From assembly GCF_000974985.2 (NCBI RefSeq), contig NZ_LAVA02000103.1:1-64000 (forward strand): a stretch of DNA of 64,000 bases. The letters are read 5' to 3'. Both the position numbers and the translations under genes were made by a program. Under the pieces are notes generated by a model. That model saw nothing but the letters and a program-made list of their open reading frames with translations. It had not been told where the DNA came from and made no database searches. The stretch is from Streptomyces mangrovisoli. GTDB lineage: Bacteria; Actinomycetota; Actinomycetes; Streptomycetales; Streptomycetaceae. Shown here one piece after another: positions 1 through 64,000 of this stretch. Numbering within the stretch: position 1 is the stretch's first letter; each line of letters begins with the position of its first letter.

Positions 1-16
1 GTCCTGGACCCGCGGC

Positions 17-1309
17 ATGACCACCGGGCACAAGGCCGGCGCCGCCGCGGGCATGGCGGCCGTCCCGCCCGACCCGGGTGCCGGGCTCACCGGCGACTGG
101 ACCCCGCGCCCGGCCGGCGCGACCGCCCGGGTCCCCGCCCCCGCCGCGCCGCCCGCCCCCGACCGCGAGGCCGCCACCGCCCTCGCCGGCCGCCACAACG
201 CGGGTTTGACGCTCGGGCGGCTCGGCCGCTGGTCCGAGGCCGGCGAGATCCACCGCGCCGTGGCCGCCGAACGGGAGCGGCTGCTCGGCCCCGACCACCC
301 CGACACCCTCGCCAGCCGCTACGAGGTCGCCTTCACCCTCAGCCGCACCGGCCGGGCCGCCGACGCGCTGCGCGAGTACACCCACGTGGCCCGCACCCGC
401 GAGCGGCTGCTCGGCGTCGACCATCCCGACACCCTGGCCGCCAGACAGGAAATGGCGTACGTCCTCGGGCAGTTGGGCCGGCACTTCGACGCGCACCAGG
501 CGTACGGCTCGGTGCTCGCCGCCCGTGAGCGGACCATGGGTGCCGACCATCCGGACACCCTGCGCTGCCGCCACAACCTCGCCTTCAACCTCAGCCGGCT
601 GGGGCGCCTGGAGGACTCGTACCGCATGGCCTGCGAAGTGGCCGCGGCCCGCGCCCGGGTGCTCGGCGTCCACCACCCCGACACCCTGGTCACCCGCTAC
701 GAAGTCGCCTACGCGCTGGGCCAGTTGGGGCGCTGGGAAGAGGCCCTGCGCACCTACCGCGAGGTCGCCGAGGCCCGCGCGCGGACCCTCGGCCCGGACC
801 ACGCCGACACCCTCGCCGCCCGCTACGAGGTCGGCATCAGCCTGGGCCGGCTCGGCCGCAGCACGGACGCGCTCCAGCTCTACCGCGACCTCGTCGACGA
901 CCGTACGAGGGTGCAGGGTCCCACCCACGCGGAGACCCTGCGCGCCCGGCACGGCCTCGGCGTCAACCTCGGACGGCTCGGGCGCTGGGAGGAGGCGCTC
1001 GCCGAGTCCCGCGACGTGTGCGCCATCCGCGAACGGGTGCTGGGCCCCGAACATCCCGACACCCTCGTCAGCCGCCGCGAGGTCGCCGTCGGCCTCGGCT
1101 GGCTGGGCCGCTGGGCCGACGCGCTCACCGAGTACCGCCGCGTCGCCGCCGCCCGCGAACGAGTGCTCGGCCCCGAGCATCCCGACACCCTCGCCAGCCG
1201 CAACGACGAGGCCCACTGCCTCGAACAGCTCGGCCGCGGAGCGGAGGCGGTCGAGCTGTACCGCCGGGTGGCGGTCCTGCGCCAGCAGCGGGCGTACGGC
1301 GACCACTGA
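17..1309 (+). CDS. Kinesin-light-chain-type TPR repeat protein (possibly 5'-partial)
   Basis: After an A/P-rich N-terminus of about 55 residues, the protein is eight tandem 42-residue units. Each carries a variant of the signature LGPDHPDTLASRYEV followed by LGRLGRWEEAL. This is the TPR_10/TPR_12 (kinesin light chain) repeat, common in Streptomyces proteins that act as protein-binding scaffolds or as C-termini of NTPases and kinases. No catalytic domain, signal peptide or membrane segment is seen. The frame stays open to the left edge of the window (the codons before the first ATG are sense), so this may be the C-terminal part of a larger protein such as a STAND ATPase. The ATG at 17 has no clear ribosome binding site. 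Function beyond protein-protein interaction is unknown. Confidence 0.8.
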   Translation: MTTGHKAGAAAGMAAVPPDPGAGLTGDWTPRPAGATARVPAPAAPPAPDREAATALAGRHNAGLTLGRLGRWSEAGEIHRAVAAERERLLGPDHPDTLASRYEVAFTLSRTGRAADALREYTHVARTRERLLGVDHPDTLAARQEMAYVLGQLGRHFDAHQAYGSVLAARERTMGADHPDTLRCRHNLAFNLSRLGRLEDSYRMACEVAAARARVLGVHHPDTLVTRYEVAYALGQLGRWEEALRTYREVAEARARTLGPDHADTLAARYEVGISLGRLGRSTDALQLYRDLVDDRTRVQGPTHAETLRARHGLGVNLGRLGRWEEALAESRDVCAIRERVLGPEHPDTLVSRREVAVGLGWLGRWADALTEYRRVAAARERVLGPEHPDTLASRNDEAHCLEQLGRGAEAVELYRRVAVLRQQRAYGDH

Positions 1310-1353
1310 CCCCGTCGCCGGGGGCTGTGCGGGTCCGTCGTGGTCGCTCGAAC

Positions 1354-1414
1354 AGTTCCCCGCGCCCCTTTGGGGGGGCTGGACCGGACGTCCCCTGAAG
1401 GGGCGCGGGGAACT
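1354..1414. terminator. Palindromic element pair, likely terminator
   Basis: Two perfect 17-base arms, AGTTCCCCGCGCCCCTT (1354-1370) and its reverse complement (1398-1414), face each other 45 bases after the stop of the TPR gene. They could form a long hairpin in RNA. This is the first of about twelve copies of a dispersed palindromic element in the window. Confidence 0.6.
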
Positions 1415-1500
1415 GCGCGACCAGCCACGACGTGGCCGCACCCGGCGATGGCTCCGGACCGCCCGCCGCCGGGCACCCGGCACCGGGTCACCCGCCGCGG

Positions 1501-2292
1501 ATGATGCGCCGGGCCGCCGCCCCTGGTCTGCTGGACGGCATGATCGCGCTGAGAGTCCTCGGACCCGTGCACACCGTGGCGAGCCTCGGCCGGCTCGCGC
1601 TGGGAACCGCGGCGGGCGTGGCGGACGCGCTGCTGCGCACCGCGACGAACGCCGTGGCCGACCGGATCGACCTGGACGGCCTCGTCGCCCGCGTCGACCT
1701 GGACCGTGCCGTCGAGCGGGTGGACATCGACCGGATCGTGGACCGGGTGGACGTCGGCCGGGTCGTGGACCGCGTCGACGTCGACGAGATCGTGGACCGC
1801 GTCGACATCGACCGCATCATGGACCGCCTCGACCTGGACGCGATCGCCGACCGCCTGGACGTCGACCGGATCGCCGACCGGGTCGACGTCGGCCGGGTCG
1901 CGGGCCGGGTGGACGTCAACACCATCGCCGACGGCGTGGACGTGGCGCGGGTCGCCGACCGGATCGACGTCAACCGGGTCGCCGACCGCGTCGACCTGGC
2001 GCGGATCACCGACCGGGTCGACGTCGACCGGATCGTCTCCCGCGCCGACATCGACGCCGTGATCGCCCGTATCGACCTCGCCGGACTCGCCAAAGAGGTG
2101 CTGGAGGAGATCGACCTCGGCCGGATCGTCCGGGACACCGGGGGCGGCATGGCGGGGGAGACCGTCGACGCCTTCCGGGCGCGCAGCATGCGCGCCGACC
2201 GGAGGATCGACCGCGTCGCCGACCGCCTGCTGCACCGGGTCGCCCCGGCATCGGGCGACGAGCCCGGTACGGCCCCCGGGCGGGTGCCGTGA
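1501..2292 (+). CDS. 9-residue tandem repeat protein (DRVDVDRIV type)
   Basis: The body of this roughly 263-residue protein (about residues 50-195) is at least sixteen near-perfect copies of a 9-residue repeat. The consensus is DRVDVDRIV, with alternating acidic/basic and hydrophobic positions. A short hydrophobic N-terminal stretch (MIALRVLGPVHTVASLG) precedes it and a charged tail follows. Similar DVD-type repeat proteins occur in actinobacteria next to, or fused with, RDD membrane proteins; I know of no assigned function. The period suggests a repetitive rod or solenoid, but that is inference. I chose the ATG at 1501 because the upstream in-frame ATG at 1432 overlaps the palindrome region and gives an unconserved-looking P/G-rich leader. 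The stop overlaps the next start by four bases (GTGA), so translation is coupled to the RDD gene. Confidence 0.7.
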   Translation: MMRRAAAPGLLDGMIALRVLGPVHTVASLGRLALGTAAGVADALLRTATNAVADRIDLDGLVARVDLDRAVERVDIDRIVDRVDVGRVVDRVDVDEIVDRVDIDRIMDRLDLDAIADRLDVDRIADRVDVGRVAGRVDVNTIADGVDVARVADRIDVNRVADRVDLARITDRVDVDRIVSRADIDAVIARIDLAGLAKEVLEEIDLGRIVRDTGGGMAGETVDAFRARSMRADRRIDRVADRLLHRVAPASGDEPGTAPGRVP

Positions 2293-2747
2293 CCCAGGCC
2301 TACGGCTGGTACGGCAGGGCGGACCTGCGCGGCGACACGGCCGGCATCGTCTCGCGGGGCCTGGCCGCGGTGGTCGACTTCTTGGTGGCGACCGGTCTCG
2401 GGCTGGCCCTGGAACTCGCGGCCGGGTGCGCGCGGATGGCGTTCACCGGGCCGCCGTTCAAGATGCCCGACCTGCCCGGCTGGGCCACGGTGCTGGGCGG
2501 CTGGGTCATCGCCGTCCTCTACCTCACCGCGGGGTGGGCCATGGTCGGCCGCACGGTGGGCACCGGGCTCATGGGCCTGCGGGTCGCCCGCCGTACCGGG
2601 CGGCCTGTGAAGATCCCCCGTGCCCTGCTGCGCGCGGTGCTGTGCGTGACGTTCCCGTGGGGGCTGCTGTGGGTGCCCTTCAGCAGGCGGGACGCCTCGC
2701 TCCAGGATCTGCTCACGTCGACCGCGGTCCGCTACGACCCGCCGTGA
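2289..2747 (+). CDS. RDD family membrane protein
   Basis: A 152-residue membrane protein with the RDD layout. The N-terminal RGLAAVVDFLV segment carries the Arg/Asp pair of the first helix. A second helix runs through WATVLGGWVIAVLYLTAGW, followed by the conserved GRTVGTGLMGLRV motif and a third hydrophobic stretch (LLRAVLCVTFPWGLLWV). The tail RRDASLQDLLTSTAVRY is the usual RDD C-terminus. RDD proteins are thought to be small transporters or membrane partners of unknown substrate. The GTG start at 2289 lies inside the stop of the preceding repeat-protein gene (GTGA overlap), so the two are translationally coupled and probably work together. Confidence 0.85.
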   Translation: MTQAYGWYGRADLRGDTAGIVSRGLAAVVDFLVATGLGLALELAAGCARMAFTGPPFKMPDLPGWATVLGGWVIAVLYLTAGWAMVGRTVGTGLMGLRVARRTGRPVKIPRALLRAVLCVTFPWGLLWVPFSRRDASLQDLLTSTAVRYDPP

Positions 2748-2803
2748 CGCCGGCCTCCGGCGGTTCGGGTGCGCGTTCGGGTGCGGGCGGATGGGGCTCG
2801 TTC

Positions 2804-3060
2804 GCGCAGTTCCCCGCGCCCCTGAAGGGGCTGGTCCCGGCTTCTGGGTTTGCGGGTGCGTGTGCGGCTGGGTGGGGGCCGGTCGCGCAGTTCCCCGCGC
2901 CCCTGAAGGGGCCGGCCACGGCCGCTGGATCTGCGGGTGCGGGTGCGTGGGGCTTGTTCGCGCAGTTCCCCGCGCCCCTGAGGGGGGCGGGTCGCGCAGT
3001 TCCGCGCGGCCCTGGGGCGACCTGCCTGTGCCCCGTCAGGGGCGCGGGGAACTGCGCGAC
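2804..3060. repeat. Cluster of five palindromic-element copies
   Basis: GCGCAGTTCCCCGCGCCCCT followed by GAAGGGG or GAGGGG occurs at 2804, 2885 and 2960, spaced 81 and 75 bases. A degenerate copy lies at 2994, and an inverted copy (GGGGCGCGGGGAACTGCGCGAC) ends at 3060. The spacers between the direct copies are also alike (GGGTGCGTGTGCGGCTGGG-type), so this looks like a tandem amplification of an 80-base unit. It fills most of the 595-base gap between the RDD gene and ppk2. Confidence 0.85.
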
Positions 3061-3197
3061 CGGCCCCGGCGAACCCGCAGGATGACATCCGGAGCCCGGG
3101 CGTCCCGCCGTATCGGCCGGCGCATCACCCGCCGCGGGTGGTCGGCGGGCCCGGTGCGGGCGACGGACGACCGCCGGGCGGCGGGCGGTCGCCCGGA

Positions 3198-3216
3198 GTC
3201 ACCCCCCGGGGGTGAC
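3198..3216. promoter_or_regulatory. 19-base perfect palindrome upstream of ppk2
   Basis: GTCACCCCCCGGGGGTGAC has two 9-base arms around a single C and lies 127 bases before the ppk2 start. It could be an operator for a dimeric repressor or a hairpin in the leader. Nothing else is recognisable between the repeat cluster and the ppk2 ribosome binding site. Confidence 0.4.
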
Positions 3217-3342
3217 GACGCGGCCCGGCTGTCCGTGAGCCACTCGAATCGAGGAGCCGTGCCCGGCCGCAGCCGGCAGCCGCAGCGATGCCGGACGCGC
3301 CGGGCGAGGGAGATCGGCGCACCGTCGATCAGGGAGGAACCC

Positions 3343-4314
3343 ATGGCGGACGAACTGACCCGGCGGGCGCGCCGTATCGCGGAGTTCATCGAGCCGCTGC
3401 GGGTGCCCCCGGGCGAGAAGGTGGACCTCGGCAGGGACTTCGACCCCCGCTACAAGGCGGGGATCAAGAAGAAGACCGACGGGCAGCGGCTGCTGCGCGA
3501 AGGCGTCGACATGCTCGCCGAACTGCAGCGCAGGCTCGCCGCCGACGGCACCCGCGGTGTGCTGCTGTGCCTCCAGGCGCTGGACGCCGGCGGCAAGGAC
3601 GGCACCATCCGGCACGTCATGACGGGCGTCAACCCGCAGGGCGTGCACGTCGCCGGATTCAAGGTGCCCTCTCCGGAGGAACTCGCCCACGACTACCTGT
3701 GGCGGTACGCGAACCGGCTGCCCCGGCGCGGCGAGATCGGGATCTTCAACCGGTCGCAGTACGAGGAGGTCCTCGTGGTGCGGGTGCATCCCGAACTCCT
3801 CGACCGGCAGCGGCTGCCCGACCCCGGCGGCCACAAGAGCGTCTGGAAGCGGCGCTACCGGCAGATCAACGACTGGGAGCGGTACCTCACCGAGAACGGG
3901 TACAGCGTGGTGAAGGTCTTCCTGAACCTCTCCAAGGAGGAGCAGCGCACCCGCTTCCTGAAACGCATCGACGTGCCCGAGCGCAACTGGAAGTTCTCCG
4001 CCGCCGACGTCCGTGAGCGCGCCCACTGGGACGACTACCAGCGGGCCTTCTCCGAGATGCTGTCGGCGACCAGCACCCGCTGGGCGCCCTGGTACGTGGT
4101 CCCCGCGGACCGCAAGTGGTTCGCCCGGGTGTGCGCCGCCGCCGTACTCGTGCACACGTTGATCGAGATCGACCCCAGGTACCCGGATGTCGGCGAGGCG
4201 GCCCGGCGCGAACTGGCGCAGGCCAGGGAGCAGTTGGTGAAGGAGGCGCCCGCCGGGGCGCCACCCGACCCCTACGCGTCCTCGGCCGACGCGGAACGGA
4301 GGCGGAAGCGATGA
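3343..4314 (+). CDS. ppk2: Polyphosphate kinase 2 family (PPK2) phosphotransferase
   Basis: 323 residues, the usual single-domain PPK2 size. PPK2 enzymes move phosphate between polyphosphate and nucleoside mono- or diphosphates in the cytoplasm. The Walker A-like loop DAGGKDGT is at residues 81-88 (K85), with the Walker B region FNRSQYEEVLVVRV and the lid motif NLSKEEQRTRFLKR. The family's KFSAADVRERAHWDDY and WAPWYVVPADRKWFAR blocks are also present. The start at 3343 has a strong AGGGAGGA site seven bases upstream; the long open frame before it covers the repeat cluster and is not coding. The stop overlaps the ATPase start (ATGA), so polyphosphate/nucleotide turnover is coupled to the ion pump. 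Subclass (AMP, ADP or GDP preference) cannot be read from here. Confidence 0.92.
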   Translation: MADELTRRARRIAEFIEPLRVPPGEKVDLGRDFDPRYKAGIKKKTDGQRLLREGVDMLAELQRRLAADGTRGVLLCLQALDAGGKDGTIRHVMTGVNPQGVHVAGFKVPSPEELAHDYLWRYANRLPRRGEIGIFNRSQYEEVLVVRVHPELLDRQRLPDPGGHKSVWKRRYRQINDWERYLTENGYSVVKVFLNLSKEEQRTRFLKRIDVPERNWKFSAADVRERAHWDDYQRAFSEMLSATSTRWAPWYVVPADRKWFARVCAAAVLVHTLIEIDPRYPDVGEAARRELAQAREQLVKEAPAGAPPDPYASSADAERRRKR

Positions 4315-7031
4315 GCGCGCCCGCAGTCGAACGGAGCGAGACCCCCTGGCACGCCATGCCGCCCGGCAAGGTGGCGACGGCCCTGGAGGTCGACCCCGCC
4401 GTCGGCCTCAGCGCCGAACGCGCGGCCGCACGGCTCGCCGCTGACGGGCCCAACGCGCTGCCGGAGGAACAGCCGCCGCCCGGCTGGCGCCGGTTCCTCG
4501 CGCAGTACAGCTCCTCGATGCAGCTGATCCTGGTCGGCGCCGCGGTGGTGTCGCTGGCCGTGCAGGAGTGGGGCACCGCGGTCGTCCTCGCCGTGCTGAC
4601 CGTGCTGAACGCGGTCATCGGGATGCGGCAGGAGGGCAAGGCGGAGAGCGCCATGAACGCCCTGAAGTCGATGATGCAGGCGACCGCCCGGGTGCGCCGC
4701 GACGGCACGGAGCGCGAGATCCCCGCCGAGGAGGTCGTCGTCGGTGACGTCGTGCTGCTCACCGCGGGCGACGAGGTGCCCGCCGACGGCCGGCTGGTGA
4801 GCGCCAGCGCCCTCCAGATCGACGAGTCCGCGCTGACCGGCGAGAGCACCCCCGCCGGCAAGGAGCCCGGCGTCGTGCGCGGCGAGGGCCTCGCGCCCGG
4901 CGATCTCAGCGACATGGCGTTCATGAACACGCCCGTCACCCACGGCAGCGGCGTCATGATCGTCACGGCCACCGGCACCGGCACCGAACTCGGCAAGATC
5001 TCCGGGATGCTCTCGGCGACCGAGCGCGAACAGTCGCCGCTGACCCGGGAGCTGGACCGGCTCACCCTGTGGATCGTCGGCGCGGCCGGCCTGACCATGA
5101 TCGTGATGTTCGCCCTCGGACGCAGCCGCGACCAGTCCTGGGACGTGCTGTTCATCAGCGCCGTCTCGCTCGCGATCGCCGCCGTCCCCGAGGCGCTGCC
5201 CACCGTCACGCAGACCATCCTGTCCATCGGCAGCCTGGACCTCGCCCACCGGCACGCCATCGTCAAGGACCTGCCGTCGGTGGAGACCCTCGGCTTCACC
5301 TCGGCCATCAACTCCGACAAGACCGGCACCCTGACCATGAACCAGGTGACCGTCGTCGAGGTCGTCGACCCCGTCGACCGGTACACCGTCTCCGGCACCG
5401 GCTACGGCCTGGAGGGCCGCGTCCACCACGCGGCGGGCCGGGCCGCCGGGGTCGAGGACGCGATCCTGCCGTACGTCGTCGCCAACGACGCCCGGCTGGT
5501 CGACGGCCGGGTGGTCGGCGACCCCACCGAGGGCGCCCTGCTGGTGCTCGGGCACAAGGCCGGGCTGGACGTCGAGGCCACCCGCGAGCGGCTGCCGCGC
5601 CTCGCCACGCTGCCCTTCGACCCGTCGTACAAGCTGATGGCGACCTTCCACTCGACGGAGGACGAGCGGGGCCGCCCGGTCGTGCGCTGCTTCGTGAAGG
5701 GCGCGGGCCCGGCCGTCATCGGCCGCACCGCCACCGCCCTCGCGGAGGGGGAGACCGTCCCCTGGACCGCGGAGCTGAACGCACGGGCCGACGCGGCGAT
5801 GGACCGGATGGGCCACGAGGGGCGCCGGGTGATGGCCGCCGCCGCCCGCGACCTCGACCCGGACGCGTTCGCCGCGGCGGGCGACGACCTGCTGGCGCTG
5901 ATCACCGAACTGCGGCTGACCAGCCTGGTGGCCATGGAGGACCCGCCGCGCGCCGAGTCCAAGGCCGCGGTGGCGGGCGCGCAGGCCGCGCACATCCGGG
6001 TCCGCATGGTCACCGGCGACGACGTCGTCACCGGCGCCGCCATCGCCGAACAGGTCGGCATCGAGGGCGAGGCCATCCTCGGCGCGGACTTCGCGGCGCT
6101 GTCCGAGGAGGAACGCCTCGACCGCATCGACCGGATCGGCGTGGTCGGCCGCGTCGCCCCCGAGCACAAGGTGCTGCTCGCCGACACCCTGAAGAAGAAG
6201 GGCGAGGTCGTCGCGATGACCGGCGACGGCGTGAACGACGCCCCCGCCATCAAGGCCGCCGACATCGGCATCGCGATGGGCTCCGGCACGGAGGTCGCGA
6301 AGAACGCCGGGCGGATGATCCTGTCCGACGACAACTTCGCCACGATCGTCTTCGCGGTCGAGCAGGGCCGCAAGATCTACGACAACCTCACCAAGTACAT
6401 CCGCTTCGTGCTGGTCCTGCTGGTCGTGTTCGTGCTGACCTTCCTCGGCGCGACCCTGCTCAACATCGCGGGCGGCGAGCCGTTCACGCCCGCGCAGGTG
6501 CTGTGGATCCACTTCGTCGTCAACGCCGCCTTCGGCTTCTCCCTCGGCTTCGACCGGGTCAGCCCGGGGCTGATGGCGCGCCGGCCGCGGCCGCGCGGCG
6601 AACCCGTCATGACCCGCGCCCTGATGCTCACCGTCGGCCTCGCCGGGCTGGCGATCGCCGTCGGCCTGCTGCTGATGATCAAGCTCGGCAAGGACCACTT
6701 CGGCAGCGAGGAGATCGGCAACTCCATCGCGTTCACGTCGTTCGCGCTCTGCCTGATCGTCGCCGCCCAGGAGTGCCGCAGCGAGCGGTCCACGGTCTTC
6801 GCCCTCTCCACCTTCGACAGCAGGCAGCTGAACTGGACGATGCTCGGCGAGTTCGTGCTCGCCGTCCTCGCCACCCAGACCGACGCCTTCAACCGCATCC
6901 TCGACACCACGCCGCTGACACTGCGCCAGTTCGGCTGGGCGCTGCTGCCGGCCATCGCCCTGCTCCTGCTGTGGGAGCTCGGCAAACTCGTGGCCCGCTC
7001 CCGCAGCGGCCCGGCCGCGGCGGAGGGCTGA
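4311..7031 (+). CDS. Cation-translocating P-type ATPase (P2-type)
   Basis: 906 residues with the full P-type ATPase plan. It has an N-terminal cation-ATPase domain (residues 5-75) and an A-domain with LTGES. The M4 segment reads VPEALPT, where the classical calcium pump has PEGLP. The phosphorylation motif is DKTGTLT with Asp336, the nucleotide domain follows, and GDGVNDAPAIKAADIGIAMG is the hinge. Six C-terminal helices (about residues 690-900) follow, as in SERCA/PMR1-like pumps. It should export or import a cation (Ca, Mn, Na, K or Mg) across the cytoplasmic membrane; the Gly-to-Ala change in M4 makes the ion uncertain. ATGA overlap with ppk2 puts both in one operon, and sulP follows after ten bases. 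Confidence 0.92.
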   Translation: MSAPAVERSETPWHAMPPGKVATALEVDPAVGLSAERAAARLAADGPNALPEEQPPPGWRRFLAQYSSSMQLILVGAAVVSLAVQEWGTAVVLAVLTVLNAVIGMRQEGKAESAMNALKSMMQATARVRRDGTEREIPAEEVVVGDVVLLTAGDEVPADGRLVSASALQIDESALTGESTPAGKEPGVVRGEGLAPGDLSDMAFMNTPVTHGSGVMIVTATGTGTELGKISGMLSATEREQSPLTRELDRLTLWIVGAAGLTMIVMFALGRSRDQSWDVLFISAVSLAIAAVPEALPTVTQTILSIGSLDLAHRHAIVKDLPSVETLGFTSAINSDKTGTLTMNQVTVVEVVDPVDRYTVSGTGYGLEGRVHHAAGRAAGVEDAILPYVVANDARLVDGRVVGDPTEGALLVLGHKAGLDVEATRERLPRLATLPFDPSYKLMATFHSTEDERGRPVVRCFVKGAGPAVIGRTATALAEGETVPWTAELNARADAAMDRMGHEGRRVMAAAARDLDPDAFAAAGDDLLALITELRLTSLVAMEDPPRAESKAAVAGAQAAHIRVRMVTGDDVVTGAAIAEQVGIEGEAILGADFAALSEEERLDRIDRIGVVGRVAPEHKVLLADTLKKKGEVVAMTGDGVNDAPAIKAADIGIAMGSGTEVAKNAGRMILSDDNFATIVFAVEQGRKIYDNLTKYIRFVLVLLVVFVLTFLGATLLNIAGGEPFTPAQVLWIHFVVNAAFGFSLGFDRVSPGLMARRPRPRGEPVMTRALMLTVGLAGLAIAVGLLLMIKLGKDHFGSEEIGNSIAFTSFALCLIVAAQECRSERSTVFALSTFDSRQLNWTMLGEFVLAVLATQTDAFNRILDTTPLTLRQFGWALLPAIALLLLWELGKLVARSRSGPAAAEG

Positions 7032-7041
7032 CCGGACGGAC

Positions 7042-9024
7042 ATGACCTCCGACGACGACGCGAGGGGTCCGGCCGCGCTGCGGGCGCTGCGCCGGACCCC
7101 CGGCGTGCGCACGCTGTCGTCGTACCGCCGCGAGTGGCTGGTCAAGGACGTCGTCGCCGGGGTGGTGCTCACCACCCTGCTGGTGCCGCAGGGCATGGCG
7201 TACGCGGAACTCGCCGGACTGCCCGCGATCACCGGCCTGTACACGTCGGTGCTGTGCCTGCTGGCGTACGCCGTCCTCGGCCCGTCCCGGATCCTGGTGC
7301 TGGGGCCGGACTCGGCGCTCGGCCCGATGATCGCCGCGACCGTGCTGCCGCTGGTCGCCTCCGGTGGGGACAGCGCCCGCGCCGTCGCGCTGGCCTCGAT
7401 GATGGCGCTGATGGTCGGCGTGATCACGATCCTGGCGAGCGTGGCCCGGCTCGGCTTCGTCGCGGACCTGATCTCCAAGCCCACCATGATCGGCTACATG
7501 AACGGGCTCAGCCTGACCATCCTCGTCGGTCAGCTGCCCAAGCTGTTCGGCTTCTCCACCGACGCCGACGGGCTGATCCGCGAGGCGGCCGCGTTCGTGC
7601 GCGGCCTCGCCGACGGAAAGGCGGTGCCCGCCGCGATCGCGGTCGGCGGCGCCGGGATCGTGCTCGTCCTGGCCCTTCAGCGCCGGCTGCCCAAGGTGCC
7701 CGCGGTGCTGGTGATGGTCGTGCTCGCGATCGGCGCCACCTCGCTGTTCGACCTCGGCGCCCACGGGGTCGGACTGGTCGGCACCCTCCCGAAGGGCTTC
7801 CCGCCGTTCACCCTGCCGCACGTGCGCCTCGCCGACCTCGGGCCGCTCGCGGCCGGAGCACTGGGCATCGCCGTGGTCTCGCTCGCCGACACCATCTCCA
7901 ACGCCTCCGCGTTCGCCGCCCGCACCGGGCAGGAGGTGCGCGGCGGCCAGGAGATGGCCGCGATCGGCGCCGCGAACGTGGCGGCGGGCCTGTTCCAGGG
8001 CTTCCCCGTCTCCACCAGCGGCTCCCGTACGGCGGTCGCGGAGCGCGCCGGGGCCCGCACCCAGCTCACCGGGGTGGTCGGGGCGGTGCTGATCGTGCTG
8101 ATGCTGGTGCTGCTGCCGGGCCTGTTCCGCAATCTGCCGCAGCCCGCGCTCGCCGCGGTGGTCGTCACCGCCTCCCTGTCGCTCGCCGACATCCGCGGCA
8201 CTACACGGCTGTGGCGGCAGCGCCGTACGGAGTTCTGGCTGTGCATGGCCGCCTTCCTCGGGGTCGCGCTGCTCGGCGTACTGAACGGGATCGCGGTCGC
8301 CGTCGGCCTGTCCATCCTCAACGTGTTCCGGCGCGCGTGGTGGCCGTACAGCACGGTCCTCGGCCGGGTGCCGGGCCTGGAGGGGTACCACGACATCCGC
8401 TCGTACCCGGACGCCGCCCGGCTGCCCGGACTGGTGATCCACCGGTTCGACGGACCGCTGTTCTTCGCCAACGCCAAGGCGTTCCGCGACGGGGTGCTGC
8501 GGCTCAGCCGCCAGGACCCGCCGCCGCGCTGGATCCTGCTCGCCGCCGAGCCCGTCACCGACGTGGACACCACCGCCGCGGACGTCCTCGCCGACCTCGA
8601 CGAGGACCTCGCCGAACGGCACGTCCGGCTGATGTTCGCCGAGCTGAAGGACCCCGTACGGCGCAAGCTGGAGCACTACGAACCGGCGCGGCCGCCCGAC
8701 CCGGCCCGCTTCTTCCCCACGCTGGAGGCCGGGGTGCGCGCCTACCGGGAGCTGACCGGCGCCGAGTGGACGGCGACGGCGGGCGGGACTCCGGGAGGCG
8801 GGGTACCGGACGGCCGGGCGAGGGAGAACGGAGCGCCGGGAGGCGGGGTACCGGACGGCCGGGCGACGGAGAACGGAGCGCCGGAAGGTGGGGCACCGGG
8901 AGGCCCGGCGACGGAGAACGGAGCGCCGGGAGCCGGGGCACCGGAAGGCCCGGCGGCGGAGAACGGAGCGCCGGAAGGCGGACCCGCCGAAGGAGGCACG
9001 GCCGCGCACCCCTGGCCGCCGTAG
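7042..9024 (+). CDS. SulP family anion transporter with STAS domain and repeat tail
   Basis: 660 residues. An N-terminal SulP domain (about residues 30-420) has the signature DVVAGVVLTTLLVPQGMAYA and GLYTSVL, some ten or more membrane helices, and the SGSRTAVAERAGARTQLTG block. A cytoplasmic STAS domain spans about 440-555 (VIHRFDGPLFFANAKAFRDG). The family carries sulfate, bicarbonate, chloride or dicarboxylates. The last 80 residues are a disordered G/P/E/A tail built from four 15-residue repeats. It follows the ATPase gene after only ten bases, so it probably belongs to the same operon as ppk2 and the cation pump; ion co-transport is plausible but unproven. Confidence 0.9.
   Translation: MTSDDDARGPAALRALRRTPGVRTLSSYRREWLVKDVVAGVVLTTLLVPQGMAYAELAGLPAITGLYTSVLCLLAYAVLGPSRILVLGPDSALGPMIAATVLPLVASGGDSARAVALASMMALMVGVITILASVARLGFVADLISKPTMIGYMNGLSLTILVGQLPKLFGFSTDADGLIREAAAFVRGLADGKAVPAAIAVGGAGIVLVLALQRRLPKVPAVLVMVVLAIGATSLFDLGAHGVGLVGTLPKGFPPFTLPHVRLADLGPLAAGALGIAVVSLADTISNASAFAARTGQEVRGGQEMAAIGAANVAAGLFQGFPVSTSGSRTAVAERAGARTQLTGVVGAVLIVLMLVLLPGLFRNLPQPALAAVVVTASLSLADIRGTTRLWRQRRTEFWLCMAAFLGVALLGVLNGIAVAVGLSILNVFRRAWWPYSTVLGRVPGLEGYHDIRSYPDAARLPGLVIHRFDGPLFFANAKAFRDGVLRLSRQDPPPRWILLAAEPVTDVDTTAADVLADLDEDLAERHVRLMFAELKDPVRRKLEHYEPARPPDPARFFPTLEAGVRAYRELTGAEWTATAGGTPGGGVPDGRARENGAPGGGVPDGRATENGAPEGGAPGGPATENGAPGAGAPEGPAAENGAPEGGPAEGGTAAHPWPP
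8793..8995 (+). repeat. Four 45-bp tandem repeats at the 3' end of sulP
   Basis: Units start at 8793, 8838, 8883 and 8928, each exactly 45 bases, with a partial fifth at 8973. Each encodes 15 residues ending in ENGAP (for example GGGVPDGRATENGAP). The period is a multiple of three, so copy-number changes keep the frame. Confidence 0.95.
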
Positions 9025-9047
9025 ATCATCCCGTGTTACGAAGGACC

Positions 9048-10613
9048 ATGCCTGCACACGAGGGATCTCGCGCGTACGACGCCGTCATCGTCGGCGGAGG
9101 CCACAACGGCCTGGTCGCCGCCGCCTACCTGGCCCGCGCCGGACGGTCGGTCCTGGTCCTGGAACGGCTCGCCACCACGGGCGGGGCGGCCGTCTCCACC
9201 CGCCCGTTCGAGGGGGTCGACGCCCGCCTGTCGCGTTACTCGTACCTGGTCAGCCTGTTGCCGTCGAAGATCGTGCGGGACCTCGGCCTGGACTTCGCGG
9301 TGCGCGGGCGGACCATCTCCTCGTACACCCCCGTCGAGCGGCACGGACGCGCCACCGGCCTGCTCGTCGGCGGCGGCGAGGAGCGCACGCGCGACGCGTT
9401 CGCCGCACTCACCGGCTCGGACCGCGCGTTCACCGCGTGGCGGCGGTTCTACGGCATGACCGGCGAGGTCGCCCGCAAGGTGTTCCCCACCCTCACCGAG
9501 CCGCTGCCCGCGCGCGAGGAGCTGCGCCGCCGCGTCGACGACGAGGAGGCGTGGCGGGCCCTGTTCGAGGAGCCGATCGGCGTCGCCGTGGAGGACCGGT
9601 TCGAGGACGACCTGGTGCGCGGGGTCGTCCTCACCGACGCGCTGATCGGCACGTTCGCCGACGCCCACGACCCCTCGCTCGCGCAGAACCGCTGCTTCCT
9701 CTACCACGTCATCGGCGGCGGCACCGGCGCCTGGGACGTGCCGGTCGGCGGCATGGGCGCCCTGACCGACGCACTGGCCGGCGCCGCGCGCGCCGCCGGT
9801 GCCGTCCTCGCCACCGGCCACGAGGCCGTCCGTGTCGAGACCGACGGCCGGCAGGCCGAGGTGACCTACCGGACCGCCGACGGCGAGGGCACCGTCGCCG
9901 CCCGGCACGTCCTCGTGAACGCCTCCCCGCAGGCGCTCGCCGAGCTGACCGGCGACGCCGCGCCCGCCCCCGCCGAGGGCGCCCAGCTGAAGGTGAACAT
10001 GCTGCTGAAGCGGCTGCCCCGGCTGCGGGACACGGCCGTCGACCCGCGCGAGGCGTTCGCGGGCACCTTCCACATCGCCGAGGGATACGAGCAACTCGCC
10101 ACCGCCTACGCCGAGGCCGCGGCCGGGCGGCTGCCCTCCGCGCCGCCCTCCGAGATCTACTGCCACTCCCTGACCGACCCGACGATCCTCGGGCCCGACC
10201 TGGTGGCGCGCGGCTACCAGACGCTCACCCTGTTCGGCCTGCACACCCCCGCCCGGCTCTTCGACGCCGACAACGACGGCGCGCGCGAGGAGCTGCTGAA
10301 GGCGACCCTCGCGCAGCTCGACGCCCATCTCGCCGAACCGGTCACCGACTGCCTCGCGACCGACGCCGAGGGACGGCCCTGCATCGAGGCCAAGACCCCG
10401 CTCGACCTGGAGCACGACCTGCGGCTGCCCGGCGGCAACATCTTCCACCGCGAACTGTCCTGGCCCTACGCCCAGGAGGGCACCGGCCGCTGGGGAGTGG
10501 AGACTTCGCACGCCAACGTGCTGCTGTGCGGCGCGGGCGCGGTGCGCGGCGGCGGGGTCAGCGGGGTGCCGGGGCACAACGCGGCGATGGCGGTGCTGGA
10601 GGACGGCTTCTGA
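9048..10613 (+). CDS. Phytoene-desaturase-like FAD-dependent oxidoreductase
   Basis: 521 residues. The N-terminal FAD-binding loop VIVGGGHNGLVAAAYLARAG is followed by VLVLER. The C-terminus has the family's second flavin motif, LLCGAGAVRGGGVSGVPGHN. It falls in the CrtI/PYROXD2-like NAD(P)/FAD amine-oxidase superfamily, which desaturates or oxidises hydrophobic substrates; carotenoid synthesis genes are not seen nearby, so a true phytoene substrate is unlikely. The start at 9048 has AAGGA four bases upstream. It follows sulP by 23 bases and may be cotranscribed. No N-terminal targeting sequence. Confidence 0.85.
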   Translation: MPAHEGSRAYDAVIVGGGHNGLVAAAYLARAGRSVLVLERLATTGGAAVSTRPFEGVDARLSRYSYLVSLLPSKIVRDLGLDFAVRGRTISSYTPVERHGRATGLLVGGGEERTRDAFAALTGSDRAFTAWRRFYGMTGEVARKVFPTLTEPLPAREELRRRVDDEEAWRALFEEPIGVAVEDRFEDDLVRGVVLTDALIGTFADAHDPSLAQNRCFLYHVIGGGTGAWDVPVGGMGALTDALAGAARAAGAVLATGHEAVRVETDGRQAEVTYRTADGEGTVAARHVLVNASPQALAELTGDAAPAPAEGAQLKVNMLLKRLPRLRDTAVDPREAFAGTFHIAEGYEQLATAYAEAAAGRLPSAPPSEIYCHSLTDPTILGPDLVARGYQTLTLFGLHTPARLFDADNDGAREELLKATLAQLDAHLAEPVTDCLATDAEGRPCIEAKTPLDLEHDLRLPGGNIFHRELSWPYAQEGTGRWGVETSHANVLLCGAGAVRGGGVSGVPGHNAAMAVLEDGF

Positions 10614-10661
10614 AGCGGCCCTGGCGCCCCGTTGGATCGAGCAGGTCGGTCTGGCGGGGCG

Positions 10662-10696
10662 TCAGGTCGACCTGATGGATCTGACGCAGCGTCAGA
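10662..10696. promoter_or_regulatory. Two adjacent palindromic operators before the nitronate monooxygenase operon
   Basis: A perfect 14-base palindrome TCAGGTCGACCTGA (10662-10675) is followed four bases later by TCTGACGCAGCGTCAGA (10680-10696), with 8-base arms around one A. The second matches the TCTGAC-N5-GTCAGA site at 36961 and has the form of a TetR-family operator. It lies 43 bases before the start codon at 10739, overlapping the likely promoter. Confidence 0.65.
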
Positions 10697-10738
10697 AAAA
10701 GCCTTCCGTCGTGCGGGGGACTGCGGCATCCTGCGCCC

Positions 10739-11851
10739 ATGCAGACGGAGCTGAGCAAGCAACTGCACGTCGAGCACGCCCTCTTCGGCTTCACGCCGTT
10801 CCCCGCCGTCGCCGCGGCCATCAGCCGGGCGGGCGGGTTCGGCGTGCTCGGCGCGGTCCGCTACACCGCCCCCGACGAACTCGAACGCGACCTCGACTGG
10901 CTCGACGCACACGCCGGCGGACGCCCGTACGGCCTCGACGTCGTGATGCCCGCCCGCAAGGTCGAGGGCGTCACCGAGGCCGACGTCGAGGCCATGATCC
11001 CCGAGGGGCACCGGCGGTTCGTCGCCGAGACCCTCGCCAAGCACGGCGTGCCGGAGCTGGCCGAGGGCGACGCCGTGGGCTGGCGCATCACCGGCTGGAT
11101 GGAGGAGGTCGCCCGCCGCCAGCTCGACGTCGCCTTCGACCGCCCGATCCGGCTGCTCGCCAACGCGCTCGGCTCCCCGCCGCCCGACATCGTCGCCCGC
11201 GCCCACGAGCAGGGCGTGCTCGTCGCGGCCCTCGCGGGCAGCGCCCGGCACGCGGTCAAGCACCGGGACGGCGGCATCGACATCGTCGTCGCCCAGGGCT
11301 ACGAGGCGGGCGGCCACACCGGCGAGATCGCCTCCATGGTGCTCACGCCCGAGGTCGTCGAGGCGGTCGGCCCGCTGCCCGTGCTCGCCGCGGGCGGCAT
11401 CGGCAGCGGCGAACAGGTGGCCGCCGCGCTCGCCCTCGGCGCGCAGGGCGTCTGGCTCGGCTCGCTCTGGCTCACCACCACCGAGGCCGACCTGCACTCG
11501 CCCGCCCTCACCCGCAAGCTGCTCGCCGCGGGCTCCGGCGACACCGTCCGCTCCCGCGCGCTGACCGGCAAGCCCGCGCGCCAGCTGCGCACCGAGTGGA
11601 CCGACGCCTGGGAAGGACCCGAGGGACCCGGCACCCTGCCCATGCCCCTCCAGGGGCTGCTCGTCGCCGACGCGATCTCCCGCATCCAGAAGTACGAGGT
11701 CGAGCCGCTGCTCGGCACCCCCGTCGGCCAGATCGTCGGCCGGATGAACAGCGAGCGCAGCGTCCAGGCCGTCGTCGACGACCTGACCCGCGGCTTCGAG
11801 AGGGCCGTGGACCGCATCAACCGCATCGCGGGAAGGAGCGAACAGCCATGA
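10739..11851 (+). CDS. Nitronate monooxygenase / 2-nitropropane dioxygenase family
   Basis: 370 residues, an FMN-dependent TIM-barrel enzyme. The N-terminal AAAISRAGGFGVLGAVRY strand and loop, the active-site stretch AQGYEAGGHTGEI with the family His, and the FMN-phosphate motif LAAGGIGSGEQVAAALALGAQGVW are all visible. Family members oxidise nitronates, but many actinobacterial paralogues sit in steroid or terpenoid degradation clusters and may act on other substrates. The gene shares four bases (ATGA) with the following acyl-CoA ligase, so they are one operon, headed by the TCTGAC/GTCAGA operator just upstream. Confidence 0.9.
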   Translation: MQTELSKQLHVEHALFGFTPFPAVAAAISRAGGFGVLGAVRYTAPDELERDLDWLDAHAGGRPYGLDVVMPARKVEGVTEADVEAMIPEGHRRFVAETLAKHGVPELAEGDAVGWRITGWMEEVARRQLDVAFDRPIRLLANALGSPPPDIVARAHEQGVLVAALAGSARHAVKHRDGGIDIVVAQGYEAGGHTGEIASMVLTPEVVEAVGPLPVLAAGGIGSGEQVAAALALGAQGVWLGSLWLTTTEADLHSPALTRKLLAAGSGDTVRSRALTGKPARQLRTEWTDAWEGPEGPGTLPMPLQGLLVADAISRIQKYEVEPLLGTPVGQIVGRMNSERSVQAVVDDLTRGFERAVDRINRIAGRSEQP

Positions 11852-13398
11852 GCACACCTCCCGTCGGCTTCTGGGCCCAGGCGGCCGCCGACCCCGAACG
11901 CACCGTGCTCGTCGCCCCGGACGGCGAGACCTGGACCGCGGGGCGCCTCCTCGCGGCCGCCCACCGGTTGGTGCACGGCCTGCGCGCCGCGGGCCTTCAG
12001 CGCGGCGACGCCTTCGCCGTGGTCCTGCCCAACGGGGTCGAGTTGCTGACCAGTTACCTCGCCGCCACGCAGGCCGGTCTCTACCTCGTGCCCGTCAACC
12101 ACCACCTGGTCGGCGCCGAGATCGCCTGGATCGTCTCCGACTCCGGCGCCAAGGCGCTGATCGCGCACGAGCGGTTCGCCGACGAGGCCCGCGCCGCCGC
12201 CGACGAGGCCGGCCTGCCCGCCGTCGCCCGGTACGCCGTCGGCACGGTCGAGGGCTTCCGGCCCTACGCCGAGCTCCTCGACGGGCAGCCGGAGTCGGCG
12301 CCCGAGGGGCGCGAACTCGGCTGGGTCATGAACTACACCTCCGGCACCACCGGCCGCCCCCGCGGCATCCGCCGCCCGCTGCCCGGCAAGGTGCCCGAGG
12401 AGTCGTATCTCGGCGGCTTCCTCGGCATCTTCGGCATCCCCCCCTACGACGACAACGTGCACCTCGTCTGCTCGCCGCTCTACCACACGGCGGTCCTCCA
12501 GTTCGCGGGCGCGTCCCTGCACATCGGGCACCGGCTGGTGCTGATGGACAAGTGGACGCCCGAGGAGATGCTGCGCCTCATCGACACCCACCGCTGCACC
12601 CACACCCACATGGTCCCCACCCAGTTCCACCGGCTGCTCGCGCTGCCCGCCGAGGTCCGCGCCCGCTACGACGTCACCTCCATGCGGCACGCCATCCACG
12701 GCGCCGCGCCCTGCCCGGACCATGTGAAGCGGGCGATGATCGACTGGTGGGGGCCCGCGGTGGAGGAGTACTACGCGGCCAGCGAGGGCGGCGGCGCCTT
12801 CGCGACCGCGGAGGACTGGCTGAAGAAGCCCGGCACCGTCGGCCGGGCCTGGCCGATCAGCGAGCTCGCCGTCTTCGACGACGACGGCGAGCGGCTCGCG
12901 CCCGGCGAACTCGGCACCGTCTACCTGAAGATGAACACCGGCGGCTTCAGCTACCACAAGGACGAGGCCAAGACCCGCAAGAACCGCATCGGCGACTTCT
13001 TCACCGTCGGCGACCTCGGCTACCTCGACGAGGACGGCTATCTCTTCCTGCGCGACCGCAAGATCGACATGATCATCTCCGGCGGGGTCAACATCTACCC
13101 GGCCGAGATCGAGTCTGCCCTGCTCGCCCACCCCGCCGTCGCCGACGCCGCCGTCTTCGGCGTGCCGCACGACGACTGGGGCGAGGCGGTCAAGGCGGTC
13201 GTCGAGCCGGCCCCCGGCCACGAGCCCGGACCGGCCCTCGCCGCGGCCCTGTTGGAGCACTGCGCGGGGCGACTCGCCGCGTTCAAGCGGCCCCGGAGCG
13301 TCGACTTCGTCGCCGAACTGCCCCGGGACCCCAACGGCAAGCTGTACAAGAGGCGCCTGCGCGAGCCCTATTGGGAGGGGCGGACCAGGCCCGTGTGA
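11848..13398 (+). CDS. Acyl-CoA synthetase (AMP-dependent ligase)
   Basis: 516 residues of the ANL adenylating superfamily. P-loop motif YTSGTTGRPRG, YHTAVLQF, the AMP-site EYYAASEGGG, GDLGYLDEDGYLFLRDR, and the C-terminal catalytic lysine in ELPRDPNGKLYKR. It should activate a carboxylic acid to its CoA thioester; the chain or ring type is not readable. The ATG at 11848 overlaps the nitronate monooxygenase stop and has GGAAGGAG upstream. Its last 31 bases overlap, tail to tail, the 3' end of the acetoacetyl-CoA synthetase gene on the other strand. Confidence 0.9.
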   Translation: MSTPPVGFWAQAAADPERTVLVAPDGETWTAGRLLAAAHRLVHGLRAAGLQRGDAFAVVLPNGVELLTSYLAATQAGLYLVPVNHHLVGAEIAWIVSDSGAKALIAHERFADEARAAADEAGLPAVARYAVGTVEGFRPYAELLDGQPESAPEGRELGWVMNYTSGTTGRPRGIRRPLPGKVPEESYLGGFLGIFGIPPYDDNVHLVCSPLYHTAVLQFAGASLHIGHRLVLMDKWTPEEMLRLIDTHRCTHTHMVPTQFHRLLALPAEVRARYDVTSMRHAIHGAAPCPDHVKRAMIDWWGPAVEEYYAASEGGGAFATAEDWLKKPGTVGRAWPISELAVFDDDGERLAPGELGTVYLKMNTGGFSYHKDEAKTRKNRIGDFFTVGDLGYLDEDGYLFLRDRKIDMIISGGVNIYPAEIESALLAHPAVADAAVFGVPHDDWGEAVKAVVEPAPGHEPGPALAAALLEHCAGRLAAFKRPRSVDFVAELPRDPNGKLYKRRLREPYWEGRTRPV

Positions 13399-15506
13399 CG
13401 GACGCCGGACTCCGGCGGGGCCGGCGCGGACGGTGTCGGCTGCGAGAGCTGCGAGGACGGCACGGGCTGCGCGGACGGCGCGGACGGTGCGGGCTGCGCG
13501 GGTGGCCCGGATGCTGTCGGCTGCGCGGACGGCGCGAAGCGGGTGAAGTACTCCAGCGCCTTGATGTCGTCCACCGCCTCCCGGCCCGCGACCTCGTCGA
13601 GGGCCGCGCCCTGCAGCAGGCGTTTGACCGGCACCTCCAGCTTCTTGCCGGTACGGGTGTGCGGCAGGGCGGGCACCTCGACGATCGTGTCGGGGACGTG
13701 CCGCGGCGAGGCCTGCGCGGCGATCGCCCTCCTGATGCCCGCGCACAGGTCGTCGGTCAGTTCGTGGCCCGGCTCCAGGACCACGAACAGGGGCATCCAG
13801 TAGCCCCCGCCGGGCAGTTCGGCGCCGATGACGAGGCTCTCGCGGATGCCGGGCAGCACGTCCACGACGGCGTACACGTCGGCGCTGCCGAGCCGTACCC
13901 CGTGCCGGTTGAGCGTGGAGTCGGAGCGCCCGGACACGACGACGCTGCCGTGCGCGGTCACCGTCATCCAGTCGCCGTGCCGCCACACCCCCGGCCAGGT
14001 GCCGAAGTACGTCTCCCGGTAGCGGCTGCCGTCGAGGTCGTTCCACAGATGCAGCGGCATCGACGGCATCGGCCGGGTGACGACGAGTTCGCCCACCTCG
14101 CCGACGACCGGCCGCCCGTCGCCGTCGTAGGCCCGCAGACCGACACCGAGCAGCGGCGCGGAGATCTCGCCCGGCCACACGGGGGTGAGCGGGCTGCCGC
14201 CGGCGAAACCGCTGACCACGTCGGTGCCGCCGCTCGTGGAGGCGACCTGGACGCGGGGTCCCACATGGTCGTGGACCCAGTGGTACGACGCCGCGGGCAG
14301 CGGCGCACCGGTGGAGCCCAGCACCCGCAGCGCGGACAGGTCGAGATCGCGGCCGGGTTCGAGACCGGCCTTGGCGGACGCCTGCAGGTAGCCGGGGCTG
14401 ACGCCGAGGACCCGGGCGCCGTGCTCGGCGGCCAGCTCCCACAGCCGCCCGGGTCCCGGATGGGCGGGGCTGCCGTCGTAGAGCACGATCGTGGCGCCGA
14501 CCAGCAGGCCGGAGACGACCATGTTCCACATCATCCAGTTGGTCGTCGTGTACCAGAGGAAGCGCTCGCCGGGCCGCAGGTCGAGGTGGAGGCCGAGGAG
14601 TTTGTGGTGGTCGAGCAGGACCCCGCCGTGGCCGTGCACGAGGCCCTTGGGCGTGCCCGTGGTCCCGGAGGAGAACAGCACCCACAGCGGAGCCTCGAAC
14701 GGCAGGTCCGCGAAGGCGCACCCGGCGGGCTCGGCGAGCGCCTCCTGCCAACTCACCGTGTCCGGGGCGGAGTCGGGCGGCAGGCCGAGGTTGGGCACCC
14801 GCACCGTGACGCGCACGGTGGGCAGCGCGGCCCGCAGCGCGGCGCTCTCCGCGCGCCGGTCGTGCTCCCGGCCGTTCCACCGGTAGCCGTCGGCGGTGAC
14901 GAGCACGACCGGTTCGAGCTGCGCGAACCGGTTCGCGGCCCCGTCGGCGCCGTAGTCCTGCCCGCAGGCCGACCACACCGCGCCGATGCTCGCCGACGCG
15001 AGGAACGCGACCACGGCGTGGGCGGTGTTGGGCAGGTAGCCGGCCACGCGGTCCCCGGCCCGCACCCCCTGCCCGCGCAGCCACGCGGCCAACGCGCCCA
15101 CCTGCTGCCGCAGTTCGGCCCAGGTGGTGCGGACGGTGGTCCCGTCCTCGCCGACGGAGATCAGCGCAGGGTCGGACGGACTACCCGAACGCAGGGCGTG
15201 CTCGGCGTAGTTGACCCGGGCGCCGGGGAACCAGCGGGTGCCCGGCATGGGAGCGTCGTCGAGGATCTGCTCCCAGGAGCCGCCGAGACGGAGGTCGAAG
15301 TACTCGGCCACGGCCGACCAGAAGCCGGACAGGTCACGCACCGACCACGCCCACAGGGACGGGTAGTCGGCGTGCGCGAGGCCGGTACGGCGGGCGACGA
15401 GGTCGGTGAACCGGGCGAGGTGCGAGCCCGCCGCCTCGGCCGGATCGGGCCGCCAGATCGGCTCGGCGGCCGGTTCGCCGGGGACGGACGCGGTGGGCGC
15501 GTTCAC
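13368..15506 (-). CDS. Acetoacetyl-CoA synthetase with extended A/P/S tail
   Basis: 712 residues; the family is usually about 650. ANL motifs: LFSSGTTGTPKGLVHGHGG, WYTTTNWMMWNMVVSGLL (typical of acetoacetate-CoA ligases), and SGRSDSTLNRHGVRLGSADVY. The C-terminal lysine region is LPHTRTGKKLEVPVKRLL. It makes acetoacetyl-CoA from acetoacetate, ATP and CoA. The GTG start overlaps the upstream hydroxylase stop (GTGA). Placed last in an operon with an FAH-family hydrolase, it could salvage acetoacetate released by ring degradation. The final 60 residues are low-complexity (Ala, Pro, Ser, Gln), encoded by short GCGGACGG-type repeats, and run into the convergent ligase gene. Confidence 0.9.
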   Translation of the reverse strand: MNAPTASVPGEPAAEPIWRPDPAEAAGSHLARFTDLVARRTGLAHADYPSLWAWSVRDLSGFWSAVAEYFDLRLGGSWEQILDDAPMPGTRWFPGARVNYAEHALRSGSPSDPALISVGEDGTTVRTTWAELRQQVGALAAWLRGQGVRAGDRVAGYLPNTAHAVVAFLASASIGAVWSACGQDYGADGAANRFAQLEPVVLVTADGYRWNGREHDRRAESAALRAALPTVRVTVRVPNLGLPPDSAPDTVSWQEALAEPAGCAFADLPFEAPLWVLFSSGTTGTPKGLVHGHGGVLLDHHKLLGLHLDLRPGERFLWYTTTNWMMWNMVVSGLLVGATIVLYDGSPAHPGPGRLWELAAEHGARVLGVSPGYLQASAKAGLEPGRDLDLSALRVLGSTGAPLPAASYHWVHDHVGPRVQVASTSGGTDVVSGFAGGSPLTPVWPGEISAPLLGVGLRAYDGDGRPVVGEVGELVVTRPMPSMPLHLWNDLDGSRYRETYFGTWPGVWRHGDWMTVTAHGSVVVSGRSDSTLNRHGVRLGSADVYAVVDVLPGIRESLVIGAELPGGGYWMPLFVVLEPGHELTDDLCAGIRRAIAAQASPRHVPDTIVEVPALPHTRTGKKLEVPVKRLLQGAALDEVAGREAVDDIKALEYFTRFAPSAQPTASGPPAQPAPSAPSAQPVPSSQLSQPTPSAPAPPESGVRHTGLVRPSQ

Positions 15507-17212
15507 CCCTCACCTCCATGGGTGGGCACGGGCAGGGGGACCGGGGTCCTCGCGGTACGGCGGCTCGGCGCGCCGAGTTGCCCCGCGAGGTCGTCGACGA
15601 GCCCGGCCAGCCCCTCGGGGGTGGCCGCGGTGCCGAAGAGATAGTGGTCGGGGCGGATGATCACGGCGGCCTGTCCCTCGTCCCGGAGATGGGGCAGGTA
15701 GAAGCCGTCGACGTCGACGGCGGCCACCTGTTCGTCGGCGTCCCGCGCGGCCGAGGGCACCAGGTGCAGCAGGCGCGCCCCGATGCTCTCCAGGAAGGCG
15801 AGGCGGTCCGCCGGGAGCAGCGTGCGCGGGTCCTCGGCGGCGGCGACGACGAACCCGCGCTCCACCACGTCGTCGAGCCGGCCGGTGCGCCCCCGGTAGG
15901 TGATCCTGGCCTGCCGGGTCAGGTGTCCGGCCGTGCCCGGCCGCCCCTGGGCGAGGAGCCCGTCGGTCAGCACCGGCGGAGGCAGCGGCGGCAGGATCCG
16001 CTCCGGGTCGGCCCCGTGCCCGATCATGAACGCGTCGCGGGCCGCCACCTCCCCGGGGTCGGTGACGCAGATGACCTTGCCCAGCTCCACCGACATGCCG
16101 ATGGCGTGCTGGACATGGGCGCCGCGCTCGGTGCCGTAGGTGTCGAGGACGGCCGGGTCGGCCGCGCCCCGCAGCACCAGGTCGAGCTTGAAGGACAGGT
16201 TCGCCGCGTCCCGGATCCCGGAGCACATGCCCTGTCCCGCGAACGGCGGCATCAGATGGGCCGCGTCGCCGGCCAGCAGCAGCCGCCCGGCGCGCCAGAC
16301 GTCCGCCCACTGGGCCTGGAAGGTGTAGACGGCGTGCCGCTCCAGCGCGCAGGTGTCGGGCCGCATCCCGAACGGTTCGAGCAGCCGCCAGGCGGCGGCT
16401 TCGGTGTTGAGCTCCTCGGCGCTCTCGCCGGGCATCCGCATGAACTCCCAGCGGCGCCGGCCCGGCCCGCCGGACACCGCGGTGGTGGGCCGCGCCGGGT
16501 CGCAGATCTGGAGGTTGACCGGGTTCCAGTCGCGCTCGGTGTGCGGGCGCACGTCCACGATGAGCCAGTCGTAGAAGAAGCCGAGGTCGGTCATCCGGGT
16601 CGGCATGTGGCGGCGTACGAAACTGTTCGCGCCGTCCGCGCCGACGACCCACGCGGCTTTCAGTTCAAGGGAGTTGTCCGCGGAGTCGCGGACCGTGACG
16701 GTGACGTCGTCCGCGCTCTCGGCCAGGGCGACGGCTTCGTGGCCGCGCAGCACCGTCACGTTCGGGTGCTCCTGCGCCGCCTCGGCCAACGCCCTTTCCA
16801 GATCGGGCTGGTAGGTCATGTTCGCCTGCGGCCAGCCGGACGGTCCGAAGCCGGACCAGTCGAAGCCGAGCAGGGTCTCGCCGTCGGCGTTGCGCCACTC
16901 GTAGGTGTCGGCGGGCTCGGACAGCGAGCCGAGCAGGTCGCCGAGTCCGGCGTCGGCGAGCAGCCGGGCGACCTCGTCGTCGAAGTGCACGGCGCGCGGC
17001 AGGGGATAGGGGTGGGGCCAGCGCTCCAGGACGGTCACCCGCCGGCCGGCGCGGGCGAGGAAGAGGGCCGTGGTCAGACCGGTCGGACCGGCCCCGACCA
17101 CGAGGACGTCGACGAGGGCGCCGGCGGAGGCGTCGGTGGGGGTGTCGGCGGGCAAGTGGTGCCGGTGCGGGCCGGGTTGTGGCTCGTGGTGCGGGACGGG
17201 CTGCTCGTACAT
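15503..17212 (-). CDS. mhpA: MhpA-like FAD-dependent aromatic hydroxylase
   Basis: 569 residues, PHBH-type flavin monooxygenase like the 3-(3-hydroxyphenyl)propionate hydroxylase MhpA. The FAD GxGxxG motif VVGAGPTG is at residues 38-45, the DG motif is VVGADGANSFVRR, and the GD motif is LLAGDAAHLMPPFAGQGM; the C-terminal thioredoxin-like domain is also present. It should ortho-hydroxylate a phenolic substrate to a catechol using NAD(P)H and oxygen. The ATG at 17212 has GAGGAA eight bases upstream. It follows the extradiol dioxygenase gene by 11 bases and overlaps the next gene, so the operon supplies catechol directly to ring cleavage. The exact substrate is uncertain. Confidence 0.85.
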   Translation of the reverse strand: MYEQPVPHHEPQPGPHRHHLPADTPTDASAGALVDVLVVGAGPTGLTTALFLARAGRRVTVLERWPHPYPLPRAVHFDDEVARLLADAGLGDLLGSLSEPADTYEWRNADGETLLGFDWSGFGPSGWPQANMTYQPDLERALAEAAQEHPNVTVLRGHEAVALAESADDVTVTVRDSADNSLELKAAWVVGADGANSFVRRHMPTRMTDLGFFYDWLIVDVRPHTERDWNPVNLQICDPARPTTAVSGGPGRRRWEFMRMPGESAEELNTEAAAWRLLEPFGMRPDTCALERHAVYTFQAQWADVWRAGRLLLAGDAAHLMPPFAGQGMCSGIRDAANLSFKLDLVLRGAADPAVLDTYGTERGAHVQHAIGMSVELGKVICVTDPGEVAARDAFMIGHGADPERILPPLPPPVLTDGLLAQGRPGTAGHLTRQARITYRGRTGRLDDVVERGFVVAAAEDPRTLLPADRLAFLESIGARLLHLVPSAARDADEQVAAVDVDGFYLPHLRDEGQAAVIIRPDHYLFGTAATPEGLAGLVDDLAGQLGAPSRRTARTPVPLPVPTHGGEG

Positions 17213-17223
17213 GGCGGCGTTCC

Positions 17224-18225
17224 TCACTTCGCCGCGGCGTGCGCGCCGGTCATCAGGGCCGCGAGGTCCTCGGGCGCGAGGAACGACGGGGGCGGCGGCG
17301 GGCCCCACGCGTACAGGGACTTGGCGCCCTCGAAGTCGCCCGGCTTCCACAGCGCGTCGTCCACCACGCAGTCGAGGTCGGAGTAGTACTCGGAGAAGTT
17401 GCCGGCCGGGTCCTTCAGGTACCAGAAGAAGTTCGAGCCGATGTAGTGGCGGCCGAGGCCCCAGACATGCCGGCCCGGGTCCGCCTCCAGCATCGACGTG
17501 GCGCCCCGCCCGATCTCGTCGACGTCGTCGACCTGCCAGGACGTGTGGTGCAGGAAGGACACCGGGGCCTGCTGCACCAGCACGTTGTGGTGGTCGCCGG
17601 AACACCGCATGAACGCGGCCAGGCCCTTGACGGTGTCGCTGACCTTGAAGCCGATGCCCTCCTGGAAGAAGCGCTGCGAGGTCTCCTGGTCGGTGGAGCC
17701 GAGGACGACATGGCCCAGCTTGCGCGGGCGCACCGGTCCGTCCCGCAGGATGCCGGGGGCGCGCTCGCCGAGCCGCGCGTCGGCGCCGGGGGAGTTGAAC
17801 ACGGGCGCCGGGGTGGGGGTCTGGCGCAGCCGCGGGGCGATCTCCACGCGGACCACGACCTCGGTGCCGGGGTCCATGGCGGTGAGCGAGCCGTCCGCGC
17901 GGTGCACGGGTACGTCGAGCGCGGTCAGGGACGCGGCGATCCGGTCGAGGTCGTCGGGGTCGTCGGCGCCCACGCCCAGCTCGACCAGGCGGCGGCGCGC
18001 GGAGTGCACGATCCGCAGCTGTTCGCCGCCGTCGACGGTGGCGAGGGTGTGCGCAGGGCGCGCGGCCGCCGTCGTGGCGGCGGTGGCGGAGGCGGTTTCG
18101 GGGGCGGTGCCGAGGGCGGTGTCGGGGGCCGCGACGGGGGTGAGGCCGAACTCGGCGTAGTAGGCGGCCGTCTGCTCGACATGCGGCACGCCCATGACGA
18201 TCTGGGTCAGTCGGTGCAGTGACAT
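17224..18225 (-). CDS. Extradiol ring-cleavage dioxygenase, VOC superfamily
   Basis: 333 residues with two VOC (betaalphabetabetabeta) domains, like BphC/HsaC/MhpB-type type-I extradiol dioxygenases. The likely Fe ligands fall in the second domain: His172 in KLGHVVLGS, His226/His227 in SFLHHTSW, and Glu279 in NFSEYYSD. Their spacing (about 55 and 52) matches the family. It should open the ring of a catechol next to its hydroxyls. A loop of A/T-rich residues around 36-55 in the first domain is an unusual low-complexity insert. Start at 18225 has GAAAGAG upstream. It sits between FAH and MhpA genes on the same strand. Confidence 0.85.
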   Translation of the reverse strand: MSLHRLTQIVMGVPHVEQTAAYYAEFGLTPVAAPDTALGTAPETASATAATTAAARPAHTLATVDGGEQLRIVHSARRRLVELGVGADDPDDLDRIAASLTALDVPVHRADGSLTAMDPGTEVVVRVEIAPRLRQTPTPAPVFNSPGADARLGERAPGILRDGPVRPRKLGHVVLGSTDQETSQRFFQEGIGFKVSDTVKGLAAFMRCSGDHHNVLVQQAPVSFLHHTSWQVDDVDEIGRGATSMLEADPGRHVWGLGRHYIGSNFFWYLKDPAGNFSEYYSDLDCVVDDALWKPGDFEGAKSLYAWGPPPPPSFLAPEDLAALMTGAHAAAK

Positions 18226-18389
18226 GGTTGCGGCTCTTTCGGATCGGCGGTGGGGCTGCTCAGGTCTGCTCAGGTCTGCTTCTGTTTGTGTTGGTCTGCT
18301 TCGGTGTACTTCGGTTCGGCGGGGTTTCGCGAGGGGGGAGCCGGCGGGGCGAGGGGAAGGGGGGAGCCGGCGGGCTGAGGGAAGGGCGG
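18226..18389. other. T-rich intergenic gap inside the catabolic operon
   Basis: This gap between the FAH and dioxygenase genes is lower in GC than its surroundings. It holds two tandem CTGCTCAGGT copies near 18258 and several GGTCTGCTTCGG-like repeats. No clear promoter or terminator can be named. Confidence 0.3.
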
Positions 18390-19253
18390 TCAGCTGCCGA
18401 CCATCGGGTTGCGCAGCGTCCCGATCCCCTCGATCCACGTGACGAGGACGTCTCCCGGGGCGAGGAACCGCTGCGGGGTGCGGGCGCCGCCCACGCCGGC
18501 CGGGGTGCCGGTGAAGATCAGGTCCCCGGGCAGCAGCGGGCACACGGCCGACAGGCGGACGACGAGCTCGGGCACGTCGAAGACCATCGCGGAGGTACGG
18601 CTCTTCTGGAGCACCTCGCCGCCTTCGAGCCGGCAGCCCAGCTCCAGGTCGTCGGGGTCGGCGAACTCGTCGGTGCTGACCAGTTCCGGGCCCAGCGGGG
18701 CGAACCCCGGGTAGGACTTGCCGAGCGAGAACTGCGGTGCCGGGCCGGTCAGTTGGAGCCGCCGCTCCGAGAGGTCCTGGCCGACGGTCAGCCCGGCGAC
18801 GTAGGACCACGCGGTCTCGCGGGTGGCGTGCCGACAGGGCCGCCCGATGACGGCGACGAGTTCGGTCTCCCAGTCGACGAACCCCTCCGGCAGGACGACC
18901 GGCCGGTCGTGGCCGGTCAGTGACGTGCGGAACTTGGTGAAGACGGCGGGCTCGGTGGGCACGTCGAGCTTCGACTCCGCTATGTGGTCGCGGTAGTTGA
19001 GGCCGACCGCGAAGATCTGCGCCGGGCGCGGGACCGGCGGCCCCCACACCGTGCCGGGGGCCGTGGCGACCACGGGCGCCTTCACCGCCTCCGGCGAGGC
19101 GAGGAACTGCCGGGCCCAGGCGGAGAACTCCTCCCACCGGTCGAGCGCGGTCTGCGCGTCGGGACCGAAGCGTCCGCCGCTCGCCTCCGCCACGTCGAGA
19201 TGGCCCTCCGGACCCCTGATGACGAGTCGTCCGTCGATGTCTGCCAGGCGCAT
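18390..19253 (-). CDS. Fumarylacetoacetate hydrolase family protein
   Basis: 287 residues, a single FAH domain of the acylpyruvase / hydratase-decarboxylase type. The metal ligands are in FVDWETELVAVIG (Glu129, Glu131) and TVGQDLSERR, and the conserved FTGTPAGVG lies near the C-terminus. Members hydrolyse or hydrate the open-chain products of ring cleavage, so it fits downstream of the dioxygenase. The ATG at 19253 has a GGAGGG site. It is the first gene of the leftward operon and is divergent from the GntR regulator; a 164-base gap with T-rich stretches and a repeated CTGCTCAGGT separates it from the dioxygenase. Confidence 0.88.
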   Translation of the reverse strand: MRLADIDGRLVIRGPEGHLDVAEASGGRFGPDAQTALDRWEEFSAWARQFLASPEAVKAPVVATAPGTVWGPPVPRPAQIFAVGLNYRDHIAESKLDVPTEPAVFTKFRTSLTGHDRPVVLPEGFVDWETELVAVIGRPCRHATRETAWSYVAGLTVGQDLSERRLQLTGPAPQFSLGKSYPGFAPLGPELVSTDEFADPDDLELGCRLEGGEVLQKSRTSAMVFDVPELVVRLSAVCPLLPGDLIFTGTPAGVGGARTPQRFLAPGDVLVTWIEGIGTLRNPMVGS

Positions 19254-19374
19254 GTGGCCCTCCGTGCGTGCTGTGCGGGGTGTCTGCGCGAGCAGTCTTC
19301 CCCGCGAATCTCTAGGAAGCAATGAATTAACGATATTTTTTTGGGTTGGCGTTTTACTGGTAGCGTCTGGGGTC

Positions 19375-20055
19375 ATGGCAGGTGAGAAGGCAACCCGGGG
19401 CGGCATCGTCTACGCGCTGATCCGCGAGGACATCTTCGAAGGCGTGTTCCAGCCGGGGCAGCGGCTGCGGCTGGTGGAGCTGGCCCAGCGGTTCTCGGTC
19501 AGCCAGTCCGTGGTGCGCGAGGCCCTCACCCGCCTGTCGGAGCAGGGACTCGTCCGCGCCGCGCCCCAGCAGGGTTTCCGCGTGGTCGCCCTGTCCCTGG
19601 ACGACCTGAACGAACTGACCGAGGCCCGCGTCGACATCGAGACCCTGGTGCTGCGCCGGGCGATCGAACGCGGCGATCTCAAATGGGAGGCGGCCGTGGT
19701 CGCGGCCCACCACCATCTTTCCGGCGTCACCGTCGTGCGGCCGGACGGCTCGGTCAACCCCGAGTGGTTCGCCGTGCACGAGGAGTTCCACCACGCCCTG
19801 CTCCAGGGCTGCGGCAACGCGCGGCTGCTGGCCCTCGCGACCGGCCTGCGGGAAGCGGCCACGCTGTACCGCCGGTGGGCGCTGCCCGTGGGCCACGACA
19901 CCGAACGCGACGTGGCCGGCGAGCACCAGGGCATCGTCGACGCCGTACTGCGCAGGGACGCCGACGCGGCCGCCGAGCTGCTCGGCCGCCATCTCGACCG
20001 CACCGCGCAGGCCCTGCGCGAGGTGATCGGGGCGGACCCGGCGACGGTGGCGTAG
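19375..20055 (+). CDS. GntR family regulator, FCD (FadR-type) ligand domain
   Basis: 226 residues. The winged HTH at residues 8-70 includes LRLVELAQRFSVSQSVVREALTRLSEQGLV, followed by an all-helical FCD domain (85-215) with metal/ligand residues in EARVDIETLVLRRAI, HEEFHHALLQ and EHQGIVDAVLRRD. Divergent from the FAH gene, it most likely controls the FAH/dioxygenase/MhpA/acetoacetyl-CoA synthetase operon and its own expression in response to an aromatic or acid metabolite. The shared 121-base promoter contains the window's most AT-rich stretch (19318-19345), typical of promoter melting in this genome. Ribosome binding site is weak (CTGGGG). Confidence 0.88.
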   Translation: MAGEKATRGGIVYALIREDIFEGVFQPGQRLRLVELAQRFSVSQSVVREALTRLSEQGLVRAAPQQGFRVVALSLDDLNELTEARVDIETLVLRRAIERGDLKWEAAVVAAHHHLSGVTVVRPDGSVNPEWFAVHEEFHHALLQGCGNARLLALATGLREAATLYRRWALPVGHDTERDVAGEHQGIVDAVLRRDADAAAELLGRHLDRTAQALREVIGADPATVA

Positions 20056-20058
20056 GGC

Positions 20059-20137
20059 TCTGTCGGGCAGGTCCGACGGCGGTGCGGGGTCTGTCGGGCA
20101 GGTCCGACGGCGGTGCGGGGTCTGTCGGGCAGGTCCG
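20059..20137. repeat. 31-bp tandem repeat
   Basis: A 31-base unit beginning TCTGTCGGGCAGGTCCGACG is repeated exactly at 20059 and 20090, with a 17-base partial third copy at 20121. It lies just after the GntR stop, between that gene and the PucR-type gene. Confidence 0.9.
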
Positions 20138-20183
20138 CCCGGGCGCCCGTGCTCCCGGCAGGTACGACGGCAAGGACGGCACC

Positions 20184-20491
20184 ATGACCGCTCGACACGA
20201 TGCCGGCCCCTCCGGCCGGAACCGCCCGGACGCGGCCGAGAGCCCCGGCAACCGCCGGGATGCGGCCGGGCGCGCGGGCGACGGCCCTTCCGGCCGGAAC
20301 GGCCTGCATGCGGCCGGGCGCGCGGCCGACGACCCCTCCGGCCGGAACGGCCTGCATGGGGCCGGGCGCGCGGGCGACGGCCCCTCCGGCTGGATCTACC
20401 GGCTCGCCCCCGACCCCGCGGCCGTGCCCGAGGCGCCCGCGAGCCTCGCGGGCACCCTCGCCGAGGCGACCGGACAGCTCGGCCCCAGCCG
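20184..20491 (+). pseudogene. Out-of-frame 5' part of the PucR/CdaR-type regulator
   Basis: An ATG at 20184, with AAGGA about eight bases upstream, opens a G/C-third-position frame. It encodes GPSGRNGLHAAGRA repeats, then WIYRLAPDPAAVPEAPASLA and GTLAEATGQLGPS, which look like the normal lead-in to the helical domain that continues in another frame from 20492. Between them the frame shifts by one base near AGCCGGTGG (20487-20495). One missing base there would join the two halves. This is either a real frameshift or a sequencing error in a GC run. Confidence 0.55.
20260..20391 (+). repeat. 48-bp tandem repeat in the 5' part of the regulator gene
   Basis: Units start at 20260, 20308 and 20356 (48 bases each, last one incomplete). 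Each encodes 16 residues of the type AAGRAGDGPSGRNGLH. The repeat keeps the reading frame of the 20184 start. Confidence 0.85.
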
Positions 20492-21700
20492 GTGGCCTGG
20501 GCCGTCGCCGCCGGTGCCGAACTGGCCCGCGTCATCATCCGCGAGGTCCCCGAACTGGGCGGCGGACCGGTCCCCTTCGAGACCCTGCGCATGGGCACCG
20601 AGGCGGCCACACTGCACGCCCTGCTGCTGCTCGCCGGCGCCACCGACGACCGTACGGCGCCCGAGGAATCCCTGCTCGGGGACCGCGAGTTCGCCCGGCG
20701 ACGGCTCGGTCTGGACAAGGTGCTGCGCGGCATCCGTGTCGCGCACGCCGCCCTTACCCGGGCCCTGATGGCGGCCTGCCAGGACCTCGTGCCGCCCGCC
20801 GAACGCGCGGAGCACTTCCGCCGCCTGTCGGAGCTGCTGTTCGGGTTCATCGACGACTTCTCCTCCCGCATGACCGCCGAGTACCTCGCCGAGCACGACC
20901 GGTGGCTCACCGGGGGCGCCGCGGCCCGCGAGGAGGCCGTCCGCGCCGTCCTCGACGGCCGTCCGGTCCGCCAGGACAGCACGAGCGAGCTGCTCGCCTA
21001 CCGCCTGTCGGGCCACCACCTGGCCGTCATCGCCTGGTGCGACAGCCCGGCCGCCGAGGCCGTCGGCGACCTCCAGCGGGCGGCGGCCGAACTGCTGCAC
21101 CGGCGCGGCTGCGCCGCGACCCTGGTCGTCCCCGTCGGCCGGACGACCGTATGGGCGTGGGGAGACCCGCGGACGGGGACCTCCGCCCCGGCCTCCGGCG
21201 GGCCGCCGTACCCCCAGGGCATCCGGTTCGCCTGCGGCGCGGTCCGGCACGGACTGGCGGGCTTCCGCCAGTCCCACGAGGACGCCGGGCACACCGCGCG
21301 GGTCATGCGGCTCAACCCGCGCGGCACCGGGCCCGTCGTCGACCATCCCGGCGTCGGACTCGCGGCCCTGCTCTGCGCCGACCTGCCGGCGCTGCGCCGC
21401 TTCGTCGGTGACGAACTGGGCGCCCTGGCCGCGGACAGCGCGCACGCCGAGCAGCTGCGCCGCACCCTGTACCTGTATCTGCGCAACGAGCGCAGCCTCA
21501 CCGCGGCCGCCGCGCGGCTGCACGTGGCGCGCAACACGGTCACCTACCGGGTCAAGCGCGCCCAGGAGCTGCTGGGCCACGACCTGGCACCCCGGCTGCC
21601 CGAGGTCCTCACGGCCCTGGAGGCCGCGGGGACCCTGGGCACGGCGGTGCTCCGGCCCGAGGGCGACGGTGTTCACGACGATCCCCTCCACGACACCTGA
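20492..21700 (+). CDS. PucR/CdaR family transcriptional regulator (intact C-terminal part)
   Basis: 402 residues from a GTG. An N-terminal all-helical region (VIIREVPELGGGPVPFETLRMG) is followed by a degenerate GGDEF-like middle and the PucR C-terminal HTH: RRTLYLYLRNERSLTAAAAR, LHVARNTVTYRVKRAQELLG. Such proteins regulate catabolic genes. The GTG has no ribosome binding site and begins in the middle of the first helix, so the true start is probably the ATG at 20184 with a one-base frameshift between. Whether the protein is functional depends on that base. It is adjacent to and convergent with the flavin monooxygenase gene, which it may control. Confidence 0.75.
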   Translation: MAWAVAAGAELARVIIREVPELGGGPVPFETLRMGTEAATLHALLLLAGATDDRTAPEESLLGDREFARRRLGLDKVLRGIRVAHAALTRALMAACQDLVPPAERAEHFRRLSELLFGFIDDFSSRMTAEYLAEHDRWLTGGAAAREEAVRAVLDGRPVRQDSTSELLAYRLSGHHLAVIAWCDSPAAEAVGDLQRAAAELLHRRGCAATLVVPVGRTTVWAWGDPRTGTSAPASGGPPYPQGIRFACGAVRHGLAGFRQSHEDAGHTARVMRLNPRGTGPVVDHPGVGLAALLCADLPALRRFVGDELGALAADSAHAEQLRRTLYLYLRNERSLTAAAARLHVARNTVTYRVKRAQELLGHDLAPRLPEVLTALEAAGTLGTAVLRPEGDGVHDDPLHDT

Positions 21701-21777
21701 GGCATTCCGTCCGCTGCACCCCGCTCCTTGGATCAGCGAGGTGTCCCGCTCCCCGGACCTGCGGGGTGTCCCGCTTC

Positions 21778-22980
21778 TCAGATCAGCGGGGTGACCTGCT
21801 CCGCGATGCCGAGCAGGGCCCGGCCGTAGAGCTCGCCGGCGATGGCCGGGTTGATCACGGCGTGCCGGCTGCCGGTCTCCTGGTCCCGCCAGATCCGCTG
21901 GAGCGGACTGGCCTCCGCGAAGCTGCCCGCGCCCTGCACGCTCAGCAGCAGATCCACGGCCTCGCGGGACCGGCGGGCGACGTAGCCGGTGTCCATGCGC
22001 ACCCGGGCCCGCGTCTCCAGCGGCATGTACGCGCCGCGCGCCGCCCATTCGTCGATGTCGTCGGCGGCCCGCATCAGATGCAGCCGCGCGGTGTCGACCA
22101 GCTGAGCCGCCTCGGCCAACTGGAGTTGCGTGGAGGGTGCTTCGGACGCGCGCTCGTAGAACGTGTACGAGATGCCCTTGCCCTTGGCGAGGGAGGCGGT
22201 GACCACCTCCATCCCGGCCTGCGCGAGCCCGGCCAACGGGCCCGCCAGCACCAGCGCGAGGACCGGGACCAGCGCCGACCGGTACAGCGTCTCGGCCCCC
22301 CGCTCCGTCGCGTAGGAGCCCTGCACGGCGCGGGTGACCGACAGGATGCGGTGCTCGGGCACGAACACCTCGTCGGCGACCAGGGTGTTGCTGCCCGTGC
22401 CGCGCATCCCCGCCACGAACCACGTGTCCTCGACGGTCAGTTCGCTCATCGGGATCAGCGCGGCGCCCTGGTCGATCTGCCGGCCCGACGCGTCCACGAC
22501 CGGGATGCCGAGCGTCGCCCACTGCGCGTGCAGGCTGCCCGAGGCGAAGCCCCAGCGGCCGGTGACCACCAGGCCGCCGTCGACCGCCCGGCTGGTGGCG
22601 CTCGGCGCGAGCACCCCGCAGACCCGCGCGTCGGGGTCCTCGCCCCACACCTCGCGCTGGGCCCGCTCGGGGTAGAGGCCGACCATCCAGTTGCAGACGT
22701 TGACCAGCGTCGTCACCCAGGCGGTCGATCCGCAGCCGCGGGCCAGTTCGGTGGTGACCTCCAGGAAGGTCCGGAAGTTCGCCTCGTGGCCGCCGAGTCG
22801 GCGCGGAACGGTCAGGCGGAACAGGCCGGCCTCGGTCAGGGCCGCGATGTTCTCCTCGGCGACCCTGCGGTCGGCCTCCGTCCGGGCCGCGTTGCCCTGG
22901 AGCAGCGGTACCAGGGCGGCCGCGCTCTCCTTGAGGGCGGCGGCCGTGCGCTGCGCGGGGGCGGTCGTGGGCGTGGTCAT
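21778..22980 (-). CDS. Flavin-dependent monooxygenase, oxygenase component (acyl-CoA dehydrogenase fold)
   Basis: 400 residues with the acyl-CoA dehydrogenase fold, of the HsaA/DszC/HpaB-like oxygenase group. Visible are GLFRLTVPRRLGGHEANFRT near the N-terminus, GCGSTAWVTTLVNVCNW, GRWGFASGSLHAQWATLG in the beta domain, and DLLLSVQGAGSFAEASPLQR near the C-terminus. These enzymes use reduced flavin delivered by a separate reductase to hydroxylate phenolic rings or sulfur heterocycles. The catalytic Glu of true acyl-CoA dehydrogenases is not evident. It is divergent from a flavin reductase gene across a 302-base promoter region, and the two should form a two-component system. Confidence 0.87.
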   Translation of the reverse strand: MTTPTTAPAQRTAAALKESAAALVPLLQGNAARTEADRRVAEENIAALTEAGLFRLTVPRRLGGHEANFRTFLEVTTELARGCGSTAWVTTLVNVCNWMVGLYPERAQREVWGEDPDARVCGVLAPSATSRAVDGGLVVTGRWGFASGSLHAQWATLGIPVVDASGRQIDQGAALIPMSELTVEDTWFVAGMRGTGSNTLVADEVFVPEHRILSVTRAVQGSYATERGAETLYRSALVPVLALVLAGPLAGLAQAGMEVVTASLAKGKGISYTFYERASEAPSTQLQLAEAAQLVDTARLHLMRAADDIDEWAARGAYMPLETRARVRMDTGYVARRSREAVDLLLSVQGAGSFAEASPLQRIWRDQETGSRHAVINPAIAGELYGRALLGIAEQVTPLI

Positions 22981-23282
22981 GGGTCCTCCAGGAGTGCGGC
23001 TCGTGCCGGCACCTCGTGGGGCGAGGTGCCGCTGCCGGGATTCCACGCCGGGTCCGCCGTGCTGTCTTGGTTCCGGGAACGCAGAAAACACGGAGCGGTT
23101 TGGGCCGGCGGACCAGTCGGGCACCGGCTTGGGCCCGGCGCCCAACACCGGGCGCCGGGTTTGGCCGCCCGGCCCAATGCCCGGTGCCGCGGCCGCCGTT
23201 TCACTGGGGCGACATCCGCGCCGGTACGGCCTCCCGCCACCGTCGGCGCGGGATCCCGGCCCCGTCACCCCTGGAGATCACT
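22981..23282. promoter_or_regulatory. Divergent promoter region with two perfect hairpins
   Basis: Between the oxygenase and reductase genes are two perfect inverted repeats. One is GGCACCTCG / CGAGGTGCC (23008-23016 and 23022-23030, 5-base loop). The other is CCCGGCGCCC / GGGCGCCGGG (23134-23143 and 23150-23159, 6-base loop). The first lies 28 bases before the oxygenase start, the second about 124 bases before the reductase start. Either may be an operator or a leader hairpin. Confidence 0.5.
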
Positions 23283-23897
23283 GTGCCCGCGCCCGCTCCC
23301 GCGCCCGCTCCCGCCACGATGAACCCGCCGACCGACCCGCCGACCGACCCGCTCGGCGACCCGCCCGCCGGCCAGGTCGACCCGGCCGCGTTCCGCCATG
23401 TGCTCGGCCATGTCCCGACATCCGTCTGCGTGGTGACCACCACGACGGCGCGGGGCCCGGTGGGCGTCACGGTGGGCAGCTTCACCTCCGTCTCCCTCGA
23501 CCCGCCGCTCGTGGTCTTCTACGGCGGCCTGCGCTCGGCCAGCGCGCGGGCGATCGTCGACGCCGGGCGGTTCCGGGTGAACGTGCTCGCGGAGGACCAG
23601 CACGAGGTGTGTGCGGCCTTCGCGGGCCGTGCCGCGGACCGGTTCGGCACCGGCACGTGGGATCTGGCGGCGCCCGCGGGACCGCGCCTCGACGGCGCGC
23701 TGGCCTGGCTCGAGTGCGACGTCGAGGACAGCTACCCGGCGGGCGACCACCTGGCGGTGGTGGGCCGGGTCCGCCACCCGGAGGCGGCCGACGGCCGACG
23801 CGGCCCCCTGGTCTTCCAGCGCGGCCGCCTGTCCCGCCTGGACCCGGCGACCGCCCGCCACACCCCGACGCACCCGTTCGACTGGTGGGGCATCTGA
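23283..23897 (+). CDS. Flavin reductase (HpaC/HsaB-like)
   Basis: 204 residues with the flavin-reductase split-barrel domain (about residues 40-200). FRHVLGHVPTSVCVVTT, GPVGVTVGSFTSVSLDPPL (flavin binding) and FRVNVLAEDQ are diagnostic. It reduces free FMN or FAD with NAD(P)H and hands it to the divergent oxygenase. I used the GTG at 23283 (GGAG nine bases upstream); an ATG at 23319 is an alternative that would remove a Pro/Ala-rich leader. The stop is followed by a palindromic element pair. Confidence 0.88.
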   Translation: MPAPAPAPAPATMNPPTDPPTDPLGDPPAGQVDPAAFRHVLGHVPTSVCVVTTTTARGPVGVTVGSFTSVSLDPPLVVFYGGLRSASARAIVDAGRFRVNVLAEDQHEVCAAFAGRAADRFGTGTWDLAAPAGPRLDGALAWLECDVEDSYPAGDHLAVVGRVRHPEAADGRRGPLVFQRGRLSRLDPATARHTPTHPFDWWGI

Positions 23898-23938
23898 TGC
23901 CCCCGCCCGCCCGGCCTCCCGTCTCGTCGTGGCTGATC

Positions 23939-24063
23939 GCGCAGTTCCCCGCGCCCCTGGGGAAACCTCCGAACCGCCACCAGACAGCTCCCGTCCGCCG
24001 AGGAGAACGGAAGATCTCCATCCCGGGCGCCGCCAACCCCCTCAGGGGCGCGGGGAACTGCGC
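23939..24063. terminator. Palindromic element pair between flavin reductase and IclR genes
   Basis: GCGCAGTTCCCCGCGCCCCT plus one more paired base (23939-23959) faces its exact complement (24043-24063) across 83 bases. It lies between two convergent genes and could terminate both. Short CCCGCAGGGCAC repeats follow up to 24160. Confidence 0.65.
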
Positions 24064-24161
24064 GCTCAGCCACAACGAGACCGCCAGCCGCCCGCAAGGC
24101 AACCGGCAAGCCCGCCGGGCACACCGCCAGCCGCCCGCAGGGCACCCCGCAGGGCACCCCG

Positions 24162-25001
24162 TCAAGCCCCGGCCCGCCGCCCCTCCTCCTCCAACCGCCG
24201 GGAGATCGCCCGCGCCGTCGCCCGCACAGCCGGCCCGTACCCCGCGTCCGCGAACCCCGTGGTCGGCGCCACCACGGACAGCGCCGCCACCACCTCCCCA
24301 CCACCCCGCACCGGCGCCGCCACCGTGCTCACCGGCCACGGCCGGCCCTGCCGCCCGAACACGTGATCACCGCGCCGCACCTCCGCGAGCACCCGCCGCA
24401 GATCGTCCGGCGTGCGGACCTCGTCCGGGCCCTGGGCAGGCTCGTACGCGGCGACCACCTCGTCCTGGACGGCCGTCGGCGCGAAGGCGAGCAGCACCAG
24501 CCCCACGCCGGTGGACGTCAACGGCAGCCTGCCGCCCACGCGGTAGCGCACCGGGCCGGCGTCGAGCGCCGACAGCCGCTCGACGAGCAGCGCCTCGCCC
24601 CCGTCCCGCACCGCGAGCAGCACATGCTGGCGCGTCACATGGAACAGGTCCTCCATGTACGGCATCGCCACCGCCCGCAGCCCATGCCCGCGCGGCGCGA
24701 GCGACGCGGTCTCCAGCAACCGCAGTCCGACGACGAAGCGCCCGTCGTCGAGCCGCTCCAGCGCGCCCACCTGCACCAGCGACCGGGCGAGCCGCAGCGC
24801 GCTGCTGCGCGGGATGCCGCTGCGCCGGGCGAGTTCGCCGAGCGACTGCGCGCGGTGGTCGCTGTCGAAGGCGCCGAGCAGGGCGAAGGCCCGGTCGATC
24901 ACCGGCTGCCCCTCGGACGGCTTGCCGCCGCGTCTGCGCGGGGTACCGGGCACGCCGGTCGCCTCATCCACCGACTCGTCGCCCATCGACTGGTCACTCA
25001 T
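24162..25001 (-). CDS. IclR family transcriptional regulator
   Basis: 279 residues from the ATG at 25001 (a GTG two codons upstream is possible). The N-terminal winged HTH (about 35-95) has RAFALLGAFDSDHRAQSLGE, LARRSGIPRSSALRLARSLV and VGALERLDDGRFVVG. The IclR effector domain follows (about 110-275) with LLAVRDGGEALLVERL and STVAAPVRGGGEVVAALSVV. IclR proteins control aromatic and acid catabolism. It is divergent from the SnoaL-like gene, and a likely IclR-type site lies further downstream before the amidohydrolase gene. Confidence 0.9.
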   Translation of the reverse strand: MSDQSMGDESVDEATGVPGTPRRRGGKPSEGQPVIDRAFALLGAFDSDHRAQSLGELARRSGIPRSSALRLARSLVQVGALERLDDGRFVVGLRLLETASLAPRGHGLRAVAMPYMEDLFHVTRQHVLLAVRDGGEALLVERLSALDAGPVRYRVGGRLPLTSTGVGLVLLAFAPTAVQDEVVAAYEPAQGPDEVRTPDDLRRVLAEVRRGDHVFGRQGRPWPVSTVAAPVRGGGEVVAALSVVAPTTGFADAGYGPAVRATARAISRRLEEEGRRAGA

Positions 25002-25105
25002 GGTCACCTACCGACCGGCCACCCATCGGAATCACTCATACCGGTTCACCGTGCTGCCCCTCGCATCGTGGCACACCTACGGCGTCGACAACGCAGGAGA
25101 CATCC

Positions 25106-25801
25106 ATGACGAACCCGGGCACGCCCTTCACCTCCATCGAGAACAGCGACAGCACCGCCATCGCCGACACCACCGCTGCCGCCGATGTCGCCGACCTCAC
25201 CGCGATCGCCCACGTCACCCGAACCGTGCTGCTGGAGCGCCAAGGCCGCGACCGCGGCTGGTGGGACCAGATGCGGGCGTGCTACTGGCCCGACTCGACG
25301 GTGACCCTCAGCTGGTACCGCGGCGACGGCCCCGGTTTCGTGGACGCGTCCGAGGCCATGTCCGGCCGGGGGGACAGCAGTGTCCACCGTCTGTCCCCGC
25401 CCGTCGTGCACGTCGCCGGCGGCCGGGCCTTCGCCGAGACGCCCGCCCGCATCGAGGTGCGGACCCGCGTCGACGGCGTCCTCGCCGACCTCGTCTCCCA
25501 CACCCGGATCGTGCACCGCCTCGAACGGCGCGCGGGCCGCTGGGGCATCGTCGCGCTGGACTGCGTGTACGAACGCGACACCCTCACCCCGGCCCACCCC
25601 GGCGGGCGGCTCGTGGTCCCGCCGGAGGAGCTCGCCGCGCACCGGGCGCCGTACGCCGTGCTGGCCTGGCATCTGGCCCGGCGCGGCTACGACGTCGCCG
25701 GGGACCTGCTCGGCGACGACCGCCCCGAGCGGACGGCGGCCTTCTACGCGGACACCCTGTGCTGGCTCCGGGGCCGGCCCGGCCGCCCGGCGGGCTCCTG
25801 A
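25106..25801 (+). CDS. SnoaL/NTF2-like protein
   Basis: 231 residues. The cone-shaped NTF2 fold is suggested by the helical start (DLTAIAHVTRTVLLERQGRD), RACYWPDSTVTLSWYRGDGP, a conserved central SSVHRLSPPVVHVAGGRAFA and the strand pair SHTRIVHRLERRAGRWGIVA. Family members are dehydratases, isomerases or binding proteins in ring catabolism and polyketide pathways. A good CAGGAGA site precedes the ATG. It leads a rightward run with two amidohydrolase genes and is probably controlled by the adjacent IclR protein. The precise reaction is not readable. Confidence 0.75.
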   Translation: MTNPGTPFTSIENSDSTAIADTTAAADVADLTAIAHVTRTVLLERQGRDRGWWDQMRACYWPDSTVTLSWYRGDGPGFVDASEAMSGRGDSSVHRLSPPVVHVAGGRAFAETPARIEVRTRVDGVLADLVSHTRIVHRLERRAGRWGIVALDCVYERDTLTPAHPGGRLVVPPEELAAHRAPYAVLAWHLARRGYDVAGDLLGDDRPERTAAFYADTLCWLRGRPGRPAGS

Positions 25802-25809
25802 GGAAGCTG

Positions 25810-25824
25810 TTCCATTCAATGAAA
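25810..25824. promoter_or_regulatory. Possible IclR-type operator
   Basis: TTCCATTCAATGAAA is an imperfect inverted repeat (6 of 7 arm bases pair) in a GC-rich context, with a second GTTCCATGG half-site at 25836. It resembles sites bound by IclR-family proteins and lies 73 bases before the amidohydrolase start at 25897. Confidence 0.4.
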
Positions 25825-25896
25825 TCGCCCGTGCCGTTCCATGGCCCCCGTTCCTACGGTGACGCGGGTAAGCCCCCCGCATCCCAGGAGCCCGCG

Positions 25897-26859
25897 ATGA
25901 CCGCACCCGTCGCCCTTGTCGACGTACACGCCCACTTCGTCACCGACGGCTATGTCGCCGCGGCCCGGTCCGCCGGTGTCGAGCACCCCGACGGGATGCC
26001 CGGCTGGCCGACCTGGAGCGCGGAACAGCACGTCGACCTGATGGACCGCGCGGGCATCGAGACGTCGTACCTCTCCGTCTCCTCGCCCGGAGTGCACTTC
26101 GGGGACGACGGCCGGGCTCGTGCCCTCGCCCGTGAGGTGAACGGGTTCGCCGCCGCGGTGCGCGCCGAACACCCGCGCCGCTTCGGTCACTTCGCCAACC
26201 TGCCGCTGCCCGACGTCGAGGGCGCGCTCGTCGAGACGGCGTACGCGCTCGATGAACTCGGCGCGCACGGAGTCGCGGTGGAGACCAACCACCACGGCCA
26301 CTACCTGGGCGACCCCCGCTTCGAGCCGCTCTGGGCGGAGCTGGACCGCCGCGGTGCCGTCGTCTTTGTGCACCCCACGTCGCCGCCGCACGCCGACGAC
26401 CTGACCGCCGGCCGGCCGCGGCCGATGCTGGAGTTCCTCTTCGACACCGCCCGCGCCGCCGCGGACCTGCTCTTCCGCGGAGTCGTCACCCGCTACCCGC
26501 GGATCCGCTGGATCCTGACCCACGGCGGCGGGGCGCTCCCGCTCCTCGCCGACCGCATGGAACTCTTCCGCGCCCTGGTGGGCGGCGGCCCGGCGGACGC
26601 GCCGGGCGTCGTCGAGCAGCTCGGGGGCCTCTGGTACGACATGGCGGGCACCCCCTTCCCGCGCCAGGTCCCGGCGCTGAGCGCCGCGTTCGGCACCGAC
26701 CGGCTGCTCTACGGCAGCGACTACTGCTGGACGCCCGCCGTGGCCGTGCTCGCCCAGACCGCGTCCGTGGACGCCGCCGAACAGCCGTCCGCCACCGACA
26801 CCTGGCGCGGCCTCACCACCCGCAACGCCCGCCGACTCTTCACCGCCGACCCGGCATGA
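25897..26859 (+). CDS. Amidohydrolase_2 (ACMSD-like decarboxylase/hydratase)
   Basis: 320 residues of the aminocarboxymuconate-semialdehyde decarboxylase superfamily. Metal ligands: VDVHAHF near the N-terminus, FVHPTSPPH, LTHGGGALPLLADR and the late Asp in YGSDYCW. Relatives decarboxylate ACMS or gamma-resorcylate, or hydrate oxalomesaconate, all steps in aromatic degradation. The ATG at 25897 has CCAGGAG upstream and was preferred to an earlier in-frame ATG that would add an unusual leader overlapping the operator. It lies between the SnoaL-like gene and a second amidohydrolase. Confidence 0.85.
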   Translation: MTAPVALVDVHAHFVTDGYVAAARSAGVEHPDGMPGWPTWSAEQHVDLMDRAGIETSYLSVSSPGVHFGDDGRARALAREVNGFAAAVRAEHPRRFGHFANLPLPDVEGALVETAYALDELGAHGVAVETNHHGHYLGDPRFEPLWAELDRRGAVVFVHPTSPPHADDLTAGRPRPMLEFLFDTARAAADLLFRGVVTRYPRIRWILTHGGGALPLLADRMELFRALVGGGPADAPGVVEQLGGLWYDMAGTPFPRQVPALSAAFGTDRLLYGSDYCWTPAVAVLAQTASVDAAEQPSATDTWRGLTTRNARRLFTADPA

Positions 26860-26899
26860 CCACCCCGCACCGCACGGTGCGCGCACCCCGAGGAGCCAC

Positions 26900-28345
26900 A
26901 TGAGCAGGTACGTCGAGCCGTCCGCGATCACCGGGCGGGTCTGCCTGCGGGACGTCATCGTGATCGACCCGTTCGACGGCAGCGCCACCGCCGGGCAGGA
27001 CGTGTTCGTGGCGGGGGACCGGATCACCTCGGTGACCGCCACCGGCGGACCGGCCGAGGGCGCCCATGTCGTCGAGGGGCGCGGCCGGTTCGCCGTCCCG
27101 GCCTTCATGGACATGCATCTGCACGCCCTCAACACCCCGGACGACGTCGACGGAACCTACGCGCTGATGCTCGCGAACGGTGTCGCCGGGTTCCGGCAGA
27201 TGTCGGGCAACAGGGCGCTGCTGAAGGCCCGGCGCGAGGGCCGGCTGCCCGCGCCGACCGGAGCGCCCGCGCTGAAGGCGACCGCTGGTGACCTGCTGAC
27301 CCCGCTGAACGCGAGCACCGCCGACGGCGCGGTGCGTGCCGTACGCGAACAGCACGCGGACGGCGCCGACTTCGTGAAGGCCGGCCTCACCACGGGCGAC
27401 GTGTTCATGGCGGCCCTGGCGGAGGCGAACCGGCTCGGCATCCGGCTGGGCGGGCATCTGCCGCCCGATCTCGATCCCCGGGAGGCGGCGCGCGGCGGCG
27501 TGTGGTCGATCGAGCATCTGGGGCCCGGCGTCACCGTGTTCGCGGCGGCCTCCGCCCGCGAGGCCGAGGTCCGCGCGAAGAACGCGACCCGCAGGCTGCC
27601 GCCGATCCCGAAGGTCACCTTCCCCGGCGCGGACCGGCTGGCGACGAAGCTCATCAAGGGCCTGGTGGTGAACCCCGCCACGAAGACCTCCACGGTGGAG
27701 GCCGACGCCTACGAACTCGCCGACGCCTCCTACGACCAGGAGAAGGCGGAGGAGCTCGCGGCGCTGTTCGTCCGGCACTCCACCTGGCAGTGCCCGACCC
27801 TGATCCGGGTGCACACGCAGCAGTTCGCCGATGCGCCCGTCCACACGGCGGACCCGCGGCGCCGCTACATGGCGCCCGCCGAACTGCGGTCCTGGGACCG
27901 GTCGGTGCGCAGGTTCGCCAGGCTGCCCGAGGCCACCCGTCGCGCCCTGCGCGGGCATTGGGACGCGCAGCTGCGGATGACGAGGACGTTCGCCGACGCG
28001 GGGGTCCCGATGGTCGCGGGCACCGACGCGTGCGGGGCCGCGGGCATCGTTCCCGGCTTCGCCCTGCACGACGAGTTCGACTTCCTCGCCGAGGCCGGTC
28101 TCGACCCGCTGACCGTCCTGCGCACGGCGACGACCGAGGCGGCCCGGTTCCTGGGCGAGGAGGGCGCGTTCGGCCGGATCGCGCCCGACCTCCCGGCCGA
28201 CCTGGTGCTCCTGGACGCGGACCCGCTGGCGGACCACACCGCCCTGCACGCCATCGCGGGCGTCTTGCGGGACGGCTCCTGGTGGTCGCGCACGGACCTC
28301 GAGGCAGTACTGGAACGGGTCGCGGCCGCCCCAGGGGCCCGCTGA
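26900..28345 (+). CDS. Amidohydrolase (imidazolonepropionase/prolidase-like)
   Basis: 481 residues of the PF01979 family. It has an N-terminal beta sandwich, then the metal site FMDMHLHA, a likely carboxylated Lys in DFVKAGLTTG, GGHLP, WSIEHLGPGV, and the late Asp in VAGTDACGAAG. The C-terminal GRIAPDLPADLVLLDADPLA closes the beta sandwich. Such enzymes cleave cyclic amides, lactams or related bonds in the cytoplasm. Start has CGAGGAG upstream. It follows the previous amidohydrolase by 40 bases, so both are likely in one transcript. Confidence 0.85.
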   Translation: MSRYVEPSAITGRVCLRDVIVIDPFDGSATAGQDVFVAGDRITSVTATGGPAEGAHVVEGRGRFAVPAFMDMHLHALNTPDDVDGTYALMLANGVAGFRQMSGNRALLKARREGRLPAPTGAPALKATAGDLLTPLNASTADGAVRAVREQHADGADFVKAGLTTGDVFMAALAEANRLGIRLGGHLPPDLDPREAARGGVWSIEHLGPGVTVFAAASAREAEVRAKNATRRLPPIPKVTFPGADRLATKLIKGLVVNPATKTSTVEADAYELADASYDQEKAEELAALFVRHSTWQCPTLIRVHTQQFADAPVHTADPRRRYMAPAELRSWDRSVRRFARLPEATRRALRGHWDAQLRMTRTFADAGVPMVAGTDACGAAGIVPGFALHDEFDFLAEAGLDPLTVLRTATTEAARFLGEEGAFGRIAPDLPADLVLLDADPLADHTALHAIAGVLRDGSWWSRTDLEAVLERVAAAPGAR

Positions 28346-28347
28346 TC

Positions 28348-28396
28348 CGGGCCCGCCGACCCCGGGCCCGCCGACCCCGGGGCCCCCGACCCGGCC
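28348..28396. repeat. 15-bp tandem repeats between convergent genes
   Basis: CCGGGCCCGCCGACC is repeated twice back to back with a third degenerate copy, right after the amidohydrolase stop. Internal GGGCCC palindromes could help termination. Confidence 0.6.
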
Positions 28397-28456
28397 CCGG
28401 GCGTGCACAGCCGGCACCTGGCCCCCAGCACCCGGCCCCTGGAGGCCGGACGGGGC

Positions 28457-31333
28457 TCAGGCGCACCCGAGCCGGACGCGGATGCCCTTCTGGTTCGGGA
28501 CGAAGTCCACGGGCGTCACGGGCACCCGCTTCGGCTCCTGGTGGCTGCCCCCGTCGGGGCCGGCGGCCTTCATCTCGCGCAGCCGTTTGCCGGCGAGCAC
28601 GTGCAGATACTCGGCGCCCAGCGCCTCGCTGAGCGAGACGGCGGCGGCCATCTCGCCCCGTGCCTCCTCCCGGCGGTCCAGACGCCACAGGACGCTCCCG
28701 ACACGGACGGTGTCGAGTGCCTCGCCGTGGGCGTCGGCCAGCCTCCGGTGATCGGAGCGCGCCTCCAGCAGCACGGGCAGGGCCTCGTCCGGCCGTCCCG
28801 CCTGCCGCAGGATGTCGCCTCTCGTGCTCAGGACATCGGCCAGGACGGCCGCCAGACTGCGTCTGCGCGCGAGGGAGACCGCCTCGTCGCAGTGGCGCAA
28901 AGCCTCGTCGTGCTGGTTCTGCGACGCCAGCGCCTCGGCCAGGCCCTCGAGGCCGAGCACCTCGCATCTGACGCAGCCGCCACCGCCGTCGCGGGAGCGG
29001 ATCCGGGAGAGGGCGAGCCGACAGGTCCGGACGGCCTCCTGGGAGCGGTCGATGCGTACGAGGGTGTCGGCGAGCCCGATGAGGAGGCTGCCCTCGGCGT
29101 GCGCGTCACCGACGGCCCGCAGCAGGGATCCGGCGTCCTTGAAATGCCGCAGCGCCTCGTGGTGCCGTCGCGAGAGGCTCAGCGCACGCGCAAGGTCGCC
29201 CTGGGAGTTCGCGCTGTCGCGGAGCAGCCGGAGATCCTGCCACAGGCCCAGCGCCTCGCGATGGGCCTCGGTCGCGGCGCGGTGGCGGCCGCAGCGGGTC
29301 TCGGCCGTGCCGAGGCTGCTCAGCGCCGTCGCGAGCGCGTGCCGGTCCGTCGTGCGGCGGGCGATCTCCACCGCGGTCTGCGCCTCGTGCGCGGCCTCCG
29401 CGCACTGGCCGAGATTGCCCAGGTTGTCGGCCAGCCCCGCACGGGTCTCCGCCACGGCGGGCGTGTCCCCGAGGGCGTCCAGGAGCGGCAGCGCCGCTCG
29501 CCGCACCGGGACGGAGAGGTCGTCGGACACCATGTCGAGCGCCCGGGCCAGCACGTCGAGGCAGCGCGCCTCCAGGCGGCGGTCCTCCGCGCGCCGGGCC
29601 AGCCGCACGGCCAGGCGCAGGGCCGCACAGGCCTGAGAGGGTTGGCGAACCCGCAGATGTGTCTCCCCCGAACGCAGCAGACGCACCCCCTCCATCGCGT
29701 GCACCCCCCGCTTGCGGAAGTTCGTCCCCGCCCTGCGGTAGCTGCGGATCGCCTCCGTGGGCCGGTCCAGCAGGCCGTACGCCGTGCCCTCGAACATCAG
29801 CATGTGGCCCTGGGCGTCGAAGTCGGCCAGGCGCCGGGCGGCGACGAAGCCGGCCCGTGCCACCTCCTGGGCGCGCGCCGGATCGCCGCTGATGACGGCG
29901 GCCCGGTAGGCGCGCCCGGCGAGCCGCAGCACCAGCGCGTGGTCCTGGCGCGCGACCGCGTGGGCGAAGGCGCCGCTGAGCCCCGCGTGTTCGCGGCCGA
30001 GCGGCAGCCAGTGCGCGGGCGCCGGCGTGAGATGTTCGGTGTGGCCGGTGCCGGGCCCGTCCAGCGACGCGTAGTGCTGCAGCAGCCGCTCGACGGCGGC
30101 GCCCCGCTCGTCCGCGTCCGCCGTCGCCCGGTCCTCGGCCAGCGAGGTGACGTACAGCCGTACGAGGTCGTGCATCCGCCAGCGGTCCGGCTCCACCTCC
30201 TCCACGAGATGGGCGCGCGCGAGCACGGTCGACAGCAGGTGCTTGACGCGCACCTGCTGCTCGCCGGCGAGCGCGGCGGCGGCCGCCGTGGAGAGGTCGG
30301 TGCCCCAGTCGGCGGTCAGCAGCCGCAGCAGGCGTGCCGCGCCGTCGCCGCCGGAGTGCCGCAGATGCCGGTACGACAGCTCGAACGACGCCGTGACGGC
30401 GCGCTCCCCGTCGGCCAGCAGCGCCAACCGGTCGTCCGTCCGGGCGAGTTCGTCGGCGAGGGTGCTCACCGAGCGTTCCGGTGAGCCCGCGAGCACGGCG
30501 GTGGTGATGCGCAGGGCCAGCGGCAGCCCGCCGCACAACTCGACGACGCGGGCCGCGGCTTCGGGCTCGCGGCGGATGCGCCGGTCGCCCGGGCGGGTCT
30601 GCTCCAGGGTGCGCGCCATCAGTTCGACGGCCGGTTCCCCGGACAGTTCCGCCAGCGGAACGGTCGTCCCCACCAGGGAGTTGAGCACATGCCGCGAGGT
30701 GATGAGCAGCGCGTGCCGGTCGTCGGCGGGGCGGACCGGCGCCACCTGTTCCGCGGCAGAGACGTCGTCGAGCAGGACCAGCAGCCGGTGGCCCTGCTGG
30801 GTCATCTTCTGGAGCAGATCGCGGTAGAGCCGGGCCCGGTCCTGTTCCGTGGGCGGGATCTTCTCGCCGGGGATGCCGAGGCCGCGCAGCAGCGACTCCA
30901 GGATCTGCCCGGCGGTGAGCGTGCGTTCGTCGTCGTAGCCGTGCACGGTGACGGCGATGGCGCCGCCGGTGAACGCGCCGGCCGCCACCGCGGCGTGCGC
31001 CGCCGCGAGCGCCAGCGCGGTCTTCCCGACGCCCGGCAGCCCGGTGACGTTGACCGGCACGCAGCCGCCGCTCCCGGTCCCCTCGCCGCCGTCGGGCGCA
31101 AGGAGGGCGACCAGCCGGTCCCGCTCCTCCTCGCGCCCGGCGAACGCGGGCGGCACCGGGTCCAGTCCCGCGACCGCCGCCGGAAGCGTGGCCGGGAGCT
31201 GCACCGTGATGTCGCGCCCCTGGAAGACCACTCCCGCGGTGCCCCCGCTGAACAGGTTCTCCGTGCCCGTCCGCAGCGTCTCGGGGGCCCGCCCACCGCG
31301 TCCCCACCACCGCAACCACCCCATGCGGCTCAC
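28457..31333 (-). CDS. STAND NTPase: NB-ARC plus TPR
   Basis: 958 residues. A short N-terminal segment with ENLFSGGTAGVVFQGRDI precedes an NB-ARC ATPase. Its P-loop is GLPGVGKTALAL (Lys104), kinase 2 is RLLVLLDDVS, a sensor is ALLITSRH, and the GLPL motif is GGLPLALRI. A winged-helix region (PVRR-free, about 350-420) and a long C-terminal TPR array (about 480-900) follow. Such proteins are signal-transducing switches; in Streptomyces many regulate genes (AfsR/SARP-like without the DNA-binding part) and some act in antiphage defence. No clear effector domain is present beyond the short N-terminus. GTG at 31333 is used; an ATG at 31324 is possible. Confidence 0.87.
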   Translation of the reverse strand: MSRMGWLRWWGRGGRAPETLRTGTENLFSGGTAGVVFQGRDITVQLPATLPAAVAGLDPVPPAFAGREEERDRLVALLAPDGGEGTGSGGCVPVNVTGLPGVGKTALALAAAHAAVAAGAFTGGAIAVTVHGYDDERTLTAGQILESLLRGLGIPGEKIPPTEQDRARLYRDLLQKMTQQGHRLLVLLDDVSAAEQVAPVRPADDRHALLITSRHVLNSLVGTTVPLAELSGEPAVELMARTLEQTRPGDRRIRREPEAAARVVELCGGLPLALRITTAVLAGSPERSVSTLADELARTDDRLALLADGERAVTASFELSYRHLRHSGGDGAARLLRLLTADWGTDLSTAAAAALAGEQQVRVKHLLSTVLARAHLVEEVEPDRWRMHDLVRLYVTSLAEDRATADADERGAAVERLLQHYASLDGPGTGHTEHLTPAPAHWLPLGREHAGLSGAFAHAVARQDHALVLRLAGRAYRAAVISGDPARAQEVARAGFVAARRLADFDAQGHMLMFEGTAYGLLDRPTEAIRSYRRAGTNFRKRGVHAMEGVRLLRSGETHLRVRQPSQACAALRLAVRLARRAEDRRLEARCLDVLARALDMVSDDLSVPVRRAALPLLDALGDTPAVAETRAGLADNLGNLGQCAEAAHEAQTAVEIARRTTDRHALATALSSLGTAETRCGRHRAATEAHREALGLWQDLRLLRDSANSQGDLARALSLSRRHHEALRHFKDAGSLLRAVGDAHAEGSLLIGLADTLVRIDRSQEAVRTCRLALSRIRSRDGGGGCVRCEVLGLEGLAEALASQNQHDEALRHCDEAVSLARRRSLAAVLADVLSTRGDILRQAGRPDEALPVLLEARSDHRRLADAHGEALDTVRVGSVLWRLDRREEARGEMAAAVSLSEALGAEYLHVLAGKRLREMKAAGPDGGSHQEPKRVPVTPVDFVPNQKGIRVRLGCA

Positions 31334-31496
31334 CCATTCGTCCCCACCGGCCGTTCCAGGGCCTCAGCATGGGGGACGAGACCACCTCAACGCAGCATTC
31401 CGCCACAATCGGTCAGATTCGATCCCTTTCGGGAGGGTGCGGAGATACGGCTCGGTGGCTTGACCGCTCCCCGCGCCGGTCCGAGGATCATGTGGC

Positions 31497-32996
31497 ATGA
31501 AGCCTGAACACGGCAGCACCGTCGACGGGGTGCTGCGCCGCAGCGCCCGGCGCGTTCCCGCCCGGGTCGCCGTCGAGTACCGCGACCGCACCTGGACCTA
31601 CGAGGAGTTCGACGACGCCGTCTCGCGCGCCGCGTCCGCGCTCCTCGGCCTGGGCCTCGCCCCCGGCGACCGGGTGGGTGCCTACGGCCACAACTCCGAC
31701 GCGTACCTCATCGGCTTCCTCGCCTGCGCCCGCGCAGGCCTTGTGCACGTGCCGGTCAACCAGAACCTGACCGGGGACGATCTCGCCTACATCGTCGGCC
31801 AGTCGGGCAGCGAGGTGGTCCTCGCCGACCCCGGCCTCGCGGACCGGCTGCCCGCCGGGGTGCGGGCCGTCCCGCTGCGCGACGCCGAGGGCTCGCTGCT
31901 CGACCTGCTGGCCGCCGCGGAGCCGTACGACGGGCCCGAACCGCGCGGCGAGGACCTCGTGCAGCTGCTGTACACCTCCGGTACGACCGCCCTGCCCAAG
32001 GGCGCGATGATGACGCACCGCGCCCTGGTCCACGAGTACCTGAGCGCGATCACCGCCCTCGACCTGAGCGCGGGGGACCGGCCGGTGCACGCGCTGCCGC
32101 TCTACCACTCGGCCCAGATGCACGTCTTCCTGCTGCCCTATCTCGCGGTCGGCGCGACCAACGTCGTTCTCGACAAGCCGGACGGCGACGAGCTGTTCGA
32201 CCTGGTCGAGGCCGGCCGGGTGGACAGCCTGTTCGCGCCGCCGACGGTGTGGATCGCCCTCGCCGGCCGCCCCGACTTCGCCGAGCGCGACCTCGGCGGG
32301 CTGCGCAAGGCGTACTACGGCGCGTCGATCATGCCCGTGCCGGTCCTGGAGCGGCTCCGCGAACGCCTGCCGGGGCTGGCGTTCTACAACTGCTTCGGGC
32401 AGAGCGAGATCGGCCCGCTCGCCACCGTGCTCGCGCCCGACGAGCACAAGGGCCGGATGGACTCCTGCGGGCGCACCGTGCTGTTCGTCGACGCCCGGGT
32501 GGTCGACGAGGACGGCAGGCCGGTGCCGGACGGCACCCAGGGCGAGATCGTCTACCGCTCACCGCAGTTGTGCGAGGGCTACTGGGACAAGCCCGAGGAG
32601 ACCCAGGAGGCGTTCCGCGACGGCTGGTTCCACTCGGGCGACCTGGCGGTGCGCGACGCCGACGGCTACTTCACGGTCGTCGACCGGGTCAAGGACGTCA
32701 TCAACTCCGGTGGTGTGCTGGTCGCTTCGCGTCAGGTGGAGGACGCCCTCTACACGCACGAGGGCGTGGCGGAGGCGGCCGTGATCGGCCTGCCCGACGA
32801 GCGCTGGATCGAGGCCGTCACGGCGGTGGTGGTGCCCCGCGGCGAGGTCACGGAGGCCGAACTCCTCGCCCACGCCAAGGAGAAGCTCGCCCACTTCAAG
32901 GCGCCGAAGCGGATCCTCTTCGTGGACGAGCTGCCGCGCAACGCGAGCGGGAAGATCCTCAAGCGGGAGCTGCGGGACCGGTTCGGCGAGGCGTAG
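31497..32996 (+). CDS. Fatty-acid/aryl acyl-CoA synthetase
   Basis: 499 residues, ANL superfamily. LLYTSGTTALPKGAMMTH (P-loop), PLYHSAQMHVFLLPYL, YNCFGQSEIGP (AMP site), GDLAVRDADGYFTVVDRVKD and the catalytic lysine in LPRNASGKILKREL. It activates a carboxylic acid to a CoA thioester. It is divergent from the STAND gene and convergent with paaK, so it is probably a single-gene unit. Substrate unknown; acyl-chain or aromatic acids are both plausible next to paaK and the degradation operons. Confidence 0.9.
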   Translation: MKPEHGSTVDGVLRRSARRVPARVAVEYRDRTWTYEEFDDAVSRAASALLGLGLAPGDRVGAYGHNSDAYLIGFLACARAGLVHVPVNQNLTGDDLAYIVGQSGSEVVLADPGLADRLPAGVRAVPLRDAEGSLLDLLAAAEPYDGPEPRGEDLVQLLYTSGTTALPKGAMMTHRALVHEYLSAITALDLSAGDRPVHALPLYHSAQMHVFLLPYLAVGATNVVLDKPDGDELFDLVEAGRVDSLFAPPTVWIALAGRPDFAERDLGGLRKAYYGASIMPVPVLERLRERLPGLAFYNCFGQSEIGPLATVLAPDEHKGRMDSCGRTVLFVDARVVDEDGRPVPDGTQGEIVYRSPQLCEGYWDKPEETQEAFRDGWFHSGDLAVRDADGYFTVVDRVKDVINSGGVLVASRQVEDALYTHEGVAEAAVIGLPDERWIEAVTAVVVPRGEVTEAELLAHAKEKLAHFKAPKRILFVDELPRNASGKILKRELRDRFGEA

Positions 32997-33020
32997 CCGG
33001 CGGGCGGACGTGGGCCTGGC

Positions 33021-34316
33021 CTACCGGGGCCGCAGGTCCACGATCCGGCGGATCTTGCCCACCGACCGCTCCAGCGACTCCGGTTCGACGATCTCGACGG
33101 TCACGGACACCCCGATGCCGTCCTTCACGGCCGCGGCGATGGCCCGCGCGGCGGCGTCCCGGGACTCCGGGCCGGCGCCGTGCCGGGCCTCGGCCCGGAC
33201 GGTGAGCGCGTCCATGCGCCCCTCGCGGGTCAGCCGCAGCTGGAAGTGCGGGGCGACACCGGGGGTGCGCAGCACGATCTCCTCGATCTGCGTGGGGAAG
33301 AGGTTGACCCCGCGCAGGATGACCATGTCGTCGCTGCGGCCGGTGATCTTCTCCATGCGCCGGAACGTACGGGCCGTGCCCGGCAGCAGCCGGGTCAGGT
33401 CGCGGGTGCGGTAACGCACCACCGGCATGGCCTCCTTGGTGAGCGAGGTGAACACCAGCTCGCCCTCCTCGCCCTCCGGCAGCACCTCGCCGGTGATCGG
33501 GTCGACGACCTCCGGGTAGAAGTGGTCCTCCCAGATGTGCAGCCCGTCCTTGGTCTCCACACACTCCTGCGCGACACCCGGGCCGATCACCTCGGAGAGC
33601 CCGTAGATGTCGACGGCGTCGATCGCGAACCGCTCCTCGATCTCGCGCCGCATCTCCTGCGTCCAGGGCTCGGCTCCGAAGACGCCGACCCGCAGCGAGG
33701 TCCCGCGCGGGTCCACGCCCTGCCGTTCGAACTCGTCGAGCAGGGTGAGCATGTAGGAGGGGGTGACCATGATGACGCCAGGCTTCAGGTCCTGGATCAG
33801 CTGCACCTGACGGGCCGTCATGCCGCCGGACGCGGGGACGACCGTGCAGCCGAGCCGTTCGGCGCCGTAGTGCGCGCCGAGGCCGCCGGTGAACAGGCCG
33901 TAGCCGTACGCCACATGCACGATGTCGCCCGGCCGGGCGCCCGCCGCGCGCAGGGAGCGCGCGACCATGTCGGACCACATCGACAGGTCGTTCTCGGTGT
34001 AGCCGACGACCGTGGGGCGCCCGGTGGTGCCGCTGGAGGCGTGGATGCGGCGGACCTGGTCCCGGGGGACGGCGAACATGCCGTACGGGTAGTTCTCGCG
34101 CAGGTCCGCCTTGGCGGTGAAGGGGAAACGGGCCAGGTCGGCGAGGGAGCGGCAGTCGTCGGGGTGGACGCCGGCCTTGTCGAAGGAGTCCCGGTAGAAC
34201 GGCACGTTCGCGTACGCGTGCCGCAGCGAGGCGCGCAGCCGCTCCAGCTGGAGCTCGCGCAGCTCGTCGAGGCCGAGCCGTTCGCCCGCGTCCAGCAGCT
34301 CCGTCGCGTCCGCCAT
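33021..34316 (-). CDS. paaK: Phenylacetate-CoA ligase
   Basis: 431 residues, the usual PaaK size. LRHAYANVPFYRDSFDKAGV, ASSGTTGRPTVVGYTENDL (P-loop), YGLSEVIGPGVAQEC, HFYPEVVDPITGE and TGRSDDMVILRGVNLFPTQI are family signatures. It makes phenylacetyl-CoA (or a related aryl-acetyl-CoA) from acid, ATP and CoA. I chose the ATG at 34316 because GAGGGAG lies eight bases before it; the ATG at 34322 would be only two bases away. A perfect palindrome just upstream looks like its operator. The rest of the paa oxygenase operon is not in the window, so this copy may serve another aryl acid. Confidence 0.92.
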   Translation of the reverse strand: MADATELLDAGERLGLDELRELQLERLRASLRHAYANVPFYRDSFDKAGVHPDDCRSLADLARFPFTAKADLRENYPYGMFAVPRDQVRRIHASSGTTGRPTVVGYTENDLSMWSDMVARSLRAAGARPGDIVHVAYGYGLFTGGLGAHYGAERLGCTVVPASGGMTARQVQLIQDLKPGVIMVTPSYMLTLLDEFERQGVDPRGTSLRVGVFGAEPWTQEMRREIEERFAIDAVDIYGLSEVIGPGVAQECVETKDGLHIWEDHFYPEVVDPITGEVLPEGEEGELVFTSLTKEAMPVVRYRTRDLTRLLPGTARTFRRMEKITGRSDDMVILRGVNLFPTQIEEIVLRTPGVAPHFQLRLTREGRMDALTVRAEARHGAGPESRDAAARAIAAAVKDGIGVSVTVEIVEPESLERSVGKIRRIVDLRPR

Positions 34317-34351
34317 GGGCATGTCTCCCTCACCAACCGTGCCAATACGGG

Positions 34352-34369
34352 CGACCGATCATTCGGTCG
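34352..34369. promoter_or_regulatory. Likely PaaR/TetR-type operator before paaK
   Basis: CGACCGATCATTCGGTCG has perfect 7-base arms around TCAT. It lies 36 to 53 bases upstream of the paaK start codon, where a repressor would block transcription. The ACCG...CGGT core resembles sites of PaaR-type TetR repressors of phenylacetate genes in actinobacteria; that comparison is from memory. Confidence 0.55.
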
Positions 34370-34474
34370 AGTTCTCCGGGGCCAGTAATTCAGGCCGTCC
34401 CGCCTGCTGGCAAGGGGTGGGGCCGGGTGTTTTTCCGTTGCGGGGCGGCGGGCACGCGGCGGAGGATCGACGCC

Positions 34475-35190
34475 ATGCCGACCTTCTGCGCGCCCGACGG
34501 GACCACGCTCGCCTACCGCGCCGCGGGAGAGGGCGCCCCGCTCGTCGTCCTGCCCGGCGGCCCCATGCGCGCCGCCCGCTACCTCGGCGACCTGGGAGGA
34601 CTCGCCGCGCACCGCCGGCTGATCCTGCTGGACCTGCGCGGTACCGGTGACTCGGCGGCCGCGGCGGACCCGGCGTCGTACCGCTGCGACCGGCTGGTCG
34701 GCGACGTCGAGGCGCTGCGCGCGCACCTCGGCCTGAACCGGATCGACCTGCTCGCCCACTCGGCGGGCGGCAGCCTCGCGATGCTCTACGCCGCCCGCCA
34801 CCCCACGCGCGTGGCGCGGGCCCGCGCGTCGACGGCCTCGGCACTCGGGGCGTTGCCCCCCAGGCCTCTCCGACGGGGCCCAGGCCCACCCACCCAAGGG
34901 GCGCGGGGAACTGCGCGACCAGCCCCCACCGGCCCGCAGCCGTACACACCGCACAGTGCCCCCGCGCGGCTCCGTGGTGCCCGTTCGCGCAGTTCCCCGC
35001 GCCCCTGAAGGGGCGCGCCCACCCCGCCCCAGGGGTGCGGCCGGAGAGCTCGCCGGCGGGCCCTGCCCGCGGTCGCGTCGCCGACGCGTCCCCGCGCGCC
35101 GACGTCGGCGCGCAGCCGGGCGCCGGTCACCATCCGTGGCCGGACGACCCCGCGTGGTTCACCGGGCGAGTGGGCCGGTTCCTCGGCGGG
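34475..35190 (+). pseudogene. Broken alpha/beta hydrolase (proline-iminopeptidase type) interrupted by a palindrome pair
   Basis: The gene starts normally at an ATG with GGAGG upstream. It encodes about 112 residues of a hydrolase: LVVLPGGPMRAARYLGDLGG, LLDLRGTGDSA and the nucleophile elbow LLAHSAGGSLAML with its Ser, up to HPTRVAR. From about 34811 the similarity stops and a region with two facing palindromic-element copies follows. From about 35092, in another frame, the end of the same kind of protein reappears: QPGAGHHPWPDDPAWFTGRV, with the catalytic-His segment. Roughly 130 residues of the cap and core are missing, so the product is almost surely inactive. Confidence 0.75.
34896..35006. 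repeat. Palindromic element pair inside the broken hydrolase
   Basis: AGGGGCGCGGGGAACTGCGC plus one paired base (34897-34917) faces its complement (34986-35006) 68 bases away. It is the same element as at 1354, 2804, 23939 and 44636, here located within remnants of a protein gene. Confidence 0.85.
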
Positions 35191-35253
35191 ACGGGTGCGC
35201 CGTCATGGGGCGCGGTCCCGGGTGACCGCCCGTCCGGGGGCGACTGCCGTGGC

Positions 35254-36867
35254 TCACCCGTCCGCCGAGGCCGCCACCTCCCGCGCCCACCGGTAGTCCG
35301 CCTTGCCGCTCGGGGAGCGCTGGATCGTGTCGGTGATGACGAGCTGGCGGGGGATCTTGTACCCGGCGAGACGGTCGCGGCAGTGGCTCTGGATGTCGGT
35401 CAGGGAGGGGTGCGCGGCCCCCCGGCGCACCTGCACGACCGCCGCGACATGGTGGCCCCACGTGGCGTCCGGCACCCCGGCCACCAGCGCGTCGTACACG
35501 TCGGGGTGCGACTTGAGCGCCTGCTCGACCTCCTCCGGGTACACCTTCTCGCCGCCGGTGTTGATGCACTGCGAGCCCCGGCCGAGCACGGTGACCACGC
35601 CGTCCTCGTCCACGGTGGCCATGTCGCCGAGCAGCACCCAGCGCACGCCGTCCCGCTCGAAGAAGGTCTCGGCGGTCTTCGCGGGGTCGTTGTAGTAGCC
35701 GAGCGGCACATGGCCGCACTGCGCGATCCGGCCCACCTCGCCGTCGGCCACCGGCAGCCGGCTCGCCGGATCGACCACCTGGGTGCGGGAGTTGACCCGG
35801 ATGCGGAAGCCCCGCTCGGGCCCGGAGTCCTCCGTGGCGGTGCCGTTGAAGCCCGACTCCGAGGAGCCGAAGTTGTTCAGCAGCATCGCGTTCGGGACGA
35901 GCGCGCCGAACTGCCGCCGTACCGTCTCCGACATGATCGCGCCGGAGGAGGAGACGCTGAACAGCGATGAGGTGTCCGTGCCCTTGAGCGGCCCTTCGAG
36001 CGCGTCGATGAGGGGGCGCAGCATCGCGTCGCCGACCAGTGAGACGCTGGTGACCTTCTCCTTCTCGATGGTGCGCAGCACCTCCTCCGGCACGAACTTG
36101 CGGTGCAGCACGACGCGTTGACCGAAGTCGAAGCCGATGAGCGCGGTGAGGGTGGAGGTGCCGTGCATCAGGGGCGGGGTCGGGAAGAAGGTGATCCCGT
36201 AGCCGCCGGCCGCCACCCGCTCGGCCAGCTCCTCGGGCGCCTTGACCGGTTCGCCGGTGGGCGCCCCGCCGCCGAGCCCGGAGAAGAACAGGTCCTCCTG
36301 GCGCCACATCACGCCCTTGGGCATCCCGGTGGTGCCGCCGGTGTAGATGATGAACTGGTCGTCCCCGGAGCGCGGGGCGAATCCCCGCTCGGGCGAGCCG
36401 CCCGCCTCCGCCTCGGCGAAGGGCACCGCGCCCGGGACCTCCGGGGCGGGCGGGCCGACCCGGACCAGGTGCCGCAGGCCGGGGACCTTCGGCAGCGCGG
36501 CGGCGACCCGGTCGGCGAACTCCGCGTCGAAGACCAGGGCCACCAGGTCCGCGTCCCGGTAGAGATAGACCAACTCCTCCTCGACGTAGCGGTAGTTGAC
36601 GTTGACCGGGACGATCCGCGCCTTGAGGCAGCCGTAGACCGTCTGGAGGTACTCGATCCCGTTGTAGAGATGCAGGCCAAGGTGCTCGCCGGGCCGGATA
36701 CCGCTGTCGAGCAGGTGATGGGCGACGCGGTTGGCGGCCGCGTCCAACTCCGCGTAGGTCAGCCGGCGCTCCGCGCCGGTGCCCGGGTGGTCGAGATACA
36801 CGAGCGCCTCGCGGTCGGGGACCACGTCGACGACCGACTCGAACAGGTCGGCAATGTTGTACTCCAC
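35254..36867 (-). CDS. Acyl-CoA synthetase (FadD-like)
   Basis: 537 residues, ANL superfamily, from the GTG at 36867 with a strong AGGAGGA site. The open frame extends further upstream but without such a site. Motifs: FIIYTGGTTGMPKGVMWRQE (P-loop), GSSESGFNGTA, YNDPAKTAETFFERDGVRWV, LGDMATVDEDGVVTVLGRGS and the catalytic lysine in QRSPSGKADYRWA. This form (TGGTTGMPKGV, MWRQED) is common among ligases of steroid, terpenoid and fatty-acid degradation. It is divergent from the enoyl-CoA hydratase operon, and both share a TCTGAC/GTCAGA operator, so it probably makes the CoA ester that the operon then degrades. Confidence 0.9.
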   Translation of the reverse strand: MEYNIADLFESVVDVVPDREALVYLDHPGTGAERRLTYAELDAAANRVAHHLLDSGIRPGEHLGLHLYNGIEYLQTVYGCLKARIVPVNVNYRYVEEELVYLYRDADLVALVFDAEFADRVAAALPKVPGLRHLVRVGPPAPEVPGAVPFAEAEAGGSPERGFAPRSGDDQFIIYTGGTTGMPKGVMWRQEDLFFSGLGGGAPTGEPVKAPEELAERVAAGGYGITFFPTPPLMHGTSTLTALIGFDFGQRVVLHRKFVPEEVLRTIEKEKVTSVSLVGDAMLRPLIDALEGPLKGTDTSSLFSVSSSGAIMSETVRRQFGALVPNAMLLNNFGSSESGFNGTATEDSGPERGFRIRVNSRTQVVDPASRLPVADGEVGRIAQCGHVPLGYYNDPAKTAETFFERDGVRWVLLGDMATVDEDGVVTVLGRGSQCINTGGEKVYPEEVEQALKSHPDVYDALVAGVPDATWGHHVAAVVQVRRGAAHPSLTDIQSHCRDRLAGYKIPRQLVITDTIQRSPSGKADYRWAREVAASADG

Positions 36868-36960
36868 CGCTCCTCCTGACCCCGGGCGTGCCTCGGTTGC
36901 CGGTCCGCCGGTCATCAGAGCAAAGGGCACCGCAACTGTGAAGGGCCCGCGGCCAACAAA

Positions 36961-36977
36961 TCTGACTGACTGTCAGA
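36961..36977. promoter_or_regulatory. TetR-type operator shared by ligase and hydratase operon
   Basis: TCTGACTGACTGTCAGA has 6-base arms around TGACT. Its arms, spacing and length are identical to those of the site at 10680-10696 (TCTGACGCAGCGTCAGA). It lies in the 174-base divergent promoter, 94 bases from the ligase start and 65 from the hydratase start, and could control both. Confidence 0.65.
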
Positions 36978-37041
36978 AAACCCTTGAAGTGCCGTCCCCG
37001 CTACTGCAACCTGTTCTCGTTCTTCGAGAGGGGAGACGCCC

Positions 37042-37842
37042 ATGGGCGGGACGGAACACCTCACCGTGCGACGCGAGGGCGCCACCCTGGTGCTCACGCT
37101 CAACAGGCCCGAAGCGAGGAACGCGCTCTCGCTCCCCATGCTCGTCGGCCTGTACGACGGCTGGCTGGAGGCCGACGCGGACGACACGGTCCGCTCGATC
37201 GTGCTCACCGGGGCGGGCGGCGCGTTCTGCGCGGGCATGGACCTCAAGGCCCTCGCCGGAGCGGGCATGGCGGGGGAGGAGTACCGCGACCGGCTCAAGG
37301 CCGACCCCGATCTGCACTGGAAGGCGATGCTGCGCCACCATCGGCCGCGCAAACCGGTGATCGCCGCCGTCGAGGGCCACTGCGTGGCCGGCGGCACCGA
37401 GATCCTCCAGGGCACCGACATCCGCGTCGCGGGCGAGTCCGCCACCTTCGGCCTCTTCGAGGTCCGGCGCGGCCTGTTCCCGATCGGCGGCTCCACCGTC
37501 CGCCTCCAGCGCCAGATCCCGCGCACCCACGCCCTGGAGATGCTGCTCACCGGGCGGCCCTACGCCGCCCGCGAGGCCGCGGCGATCGGCCTGGTCGGCC
37601 ACGTCGTACCCGACGGCACCGCCCTCACCAAGGCCCTGGAGATCGCCGAACTCGTCAACTCCTGCGGCCCGCTCGCCGTCGAGGCCGTCAAGGCGTCGGT
37701 GTACGAGACCGCGGAGCTGACCGAGACCGACGGCCTCGCCGCCGAACTCGCCCGCGGCTGGCCGGTCTTCGACACCGCCGACGCCAAGGAAGGCGCCCGC
37801 GCCTTCGCGGAGAAGCGGCCGCCCGTCTACAAGCGCGCCTGA
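37042..37842 (+). CDS. Enoyl-CoA hydratase/isomerase (crotonase family)
   Basis: 266 residues, one crotonase domain. The oxyanion-hole segments are GAGGAFCAGMDLKALAG and VEGHCVAGGTEI, and the trimer-forming C-terminal helices end in KEGARAFAEKRPPVYKRA. The enzyme hydrates or rearranges a CoA ester during beta-oxidation-like breakdown of side chains or rings. GAGAGGGGAGA precedes the ATG. It opens an operon with a DUF35 protein and two thiolase-like proteins, all nearly contiguous, controlled by the upstream operator. Confidence 0.9.
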   Translation: MGGTEHLTVRREGATLVLTLNRPEARNALSLPMLVGLYDGWLEADADDTVRSIVLTGAGGAFCAGMDLKALAGAGMAGEEYRDRLKADPDLHWKAMLRHHRPRKPVIAAVEGHCVAGGTEILQGTDIRVAGESATFGLFEVRRGLFPIGGSTVRLQRQIPRTHALEMLLTGRPYAAREAAAIGLVGHVVPDGTALTKALEIAELVNSCGPLAVEAVKASVYETAELTETDGLAAELARGWPVFDTADAKEGARAFAEKRPPVYKRA

Positions 37843-37862
37843 CCCGAAGGAGCAGACCGGCC

Positions 37863-38837
37863 ATGCCCGAAGTCCTCAAGGCCCCGCTCGTCGTCGAGTT
37901 CCCCTTCACCCGCTCCCTCGGCCCCGTCCAGAGCGCCTTCCTCACCGGCCTGCGCGAACGCGTCGTCCTCGGCGTCCGCACCGGCGACGGCCGCGTCCTC
38001 GTCCCGCCCATGGAGTACGACCCGGTGACCGCCGAGGACCTGCGTGACCTGGTCGAGGTCGCGCCCACCGGCACCGTGACCACCTGGGCCTGGAACCCCG
38101 CCCCCCGCCGCGGCCAGCCGCTCGCCACCCCCTTCGCCTGGGCCCTCGTCCGCCTCGACGGCGCCGACACCGCCCTGCTGCACGCCCTCGACGCGCCGGG
38201 ACCCGACGCCGTGCGCACCGGGATGCGCGTCCGCGTCCGCTGGGCGGCCGAGCGCACCGGCGCCATCACCGACATCGCCTGCTTCGAGCCGTACGCCGGG
38301 CCGGACCTCGACGGGCGCGAGGGCCCGGCGGCCGTCACGAGCGAACCACGTCCGCACGACGGTCAGTTCGCCGACCCGGTCACCGGCATCGTCGCCGAGG
38401 CCCGCCTCGACTACGTCTACTCGCCCGGCCGCGCCCAGTCCGCGCACATCCACGCCCTCGCCGACCGGCGCACGGTCGGCGAACGCTGCCCCGAGTGCCA
38501 CAAGGTCTACGTCCCGCCGCGCGGCGCCTGCCCCACCTGCGGCGTCGCCACCACCGAACAGGTCGAGGTCGGCCCGCGCGGCACCGTGACCACGTACTGC
38601 ATCGTCAACATCAAGGCCAAGAACCTCGACATCGAAGTCCCGTACGTCTACGCCCACATCGCCCTCGACGGCGCCGGACTCGCGCTGCACGGCCGGATCG
38701 GCGGCATCCCCTACGACCAGGTGCGCATGGGCCTGCGCGTGGAGCCGGTGTGGACCGACGACGCCCGCTTCCCCGACCACTACCGCCCCACCGGCGAACC
38801 CGACGCGGACTACGACACCTTCAAGGAGCTGCTGTGA
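37863..38837 (+). CDS. DUF35 OB-fold protein with zinc ribbon (two OB domains)
   Basis: 324 residues. Two OB-fold halves (about 1-150 and 165-324) flank one rubredoxin-like zinc ribbon, with Cys at 209, 212, 223 and 226 (ERCPECHKVYVPPRGACPTC). DUF35 proteins bind CoA esters and pair with thiolase-like aldolases; in steroid side-chain loss, ChsH2's DUF35 part activates the aldolase Ltp2. Here it lies between enoyl-CoA hydratase and a thiolase-like gene whose GTG start overlaps its stop (GTGA), which strongly suggests a complex with that protein. Only one of the two OB halves keeps a zinc site. Confidence 0.87.
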   Translation: MPEVLKAPLVVEFPFTRSLGPVQSAFLTGLRERVVLGVRTGDGRVLVPPMEYDPVTAEDLRDLVEVAPTGTVTTWAWNPAPRRGQPLATPFAWALVRLDGADTALLHALDAPGPDAVRTGMRVRVRWAAERTGAITDIACFEPYAGPDLDGREGPAAVTSEPRPHDGQFADPVTGIVAEARLDYVYSPGRAQSAHIHALADRRTVGERCPECHKVYVPPRGACPTCGVATTEQVEVGPRGTVTTYCIVNIKAKNLDIEVPYVYAHIALDGAGLALHGRIGGIPYDQVRMGLRVEPVWTDDARFPDHYRPTGEPDADYDTFKELL

Positions 38838-39883
38838 CGCGGGACATCGCCGTGGTGGCGTTCGCGCAGACCGACCACCGGCGCACCAGCGACGAGCTGT
38901 CCGAGGTCGAGATGCTCATGCCGGTGCTGCACGAGGTGCTGGAGCGCACCGGACTGCGCACCGCCGACATCGGCTTCACCTGCTCGGGCTCCTGCGACTA
39001 CCTCGCGGGCCGCGCCTTCTCCTTCACCCTCGCCCTCGACGGCGTCGGCGCCTGGCCGCCCATCTCCGAGTCCCACGTGGAGATGGACGGCGCCTGGGCG
39101 CTCTACGAGGCATGGACCAAACTGCTCACCGGCGACGCGGACACCGCCCTCGTCTACTCCTACGGCAAGTCCTCGCCCGGCCGGGTCCGCGACGTCCTCA
39201 CCCGGCAGCTCGACCCCTACTACCTGGCCCCGCTCTGGCCGGACTCCGTGAGCCTCGCCGCCCTCCAGGCACAGGCCCTGATCGACGCGGGCGAGGCCGA
39301 CGAGCCCGCCCTCGCCGCCGTCGCCGCCCGCAGCCGCGCGGACGCCGACGCCAACCCCCACGCCCAGCTGCGGGGCGCACGGCCCCAGGGCGACTACGTC
39401 GTACGGCCGCTGCGCACCGGCGACTGCCCGCCCGTCGGCGACGGCGCCGCCGCCGTGATCCTGGCCGCCGGCGACCGGGCCCGCGCACTGTGTGAACGCC
39501 CCGCCTGGATCCGCGGCATCGACCACCGCATCGAACCGCACGGCCTCGGCGTGCGCGACCTCACCGACGCGCCGTCCGCCCGGCTCGCCGCCGAACACGC
39601 CGGCGCCTACGAACGCCCCGTCGACACCGCGGAGTTGCACGCCCCCTTCAGCTCGCAGGAAATCGTCCTGCGCAAGGCGCTGCGGCTCGGCGACGACGTC
39701 CGCGTCAACCCCTCCGGCGGCGCGCTCGCCGCCCACCCCCTCATGGCCGCGGGGCTCCTCCGGATCGGCGAGGCCGCCGCGCGCATCCACCGCGGCGAGT
39801 CGGACCGCGCCCTCGCCCACGCCACCTCAGGACCGTGCCTGCAGCAGAACCTGGTCGCCGTACTCGAAGGGGATCCGCGATGA
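38834..39883 (+). CDS. Thiolase-like protein 1 (SCP2-thiolase/Ltp2 type)
   Basis: 349 residues of the thiolase superfamily lacking the classical triad layout. The N-terminus is VVAFAQTDHRRTSDELSEVE, with GFTCSGSCDYLAG, SYGKSSPGRVRD and the C-terminal NPSGGALAAHPLMAAGL and HATSGPCLQQNLVAVLEGD. This is the SCP2-thiolase type that works with DUF35 proteins as aldolases or thiolases on CoA esters. The GTG at 38834 overlaps the DUF35 stop; its own stop overlaps the start of the second thiolase gene (ATGA). The partner is therefore probably the DUF35 protein. Confidence 0.85.
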   Translation: MTRDIAVVAFAQTDHRRTSDELSEVEMLMPVLHEVLERTGLRTADIGFTCSGSCDYLAGRAFSFTLALDGVGAWPPISESHVEMDGAWALYEAWTKLLTGDADTALVYSYGKSSPGRVRDVLTRQLDPYYLAPLWPDSVSLAALQAQALIDAGEADEPALAAVAARSRADADANPHAQLRGARPQGDYVVRPLRTGDCPPVGDGAAAVILAAGDRARALCERPAWIRGIDHRIEPHGLGVRDLTDAPSARLAAEHAGAYERPVDTAELHAPFSSQEIVLRKALRLGDDVRVNPSGGALAAHPLMAAGLLRIGEAAARIHRGESDRALAHATSGPCLQQNLVAVLEGDPR

Positions 39884-41046
39884 GCAAGGAGCCCGTGGCC
39901 GTCGTCGGGATCGGCCAGACCAAGCACGTCGCGGCCCGCCGCGACGTGTCGATCGCCGGGCTCGTCCGCGAGGCGGCCCGACGCGCCCTCAACGACGCCG
40001 AGTTGACGTACGCCAACATCGACGCCGTCGTCATCGGCAAGGCCCCCGACTTCTTCGAGGGCGTCATGATGCCCGAGCTCTACCTCGCCGACGCCCTCGG
40101 CGCGGTCGGCAAGCCCATGCTGCGCGTGCACACCGCCGGAAGCGTCGGCGGCTCCACCGCCCTGGTCGCCGCGAACCTGGTCGCCGCCCGCGTGCACGGC
40201 ACCGTGCTCACCCTCGCCTTCGAGAAGCAGTCCGAGTCCAACGCCATGTGGGGCCTGTCCCTGCCGATCCCCTTCCAGCAGCCGCTGCTGGCCGGGGCGG
40301 GCGGCTTCTTCGCCCCGCACGTGCGCGCCTACATGCGGCGCAGCGGCGCCCCCGACACGGTCGGCTCCCTCGTCGCCTACAAGGACCGGCGCAACGCGCT
40401 GAAGAACCCCTACGCCCATCTGCACGAGCACGACATCACCCTGGAGAAGGTCCAGGCCTCCCCGATGCTCTGGGACCCCATCCGCTACTCGGAGACCTGC
40501 CCCTCCTCCGACGGCGCCTGCGCGATGGTGCTCACCGACCGGGCGGGCGCGGCCCGTTCGCCCCGGCCGCCCGCCTGGATGCTCGGCGGCGCGATGCGCA
40601 GCGAGCCCACCCTCTTCGCCGGCAAGGACTTCGTCTCGCCGCAGGCCGGCAAGGACTGCGCCGCCGACGTCTACCGGCAGGCCCGCATCGCCGACCCGCG
40701 CCGGGAGATCGACGCCGTCGAGATGTACGTGCCGTTCTCCTGGTACGAGCCCATGTGGCTGGAGAACCTCGGGTTCGCCGCGGAGGGCGAGGGCTGGAAG
40801 CTCACCGAGTCCGGCGTGACCGAACTCGACGGCGAACTGCCGGTGAACATGTCCGGTGGGGTCCTGTCCACCAACCCCATCGGCGCCTCCGGCATGATCC
40901 GGTTCGCGGAGGCCGCGCTCCAGGTGCGCGGCCAGGCCGGGGAACACCAGGTGCCGGACGCCCACCGGGTGCTCGGACACGCCTACGGCGGCGGATCGCA
41001 GTTCTTCTCCATGTGGCTGGTGGGGGACCGGCCGCCGCAGACCTGA
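39880..41046 (+). CDS. Thiolase-like protein 2 (SCP2-thiolase type)
   Basis: 388 residues, thiolase superfamily: AVVGIGQTKHVAARRDVSIA, KPMLRVHTAGSVGGSTALVA, YSETCPSSDGACAMVL, NMSGGVLSTNPIGASGMIRF and the C-terminal HAYGGGSQFFSMWLVG with the conserved His. With the preceding protein it resembles the paired thiolase genes of steroid and terpenoid degradation operons, which cleave or condense CoA esters. It is the last gene of the operon; 134 bases without a recognised terminator separate it from DUF397. Confidence 0.88.
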   Translation: MSKEPVAVVGIGQTKHVAARRDVSIAGLVREAARRALNDAELTYANIDAVVIGKAPDFFEGVMMPELYLADALGAVGKPMLRVHTAGSVGGSTALVAANLVAARVHGTVLTLAFEKQSESNAMWGLSLPIPFQQPLLAGAGGFFAPHVRAYMRRSGAPDTVGSLVAYKDRRNALKNPYAHLHEHDITLEKVQASPMLWDPIRYSETCPSSDGACAMVLTDRAGAARSPRPPAWMLGGAMRSEPTLFAGKDFVSPQAGKDCAADVYRQARIADPRREIDAVEMYVPFSWYEPMWLENLGFAAEGEGWKLTESGVTELDGELPVNMSGGVLSTNPIGASGMIRFAEAALQVRGQAGEHQVPDAHRVLGHAYGGGSQFFSMWLVGDRPPQT

Positions 41047-41180
41047 CCGGCCCGGCCTCCGTTCTGCGCCCCGGACCAACCCCCGCAAAGCCCTGGGAAA
41101 CGTCCCCCTCACGTGGCCTGTCGGCCGTCGGGACCGATCGCTAGGCTGGCCGCGGACGACGAATCGGGAGGAGCACGGAC

Positions 41181-41420
41181 GTGGCCGAGAGCACCATCCA
41201 GCACGCGCCGGTGGGCTGGGAGAAGCCGGAGCTGGACCTGAGCAACGCCGAGTGGCAGTCCAGCAGCCGCGGCAGGGGCGATGTGCAGATCGCCTTTGTC
41301 GAGGGATTCATCGCGATGCGCAACAGCGGCAGCCCGCAGAGCCCTTCGCTCATCTTCACCCCCGCGGAATGGGGCGCCTTCGTGTCGGGGGCACGGGAAG
41401 GGGAGTTCGACCTGACCTGA
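41181..41420 (+). CDS. DUF397 protein (orphan)
   Basis: 79 residues with the DUF397 pattern: WQSSSRGRGDVQIAFVEGFI and MRNSGSPQSPSLIFTPAEWGAF. GTG start with GGGAGGAG upstream. DUF397 genes in Streptomyces normally sit beside an XRE-type HTH regulator gene and are thought to form a paired system; no such partner is visible next to this one, as the neighbours are a thiolase-like gene and a LAL regulator. TAGGCT at about 41142 could be a -10 box, giving it its own promoter. Confidence 0.85.
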   Translation: MAESTIQHAPVGWEKPELDLSNAEWQSSSRGRGDVQIAFVEGFIAMRNSGSPQSPSLIFTPAEWGAFVSGAREGEFDLT

Positions 41421-41432
41421 GCGCACCGCCGC

Positions 41433-41455
41433 GGGCCCGCCCTCCCGGCGGGCCC
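41433..41455 (+). terminator. Terminator hairpin after DUF397
   Basis: GGGCCCGCC and GGCGGGCCC form a perfect 9-base stem with a 5-base loop, 12 bases after the DUF397 stop. The remaining 250 bases up to the LAL gene show no further feature. Confidence 0.7.
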
Positions 41456-41709
41456 CAACGGGGCCTTTCCGGCCGGGTCCGAGAACAGCCCGCACGCCCT
41501 CCGTCGGGCCCCCGGCGCCGGTGACACGAACAACCGGACCGGCGAACGGGACGACCGGCCGAACTCGTGGGTAACACAACGGAATCCGAACGGGTTCACC
41601 CGGCCCGGATGACCCGCGCCGGACCAGCGGGAGGCGTACGCTGAGGTGCCTGTAGTCACGGTGCGCGCCCGCTCCCCGCGCGAGCGCCGGCCGTGGCAGG
41701 GGGTGGGTC

Positions 41710-44592
41710 ATGGTGCAGAAGGCGGCACGGGGCAAACGAACCCTCTTCGAGCGGGAGAGTGAACTGGCCGCGGTCGAAGAGGCGTTGGGCGACCTCACCG
41801 GCCTGCGTCCGGACGGGGTGGAGCCGACGCGGCGCCCCCGTGGCGCGCTGCTCGCCTTCGCGGGCCGCGCCGGCATCGGCAAGACCACCCTCCTCGCCGA
41901 GGTCCGCAGGCGCGCCACCGAACTCGGCTGCACGGTGCTGTCCGCGCGCGGCGGCGACCAGGAACAGCGCGTCGCCTTCCACGTGGCCCGGCAACTCCTC
42001 CAGCCGCAGCTCGCCGGGGTCCCCGAGAGTGAGGTCCGGGCCTCGCTGGGCAGTTGGTACGACATCGTCGGCCCGGCCCTCGGCCTGTGCGCCCCCACCG
42101 ACGGCGCGCCCCCGGACCCGCAGGGCCTGGCCGACGGGCTCGACTGGGTGCTCACCCATCTCGCCGTACGACGCGCCCCGATGGTCCTCGTCCTCGACGA
42201 CGCGCACTGGGCCGACCCCGAATCCCTGCGCTGGCTCGCCGCGTTCGCGCCCCGCGCCGAGGAACTCCCCATGCTCGCCGTCGTCGCCTACCGGCCCGAC
42301 GAACTCCCCGACCACGCCGAATCGTTCCGCGGACTGCCCGGCCGCGCCGGCGGCCGTCCCCTCGACCTGGAGCCGCTCAGCGCCGCCGCCGTCGCCGACC
42401 TGGTGCGTGAGGCGCTCGGCGGCCACGCCGACGACGCGTTCTGCCGCGAGACCTGGGCCGTCACCGGCGGCAACCCCTTCGAGACCGTCGAACTCACCGC
42501 CAAGGTGAGCGACCGCGGCCTCAGCCCCACCGAGGACGGCGCCCCGCTGCTGCGCGACCTCGCCGCCGCGGTCAAGGGCAGCGGGCTCATCTCACGCCTC
42601 GAACGCCTGGGCCCCTCCACCGTCCGGTTCGCCTGGGCCTGTGCCGTGCTCGGCACCGAGATCCATCCAGCGCTCGCCGCCTCGGTGGCCGGACTCGGCC
42701 CCGAGGAGGCCGCCGACGCGGCCGACGCGCTGCGCGGGGCGCGCATCCTCGTCGGCGCCGAGACCCTGGAGTTCATCCACCCGCTGATCGCCACCGCCGT
42801 CTACCGGGCCATCAAGCCCGGCGTCCGCGTCGCCCTGCACGGCCAGGCCGCCTGGTGCGTCCTCGACGACGGACAGGGCCCCGCCGCCGCGGCCCGCCAT
42901 CTGCTGGAGACCCACCCCGAGGGCGACCCCTGGGTGGTGCAGCAACTGCGCGCCGCCGCCGGTGAGACCCTCCGGGCCGGCGCCCCCGACGCCGCCCGCA
43001 GCTACCTCGCCCGCGCCCTGCGCGAGCCCCCGCCCACCGAGGACCGGGCGGCCGTGCTCTACGAACTGGGCAGCGCGTCCCTGCTCACCGAGCCCGCCAC
43101 CACCGTCAACCATCTGCGCGCCGCCCTCGCCGAGCCCATCGCCGACCCGGCGCTGCGCCAGCACATCGTCTACCGGCTCTCCCAGGTGCTCGCGCACAGC
43201 GACCGCCTCGCCGAGTCGTCCGACCTGCTCGCCCGGGAGATCCGCGGCACCGACGACGCCCGCGTCAAGATCCGCCTGGTCTCCGAGCAGTTCATGTGGG
43301 ACGCGTTCCGCGCCGACGAGCCCGACCACCCCTCGCGCTCCCGCCGCCTGGCCAAGCTCGCCGACCGGCTCAGGGGCCGCGACCTCACCGAGCGCTACAT
43401 CATCGGCCTGCGCGCCTGGGACGCCGTGCAGCGCGGCGAACCCTCCCAGGTCGCCCTCCGGCACGCCGAGCGGGCCCTGGCCGGCGGGCTGCGCTGGGCC
43501 GAGCCCGACCGCGGCTTCGAAGTGCCCGTCCTGGTCGCCCTCGCCTTCATGTACGCCGACCGGCCCGCCCGCACCGAGGAACTGTTCGCCGCGGGCATCG
43601 CCGACTACGAGCAGCAGGGCTGGCGCGGCGGCCACCTCTCCTTCGCGCACACCCTGCTCGGTTACCTCCGTTACCGCCGCGGCCGGCTCGGCGAGGCCGA
43701 GGACTTCGTCCGCGCGGGCCTCCGGCTTGCCGAGCGCGTGGGACCCGGCACGCCCGCCCACTGGTACGCCGTCGGCAGCCTCATCCAGGTGCTGCTGGCC
43801 CGCGGGCGGGTCGCCGAGGCCACGCAGATCGGCGACCAGTACTGCTTCGGGCCGCCCTTCCCGGCCGCCGTCGTCTTCCCCGACGCGCAGACCGTGCACG
43901 GCGAACTCCTGCTCGCGCGCGGCCTGACCAAGGAAGCGGCCGCCGAACTCGCCGCCGCGGGACGCCGGTTGGACCCGCGGGGCATCCGCAACCCCGCGTG
44001 GTGCCCCTGGCAGCTGCTGCTCGCCCGCGCCGAGAGCCACGACGCGCCCGACCGGGCCCTCGCGACCGCCCAGGAAGCCCTCGCCCGCGCACGGCAGTTC
44101 GGCGCGCCGTCCACCATCGGGCACGCCCTGCGTACGCTCGCCGCGGTGTCCTCGGGCTCCGCGCGGGTGAAGTACCTCGAGGAGTCCGTCACCCATCTGG
44201 AGCGCTCCCCGGCCGCCTACGAGCTGGCCTGCGCCCTGGTCGAACTCGGCACGGAGCTGCGTCTCACCGGCCGCACCAAGGAGGCCGCCGAGCAGCTCTA
44301 CCGGGGCCTCGACGTGGCCGTGCAGTGCAGCGCGGACGGCCTGGTCGACACCGCGCGCGACGAACTCGCCGCCGCCGGACTGCGGCCGCGCCGGCTGCAC
44401 AGCACGGAGACCGACGCCCTCACCGCCCGCGAGAGCCGCGCCGCGGCGCTGGCCGCGCGGGGGCACGGCGAGGCGGAGATCGCGGCGGAGCTGGGGGTCG
44501 ACGAGGCGGCGGTGGTCCGCCTGCTGTCCGCCGTCTACCGCAAGGTCGGCACGGAGAGCTCCGGCCTCGCGGCCGACCTGAAACCGGCCTGA
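41710..44592 (+). CDS. LAL-type (MalT-like) transcriptional regulator with AAA ATPase
   Basis: 960 residues. An N-terminal AAA_16 ATPase has Walker A AGRAGIGKTTLL (Lys58) and Walker B MVLVLDDAHWADPESL. A long TPR-like helical middle follows (about 370-860), and the C-terminal HTH reads LTARESRAAALAARGHGEAE, IAAELGVDEAAVVRLLSAVY, RKVG. This LuxR-type HTH is somewhat degenerate but keeps the family shape. Large ATP-binding LuxR regulators often control secondary metabolism or carbon use. The nearest downstream structure is a palindromic element pair, so it is likely monocistronic. Its targets are not evident. Confidence 0.88.
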   Translation: MVQKAARGKRTLFERESELAAVEEALGDLTGLRPDGVEPTRRPRGALLAFAGRAGIGKTTLLAEVRRRATELGCTVLSARGGDQEQRVAFHVARQLLQPQLAGVPESEVRASLGSWYDIVGPALGLCAPTDGAPPDPQGLADGLDWVLTHLAVRRAPMVLVLDDAHWADPESLRWLAAFAPRAEELPMLAVVAYRPDELPDHAESFRGLPGRAGGRPLDLEPLSAAAVADLVREALGGHADDAFCRETWAVTGGNPFETVELTAKVSDRGLSPTEDGAPLLRDLAAAVKGSGLISRLERLGPSTVRFAWACAVLGTEIHPALAASVAGLGPEEAADAADALRGARILVGAETLEFIHPLIATAVYRAIKPGVRVALHGQAAWCVLDDGQGPAAAARHLLETHPEGDPWVVQQLRAAAGETLRAGAPDAARSYLARALREPPPTEDRAAVLYELGSASLLTEPATTVNHLRAALAEPIADPALRQHIVYRLSQVLAHSDRLAESSDLLAREIRGTDDARVKIRLVSEQFMWDAFRADEPDHPSRSRRLAKLADRLRGRDLTERYIIGLRAWDAVQRGEPSQVALRHAERALAGGLRWAEPDRGFEVPVLVALAFMYADRPARTEELFAAGIADYEQQGWRGGHLSFAHTLLGYLRYRRGRLGEAEDFVRAGLRLAERVGPGTPAHWYAVGSLIQVLLARGRVAEATQIGDQYCFGPPFPAAVVFPDAQTVHGELLLARGLTKEAAAELAAAGRRLDPRGIRNPAWCPWQLLLARAESHDAPDRALATAQEALARARQFGAPSTIGHALRTLAAVSSGSARVKYLEESVTHLERSPAAYELACALVELGTELRLTGRTKEAAEQLYRGLDVAVQCSADGLVDTARDELAAAGLRPRRLHSTETDALTARESRAAALAARGHGEAEIAAELGVDEAAVVRLLSAVYRKVGTESSGLAADLKPA

Positions 44593-44635
44593 CCGCCACC
44601 GGCGCCATCCGGCGAGGGTCCTCGCAGCTCCCTCA

Positions 44636-44744
44636 AGGGGCGCGGGGAACTGCGCGACTGGCCACGACGCGCCCGCGGGGGTGCACATGCCGGTGGCCCG
44701 GCCGCGGGCCGGTGGGGCTTGCTCGCGCAGTTCCCCGCGCCCCT
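44636..44744. terminator. Palindromic element pair after the LAL gene
   Basis: AGGGGCGCGGGGAACTGCGC plus one paired base (44636-44656) faces its complement (44724-44744). It begins about 40 bases after the LAL stop and probably ends its transcript. Confidence 0.65.
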
Positions 44745-44847
44745 GAGGGGTGTCGCGGCAGCGGGGTCATGGGTGACGGCCTGGCCGGCCCGCGGTCACG
44801 GGCGCCCCTGCGGGCCGTCCGCGGCCGCGGCCACGTACCATGGCGGC

Positions 44848-45345
44848 ATGTCGTTCCTCCGCCGCCGCAGTGCCACTCCCGCGGGCCCTGACTTCGACGT
44901 ACTGGCCATGGACCCGGGCGACTGGCCCGGCAATCTCGGCGCGGGCCTGCTGCCCGCCCCGGACGGCACCTGCCAGGGCGTGTTCCTGCGCTACGACCTC
45001 TTCGGCGGCCGTGGCCCCGCGATGATCATCGGCAACCTCCCCGAGGGCTCCCCGGCCCGGGAGGTCCCCGAGGGACACGTGCCGTTCGAGGTGGCCCAGC
45101 TGCTGCTGGCGCTGGAGAACGAGGAGGAGGTGACGGTCGTCGGCATCGAGGACGTGCCGGTCATGCAGGGCGACAACCTGCTGATCGTGCGGCGTCTGAA
45201 GCTGTCCGAGGGCCGCATCGCCTGCGTGCAGTTCGACCGCAGCGACAACGTCCTGGTGACCATCGCCGCCTGGGACCGCCCCATCACCGACGACCTGTAC
45301 GCCCTGCTCAAGCCGCTCCCGGCGGAACTCTTCCAGCAGGGCTGA
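44848..45345 (+). CDS. Conserved hypothetical protein, 165 aa
   Basis: A soluble 165-residue protein without signal peptide or membrane segment. Visible are DFDVLAMDPGDWPGNLGAGL, a central block GQDxxV-free but rich in short strands (PAMIIGNLPEGSPAREVPEG), and EEEVTVVGIEDVPVMQGDNL followed by LLIVRRLKLS. The alternating strands suggest a compact beta-rich fold. I recognise it as a conserved Streptomyces protein of unknown function. The start at 44848 agrees with the conserved MSFLRRR beginning; the ribosome binding site is poor. Confidence 0.75.
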   Translation: MSFLRRRSATPAGPDFDVLAMDPGDWPGNLGAGLLPAPDGTCQGVFLRYDLFGGRGPAMIIGNLPEGSPAREVPEGHVPFEVAQLLLALENEEEVTVVGIEDVPVMQGDNLLIVRRLKLSEGRIACVQFDRSDNVLVTIAAWDRPITDDLYALLKPLPAELFQQG

Positions 45346-45352
45346 GAAGAGC

Positions 45353-45383
45353 GGGCCGGGCCGCCACGACGGCGACCCGGCCC
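45353..45383. terminator. Bidirectional terminator
   Basis: GGGCCGGG (45353-45360) and CCCGGCCC (45376-45383) form a hairpin between two convergent genes, seven bases after one stop and ten before the other. Confidence 0.6.
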
Positions 45384-45393
45384 CCGCCGCCCG

Positions 45394-47373
45394 CTACGAC
45401 AGCGACGGCTCCACCTGCACATCGGCCGCGCGCACGTACTCCACCCGGTGGCCGTACTGGATCTCGTAGTACAGGTCCGTACCGCGGACCACCGCGTGCG
45501 AGTCCGTCGTGAACGTCACCGCGTAGTAGTACTCGCCCGGCACCCGGTCGCCGATCACGTACTTCTGCCCCTTGAGCAGCTTGTACGGCAGCGGCGAGAC
45601 CGCCTGCACGGGTACCCCGGACGGGTAGGCCGAGGCCTCCGGGTAGGCGCGGCCGTACACCGGCACACTGTCCAGGCCGTCCTTGGGCGTGACCACGAAC
45701 CCGGCCGCGTTCACCGCGGTCCGCTCGCCCTTCGGATTCTTGAACCAGGCCTCCTGCCCGAGGTACCAGATCGCCGTCCAGTCGCCCTGACGGTCGGCGA
45801 CCGCGTACTGCTGCCCGGTGGAGACCCGCGAGGACAGGTCGTTCACGCCCGTCGTCGCGGTCGTACCGAGACCGATGTCCTGGATCAGCGGATACGACTC
45901 CCCGGGCCCGGAGTACAGGCGTACCTCGCTGGAGCCGTGCGCCGCGCAGGCCACGCCCGCGGTGACGCAGCCGGTGTACTCCGGCTGGTTGGATGCGTAG
46001 TCCGGCAGGATCGTCACCAGCCCGCCGTGCTTGCCCGCCGTGGCGTGGAAGGGCCGGCCGAGCAGCTCGAAGTAGTGCGCCCAGTCCCAGTACGGGCCGG
46101 GGTCGGTGTGCATGCCCTTGATCGTCGAGGTCGTCGGGCCGGGCACGTTGTCGTGCCCGAGGATGTGCTGCCGGTCCAGCGGGATGTGGTACTTAGCCGA
46201 CAGATAGCGCACCAGCCGGGCCGAGGAGCGGTACATCTCCTCCGTGTACCAGGCGTCCGGCGAGGTCAGGAAGCCCTCGTGCTCGATGCCGATCGACTTG
46301 GCGTTGACGTACCAGTTGCCCGCGTGCCAGGCCACGTCCTTCGCCTTCACGTGCTGGGCGATCAGGCCGTCGGTGGAGCGGATCGTGTAGTTCCACGACA
46401 CGTACGTCGGGTCCTGCACGAGGTTGAGGACCCCGTCCCAGGTGCCCTCGGTGTCATGGATGACGATGTACTTGATGCTCTGCGAGGCGGGCCGGTCGCC
46501 GAGGTCGTGGTTGCCGTAGTCGTTGTCGCCGAACTCCTGGTACGGCGCCGGGATCCACTCGCACGACACCGACTTCGGGCACTCCGTGCCGTCGTCGGAG
46601 ACCGTGCGCAGACCGGTCGCCGCGAGCTGCCCGGTCCGCGGCGCGAGATCCGGCTGCGCGGCGAGGACGACCTGCTGGCCCGTGTCCGTGGTGCGCTCCT
46701 CGCCGCCGCGGATCACGTCGTAGACATCGTCCGCGTACGCCGCCGCCGTCGCGGAGTCGTCGGCGCCGGAGAACTCGGCGATCGCTCCGTACCAGGCGGC
46801 CGGGTCCGCGCTCAGCGGCTCGCCCAGCCGCCGCTGCGCGGCGGCGAGCAGGGCCGCGCCGCCCTCGACGTTGGCGGCCGCGTCCTCGCGCAGCTCGGCC
46901 GCCGGCAGCCCGGTCAGCTCGGCCGCCCGGGGCAGCGTCTTCAGCCGGTCCGGGAGCGCGGAGTCCTGGGGCACGGCCGCGGTCGGGGCGAGGGCGGCGC
47001 GCGCGGAGTCGCCGCGGGCGTCCCCGGCGCCGCCGTCACCGGCCTCGTCGGAGGCGGCGCGGGCGAGCGCGGTGCTCGCGTCCGTCAGATGCATCGGACC
47101 GTAGCCGCCGCTGACGCTCGGGGCACCGGCGTGGGTGTCCCAGCGGGACTGGAGGTACGAGACGCCCAGCAGGACGCTCTGCGGTACGTGGTACTCGGCG
47201 GCCGCGGAGGCGAACGCCCTCTGGAGCGAGCCCCCCGCGGCCGCGTCGGCGCCGGCAGCCGGAGCCGCGCCGAGCAGCGGCAGCAGCAGCGCCGCGGAGG
47301 CGAGGGCCCCCGCGGTGCGGCGCGCGCGTCTGTGGCCGGGCGTGCGGGTGGGGTCGGTGGCAGATCCTCGCAA
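45394..47373 (-). CDS. Secreted N-acetylmuramoyl-L-alanine amidase
   Basis: 659 residues. A signal peptide (residues 1 to about 42: RRAR...ASAALLLPLLGAAPAAGADA) sends it outside. An alpha-helical region with SYLQSRWDTHAGAPSVSGGY and GPMHLTD resembles a lytic-transglycosylase-like domain. The central Amidase_2 domain (about 290-440) has the Zn ligands in YIVIHDTEGTWDG and MHTDPGPYWDW plus GIEHEGFL. The C-terminal 200 residues are SH3-like cell-wall-binding repeats (GDWTAIWYLGQEAWFKNPKG). It cleaves the peptide from glycan in peptidoglycan. The start is TTG, supported by AGGAGG seven bases upstream; the exact domain of the N-terminal third is less certain. Confidence 0.88.
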   Translation of the reverse strand: MRGSATDPTRTPGHRRARRTAGALASAALLLPLLGAAPAAGADAAAGGSLQRAFASAAAEYHVPQSVLLGVSYLQSRWDTHAGAPSVSGGYGPMHLTDASTALARAASDEAGDGGAGDARGDSARAALAPTAAVPQDSALPDRLKTLPRAAELTGLPAAELREDAAANVEGGAALLAAAQRRLGEPLSADPAAWYGAIAEFSGADDSATAAAYADDVYDVIRGGEERTTDTGQQVVLAAQPDLAPRTGQLAATGLRTVSDDGTECPKSVSCEWIPAPYQEFGDNDYGNHDLGDRPASQSIKYIVIHDTEGTWDGVLNLVQDPTYVSWNYTIRSTDGLIAQHVKAKDVAWHAGNWYVNAKSIGIEHEGFLTSPDAWYTEEMYRSSARLVRYLSAKYHIPLDRQHILGHDNVPGPTTSTIKGMHTDPGPYWDWAHYFELLGRPFHATAGKHGGLVTILPDYASNQPEYTGCVTAGVACAAHGSSEVRLYSGPGESYPLIQDIGLGTTATTGVNDLSSRVSTGQQYAVADRQGDWTAIWYLGQEAWFKNPKGERTAVNAAGFVVTPKDGLDSVPVYGRAYPEASAYPSGVPVQAVSPLPYKLLKGQKYVIGDRVPGEYYYAVTFTTDSHAVVRGTDLYYEIQYGHRVEYVRAADVQVEPSLS

Positions 47374-47677
47374 TGCGGCCTCCTGTGACGGGCGGTCGTG
47401 CCGGGGCGTGCGGGGCTGAGCGCAGCTCAGTGGTACCGGCTTGCCGACGATCCGTCAATCATGCCCAGGGAAGCGTGAATTCCCATGTCACACGAGGGTT
47501 CGGCGAGTTTCGGGGCGACATCCCGCGGGCCTGCGGGGCGTCAGTGGGCTAGACCAATGGGTGGCCGTACGGCCCGGTGGGACAGGCCTGCTCGGCGGTA
47601 CGGCTGCTCGGCCCTGTCGACGCACGAAGGCCCGCGGTGCGCCGCCACTCCGGGCGCACCGCGGGCCTCCGTCCCCG
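47374..47677. other. Intergenic region with a strong leftward terminator
   Basis: The region holds the amidase promoter (unrecognised, near 47400-47480) and, at its right end, a 15-base perfect hairpin described separately. The middle (47490-47620) shows no feature. Confidence 0.4.
47629..47667 (-). terminator. Terminator of the phosphotransferase gene
   Basis: GGCCCGCGGTGCGCC (47629-47643) and its exact complement (47653-47667) form a 15-base stem with a 9-base loop, starting ten bases past the stop codon. Confidence 0.85.
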
Positions 47678-48820
47678 TCAGCGAGTGCCGACCGCCGCGC
47701 GCACGGCCTTGCGGGCCAGCTGGCAGTCGTCGTGCAACCGCCGCAGCAGCAGCCGCTGTTCCTCGCCGGACGGCGCGGCGCTCGGGTGGGCCATCCCCGG
47801 TGCCGCCGGGGCCGCGTCGTGCATCGAGCGCTGCACGGCCATCTCGTACGTACGGATCTCACGGGTGAGGACGAGCATCAGGTTGACCAGGAACCCGTCC
47901 CGGGCCGCCGGGCCCGCCGACTGGGCGATCTGGCTGATCTGCCGGCGCGCCACGGGGGCGTCCCCGAGGACCGACCAGAGCGTCGCCAGGTCGTAGCCGG
48001 GCAGGTACCAGCCGGCGTGCTCCCAGTCCACCAGCACTGGACCGGCCGGGGACAGGAGGATGTTCGACAGCAGGGCGTCGCCGTGGCAGAACTGGCCCAT
48101 GCCCTGGCGGCCCGCCGAGTGCGCGATGCCGTGCAGCAGCTTCTGGAGGTCGCCCAGGTCCCGGTCGGTGAGCAGACCCAGTTCGTGGTAGCGGGAGATG
48201 CGGGCCGCGTAGTCCAGCGGGGCGTCGAATGTGCCCGCCGGGGGCCGCCAGGCGTTCAGCCGGCACACCGCGCCGAGCGCCGTCCTGATGTCCGTGCGGG
48301 ACGGGGCCTCGACCGGGTGGCGTTGCAGCGCCGCGGCCCGGCCCGGCATCCGCTCGATCACCAGCGTGCAGTTCTCCGGGTCCGCCGCGATCAGCCGGGG
48401 CACCCGCACGGGCGGGCGGTGCCGGACGAACGAGCGGTATGCGGCTATTTCGTGGCGGATCCGCTCCGCCCAGGCTGGGGACTGGTCGAGTAAACACTTG
48501 GCGACGGCCGTGCTGCGCCCGGTCGTTCCGACGAGGAGCACGGACCGGCCGCTGCGGCGCAGCACCTGCACCGGTGCGAACTCCGGGCAGATCCGGTGCA
48601 CGGAGGCGATCGCCGCGCGCAGCTGGGCCCCCTGGGGACCGGACAGGTCGAGTCTCCCGCTGAGCGGTTGGGTGCCGGGCCCCGGGACGCGCCGCGCCCT
48701 GCCCGCACCGAGCACGGGGGCCGCCGGCGGACGCACCGGGTCGAGGTAGGGGCCGCTGCCCGCCGGGCGGGGGCGCAGCGGCCGGGGCGGGGCGGACACG
48801 GAGGACGATGCTGCGTACAT
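47678..48820 (-). CDS. Aminoglycoside-phosphotransferase-like kinase (APH family)
   Basis: 380 residues. After a disordered Pro-rich N-terminus (about 1-60) comes an APH/protein-kinase-like domain: [19 protein letters not shown] (nucleotide-binding strand with Lys), the Brenner-type catalytic loop [13 protein letters not shown] with His-Gly-Asp, and [20 protein letters not shown] with the Mg-binding Asp. APH-fold enzymes phosphorylate small molecules; this one lacks a resistance-gene context and is divergent from an NsdB-type regulator, so a metabolic or signalling role is more likely. The ATG at 48820 is chosen; further upstream codons are Arg/Pro-rich and unlike coding sequence. Confidence 0.82.
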
Positions 48821-49007
48821 GGGCGAGACAGATCCCTTCGTGTGCCTGCGATTCAGCGCCTGCCCGACCCGGCCCCGGAGGGGACATCCTGGGGAATGTT
48901 CCTCTGGCAAGTCCGGCCCGCACATGCCCGAGGAAGGAATCCACGGGTTCCGTCCGGGGCGGTGACCGGGTCGGGGTGGCGCGTTCCTACTCGACACCCG
49001 GGGCGCA

Positions 49008-49049
49008 CTGGCACACCATCTGGCGCACCCTGGCGAACCCTGGCGAATA
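49008..49049. repeat. 10- to 12-bp direct repeats in the nsdB promoter region
   Basis: CTGGCACACC, CTGGCGCACC, CTGGCGAACC and CTGGCGAATA begin at 49008, 49020, 49030 and 49040, spaced one helical turn apart, 60 bases before the regulator start. They could be stacked binding sites for a regulator. Confidence 0.45.
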
Positions 49050-49108
49050 GTCGCCCGGCATGTCTCCCAGGGCTACTGTCAACTCAGCCGAGAACCTGGG
49101 GGCTTGAC

Positions 49109-50611
49109 GTGAGCGGACAACCCAACACCCGCCTTTCGGACCTGTTCGGCCTGGCCGGCTGGTCCAAGGGGGAACTCGCGAGGCTGGTCAACCGGCAGGC
49201 GGCGGCCATGGGCCACCCCCAGCTGTCGACCGACACCTCACGGGTTCGGCGGTGGATCGACATGGGGGAGATCCCCCGCGATCCGGTGCCGCGGGTGCTG
49301 GCGGTCCTGTTCACCGAGCGTCTCGGCCGTGTCGTGACCATCGAGGACCTCGGTCTGGTACGGCACGGGCGTGCGGGGAAACGGCAGGACGGCGGGAGCA
49401 TGGAGCGTCCCGACGGTGTGCCGTGGGCGCCCGAACGAACCGCCGCGGTCCTCACCGAATTCACGGGAATGGACCTCATGCTCAACCGACGCGGCTTGGT
49501 GGGCGCGGGTGCCGCGCTCGCCGCGGGATCCGCACTCAGCGGCGCCATACACGACTGGCTGCACACCGATCCGACTCTCCGGGCCGACGCCCCCGACCTC
49601 GACCATCCCCTGCACGCCGACCCCGCCGGGTACGACCGCTATGAGGCCGCCCCCATCGGGTCGCAGGAGATCGAGGAACTGGAGCGCTCGGTCGAGGTGT
49701 TCCGGGCCTGGGACGCCGCCCGTGGCGGCGGCCTCCAGCGCAAGGCGGTGGTCGGCCAGCTCAACGAGGTGGGCGGCATGCTCGCCTACCGCCACCCCGA
49801 TCATCTCCAGCGGCGCCTGTGGGGCGTCGCCGCCAATCTCGCCGTCCTCGCGGGCTGGATGTCGCACGACGTCGGCCTGGAGCCCACGGCCCAGAAGTAC
49901 TTCGTCATCGCCGCCCATGCCGCGCGCGAGGGCGGCGACCGGCCTCGCGCGGGGGAGGCGCTCTCCCGCGCGGCCCGCCAGATGGTGCACCTGGGTCGGC
50001 CCGACGACGCGCTCGATCTGATGAATCTCGCCAAGTCCGGCTCCGGTGAGGAGGTGCTGCCGCGCACCCGGGCCATGCTCTACACGATCGAGGCCTGGGC
50101 GCAGGCGTCGATGGGCAAGGGGCAGGCGATGCGCCGCACCCTCGGCCAGGCGGAGGACCTCTTCGTCTCCGACAAGGGCGACGTGCCGCCGCCGAGCTGG
50201 ATGCAGATGTTCAAGGAGGAGGATCTGTTCGGTATGCAGGCCCTCGCCTACCGGACGCTCGCCGAGCACGAGCCGGGCGCGGCCTCGCATGCCCAGCACT
50301 TCGCGGAGAAGGCGCTGGCGCTGCGGATCGACGGGCGCCAGCGGTCGAAGATCTTCGACTTCCTGTCCATGGCGTCGGCCTGCTTCATCGCCGACGACCC
50401 CGAACAGGCGGCCCGCTACGCGCGGTTGGCGCTGGTGTCGATGGGGTCCAACTCCTCGCACCGCACCTGGGACCGGCTGCGCGAGATGTACCGGCTCACC
50501 GCGCAGTACGCCAGCTATCCGAAGATCCACGAGCTGCGGGAGGAGATCAAGCTCGCTCTGCCCAGGCTGCCCAAGCAGAAGGGCAGGGGCGGCAACAGCG
50601 CACGGGTATAG
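49109..50611 (+). CDS. nsdB: NsdA/NsdB-family DNA-binding regulator with TPR-like repeats
   Basis: 500 residues. The N-terminal HTH-like block has LAGWSKGELARLVNRQAAAM, STDTSRVRRWIDMGEIPRDP and the following VPRVLAVLFTERLGRVVTIE. This is characteristic of the NsdA/NsdB group of Streptomyces, which repress antibiotic production and morphological development. A transmembrane-like RRGLVGAGAALAAGSALSGA lies near residue 125, followed by a helical TPR-type region (about 190-470). The GTG at 49109 follows a G-rich site. The phosphotransferase gene is divergent. NsdB is the closest name I can suggest, from the shape and the motif; strict orthology is unproven. Confidence 0.72.
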   Translation: MSGQPNTRLSDLFGLAGWSKGELARLVNRQAAAMGHPQLSTDTSRVRRWIDMGEIPRDPVPRVLAVLFTERLGRVVTIEDLGLVRHGRAGKRQDGGSMERPDGVPWAPERTAAVLTEFTGMDLMLNRRGLVGAGAALAAGSALSGAIHDWLHTDPTLRADAPDLDHPLHADPAGYDRYEAAPIGSQEIEELERSVEVFRAWDAARGGGLQRKAVVGQLNEVGGMLAYRHPDHLQRRLWGVAANLAVLAGWMSHDVGLEPTAQKYFVIAAHAAREGGDRPRAGEALSRAARQMVHLGRPDDALDLMNLAKSGSGEEVLPRTRAMLYTIEAWAQASMGKGQAMRRTLGQAEDLFVSDKGDVPPPSWMQMFKEEDLFGMQALAYRTLAEHEPGAASHAQHFAEKALALRIDGRQRSKIFDFLSMASACFIADDPEQAARYARLALVSMGSNSSHRTWDRLREMYRLTAQYASYPKIHELREEIKLALPRLPKQKGRGGNSARV

Positions 50612-50708
50612 GGGGTCCGTATCACCGACGCCCGTTGTTGGTTCTTAACTGCACCAGATCCGTTGCCGGTTGCTGTCGCGCGCCGTCACTTGTGCACCGG
50701 CGCGGCGG

Positions 50709-52148
50709 TCATTCCTGCACCCGCGCGACGAGCACGCAGGTGTCGTCCTGGCGCTCGCACTCGTCGAACTCCTCGATCACGGTGCGCACCGCGTCCTGCG
50801 CGGTGCGCGCGTGAGCGAGGCGCGGGGCGAGCCCGAGCAGCCGGCCCGCGGCCGTCGTCCCCTCGTGCCGTGACACGAGTCCATCGGTGTACAGCACCAC
50901 CAGGTCGCCGACTTCGAGGGTCTCCTCGGCCTCGCCGTAGACGGCACCCGAGGTCGCGCCCAGCAGGACGCCGTGCGGTGCGGCCGGAGCGTGTCCCACC
51001 CCGTCCCGGAAGAGCACCGGGGCGGGGTGTCCGGCCTGCGCCCAGACAAGCGTGCGGGACTCCGGCCGGTAGCGGCAGCAGACGGCGCTGCCGAGGGCGG
51101 GCTGTGTGGTCGCGTCCAGCAACTGGTTGAGCAGACGCAGCAGTCGGCCCGGCGCGGTGTCCGCCATCGCCATGCCGCGCAGCGCGCCCAGCAGCATCGC
51201 CATGCCCGAGGTCGCGCTCACGCCGTGGCCGGTGAGGTCGCCGACGCTGAGCAGGGTGTCGCCGTCGGGCAGTTCCAGCGCGTCGTACCAGTTCCCGCCG
51301 ATCAGCGCGCCGCTCGACGACGGCACGTAGTGCGCGGCCACGTCGAGGGCTCGGGGGCCCCGGTGCGGGAGCCGCAGGGAGCCGCGCCAGGGCGGCAGCA
51401 CGGCTTCCTGGAGCTCGACCGCGAGCCGGCGCTCGGTCTGCGCGCGCTCCTGGTGACGGTGGAGCGAGTCACGGGTCTCGTCCACCGTCCGCTGGCTGCG
51501 CCGCAGTTCGCTGACGTCCCGCAACACGGCCCACATCGAGGCGGTGCCGCCGTCGGCGTCGAGCACGGGCTCGCCCATCATGTGCACGGTGCGTACGACG
51601 CCGTCGGGCCGTACGACACGGAACTCGCCGTCGATGGGCTTGGCGTCGACGAGGCAGTCGGTGACCATCGCGGTGAGTCTCGGACGGTCCTCGTCGAGCA
51701 CGACGGAGGGCAGTTCGTCCAGGGTGAGCGGGGGCGCGGAGGCCGCGCGGCCGAGGATCTGGTAGAGCTCGCCCGACCAACTGGCCTCGTCCGTCAGGAG
51801 GTTCCACTCGGCGCTGCCGACCCGGCTGAGCAGCGAGCCGGAGCGTGGTGCGGCGGCGGGCGGGGTGGGCGGCGCCGTGGGTTCGAGGGCCGACGGTGGT
51901 TCGAGGACCGGTGGCGGCCCCTCCCTGAGCTGCGCCAAATGGGCGTCGAGATCGTGGAGTTGATGGAGCGCCAGGTCGCACAGCGCACGCTGCCAGCGTT
52001 CCTCGGGGTCCGTTCCCTCGCTCGGGGTGTCCCGCAGCACCGCGTCCATGTCCACCTTGAGTCGCCGCGTCTGGGATATCAGGGCGTCGACCGGGCCGCG
52101 ACCCGGCGGCTGGGCGGCTGGGTGGTCCGCGGAGGGGTGGGACGACAT
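50709..52148 (-). CDS. PAS plus SpoIIE/PP2C-type phosphatase
   Basis: 479 residues. Residues 110-225 form a PAS domain (NLLTDEASWSGELYQILGRA, GEFRVVRPDGVVRTVHMMGE). Residues 255-475 form the SpoIIE/RsbU-like phosphatase: SVGDLTGHGVSATSGMAMLL, LVVLYTDGLVSRHEGTTAA and ECERQDDTCVLVA carry three of the four metal aspartates. The first metal position, usually GGDWYD, reads GGNWYD (Asn286). Such proteins dephosphorylate anti-anti-sigma factors; in Streptomyces many are developmental. A cognate anti-sigma gene is not adjacent. Convergent with nsdB; divergent from the SsgA-like gene. Confidence 0.87.
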   Translation of the reverse strand: MSSHPSADHPAAQPPGRGPVDALISQTRRLKVDMDAVLRDTPSEGTDPEERWQRALCDLALHQLHDLDAHLAQLREGPPPVLEPPSALEPTAPPTPPAAAPRSGSLLSRVGSAEWNLLTDEASWSGELYQILGRAASAPPLTLDELPSVVLDEDRPRLTAMVTDCLVDAKPIDGEFRVVRPDGVVRTVHMMGEPVLDADGGTASMWAVLRDVSELRRSQRTVDETRDSLHRHQERAQTERRLAVELQEAVLPPWRGSLRLPHRGPRALDVAAHYVPSSSGALIGGNWYDALELPDGDTLLSVGDLTGHGVSATSGMAMLLGALRGMAMADTAPGRLLRLLNQLLDATTQPALGSAVCCRYRPESRTLVWAQAGHPAPVLFRDGVGHAPAAPHGVLLGATSGAVYGEAEETLEVGDLVVLYTDGLVSRHEGTTAAGRLLGLAPRLAHARTAQDAVRTVIEEFDECERQDDTCVLVARVQE

Positions 52149-52553
52149 GACGCACTCCGATGCGGGGACGGTACGGCCAGGTTCTGGGCGGAAGGACCGT
52201 TACGACTGTTGCACAGCCCGCGACGCGCTGTAAGGGATTTGGCGACACCCGATCCGGTGGTGCTTCTGACATATGCCAGCGTCTATCCGGAGTGATCACC
52301 CGGCCCGTTCGGCGTACCCGGGGACTTCCGCAAGTCGTAGGCGGGGTACGCGGGTTGATGGATCATGCGGCGGCGTTCGGGATTCGGTCGGGCGGACGTT
52401 CCGGGTGCGTCTGTTCTATTCGTCCCTCTGGCGGGGGCAAGTGATGCAGGTCACATGGATTGATGGCGGCTTTCGCGTAATCCGACGGGCCCCCACGGAG
52501 TCGTAACAGCGCACCGGAAAACCGGCCCACCTCACCCTCAGCGGAGACCGACG
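52149..52553. promoter_or_regulatory. Divergent promoter region of the phosphatase and ssgA-like genes
   Basis: 405 bases, lower GC than the genes, holding promoters for both neighbours. The only motif I can name is a Crp-like site at 52441; other conspicuous features are AT-richer steps near 52200 and 52400 (CTATTCG). No hairpin stands out. Confidence 0.4.
52441..52454. promoter_or_regulatory. Candidate Crp-binding site
   Basis: GTGATGCAGGTCAC matches GTG-N6-GNCAC, the form given for Streptomyces Crp, and is also GTGA-N6-TCAC. It lies 100 bases upstream of the ssgA-like start. A match of this length is expected by chance now and then in such a genome. Confidence 0.4.
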
Positions 52554-52967
52554 ATGGATCTCACCCTCGAACAGCCCACCCGTGCCCGTCTGGTGACCCC
52601 CGACGAGTGCGAGCTGTCCGTGCCCGCCGTCCTCCGCTACACACCCGCGGACCCGCTGGCCGTGCACCTCGACTTCCCGCCGGACGTCACGCTGGACGGC
52701 GAGGCGGTCACCTGGACCTTCGGCCGCGCCCTCCTCGACGCGGGCCTCGAAGGGCCCGCGGGCAGCGGCGACGTGCACATCTGGCCGTGCGGACGGGCCC
52801 GTACGGTCGTGGAGTTCCACTCCCCGTACGGACTCGCCCTGCTCCAGTTCGACACGGCCGCCCTGCGCCGCTTCCTGCTGCGGTCCTACGCCGTCCTCCC
52901 GGCCGGCCACGAGGACGTGTCCGCCGAGGTCGACCGCGGCCTGAGCGCGCTGTTCGGGACGGTGTGA
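52554..52967 (+). CDS. SsgA-like sporulation/cell division protein (SALP)
   Basis: 137 residues, the SsgA/SsgB family size. PVPAVLRYTPADPLAVHLDF-type N-terminus (here LSVPAVLRYTPADPLAVHLD), EAVTWTFGRALLDAGLEGPA, GSGDVHIWPCGRARTVVEFH and FLLRSYAVLPAGHEDV match the family. SALPs act at sporulation septa, where SsgB recruits FtsZ, or in spore-wall processes. GCGGAGA precedes the ATG. It is divergent from the SpoIIE-type phosphatase, another developmental gene. Which SALP (A to G) it is cannot be settled here. Confidence 0.9.
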   Translation: MDLTLEQPTRARLVTPDECELSVPAVLRYTPADPLAVHLDFPPDVTLDGEAVTWTFGRALLDAGLEGPAGSGDVHIWPCGRARTVVEFHSPYGLALLQFDTAALRRFLLRSYAVLPAGHEDVSAEVDRGLSALFGTV

Positions 52968-53010
52968 GGCGGTACGGCGCCGGGGGCTCCGGTGCGGCCC
53001 CGGCGCCGGC

Positions 53011-54036
53011 TCAGCGGGTCGGTGCCGCGTACAGCTCCGGGCGCGGGGCGAGCTCGACCGGGGTCCGCGCCCCCGTCTCCAGCGCCCGCACCCCCGCCTC
53101 GGCGACGACCGAGGCGGCGTAGCCGTCCCAGGCGCTCGGGCCGGTCACCTCGCCCCGCCGGGTGGCGTCCACCCAGTCCTGCACCTCGCGCTCGTAGGCG
53201 TCGGCGAACCGCACCAGGTAGTCCTGCGGCACCTCCTGCCCGGCGAGCCCCCGGCGGGTGACGGCCATCGAGCGGGTGTCGCCGATCCTGGCGCTGCCCT
53301 GCTCGCACACCGCCTCGCAGCGCACCTCGTACCCGAAGCCGCAGTTGACGAAGACCTCGACGTCCACCAGGGCGCCCCGTTCGGTCTCGAAGAGCACGAA
53401 CTGCGGGTCGGTCAGGCCCTGGGGCGCGCCCGCCGAGGAGCGCGGCCGCAGCACGGTCACCGCCGTCAGCTCCTGGCCCAGCAGCCACCGGGCCGCGTCG
53501 ATCTCGTGCGAGACGGAGCTGTTGATCAGCATGGCGCTGGTGAAGCCGGGCGGCGAGGAGACGTTGCGGTGGGTGCAGTGCAGCATCAGCGGCCGGCCCA
53601 GATCGCCGCCGTCCAGCAGCGACTTGAGCTGCCGGTACTCGGCGTCGTAGCGGCGCATGAACCCGATCTGCGCCAGCCGCCGCCCGAGCCGGGCCTCGGC
53701 CTCCACCACCCGCAGCGCGCCGGTGGAGTCCGGCACCATCGGCTTCTCGCACAGCACCGGCAGCCGTCGCGCGAACGCGGCGAGCAGGGCGTCCTCGTGC
53801 GCGGGGCCGGGCGAGGCGATCAGTACGGCGTCCACGCCCGGCGCGTCCAGCGCGGCCTCGACGTCCGTGTGCACCGAGACGCCCTCGATGCCGGCCGTCG
53901 CCTCCTTCGCCCGTGTGCCGTCGGGGTCGGCCACCGCGGCGACCCTGGCGCCGCTCACCACCCGGTCCAGCCGCCGTATGTGATCGGCCCCCATGTGGCC
54001 CGCGCCCAGTACCGCAACGCCCAGCAGGTCACCCAC
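53011..54036 (-). CDS. Gfo/Idh/MocA oxidoreductase (inositol 2-dehydrogenase-like)
   Basis: 341 residues. An N-terminal Rossmann NAD(P) site [16 protein letters not shown] is followed by [14 protein letters not shown] and the substrate lysine in LCEKPMVPD. The C-terminal GFO_IDH_MocA domain has [35 protein letters not shown] with its His, and a final beta sheet. It oxidises a sugar or inositol. The GTG start at 54036 has AAAGGAG eight bases upstream. It is likely monocistronic, with no other iol genes nearby, so the exact substrate is open. Confidence 0.87.
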
Positions 54037-54138
54037 GTGCGCACTCCTTTGTCGCCGAGACTTCCCGCCAGCGTAGATCAGCCCTTTTCGGGCGCCGCCC
54101 GCAGGCCGTCGGCGATCAGGGGTGCCGGAGTCGTGGGC

Positions 54139-55242
54139 TCAGTACCGCAGGACCCCCGCGATGCCGTCCATGCCGTCCAGGGCGCCGTCCGGGACGAAGC
54201 GCACATCGGCGCCGGTCTCCAGGCACTGCTCGACGATCTCGTCCACGATGTCCTCGCGGGCGTCCATGTCGCCGGTCTCGGCCGGGATCAGATGGTCGCC
54301 CACGTCGTCGCGGACGGTCACGCGGTAGTTCTCCTCGACCGCGAGCAGGCGCACCCGGCCCTCCCGCGCGTTCTGCCACAGCTCGTCCACGCCCGCCGCG
54401 AACTTCTTGCGCCCGCGCGCCGATTCGAGCTCCCGGGCCACCGCGGCCGCGCTCTCGCGAGTGGCCTCGTCCAGGTACGGGCGTACGGCCTGCCAGACCG
54501 CCTCGGGGGTGCCGTGCGCGAGGCCGCCGTGCGGCATGTGCACCGCGCCCGCGCTCCGGGTCGCGCTGCCGGCCTCGTCCAGCAGGGACAGCGCGGCCTG
54601 CTCGCCGGTGATGTACAGCGGCCGCGGGTCGTCGCGCAGCATCGCGCCGATCGCGCCGTCGGCCTCGCGCAGGAAGTGCCGCGTGTCCTCGTCCCGGAAG
54701 GCGCTGGGCGTGTCGCCGATCCGCTCCTGGCGCTCGGGGTCGAAGTTGCGCGGCTCCCGGGCCATCGGGAAGCCGTCGCCGTGGTGCTCGGTGACCCGGT
54801 CGGCCCCGCCGTCCCACAGCGTGACCCGGTCGGGCGAGAGCGAGGCGACCCAGAACGGGCGCTCCGCGGCCTGGGCGGAGACGAGGTTGCGGGTGAGGAA
54901 GGTGTCGGAGAGCACGACACGCTCGGGCACCGTGCGGCCGAGCGACCACACCTGGTGCTCGCCGGGCGCGGCGAAGATCACCAGTCCGTCCTCGGCGTGC
55001 GCGAGGTCGATCTCGGCGAGGGCCCGGTCGAGCTGTTCCTCGACATCGGTCCTGCGGTCCCGGGTCACCGCCGGATCGGACTCCAGCTGCTTCTTGGCGT
55101 CGGCCAGCACATTGCGGAGCCGAACGGCGTCCTGGGCGCTGCTGCGCTCGCGGCGGTGCGTGGGCGTCAGCACGGACACCGCGGGATAGGGGCGCGGGCG
55201 GCGCAGCTCGGCAAGGGTCGCGGGACTGAGTGCGTGCTCCAT
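54139..55242 (-). CDS. baeRF3-domain protein (bacterial release-factor-like, Vms1/eRF1 group)
   Basis: 367 residues. The N-terminal part (VSVLTPTHRRERSSAQDAVR) and middle (GLVIFAAPGEHQVWSLGRTV, FWVASLSPDRVTLWDGG) and C-terminal region (VDEIVEQCLETGADVRFVPD) match the bacterial archaeo-eukaryotic release-factor-like proteins. The eRF1 GGQ loop is not apparent. Relatives are thought to act on stalled ribosomes or peptidyl-tRNA, but in bacteria the role is mostly predicted. It is divergent from the acyl-AMP ligase across 543 bases and probably belongs to housekeeping, not to the polyketide cluster. Confidence 0.78.
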   Translation of the reverse strand: MEHALSPATLAELRRPRPYPAVSVLTPTHRRERSSAQDAVRLRNVLADAKKQLESDPAVTRDRRTDVEEQLDRALAEIDLAHAEDGLVIFAAPGEHQVWSLGRTVPERVVLSDTFLTRNLVSAQAAERPFWVASLSPDRVTLWDGGADRVTEHHGDGFPMAREPRNFDPERQERIGDTPSAFRDEDTRHFLREADGAIGAMLRDDPRPLYITGEQAALSLLDEAGSATRSAGAVHMPHGGLAHGTPEAVWQAVRPYLDEATRESAAAVARELESARGRKKFAAGVDELWQNAREGRVRLLAVEENYRVTVRDDVGDHLIPAETGDMDAREDIVDEIVEQCLETGADVRFVPDGALDGMDGIAGVLRY

Positions 55243-55785
55243 AGGACAACGGTAGGGCCGAATCGGTGATCGGGCATTTGGGATCAAAGGCGACAGAGGG
55301 GCGGTCATGGCGCTCTGACCGGAATTCGCCGTCGCGGGTTGTGGCCGGGAGCTCGCACCGGGCCGCCGGGTGGCCGTACCGGCCGGGAGGGACCGTTCCG
55401 ATTCGGCCGTCGGCTCGGCGTTCCCGCTCGTGGCGCCGCACGGCCGCGGTGCGCGGCAGAGCGTATCGAGGAGCCGTGACGGACATCGGCGGAAGGGTGC
55501 CGGATCGGCCAACTCTGTTGGACACGCACCGTTTACACGCCTTCGGCATGTCGGCCTGTGGTGGCTTGCTATGGTGCTACTCACCGGTAGCAATCGAACG
55601 GCGACCGGTAGCAACGGAACGGGGAGCGCGGGGAGTCGGGGGACGCGGAGACGCAACTCCTCGCGTGGGGGGTCGAGAAGGACGGCCGGCAAGGGTGCCG
55701 GTTCGGCCACGGCTTCTGCGCGTCGTGCACGCGGCCCTCGAACAAGAGTTCATCCCCCACCTATCCAGACAGGTGAGACTCGCCC
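55243..55785. promoter_or_regulatory. Long divergent intergenic region with GTAGCA repeats
   Basis: 543 bases without a coding frame I trust. TGCTAC (55575) and GTAGCA (55587) form an inverted repeat with a 6-base spacer. ACCGGTAGCAA recurs at 55583 and 55604, exactly 21 bases (two helical turns) apart, and another TTGCTA lies at 55567. This array, about 180 bases before the FAAL start, is the best candidate for control of the lipid/polyketide genes. Confidence 0.5.
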
Positions 55786-57534
55786 ATGGCTCGACATCTG
55801 GTCGACTTACTGACCGCGCACGCCACCGACCAGCCGGACCGCACCGCCTACCGCCATCTCGTCACGGGGGACTGCGACGGCGAGATCCAGGACATCTCCT
55901 ACGCGCGCCTGCTGCGCCGCACCCGCGCCGTCGCCGCCTGGCTCCAGGAGCATGGCCTCGCCGGCTCCCGCGCGATGCTCCTGTACCCGCCCGGCCTGGA
56001 GTTCGTCTCCGGCTTCCTCGGCTGCCTCGCCGCGGGCGTCGTCGCCGTACCGGGCGTGCCCCCGCAGGGCCGCGCCCAGAACCATCGCGCGCTGCACCGC
56101 ATGAAGCGCCTGATCGCCGACGCGGACGCCAAGGTCGTCCTCGGCGGCCGCGAGGTGATCGCCGCGCTCGGCGCCCTCGCCGAGCATCTGCCGGAACTCG
56201 ACCACATAGCCAGGATCGCCACCGAGGACATACCCGACGAGGCCGCCGACGCCTGGCGCGAGCCCGGCATCGCGGCCGACGCCGTCGCCTTCCTCCAGTA
56301 CACCTCGGGTTCGACCTCCGCCCCGCGCGGCGTGATGGTCACCCACGCCAACCTGCTGGACAACGAGCGGGTCATCTCCGAGCGGATGGGCCACACCCCC
56401 GAGACCGTCGCCGCGTACGGCCACGAACTCATGGTCAGCTGGCTGCCCGTCTACCACGACATGGGCCTCATGGGCCCGGTCCTCAACAGCCTCTACCTGG
56501 GCGCCACCGGCACCCTCTTCTCCCCGCTGCACTTCCTCCAGCGACCGCAGCGCTGGCTGTCCGCGATCAGCCGCTACCGCCCGCACACCAGCGGCGGCCC
56601 CAACTTCGCCTACGAGCTGTGCCTCAAGCACGCCACGCCCGAGAGCGTCGCCGCCCTCGACCTCAGCTCCTGGCGGGTCGCCTTCAACGGCGCCGAACCC
56701 GTGCGCGCCGCCACCCTGCGCCGCTTCGCCGAGACCTACGCCCCCGCCGGCTTCCGCCGCGAGAGCCTCTACCCCTGCTACGGCCTCGCCGAGGCGACCC
56801 TGATGGTCACCGGCGGCACACCCGGCACCGCGCCCACGCTCGCCGCCACCCAGCCCGACCACGCCGGTTCCCCGGACGCCGCCGCCGTCGGCTGCGGCCG
56901 GCCCGCTCCCGGACTCACCGTCGTGATCGCCGACCCGGAGCGGCGCGAGGAACTGCCCGACGGCGAGACCGGCGAGATCTGGGTCGCGGGTGCGAGCGTC
57001 GCGAAGGGCTACTGGCGCAACGCCCTCGCCACCCGCGAGACCTTCCGCGCGCAACTCCCCGGCCACGAGGGGCGATTCCTGCGCACCGGCGACCTCGGCC
57101 ACCTGCGCGACGGCGAACTCTTCGTCACCGGACGTCTGAAGGACCTCATCGTCGTCGACGGCCGCAACCACTACCCGCAGGACCTGGAGCTGACGGCCGA
57201 ACTCGCCCACCCGGCGCTGCGGCCCGGCTGCACCGCCGCGTTCTCCGTCGACGGGGGCGGCACGGGCGGTGACGGCGGTGACGGCGGGATCGACGGCGAA
57301 CAGCCCGTCCTCATAGCCGAGTTGACGCCGGATGTGGCGGGCGAGGCAGCGGCGATCACCGAGCTGATCCGCAGCGCCGTAGGAGAGGCGCACGGACTGC
57401 CGCTGCACGACGTCGTGCTGGTCCAGCCGGGCACCATCCCGAAGACCTCCAGCGGCAAGATCCAGCGGCACGCCTCCCGGGCGGCCTACCTCACCGGCGG
57501 CCTCGCGGCGGTCGGCGTACCCGTCGCGGGCTGA
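55786..57534 (+). CDS. Fatty acyl-AMP ligase (FAAL, FadD32-like)
   Basis: 582 residues. The N-terminal hallmark is SRAMLLYPPGLEFVSGFLGC followed by LAAGVVAVPGVPP, as in FAALs. P-loop: YTSGSTSAPRGVMVTH from Tyr172. Also WLPVYHDMGLMGPVLNSLYL, YPCYGLAEATLMVTGG, GDLGHLRDGELFVTGRLKDL and the catalytic lysine in PKTSSGKIQR (Lys558). FAALs turn fatty acids into acyl-adenylates and pass them to an ACP instead of to CoA, which primes a PKS or NRPS. It lies directly before a PKS whose protein begins with an ACP. The ATG has AGGTGAG upstream. Acyl length not readable. Confidence 0.92.
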   Translation: MARHLVDLLTAHATDQPDRTAYRHLVTGDCDGEIQDISYARLLRRTRAVAAWLQEHGLAGSRAMLLYPPGLEFVSGFLGCLAAGVVAVPGVPPQGRAQNHRALHRMKRLIADADAKVVLGGREVIAALGALAEHLPELDHIARIATEDIPDEAADAWREPGIAADAVAFLQYTSGSTSAPRGVMVTHANLLDNERVISERMGHTPETVAAYGHELMVSWLPVYHDMGLMGPVLNSLYLGATGTLFSPLHFLQRPQRWLSAISRYRPHTSGGPNFAYELCLKHATPESVAALDLSSWRVAFNGAEPVRAATLRRFAETYAPAGFRRESLYPCYGLAEATLMVTGGTPGTAPTLAATQPDHAGSPDAAAVGCGRPAPGLTVVIADPERREELPDGETGEIWVAGASVAKGYWRNALATRETFRAQLPGHEGRFLRTGDLGHLRDGELFVTGRLKDLIVVDGRNHYPQDLELTAELAHPALRPGCTAAFSVDGGGTGGDGGDGGIDGEQPVLIAELTPDVAGEAAAITELIRSAVGEAHGLPLHDVVLVQPGTIPKTSSGKIQRHASRAAYLTGGLAAVGVPVAG

Positions 57535-57555
57535 CGGCGGCGCGGCGCGTCCGGC

Positions 57556-57639
57556 GGCGAAGCCGGTCGGGGGTGCCGAGCGGCCCGGGGGGCGAAGCCG
57601 GTCGGGTGCTAAGCGGGCCGGGGGGCGAAGCCGGTCGGG
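57556..57639. repeat. GGCGAAGCCGGTCGGG repeats between FAAL and PKS genes
   Basis: Three exact copies of GGCGAAGCCGGTCGGG start at 57556, 57591 and 57624 with similar spacers, a degenerate tandem repeat of about 34 bases. The rest of the 460-base gap is GC-rich with CCCCGGCACCGCGCC repeats near 57800 and no clear promoter. Confidence 0.8.
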
Positions 57640-57994
57640 GGAGCGAAGTCCAGCGGTCCCCACGGCCGCGCCGTGCCGCGTCGGCCGCGGCCGCCCGAGC
57701 CCCTTCGGGTACGGAGCCCGGAGCGCCCGGCGCCACGTGCCCACCCCTCGCGGCGGCACCTGCCCCGGCCGTGCGCTCCGCGCCGCCTCGCGGCGGCGAC
57801 CCCGCGCCCGGCACCGCGCCACCCCGGCACCGCGCCGCCCCGGCACCGATCAGCCCCACCGCCCCCGCCGCCCCGAAGCCGTAGAGCCAAGGCCCCGCCG
57901 ATCGGCGGACCCCAGGACCGCCGAAGGTCCGGAGGCGTCCGCCCGGCGGCGTGACGGACCCTTTCCGAGACCGAGTTCACGAGGACACCTTCCG

Positions 57995-60900
57995 ATGCCT
58001 GCGCACGAGATCCCGCACCAGACTTCCGAGACTCCCGTCATGACGGAGGACGGCGTGCGCGACTGGCTGACGTCGGCCGTCGCCGCGGCCGCCGGACTCG
58101 ACCCGGCGTCCGTCGCCCCTGACCGTCCGCTCGCCGAACTCGGCCTCGGGTCGCGCCAGTTGGTCACCCTGGTGGCCGAGCTGGCCGAACGGGTCGACCG
58201 CCCCCTGGAACCCGCCCTGGTCTTCAACCACCCGACCGTCGCCGCCATCGCCAGCGCCGTCCTGGCGGAGGGGGAGCCCGGCCGGTCCGCGCGGGTCCCG
58301 GCCGGCAACGCGCCCTCCGGGGCGGCGGGTTCGGGCGGACGCCCCGACGACGCCGTGGCGATCGTCTCGATGGCCTGCCGCTTTCCCGGCGGCGCGGACG
58401 ACCCGGAGGCGCTGTGGCGGCTGCTCGACGCGGGCACCGACGCCGTCTCCGACGTGCCCGCCGGCCGGTGGGACACCCAGGGCCTGCACGACCCCGACCC
58501 GTCCGCCGCGGGTACCGCCTACACCCTGCGCGGCGGCTATCTCGACGCCATCGACCGCTTCGACGCCGCCTTCTTCGGGATCTCCCCACGCGAGGCCGAC
58601 GCCATGGACCCGCAGCAACGGCTGCTGCTCCAGACGGCGTGGGAGACGATCGAGCGCGCCGGGATCGTCCCCGGGACGCTGAACGGCAGCTCCACGGGCG
58701 TCTACGTCGGCCTCTACGACAGCGGGTACCTGGCCGGCGCCCCGCTCGCCGGGCTCGACGGGCACACCGGCACCGGGTCCGCCACCAGCGTGGCGTCCGG
58801 GCGCATCGCCTACACCCTCGGCCTGGAGGGTCCCGCCGTCACCGTCGACACCGCGTGCTCCTCGTCCCTGGTCGCGCTGCACCTGGCGGCGCGCGCGCTC
58901 GCGGCGGGGGAGTGCGACCTCGCGCTCGCGGGCGGCGCCAGCCTGCTCGTGACCCCGCGCGGGCACGTCGAGTTCAGCAGGCTGCGGGCGCTGTCCCCGA
59001 CCGGCACGTGCGGCCCGTTCTCGGCGGGCGCCGACGGCGTGGTGTGGGCCGAGGGGTGCGGTCTGGTGCTCCTCAAACGGCTCGCCGACGCCCGCCGCGA
59101 CGGCGACCGGGTGCTCGCCGTGGTCAAGGGCTCGGCGATCAACCAGGACGGCCGCAGCCAGGGGCTCAGCGCCCCGAGCGGGCCCGCGCAGGAACGCGTG
59201 GTGCGGGCGGCGCTCGACGCCGCGGGGCTGCGCCCCGGCGACATCGACCATGTCGAGGCGCACGGCACGGGCACCCCGCTCGGGGACCCCATCGAGGGCG
59301 GCGCGCTCGCCGCGGTCTTCGGTCCCGGACGGCCGGCCGGACGGCCGCTCGGCGTCGGCTCGTTGAAGTCGAACATCGGGCACACCCAGGCCGCCGCGGG
59401 CATCGGCGGGGTCATCAAGACCGTGCTGGCACTGGAACACGAGCGGGTCCCGGCGTCCCTGCACGCCGACACGCCGACCCCGCGGGTCGACTGGGCGGGC
59501 GGCGGACTGCGTCTGCTGGCCGCCGCGCAGGCGTGGCCGTACGACCAGGAGCGCGTGCGCCGGGCCGGGATCAGCGCGTTCGGGATCAGCGGCACGAACG
59601 CGCACGTGATCCTGGAGGAGGCACCGAGGCCGGCCCCGGTGCCCGCGGTGTCCGACGCGGCTGCCGTCCCGTCGACCGAACTGTCGGCTCCGGTGGCCGA
59701 GCTGTTCGCCCCGGGGACCGCTCCGGCCTCCGAGCCGTCCGCCCCGGGGACTGTTCCGGTCTCCGAGGCGGCCCACCCGGCTGCCGCCCCGGCGGCCGAG
59801 TCCTCCGCCCCGGTGGCCGAGTCCTCCGCCCCGGTGGCCGCCCCCGCCCTCTTCCCGCTGTCCGCCCGCTCCCTGCCTGCCCTGCGGCAGCAGGCCGCAC
59901 GGCTGCGCGACGAGCTCCGCGCGCACCCCGGCACCCCGCTGCCCGCCGTCGCGGCCACGCTCGCCCACCACCGCACTCACTTCGAGCACCGCGCCGTCGT
60001 ACGCGCCGGCGACCGGGACGAACTCCTCGCCGCACTCGACGCGTTGGCGACGGGCGACGACGGCGACGGGCCCGAGCACCTCACCGGGCCGCTGCGGTCG
60101 GCGCCCGTCGGCAAGCTGGCCTTCGTCTTCCCCGGCCAGGGCAGCCAGTGGACGGGCATGGCGCGCGACCTGCTCGCGCACGACGCCGTGTTCGCCGACG
60201 AACTCGACCGCTGCGACGCCGCGTTGCGCCCCTTCACCGGCTGGTCCGCCGCCGCCGTGCTGCGCGGCGACGCGGGCGCACCCTCGCTGGACCGGGTCGA
60301 CGTCGTCCAGCCGGTGCTGTTCGCCGTGATGGTGTCGCTGGCCGCCGTCTGGCGGGCGCGGGGCGTGCGGCCGGACGCGGTGATCGGGCACAGCCAGGGC
60401 GAGGTCGCCGCGGCCTGCGTCGCCGGGGCGCTCAGCCTGAGCGACGCCGCCGCCGTGGTCGCCCTGCGCAGCCAGGCCCTGACCGAGCTGTCCGGCACCG
60501 GCGCCATGGCGGTCGTCGGCCTGCCGCACACCGAGGTCGAGCCCCGTCTCGCCGCGCTCGACGGCCGGGTCTGCGTCGCCGCCGTCAACAGCGGCCGCTC
60601 CACCGTCGTCGCCGGAGACGTCGCACCGATGGAGTCGCTGATCGACGAACTCGCGCGCGAGCAGGTCTTCGTGCGCCGCCTCGACGTCGACTACGCCTCC
60701 CACAGCGCCCAGGTCGAGCCGGTCCGCGCGGCCGTACTCGACGAGCTGGACGGCGTGCTCGCCACGCCCACCGCCGTGGCCTGGTACTCCACCGTCACCG
60801 GCGCGCCGGTCACCGAGGAGCTGGAGGCCGGGTACTGGTACGCCAATCTGCGCGAGCCGGTCCGCTTCGGCCCCACCGTCGAACGCATGACGGCCGACGG

Positions 60901-63900
60901 CTACCGCTGGTTCGTCGAGCTGAGCCCGCACCCGTCGCTGCTCACCGCCCTGCGCACGGTCGACGAGGACGTCGTCGCCGTGGGATCGCTCCACCGGGAC
61001 GCGGACGGCCCCGCCTGCCTCGACCGGGCCGCCGCCGAACTCCACGTCCACGGTCGGTCGTTGGACTGGCGTCGGCTCGTCGCCCGCACCGCGCCCGCGC
61101 AACTGCCCACCTACGCCTGGGAGACGCCACGGCACTGGATCGAACCCCAGCGCACGACCGCGCACCCCGGGCTGTTCGACCGGGCCGCGCACCCGCTGCT
61201 CGGCGTCCAGTTGCGCTCGGCGGACGACTCCCGCTGGACCTTCCGCAACGAGTGGTCCCCGGCCACCGCCGACTGGCTGCCCGACCACACCGTGCACGGC
61301 CGGACCGTCGTCTCCGGCACCACCCTCATGGAGCTGTGCCGGGCCGCCCTCGCCGTCGCCCGACCCGACGAACCGGCCGACCTCACCGGCCTGTTGATCC
61401 TCGCGCCCCTCGTACTGCCCGCCACGGGCACGGTCGAGGTGTCGGTGGACGTGGTCACGGAGGCGGCTGCACCCGAGATCACCGTGCACAGCCGCCCGCG
61501 CGGCCAGGCGGCGGACGGCTGGACGCTGCACGCCACCGCGTCGGCGGCTGCACCCGCCGCCCCGCGCACCCAGCCGCCCCCGGAGTGGCCGCGGACCGCC
61601 GAACAGGCCTGGACCGCCGACGCCTACCCACGGCTGGCCGCGCTCGGGCTCACCTACGGACCCGCCTTCCAGGGCGTCCGCGAGGCCGTACGGACCGGTG
61701 ACGGCACCCTGTTGGCGCGGCTCTCCCTGCCGACCGCGGCGCGCGACCTCGCCGACCCCTACCCCCTGCACCCGGCGCTGCTGGACGCGGCGCTGCACGC
61801 GGCCGCCGCGTTCGACGACGGCGGCCGGGTGCTGCTCCCGGTCGCCGCGGCCCGCTGCGTGCTGCCGCCCGGCGGCGCCACCGACCTCGTCGCGGCCGTC
61901 CGCCGCGACACGGGTGCGGACGGCGACCTCACCCTCGACGTCACGCTGTGGGACACCGACGGCATCCCGGCCGGACACCTCGAAGGCGTACGGCTGCGCG
62001 CCGCGGACCCCGCCGACCTCAGCGCCGCCTCGGGCAGCGCACGCCATCTGTACGAGGTGGCCTGGACGGCCGTGACCGCCACCGCGCCACCGCCCGCCGA
62101 GTGGGCCGTCGTCGGCGACGTGCCGGACGGGCTCGTGCCCGGCCTGCACGCGGCGGGCGTCCGCACCGTCGCGGCGGACGGCGCCGGGACCGTCGTACGG
62201 TTCTGGCCCGACCCGGCGTGCCCGCCCGGGCGGGACGCGCCCGAGGAACTGCCCGCCGCCGTCCGCGCGTTCGCGGCCACCGCCCTCGCCGAGGTGCAGG
62301 CGCTCGTCGCGCTGCCCGCCGGCCGGGCGCCCGCCCGGACCGTGTGGGTGACGCGCGGCGCGGTCGGCGCGGCCGACGGCGACGCCGTACCTGGGCTCGC
62401 GCAGTCCGTCCTGTGGGGGCTGGCCCGCAGCGCCCGCGCCGAACACCCCGATCTCGGGCTGACGTTGCTCGACCTCGATGGGGCGGACCCGGACCCGGCC
62501 TCCCTCGTGGCCGCCCTCGGCCTGCCGGACGAGTCCGAGATCGCCGTCCGCGAGGGAACACCGCTCGCACCCCGCCTGATCCGGGCCCGCACCCCGCAGC
62601 CCCCCGCGTCCCCCGACAACGACAGCCGGGCCTCCGCGACCCGGGCCCGCCACCCTGTCGTCCCCACCGACGGCACGGTCCTCGTCACCGGCGGACTCGG
62701 CGCCGTAGGTCTGCACATCGCGCGTCTGCTGGCCGAACACGGCGCCCGCCGACTGCTGTTGACCTCGCGGCAGGGCGGGGACGACCCCCGCGCCGCCGAC
62801 GCGATCGCCGAACTCGCCGCGCTGGGCGCCGAGGCCGAGGTGGCGGCCTGCGACGTCGCGGACGCGGGCGCGCTCGCCGCACTCCTCGACGGCGTGCCGC
62901 TGCGCGGCGTCGTGCACTGCGCGGGCGTCCTCGACGACGGCGTGGTCACCGAACTGACCCCGCAGCGCCTGGAGACGGTGCTGCGGCCCAAGGCCGACGG
63001 CGCCGCGCATCTGCACCGGCTGACCGCCGGCCGGCCGCTGGAGCTGTTCCTGCTGGTCTCCTCCGCCGCCGGTGTCGCGGGCAGCCCCGGCCAGGGCAAC
63101 TACGCCGCCGCCAACGTCTTCCTCGACCAACTCGCCCATCACCGGCGCGCCATGGGTCTGCCCGCGGTGTCCGTCTCCTTCGGCGCCTGGGCCGGCGAGG
63201 GTCTCGCCGCCGCGCACGCCGACCTCGCGCGCATGGCCCGGCTCGGCCACCGCGCCCTCACCCCCGAACAGGGCCGCGACCTCGTCGACCTGTCCCTGCG
63301 CCGCGCCCGCCCCCACCTGGTGGCCTGGTCGCTCGACCTGCCCCGGCTGCGCGAGTCGGCCACGGGACCGCTGTGGAGCGCGCTGCTGCCCGCGGCCCGC
63401 ACCGGCGCCGAGGGCGGCCGCGGCCTGGCCGACCGGCTGGCGGCGCTGCCCGGACCCGAGCGCGCCGAACGCGTGCTGACCCTGGTCCGCGAGGAGATCT
63501 CGCGCGCCCTCGGCCTGCGCTCCGCCGCGTCCGTCCGCCCCGACCAGCCGCTGCGCGACCTCGGCATGGACTCCGTGACCGCGGTCGAGCTGCGCAACCG
63601 CATCGGCCGCCGCGTCGGCGTGAAACTCCCGGCCACCCTGCTCTTCGACCACCCCACCGCCGACCGGGTCACCGCCCATCTGCTCGCCGGACCGCTCGCG
63701 ACGGCCGACCGCGCGACGCCCGCCGCCGCGCCCGCCCCCCTCACCCAGGTCCCCTCCGACGAGCCGATCGCCGTCGTCGCCACGGCGTGCCGGCTGCCCG
63801 GCGGCGTCGACGGCCCCGAGGCGCTGTGGCGCCTGGTCGCCGAGGGCCGCGACGCGATCGGCCCCTTCCCCGCCGGACGCTGGGACGTCGAGTCGCTCTA

Positions 63901-64000
63901 CGACCCCGACCCCGACGCCCCCGGCAAGTCCTACGCCCGCGAGGGCGGCTTCCTCGACGACATCGAGTCCTTCGACGCGGGCTTCTTCGGCATCACCCCG
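57995..64000 (+). CDS. Modular type I polyketide synthase, ACP-KS-AT-DH-KR-ACP-KS... (3'-partial)
   Basis: At least 2002 residues, running off the window. ACP1 has Ser53 in LGLGSRQLV. KS1 (about 121-540) has Cys288 in DTACSSS, His423 in EAHGTGT and His463 in NIGHTQ, so it is a full condensing domain. The AT has Ser800 in GHSQGE and YASH at 900-903, with RVDVVQ, pointing to methylmalonyl-CoA. The DH has His1098 in DHTVHG and Asp1264 in LLDAALH, but the loop is HxxxGxxxxS with Ser1107 in place of the usual Pro. KR has Lys1666, Ser1690 and Tyr1703 with Leu-Asp-Asp at 1646-1648, so active and B-type. There is no ER. ACP2 has Ser1860, and a second KS begins near 1920. The upstream FAAL probably loads ACP1 with a fatty acid. 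GAGGA precedes the ATG. Confidence 0.92.
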   Translation, partial: MPAHEIPHQTSETPVMTEDGVRDWLTSAVAAAAGLDPASVAPDRPLAELGLGSRQLVTLVAELAERVDRPLEPALVFNHPTVAAIASAVLAEGEPGRSARVPAGNAPSGAAGSGGRPDDAVAIVSMACRFPGGADDPEALWRLLDAGTDAVSDVPAGRWDTQGLHDPDPSAAGTAYTLRGGYLDAIDRFDAAFFGISPREADAMDPQQRLLLQTAWETIERAGIVPGTLNGSSTGVYVGLYDSGYLAGAPLAGLDGHTGTGSATSVASGRIAYTLGLEGPAVTVDTACSSSLVALHLAARALAAGECDLALAGGASLLVTPRGHVEFSRLRALSPTGTCGPFSAGADGVVWAEGCGLVLLKRLADARRDGDRVLAVVKGSAINQDGRSQGLSAPSGPAQERVVRAALDAAGLRPGDIDHVEAHGTGTPLGDPIEGGALAAVFGPGRPAGRPLGVGSLKSNIGHTQAAAGIGGVIKTVLALEHERVPASLHADTPTPRVDWAGGGLRLLAAAQAWPYDQERVRRAGISAFGISGTNAHVILEEAPRPAPVPAVSDAAAVPSTELSAPVAELFAPGTAPASEPSAPGTVPVSEAAHPAAAPAAESSAPVAESSAPVAAPALFPLSARSLPALRQQAARLRDELRAHPGTPLPAVAATLAHHRTHFEHRAVVRAGDRDELLAALDALATGDDGDGPEHLTGPLRSAPVGKLAFVFPGQGSQWTGMARDLLAHDAVFADELDRCDAALRPFTGWSAAAVLRGDAGAPSLDRVDVVQPVLFAVMVSLAAVWRARGVRPDAVIGHSQGEVAAACVAGALSLSDAAAVVALRSQALTELSGTGAMAVVGLPHTEVEPRLAALDGRVCVAAVNSGRSTVVAGDVAPMESLIDELAREQVFVRRLDVDYASHSAQVEPVRAAVLDELDGVLATPTAVAWYSTVTGAPVTEELEAGYWYANLREPVRFGPTVERMTADGYRWFVELSPHPSLLTALRTVDEDVVAVGSLHRDADGPACLDRAAAELHVHGRSLDWRRLVARTAPAQLPTYAWETPRHWIEPQRTTAHPGLFDRAAHPLLGVQLRSADDSRWTFRNEWSPATADWLPDHTVHGRTVVSGTTLMELCRAALAVARPDEPADLTGLLILAPLVLPATGTVEVSVDVVTEAAAPEITVHSRPRGQAADGWTLHATASAAAPAAPRTQPPPEWPRTAEQAWTADAYPRLAALGLTYGPAFQGVREAVRTGDGTLLARLSLPTAARDLADPYPLHPALLDAALHAAAAFDDGGRVLLPVAAARCVLPPGGATDLVAAVRRDTGADGDLTLDVTLWDTDGIPAGHLEGVRLRAADPADLSAASGSARHLYEVAWTAVTATAPPPAEWAVVGDVPDGLVPGLHAAGVRTVAADGAGTVVRFWPDPACPPGRDAPEELPAAVRAFAATALAEVQALVALPAGRAPARTVWVTRGAVGAADGDAVPGLAQSVLWGLARSARAEHPDLGLTLLDLDGADPDPASLVAALGLPDESEIAVREGTPLAPRLIRARTPQPPASPDNDSRASATRARHPVVPTDGTVLVTGGLGAVGLHIARLLAEHGARRLLLTSRQGGDDPRAADAIAELAALGAEAEVAACDVADAGALAALLDGVPLRGVVHCAGVLDDGVVTELTPQRLETVLRPKADGAAHLHRLTAGRPLELFLLVSSAAGVAGSPGQGNYAAANVFLDQLAHHRRAMGLPAVSVSFGAWAGEGLAAAHADLARMARLGHRALTPEQGRDLVDLSLRRARPHLVAWSLDLPRLRESATGPLWSALLPAARTGAEGGRGLADRLAALPGPERAERVLTLVREEISRALGLRSAASVRPDQPLRDLGMDSVTAVELRNRIGRRVGVKLPATLLFDHPTADRVTAHLLAGPLATADRATPAAAPAPLTQVPSDEPIAVVATACRLPGGVDGPEALWRLVAEGRDAIGPFPAGRWDVESLYDPDPDAPGKSYAREGGFLDDIESFDAGFFGITP

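Follow-up and report, generated by a model that had tools for sequence, protein, structure and literature searches.

Genes at the right edge of a Streptomyces contig stretch as the probable start of a foxicin-type cluster, with a predicted fatty acyl-AMP ligase start and reductive release

The window analysed here, i.e. the whole stretch of 64,000 nucleotides, ends inside a polyketide synthase (PKS) gene, and its contig (C6) extends 8,975 bases beyond it. A stand-alone fatty acyl-AMP ligase (FAAL) gene precedes the PKS, and at the end of the contig a truncated FoxBIII homolog appears to resume on a second contig (C5). PKS domain families were taken from a profile search, in which the main domains of the window have E values of 1e-20 to 1e-115, far past chance, and domain limits were set by hand. 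The features are as follows.

55786-57534, + strand: FAAL, FoxBI homolog, 582 aa (PF00501 and PF23024; PDB matches; 76% identity to FoxBI of strain Tü6028)
57737-64000, + strand: window part of the PKS open reading frame, FoxBII homolog; gene end at 72007 of the contig, 4756 aa if read from the longest start
58049-58291, + strand: ACP1, loading carrier with motif LGLGS (PF00550, matched by two stretches of the window part)
58343-59626, + strand: KS1, intact Cys, on the branch of KS domains after FAAL-ACP (domain family; KS tree)
60104-61066, + strand: AT1, methylmalonyl-type motifs GHSQG, RVDVVQ and YASH (domain family; motifs)
61184-62026, + strand: DH1, HxxxGxxxxS variant (HTVHGRTVVS)
62654-63226, + strand: KR1, LDD motif (domain family; motif)
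63464-63691, + strand: ACP2 (domain family)
63755-64000, + strand, on to 65032 in the contig: KS2 (domain family)
65414-66286 of the contig, + strand, beyond the window: AT2
66494-67336 of the contig, + strand, beyond the window: DH2, canonical motif
68024-68566 of the contig, + strand, beyond the window: KR2
68849-69082 of the contig, + strand, beyond the window: ACP3
69134-70411 of the contig, + strand, beyond the window: C domain, HHAVSD (HHxxxD)
70514-72004 of the contig, + strand, beyond the window: FkbH, DGDET (DxDxT)
about 72110 to the contig end at 72975, + strand, then contig C5 1-1851: FoxBIII homolog, ACP-thioester reductase
contig C5 1848-2978: FoxEI match, alpha/beta hydrolase
contig C5 3043-3816: FoxEII match, alpha/beta hydrolase

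The ligase is predicted from its sequence to adenylate the starter acid and to load ACP1. Its top PDB matches are 7r7e/f/g (labelled just 'Polyketide synthase', which we take to be FAALs) and 3kxw (a Legionella FAAL), with FadD32, FadD23 and FadD28 chains lower, and PF23024 gives it a FAAL-type C-terminal domain. Moreover, in an alignment inspected by eye, its segment after YGLAEAT is longer than in the FACL control at 35257-36930 of the window, which corresponds to the FAAL-specific insertion absent from FACLs. FoxBI of Tü6028 also carries PF00501 and PF23024. Use of a pocket residue as a clue to chain length was set aside; the position after LG is variable (A, V, L, T or G among 48 loci).

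In the PKS, the GTG at 57737 is simply the longest start; ATG 57995 or 58040 seems likelier, given the low-complexity appearance (judged by eye) of the initial ~85 residues. The protein opens with ACP-KS and contains no loading AT or KSQ, the latter following from the TACSSS motif of KS1; thus the domain families confirmed the stand-alone FAAL and the ACP-KS opening that the preliminary description had reported. Its assignment of AT1 to methylmalonyl and of KR1 to the B type likewise agrees with the meanings that we take GHSQG, RVDVVQ and YASH, and LDD, to have, while the motifs of AT2 (GHSLG, PFASH) are ambiguous. Extension to the right, proposed there as a check, showed that the PKS continues with KS2-AT2-DH2-KR2-ACP3-C-FkbH to 72007. 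The claim of a reduced chain made with a DH in module 1 held in part: DH1 is present, but its motif is HxxxGxxxxS, not HxxxGxxxxP, a type linked by the foxicin authors to a beta,gamma double bond (PMC5318452).

The preliminary description could match this arrangement to no known product, and named as a ground for rejecting its reading a cluster already known to share both arrangement and product; the foxicin (fox) cluster of Streptomyces diastatochromogenes Tü6028 (KT440882), in which interruption of foxBII abolishes foxicins, has that arrangement (PMC5318452). At the Tü6028 locus, 18 ORF sizes equal those of the published table, including foxBI (583 aa), foxBIII (945), foxEI (378) and foxEII (259). 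The foxBI-BII-BIII-EI-EII order and strand are kept in our strain over contig C6 55786-72975 and then contig C5 1-3816, and by profile domain families the contig has the FoxBII-type order ACP-KS-AT-DH-KR-ACP-KS-AT-DH-KR-ACP-C-FkbH. Since the core matches the foxicin genes one for one, we count the FAAL-PKS arrangement as known, and from the sequence the right-edge genes are probably the start of a biosynthetic cluster of this already known kind. The C6-C5 junction is inferred: as the contig break falls within foxBIII, so is the adjacency of foxBI-EII at that gene.

Identities to Tü6028 are 76% (FAAL), 85% (KS1), 81% (AT1), 72.8% (DH1), 79% (KR1), 84% (KS2), 77% (AT2), 58.6% (DH2), 69% (C), 82% (FkbH) and 71.5% (N-part of FkbH), and on contig C5 84% (FoxBIII remainder), 85% (FoxEI) and 82% (FoxEII). 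For FoxBII these are domain values, 11 of the 15 window-derived domains lying at 74-85% and four below 73% (DH1, FkbH N-part, C and DH2); the published range of gene identity for foxicin-type clusters is 73-96% (PMC5318452). Percentages for ACP4, the thioester reductase (TR), X and the two hydrolases compare genome G067 with Tü6028, and were not used for the window. Neither of the accessory genes foxA and foxGI turned up on contigs C6 or C5, hence the final product may differ from foxicin. Among all fetched fox-type stretches (~10 kb upstream, less in nine of 49 rows, and downstream of few genomes) they were found at Tü6028 only, so they are probably not a core feature. The ORFs of foxGII and foxGIII, considered as precursor genes, look by eye like those of a sugar isomerase and a class II aldolase, with a DeoR-like regulator next to them.

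Of 198 other genomes of the genus, 18 contain the PKS tail at 64-80% identity, contrary to the earlier statement that a FAAL before a multimodular Streptomyces PKS is much less common. Fox-type rows were defined by a FAAL at ≥68%, giving at least 49 rows with 48 different FAAL sequences (Tü6028 is L082); 42 of them came from the best 80 of 497 relatives, the other 38 loci of those 80 being left out, thus all fox-type counts are lower bounds. In each of the 48 fox-type rows that continue beyond the FAAL, ACP1 lies 97-518 bases 3′ of it; the 49th (L102) ends at a contig edge, gives no PKS domains and is outside this count. L099 stops before KS2, and with L102 this leaves 46 or 47 loci for the motifs: the ACP1 serine is kept in 47/47 distinct loci and the DH1 serine in 45/46, L092 going uncounted for DH1, as it matched the DH2 query best. 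No ER domain was seen by motif scan in the swapped module 1 of L092 and L097.

A KS tree, also suggested by the preliminary description, was built from 47 rows (43 different; L101 = G175 and L103 = N. wallacei are each in twice), with 10 of the 49 fox rows taken and rows of ≤350 aa left out. KS domains directly after FAAL-ACP form one branch of 19 of the 21 such rows (support 86/94), and the 'first' KS label changes twice on the tree, in which G067b, G196 and G180 were flagged as long branches. The reading in which the FAAL would charge ACP1 and KS1 elongate the starter is thus partly supported, by the sequence of the ligase, the position of ACP1, its serine and the KS1 branch, but a long fatty acyl starter is not.

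Downstream, motifs argue for an ester-forming module, with HHxxxD in C, DxDxT in FkbH and a carrier 3′ of C-FkbH at 72401-72619, within the FoxBIII homolog; both motifs were also seen in the aligned rows of relatives. Tetronate systems combine FkbH with a ketosynthase III-type enzyme; a tetronate reading is set against by the KR in both modules. The reductase of FoxBIII is of the NAD(P)-binding kind and shows GxTGFxG and YxxxK. Pfam, applied to the Tü6028 and G067 copies, gave PF07993, with no match to a thioesterase family at E 0.001; the G067 homolog is above the TIGR01746 cut-off, and among solved structures the MxaA reductase is nearest to this strain's copy. The 202-aa X domain matched no Pfam family above cut-off and nothing credible in the PDB. 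All 16 loci scored have Cys at the FoxEI nucleophile elbow. With a GMC-oxidase fusion in mind as a possible origin of the X-ABH1 pair, the alpha/beta hydrolase ABH1 was sought in 61 genomes, one match lying inside a 1,144-aa open frame. An arseno-polyketide (bisenarsan) idea was dropped when the relatives' downstream genes proved to be a reductase and hydrolases, leading to foxicin.

Comparison of many copies suggests that the published fox pathway puts its starting and finishing steps on the wrong kinds of enzyme. What is new here would be the correction of that pathway: in place of an amino-acid A domain, FoxBI has the look of a FAAL, a thioester reductase on FoxBIII would take the place of thioesterase release, and FoxEI has its Cys elbow. 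The core is predicted to start with the FAAL, to join the chain as an ester to glycerate loaded by FkbH, and to release it reductively. In the first step, the FAAL would make an acyl-AMP and load ACP1 without CoA; the acid is probably short and may be branched, as foxicin A suggests. Module 1 would then add and reduce methylmalonate, the variant DH1 leaving a beta,gamma double bond (an outcome taken from foxicin A), and module 2 would add a second methylmalonate, with AT2 specificity taken from foxicin A, and form an alpha,beta double bond through its canonical DH2. By their active-site motifs and by analogy with VioA and BurF, FkbH would put glycerate from 1,3-bisphosphoglycerate on the FoxBIII homolog's carrier, where the C domain would esterify it with the finished chain. 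The reductase domain may release O-acyl-glyceraldehyde or glycerol, and the Cys-type FoxEI and Ser-type FoxEII may transfer or trim the acyl group. The only known product lends no support to the steps from glycerate loading onward, since foxicin A is an amide-linked quinone with neither glyceryl unit nor reduced terminus (PMC5318452). The core forecast fails to account for its lack of glycerate, and the proposed steps leave the route to such an amide-linked quinone unexplained.

C-FkbH, ACP-TR-X and FoxEI co-occur, also behind quite different PKSs (FAAL-started, FAAL-free and AT-poor, in Streptomyces and Nocardia). This favours a possible, though rather improbable, alternative, that O-acyl-glycerol or -glyceraldehyde is the free small molecule made by the core, foxicin A being the decorated outlier of a single strain, to which foxA and foxGI seem confined; we know of no such free product of such a core, and the foxA/foxGI search had the limited flanks given above. 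A doubtful further reading treats these genes as a portable releasing cassette, in which the polyketide would be parked on glycerate, freed as O-acyl-glyceraldehyde and passed by the Cys-type enzyme to a final acceptor (aminoquinone in Tü6028). Glycerate as a removable handle would account for foxicin A without glycerate.

It is unlikely that the FAAL of a fox-type core loads a long or medium fatty acid to give a lipid-primed methyl-branched chain of a type not yet known. FoxBI and the window FAAL disagree at 24% of residues, and most entries of the FAAL table in the accessible part of PMC8949500 are C6 or longer; however, that table also holds C4 (chondrochloren) and C5 (catenulisporolides), both as hypotheses. 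Moreover, by its authors' account the C10 tail of foxicin A, the sole product known from these genes, comes from a C4 (isobutyryl) starter and two methylmalonates (PMC5318452), which makes the earlier term 'lipid-initiated' doubtful. The published model, i.e. the authors' own annotation and proposal of FoxBI as an amino-acid adenylation domain serving FoxBIII, with isobutyryl-CoA loading ACP1 and thioesterase release, is highly improbable given PF23024 on FoxBI, the FAAL structures matched first by the window ligase, the constant ACP1 behind the FAAL and a FoxBIII that carries a reductase without thioesterase match; the authors found no A-domain specificity in silico (PMC5318452).

The foxicin-type assignment removes a false 'unknown cluster', proposes two enzyme corrections in a pathway whose PKS tail occurs in 18 of 198 other same-genus genomes, and gives chain start and release a testable proposal. 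If true, the glycerate-handle reading would be a new means of unloading a polyketide.

Among known systems, the foxicin cluster of Tü6028 shares the five core genes, their order, strand and domain order and the HxxxGxxxxS motif of DH1, at 59-85% identity over the window-derived domains and the C5 genes; unlike it, our strain gave no foxA or foxGI on C6/C5 and has its core split over two contigs. In mycolic acid synthesis, FadD32 is likewise a stand-alone FAAL that charges the N-terminal ACP of a PKS, Pks13, but with one condensing module, very long chains and a thioesterase end. In vioprolide synthesis, a peptide follows the VioA part. Myxobacterial VioA also combines a FAAL start, an ester-forming C domain and an FkbH loading glycerate on a carrier; unlike the fox-type line, as far as the accessible part of the source tells, its FAAL belongs to module 1 and its C-FkbH to module 2, hence fewer steps between start and ester, and it is listed with C16/C17 acids (PMC8949500). 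Compared by description, BurF of malleicyprol has a fatty acid-derived chain, two extensions, an ester-forming C domain, the FkbH-related NEX, a carrier and a terminal reductase, but keeps NEX alone, receives its alpha-hydroxy acid on the carrier from BurJ/BurH and extends with malonyl-CoA (PMC12304814). The beta-keto chain of BurF permits butenolide closure (PMC12304814), whereas such closure is not expected in the fox-type line, due to KR and DH in both modules.

The genome of Streptomyces mangrovisoli comprises 9.17 Mb in 199 contigs, and the contig of the window (C6, NZ_LAVA02000103.1) is 72,975 bases long. The preliminary description had read its right part as a fatty acyl-AMP ligase (FAAL) followed by a polyketide synthase (PKS) opening with ACP and then KS, which is real and, at domain level, correct. 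On extension to the right, for which it had called, the same PKS frame goes on to 72007 and ends in a condensation and an FkbH domain (C-FkbH). The features are as follows, with names after the foxicin (fox) cluster of Streptomyces sp. Tü6028:

55786-57534, plus strand: FAAL ORF (PF00501 and PF23024)
57737-72007, plus strand: PKS ORF (FoxBII homolog; Pfam and NCBIfam domains)
residues 3832-4216 of the PKS: condensation domain (Pfam/NCBIfam)
residues 4414-4732 of the PKS: FkbH domain (TIGR01686, 388 bits vs a cut-off of 147)
from ~72110: ORF opening with a carrier domain (FoxBIII homolog), cut by the end of C6

The PKS domain order is ACP-KS-AT-DH-KR-ACP-KS-AT-DH-KR-ACP, then condensation and FkbH (Pfam, NCBIfam). 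Divergent from the FAAL and adjoining it upstream lies a baeRF-family protein (54139-55710, minus strand), which resembles a ribosome hibernation factor but scores under the NCBIfam cut-off. The run of acyl-CoA metabolism genes at 31497-41046 (acyl-CoA ligases, enoyl-CoA hydratase, thiolase-like) is likely catabolic and without link to the PKS. A second FAAL of this genome, 37-52% identical in pieces, lies on contig C181 (~3.7-5.1 kb, minus strand; L002-L004) and is followed by ACP and KS close to the contig edge, i.e. another FAAL-started PKS.

The available text of Greule et al. (2017, PMC5318452) lists foxBI (583 aa, annotated ‘A domain’), foxBII (4807 aa, with the domain order of the window PKS, ending in C-FkbH), foxBIII (945 aa, ‘PCP-TE’), foxEI (378 aa) and foxEII (259 aa), and reports that single-crossover interruption of foxBII abolished the foxicins. 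With NZ_MLCE01000003.1 as the Tü6028 reference, 18 of the 41 ORFs in the published list, as available, had exactly the same length in our ORF calls, and the remainder were uncalled or had another start (e.g. 441 vs 422 aa). Fifteen window-derived domains are 59-85% identical to Tü6028. The locus, which the preliminary description could not match to a known product, is a member of a known cluster family. Its interest lies in re-annotation and in an unexplained end cassette rather than in an unknown lipid product.

In a search of the window genome, a ~380-aa hydrolase of a relative matched positions 1848-2978 of a second contig, C5, at 85%. C5 opens within a frame matching FoxBIII residues 332-945 (84%), followed by FoxEI (85%) and FoxEII (82%), and no KS or other PKS domain match was found across its 30,547 bases. 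The simplest reading is that C6 would continue into C5 and that the contig break falls within the FoxBIII homolog, in its linker.

The comparison suggests corrections to published enzyme assignments. FoxBI of Tü6028 has the FAAL-type second domain PF23024. In comparison with the PDB, FAAL structures were the first matches of the window ligase (E ~1e-149); the three best chains are named ‘Polyketide synthase’, which we take to be FAALs. By eye, the window FAAL has an extra segment at the FAAL insertion site relative to the FACL at 35257-36930. FoxBIII of Tü6028 contains a PP-binding domain and PF07993, and no thioesterase family was found in it at E 0.001; its homolog in genome G067 exceeds the TIGR01746 cut-off, and the MxaA reductase is the nearest solved relative of this strain's copy. 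In an alignment of 10 sequences, the C-terminal domain of FoxBIII (X; L168:1243-1848 on C5, 202 aa) shows 59-82% identity with the first one; no Pfam family exceeded its cut-off for this domain, and comparison with the PDB gave nothing credible. Matches to the FoxEI-type hydrolase at 38% or more gave 18 rows, with two loci occurring twice, and all 16 distinct loci (from 15 genomes, L168:1848-2978 among them) have Cys at the nucleophile elbow; the FoxEII elbow is GHSMG in the three copies inspected. A Cys at this elbow is known from acyl-transferring enzymes, e.g. PHA synthase. The presence of Cys in place of Ser is a hint that FoxEI may transfer an acyl group and not simply hydrolyse an ester. 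The 2017 paper never uses the term ‘fatty acyl-AMP ligase’ (PMC5318452), a 2025 FAAL review does not mention foxicin (PMC11837247), and no printed correction was found in the accessible portions of the literature mentioning foxicin.

Using the C-FkbH tail as query against 199 genomes (the window's own and 198 of the same genus), matches were obtained in 18 of the 198 others, ten at full length (72-78%) and eight in pieces (64-80%; G001, G024, G040, G049, G095, G097, G106, G148). A second C-FkbH group at 52-61% comprised G014, G081, G175, G180, G196 and a second copy in G067; FkbH-alone matches at 33-39% were common and were excluded from the count. The 2017 study, in its available text, gave 2.6% of strains, with sampling different from our 18/198, and found no fox cluster outside Streptomyces (PMC5318452). 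According to excerpts of 2026 papers, Streptomyces lavendulae switches on a foxicin-type cluster when confronted with yeast (PMC13170338), and two Nocardia studies report 4% similarity to foxicin. The search for the accessory genes foxA and foxGI, on which the published pathway model draws, covered 10 kb upstream of each locus (a shorter stretch for nine fox-type rows) and found them at no locus but Tü6028; the published borders (Tü6028 flanks L153, L152) may be too wide.

The available text derives the C10 acyl of foxicin A from isobutyryl-CoA and two methylmalonates, and ties its first, beta,gamma double bond to HxxxGxxxxS in DH1 (PMC5318452). Window DH1 carries the same motif. Among distinct fox-type loci (FAAL at 68% or more), the DH1 Ser is present in 45/46, the module-2 DH Pro in 46/46, xYASH of AT1 in 47/47 (46 DYASH, 1 GYASH) and xFASH of AT2 in 46/46. 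The DH1 exception, L097 (Streptomyces sp. yr375), has the canonical Pro; together with L092 (S. rishiriensis) it has divergent module-1 DH (37-38%) and KR (52-57%), compared with 62% or more and 68% or more at the other loci, a likely domain swap; no ER motif was found in either module 1 by motif scan. A FAAL taking a C4 acid would be unusual, yet not without precedent: a review table, in its available part, hypothesises a C4 acid for chondrochloren and a C5 acid for catenulisporolides (PMC11837247). The KS phylogeny suggested in the preliminary description covers Streptomyces, Nocardia and Rhodococcoides and groups 19 of the 21 KS domains after FAAL-ACP in one branch, with a support of 86/94 that stays under the starred level of the tool; the two off-branch rows, both from Streptomyces sp. 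CB02959, fall among extension KS.

The set of C-FkbH, ACP-TR-X (TR, thioester reductase) and FoxEI-type hydrolase recurs behind other PKSs: behind a FAAL fused to two modules in CB02959 (G175), behind four or more KS in G196 and G180 (no FAAL within the stretch examined), behind KS domains without AT match at the second G067 locus, and behind FAAL and three modules in a single 6,216-aa frame in Nocardia wallacei. One-module versions in N. beijingensis (L106) and N. thailandica (L108; no ACP match before C) read FAAL-ACP-KS-AT-DH-KR, then C-FkbH-ACP-TR to the stretch edge, the examined sequence stopping before any X or hydrolase.

From the domains, which carry their active-site motifs, we infer the reactions of the line: the FAAL would start the chain, two reductive methylmalonate modules would extend it, the polyketide chain would be esterified to FkbH-loaded glycerate, and TR would release it by reduction. 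The weak point is the foxicin A structure, which, as given in the available text, contains no glycerate and ends unreduced. Transfer of the acyl group to the amine may remove the glyceryl unit; otherwise C-FkbH-TR would have another function. The proposed line resembles two known systems, as described in the available parts of their reports: VioA, which starts with a FAAL and has a C domain esterifying FkbH-loaded glycerate (PMC8949500), and BurF, with an ester-forming C domain, an FkbH-derived NEX domain and reductase release (PMC12304814).
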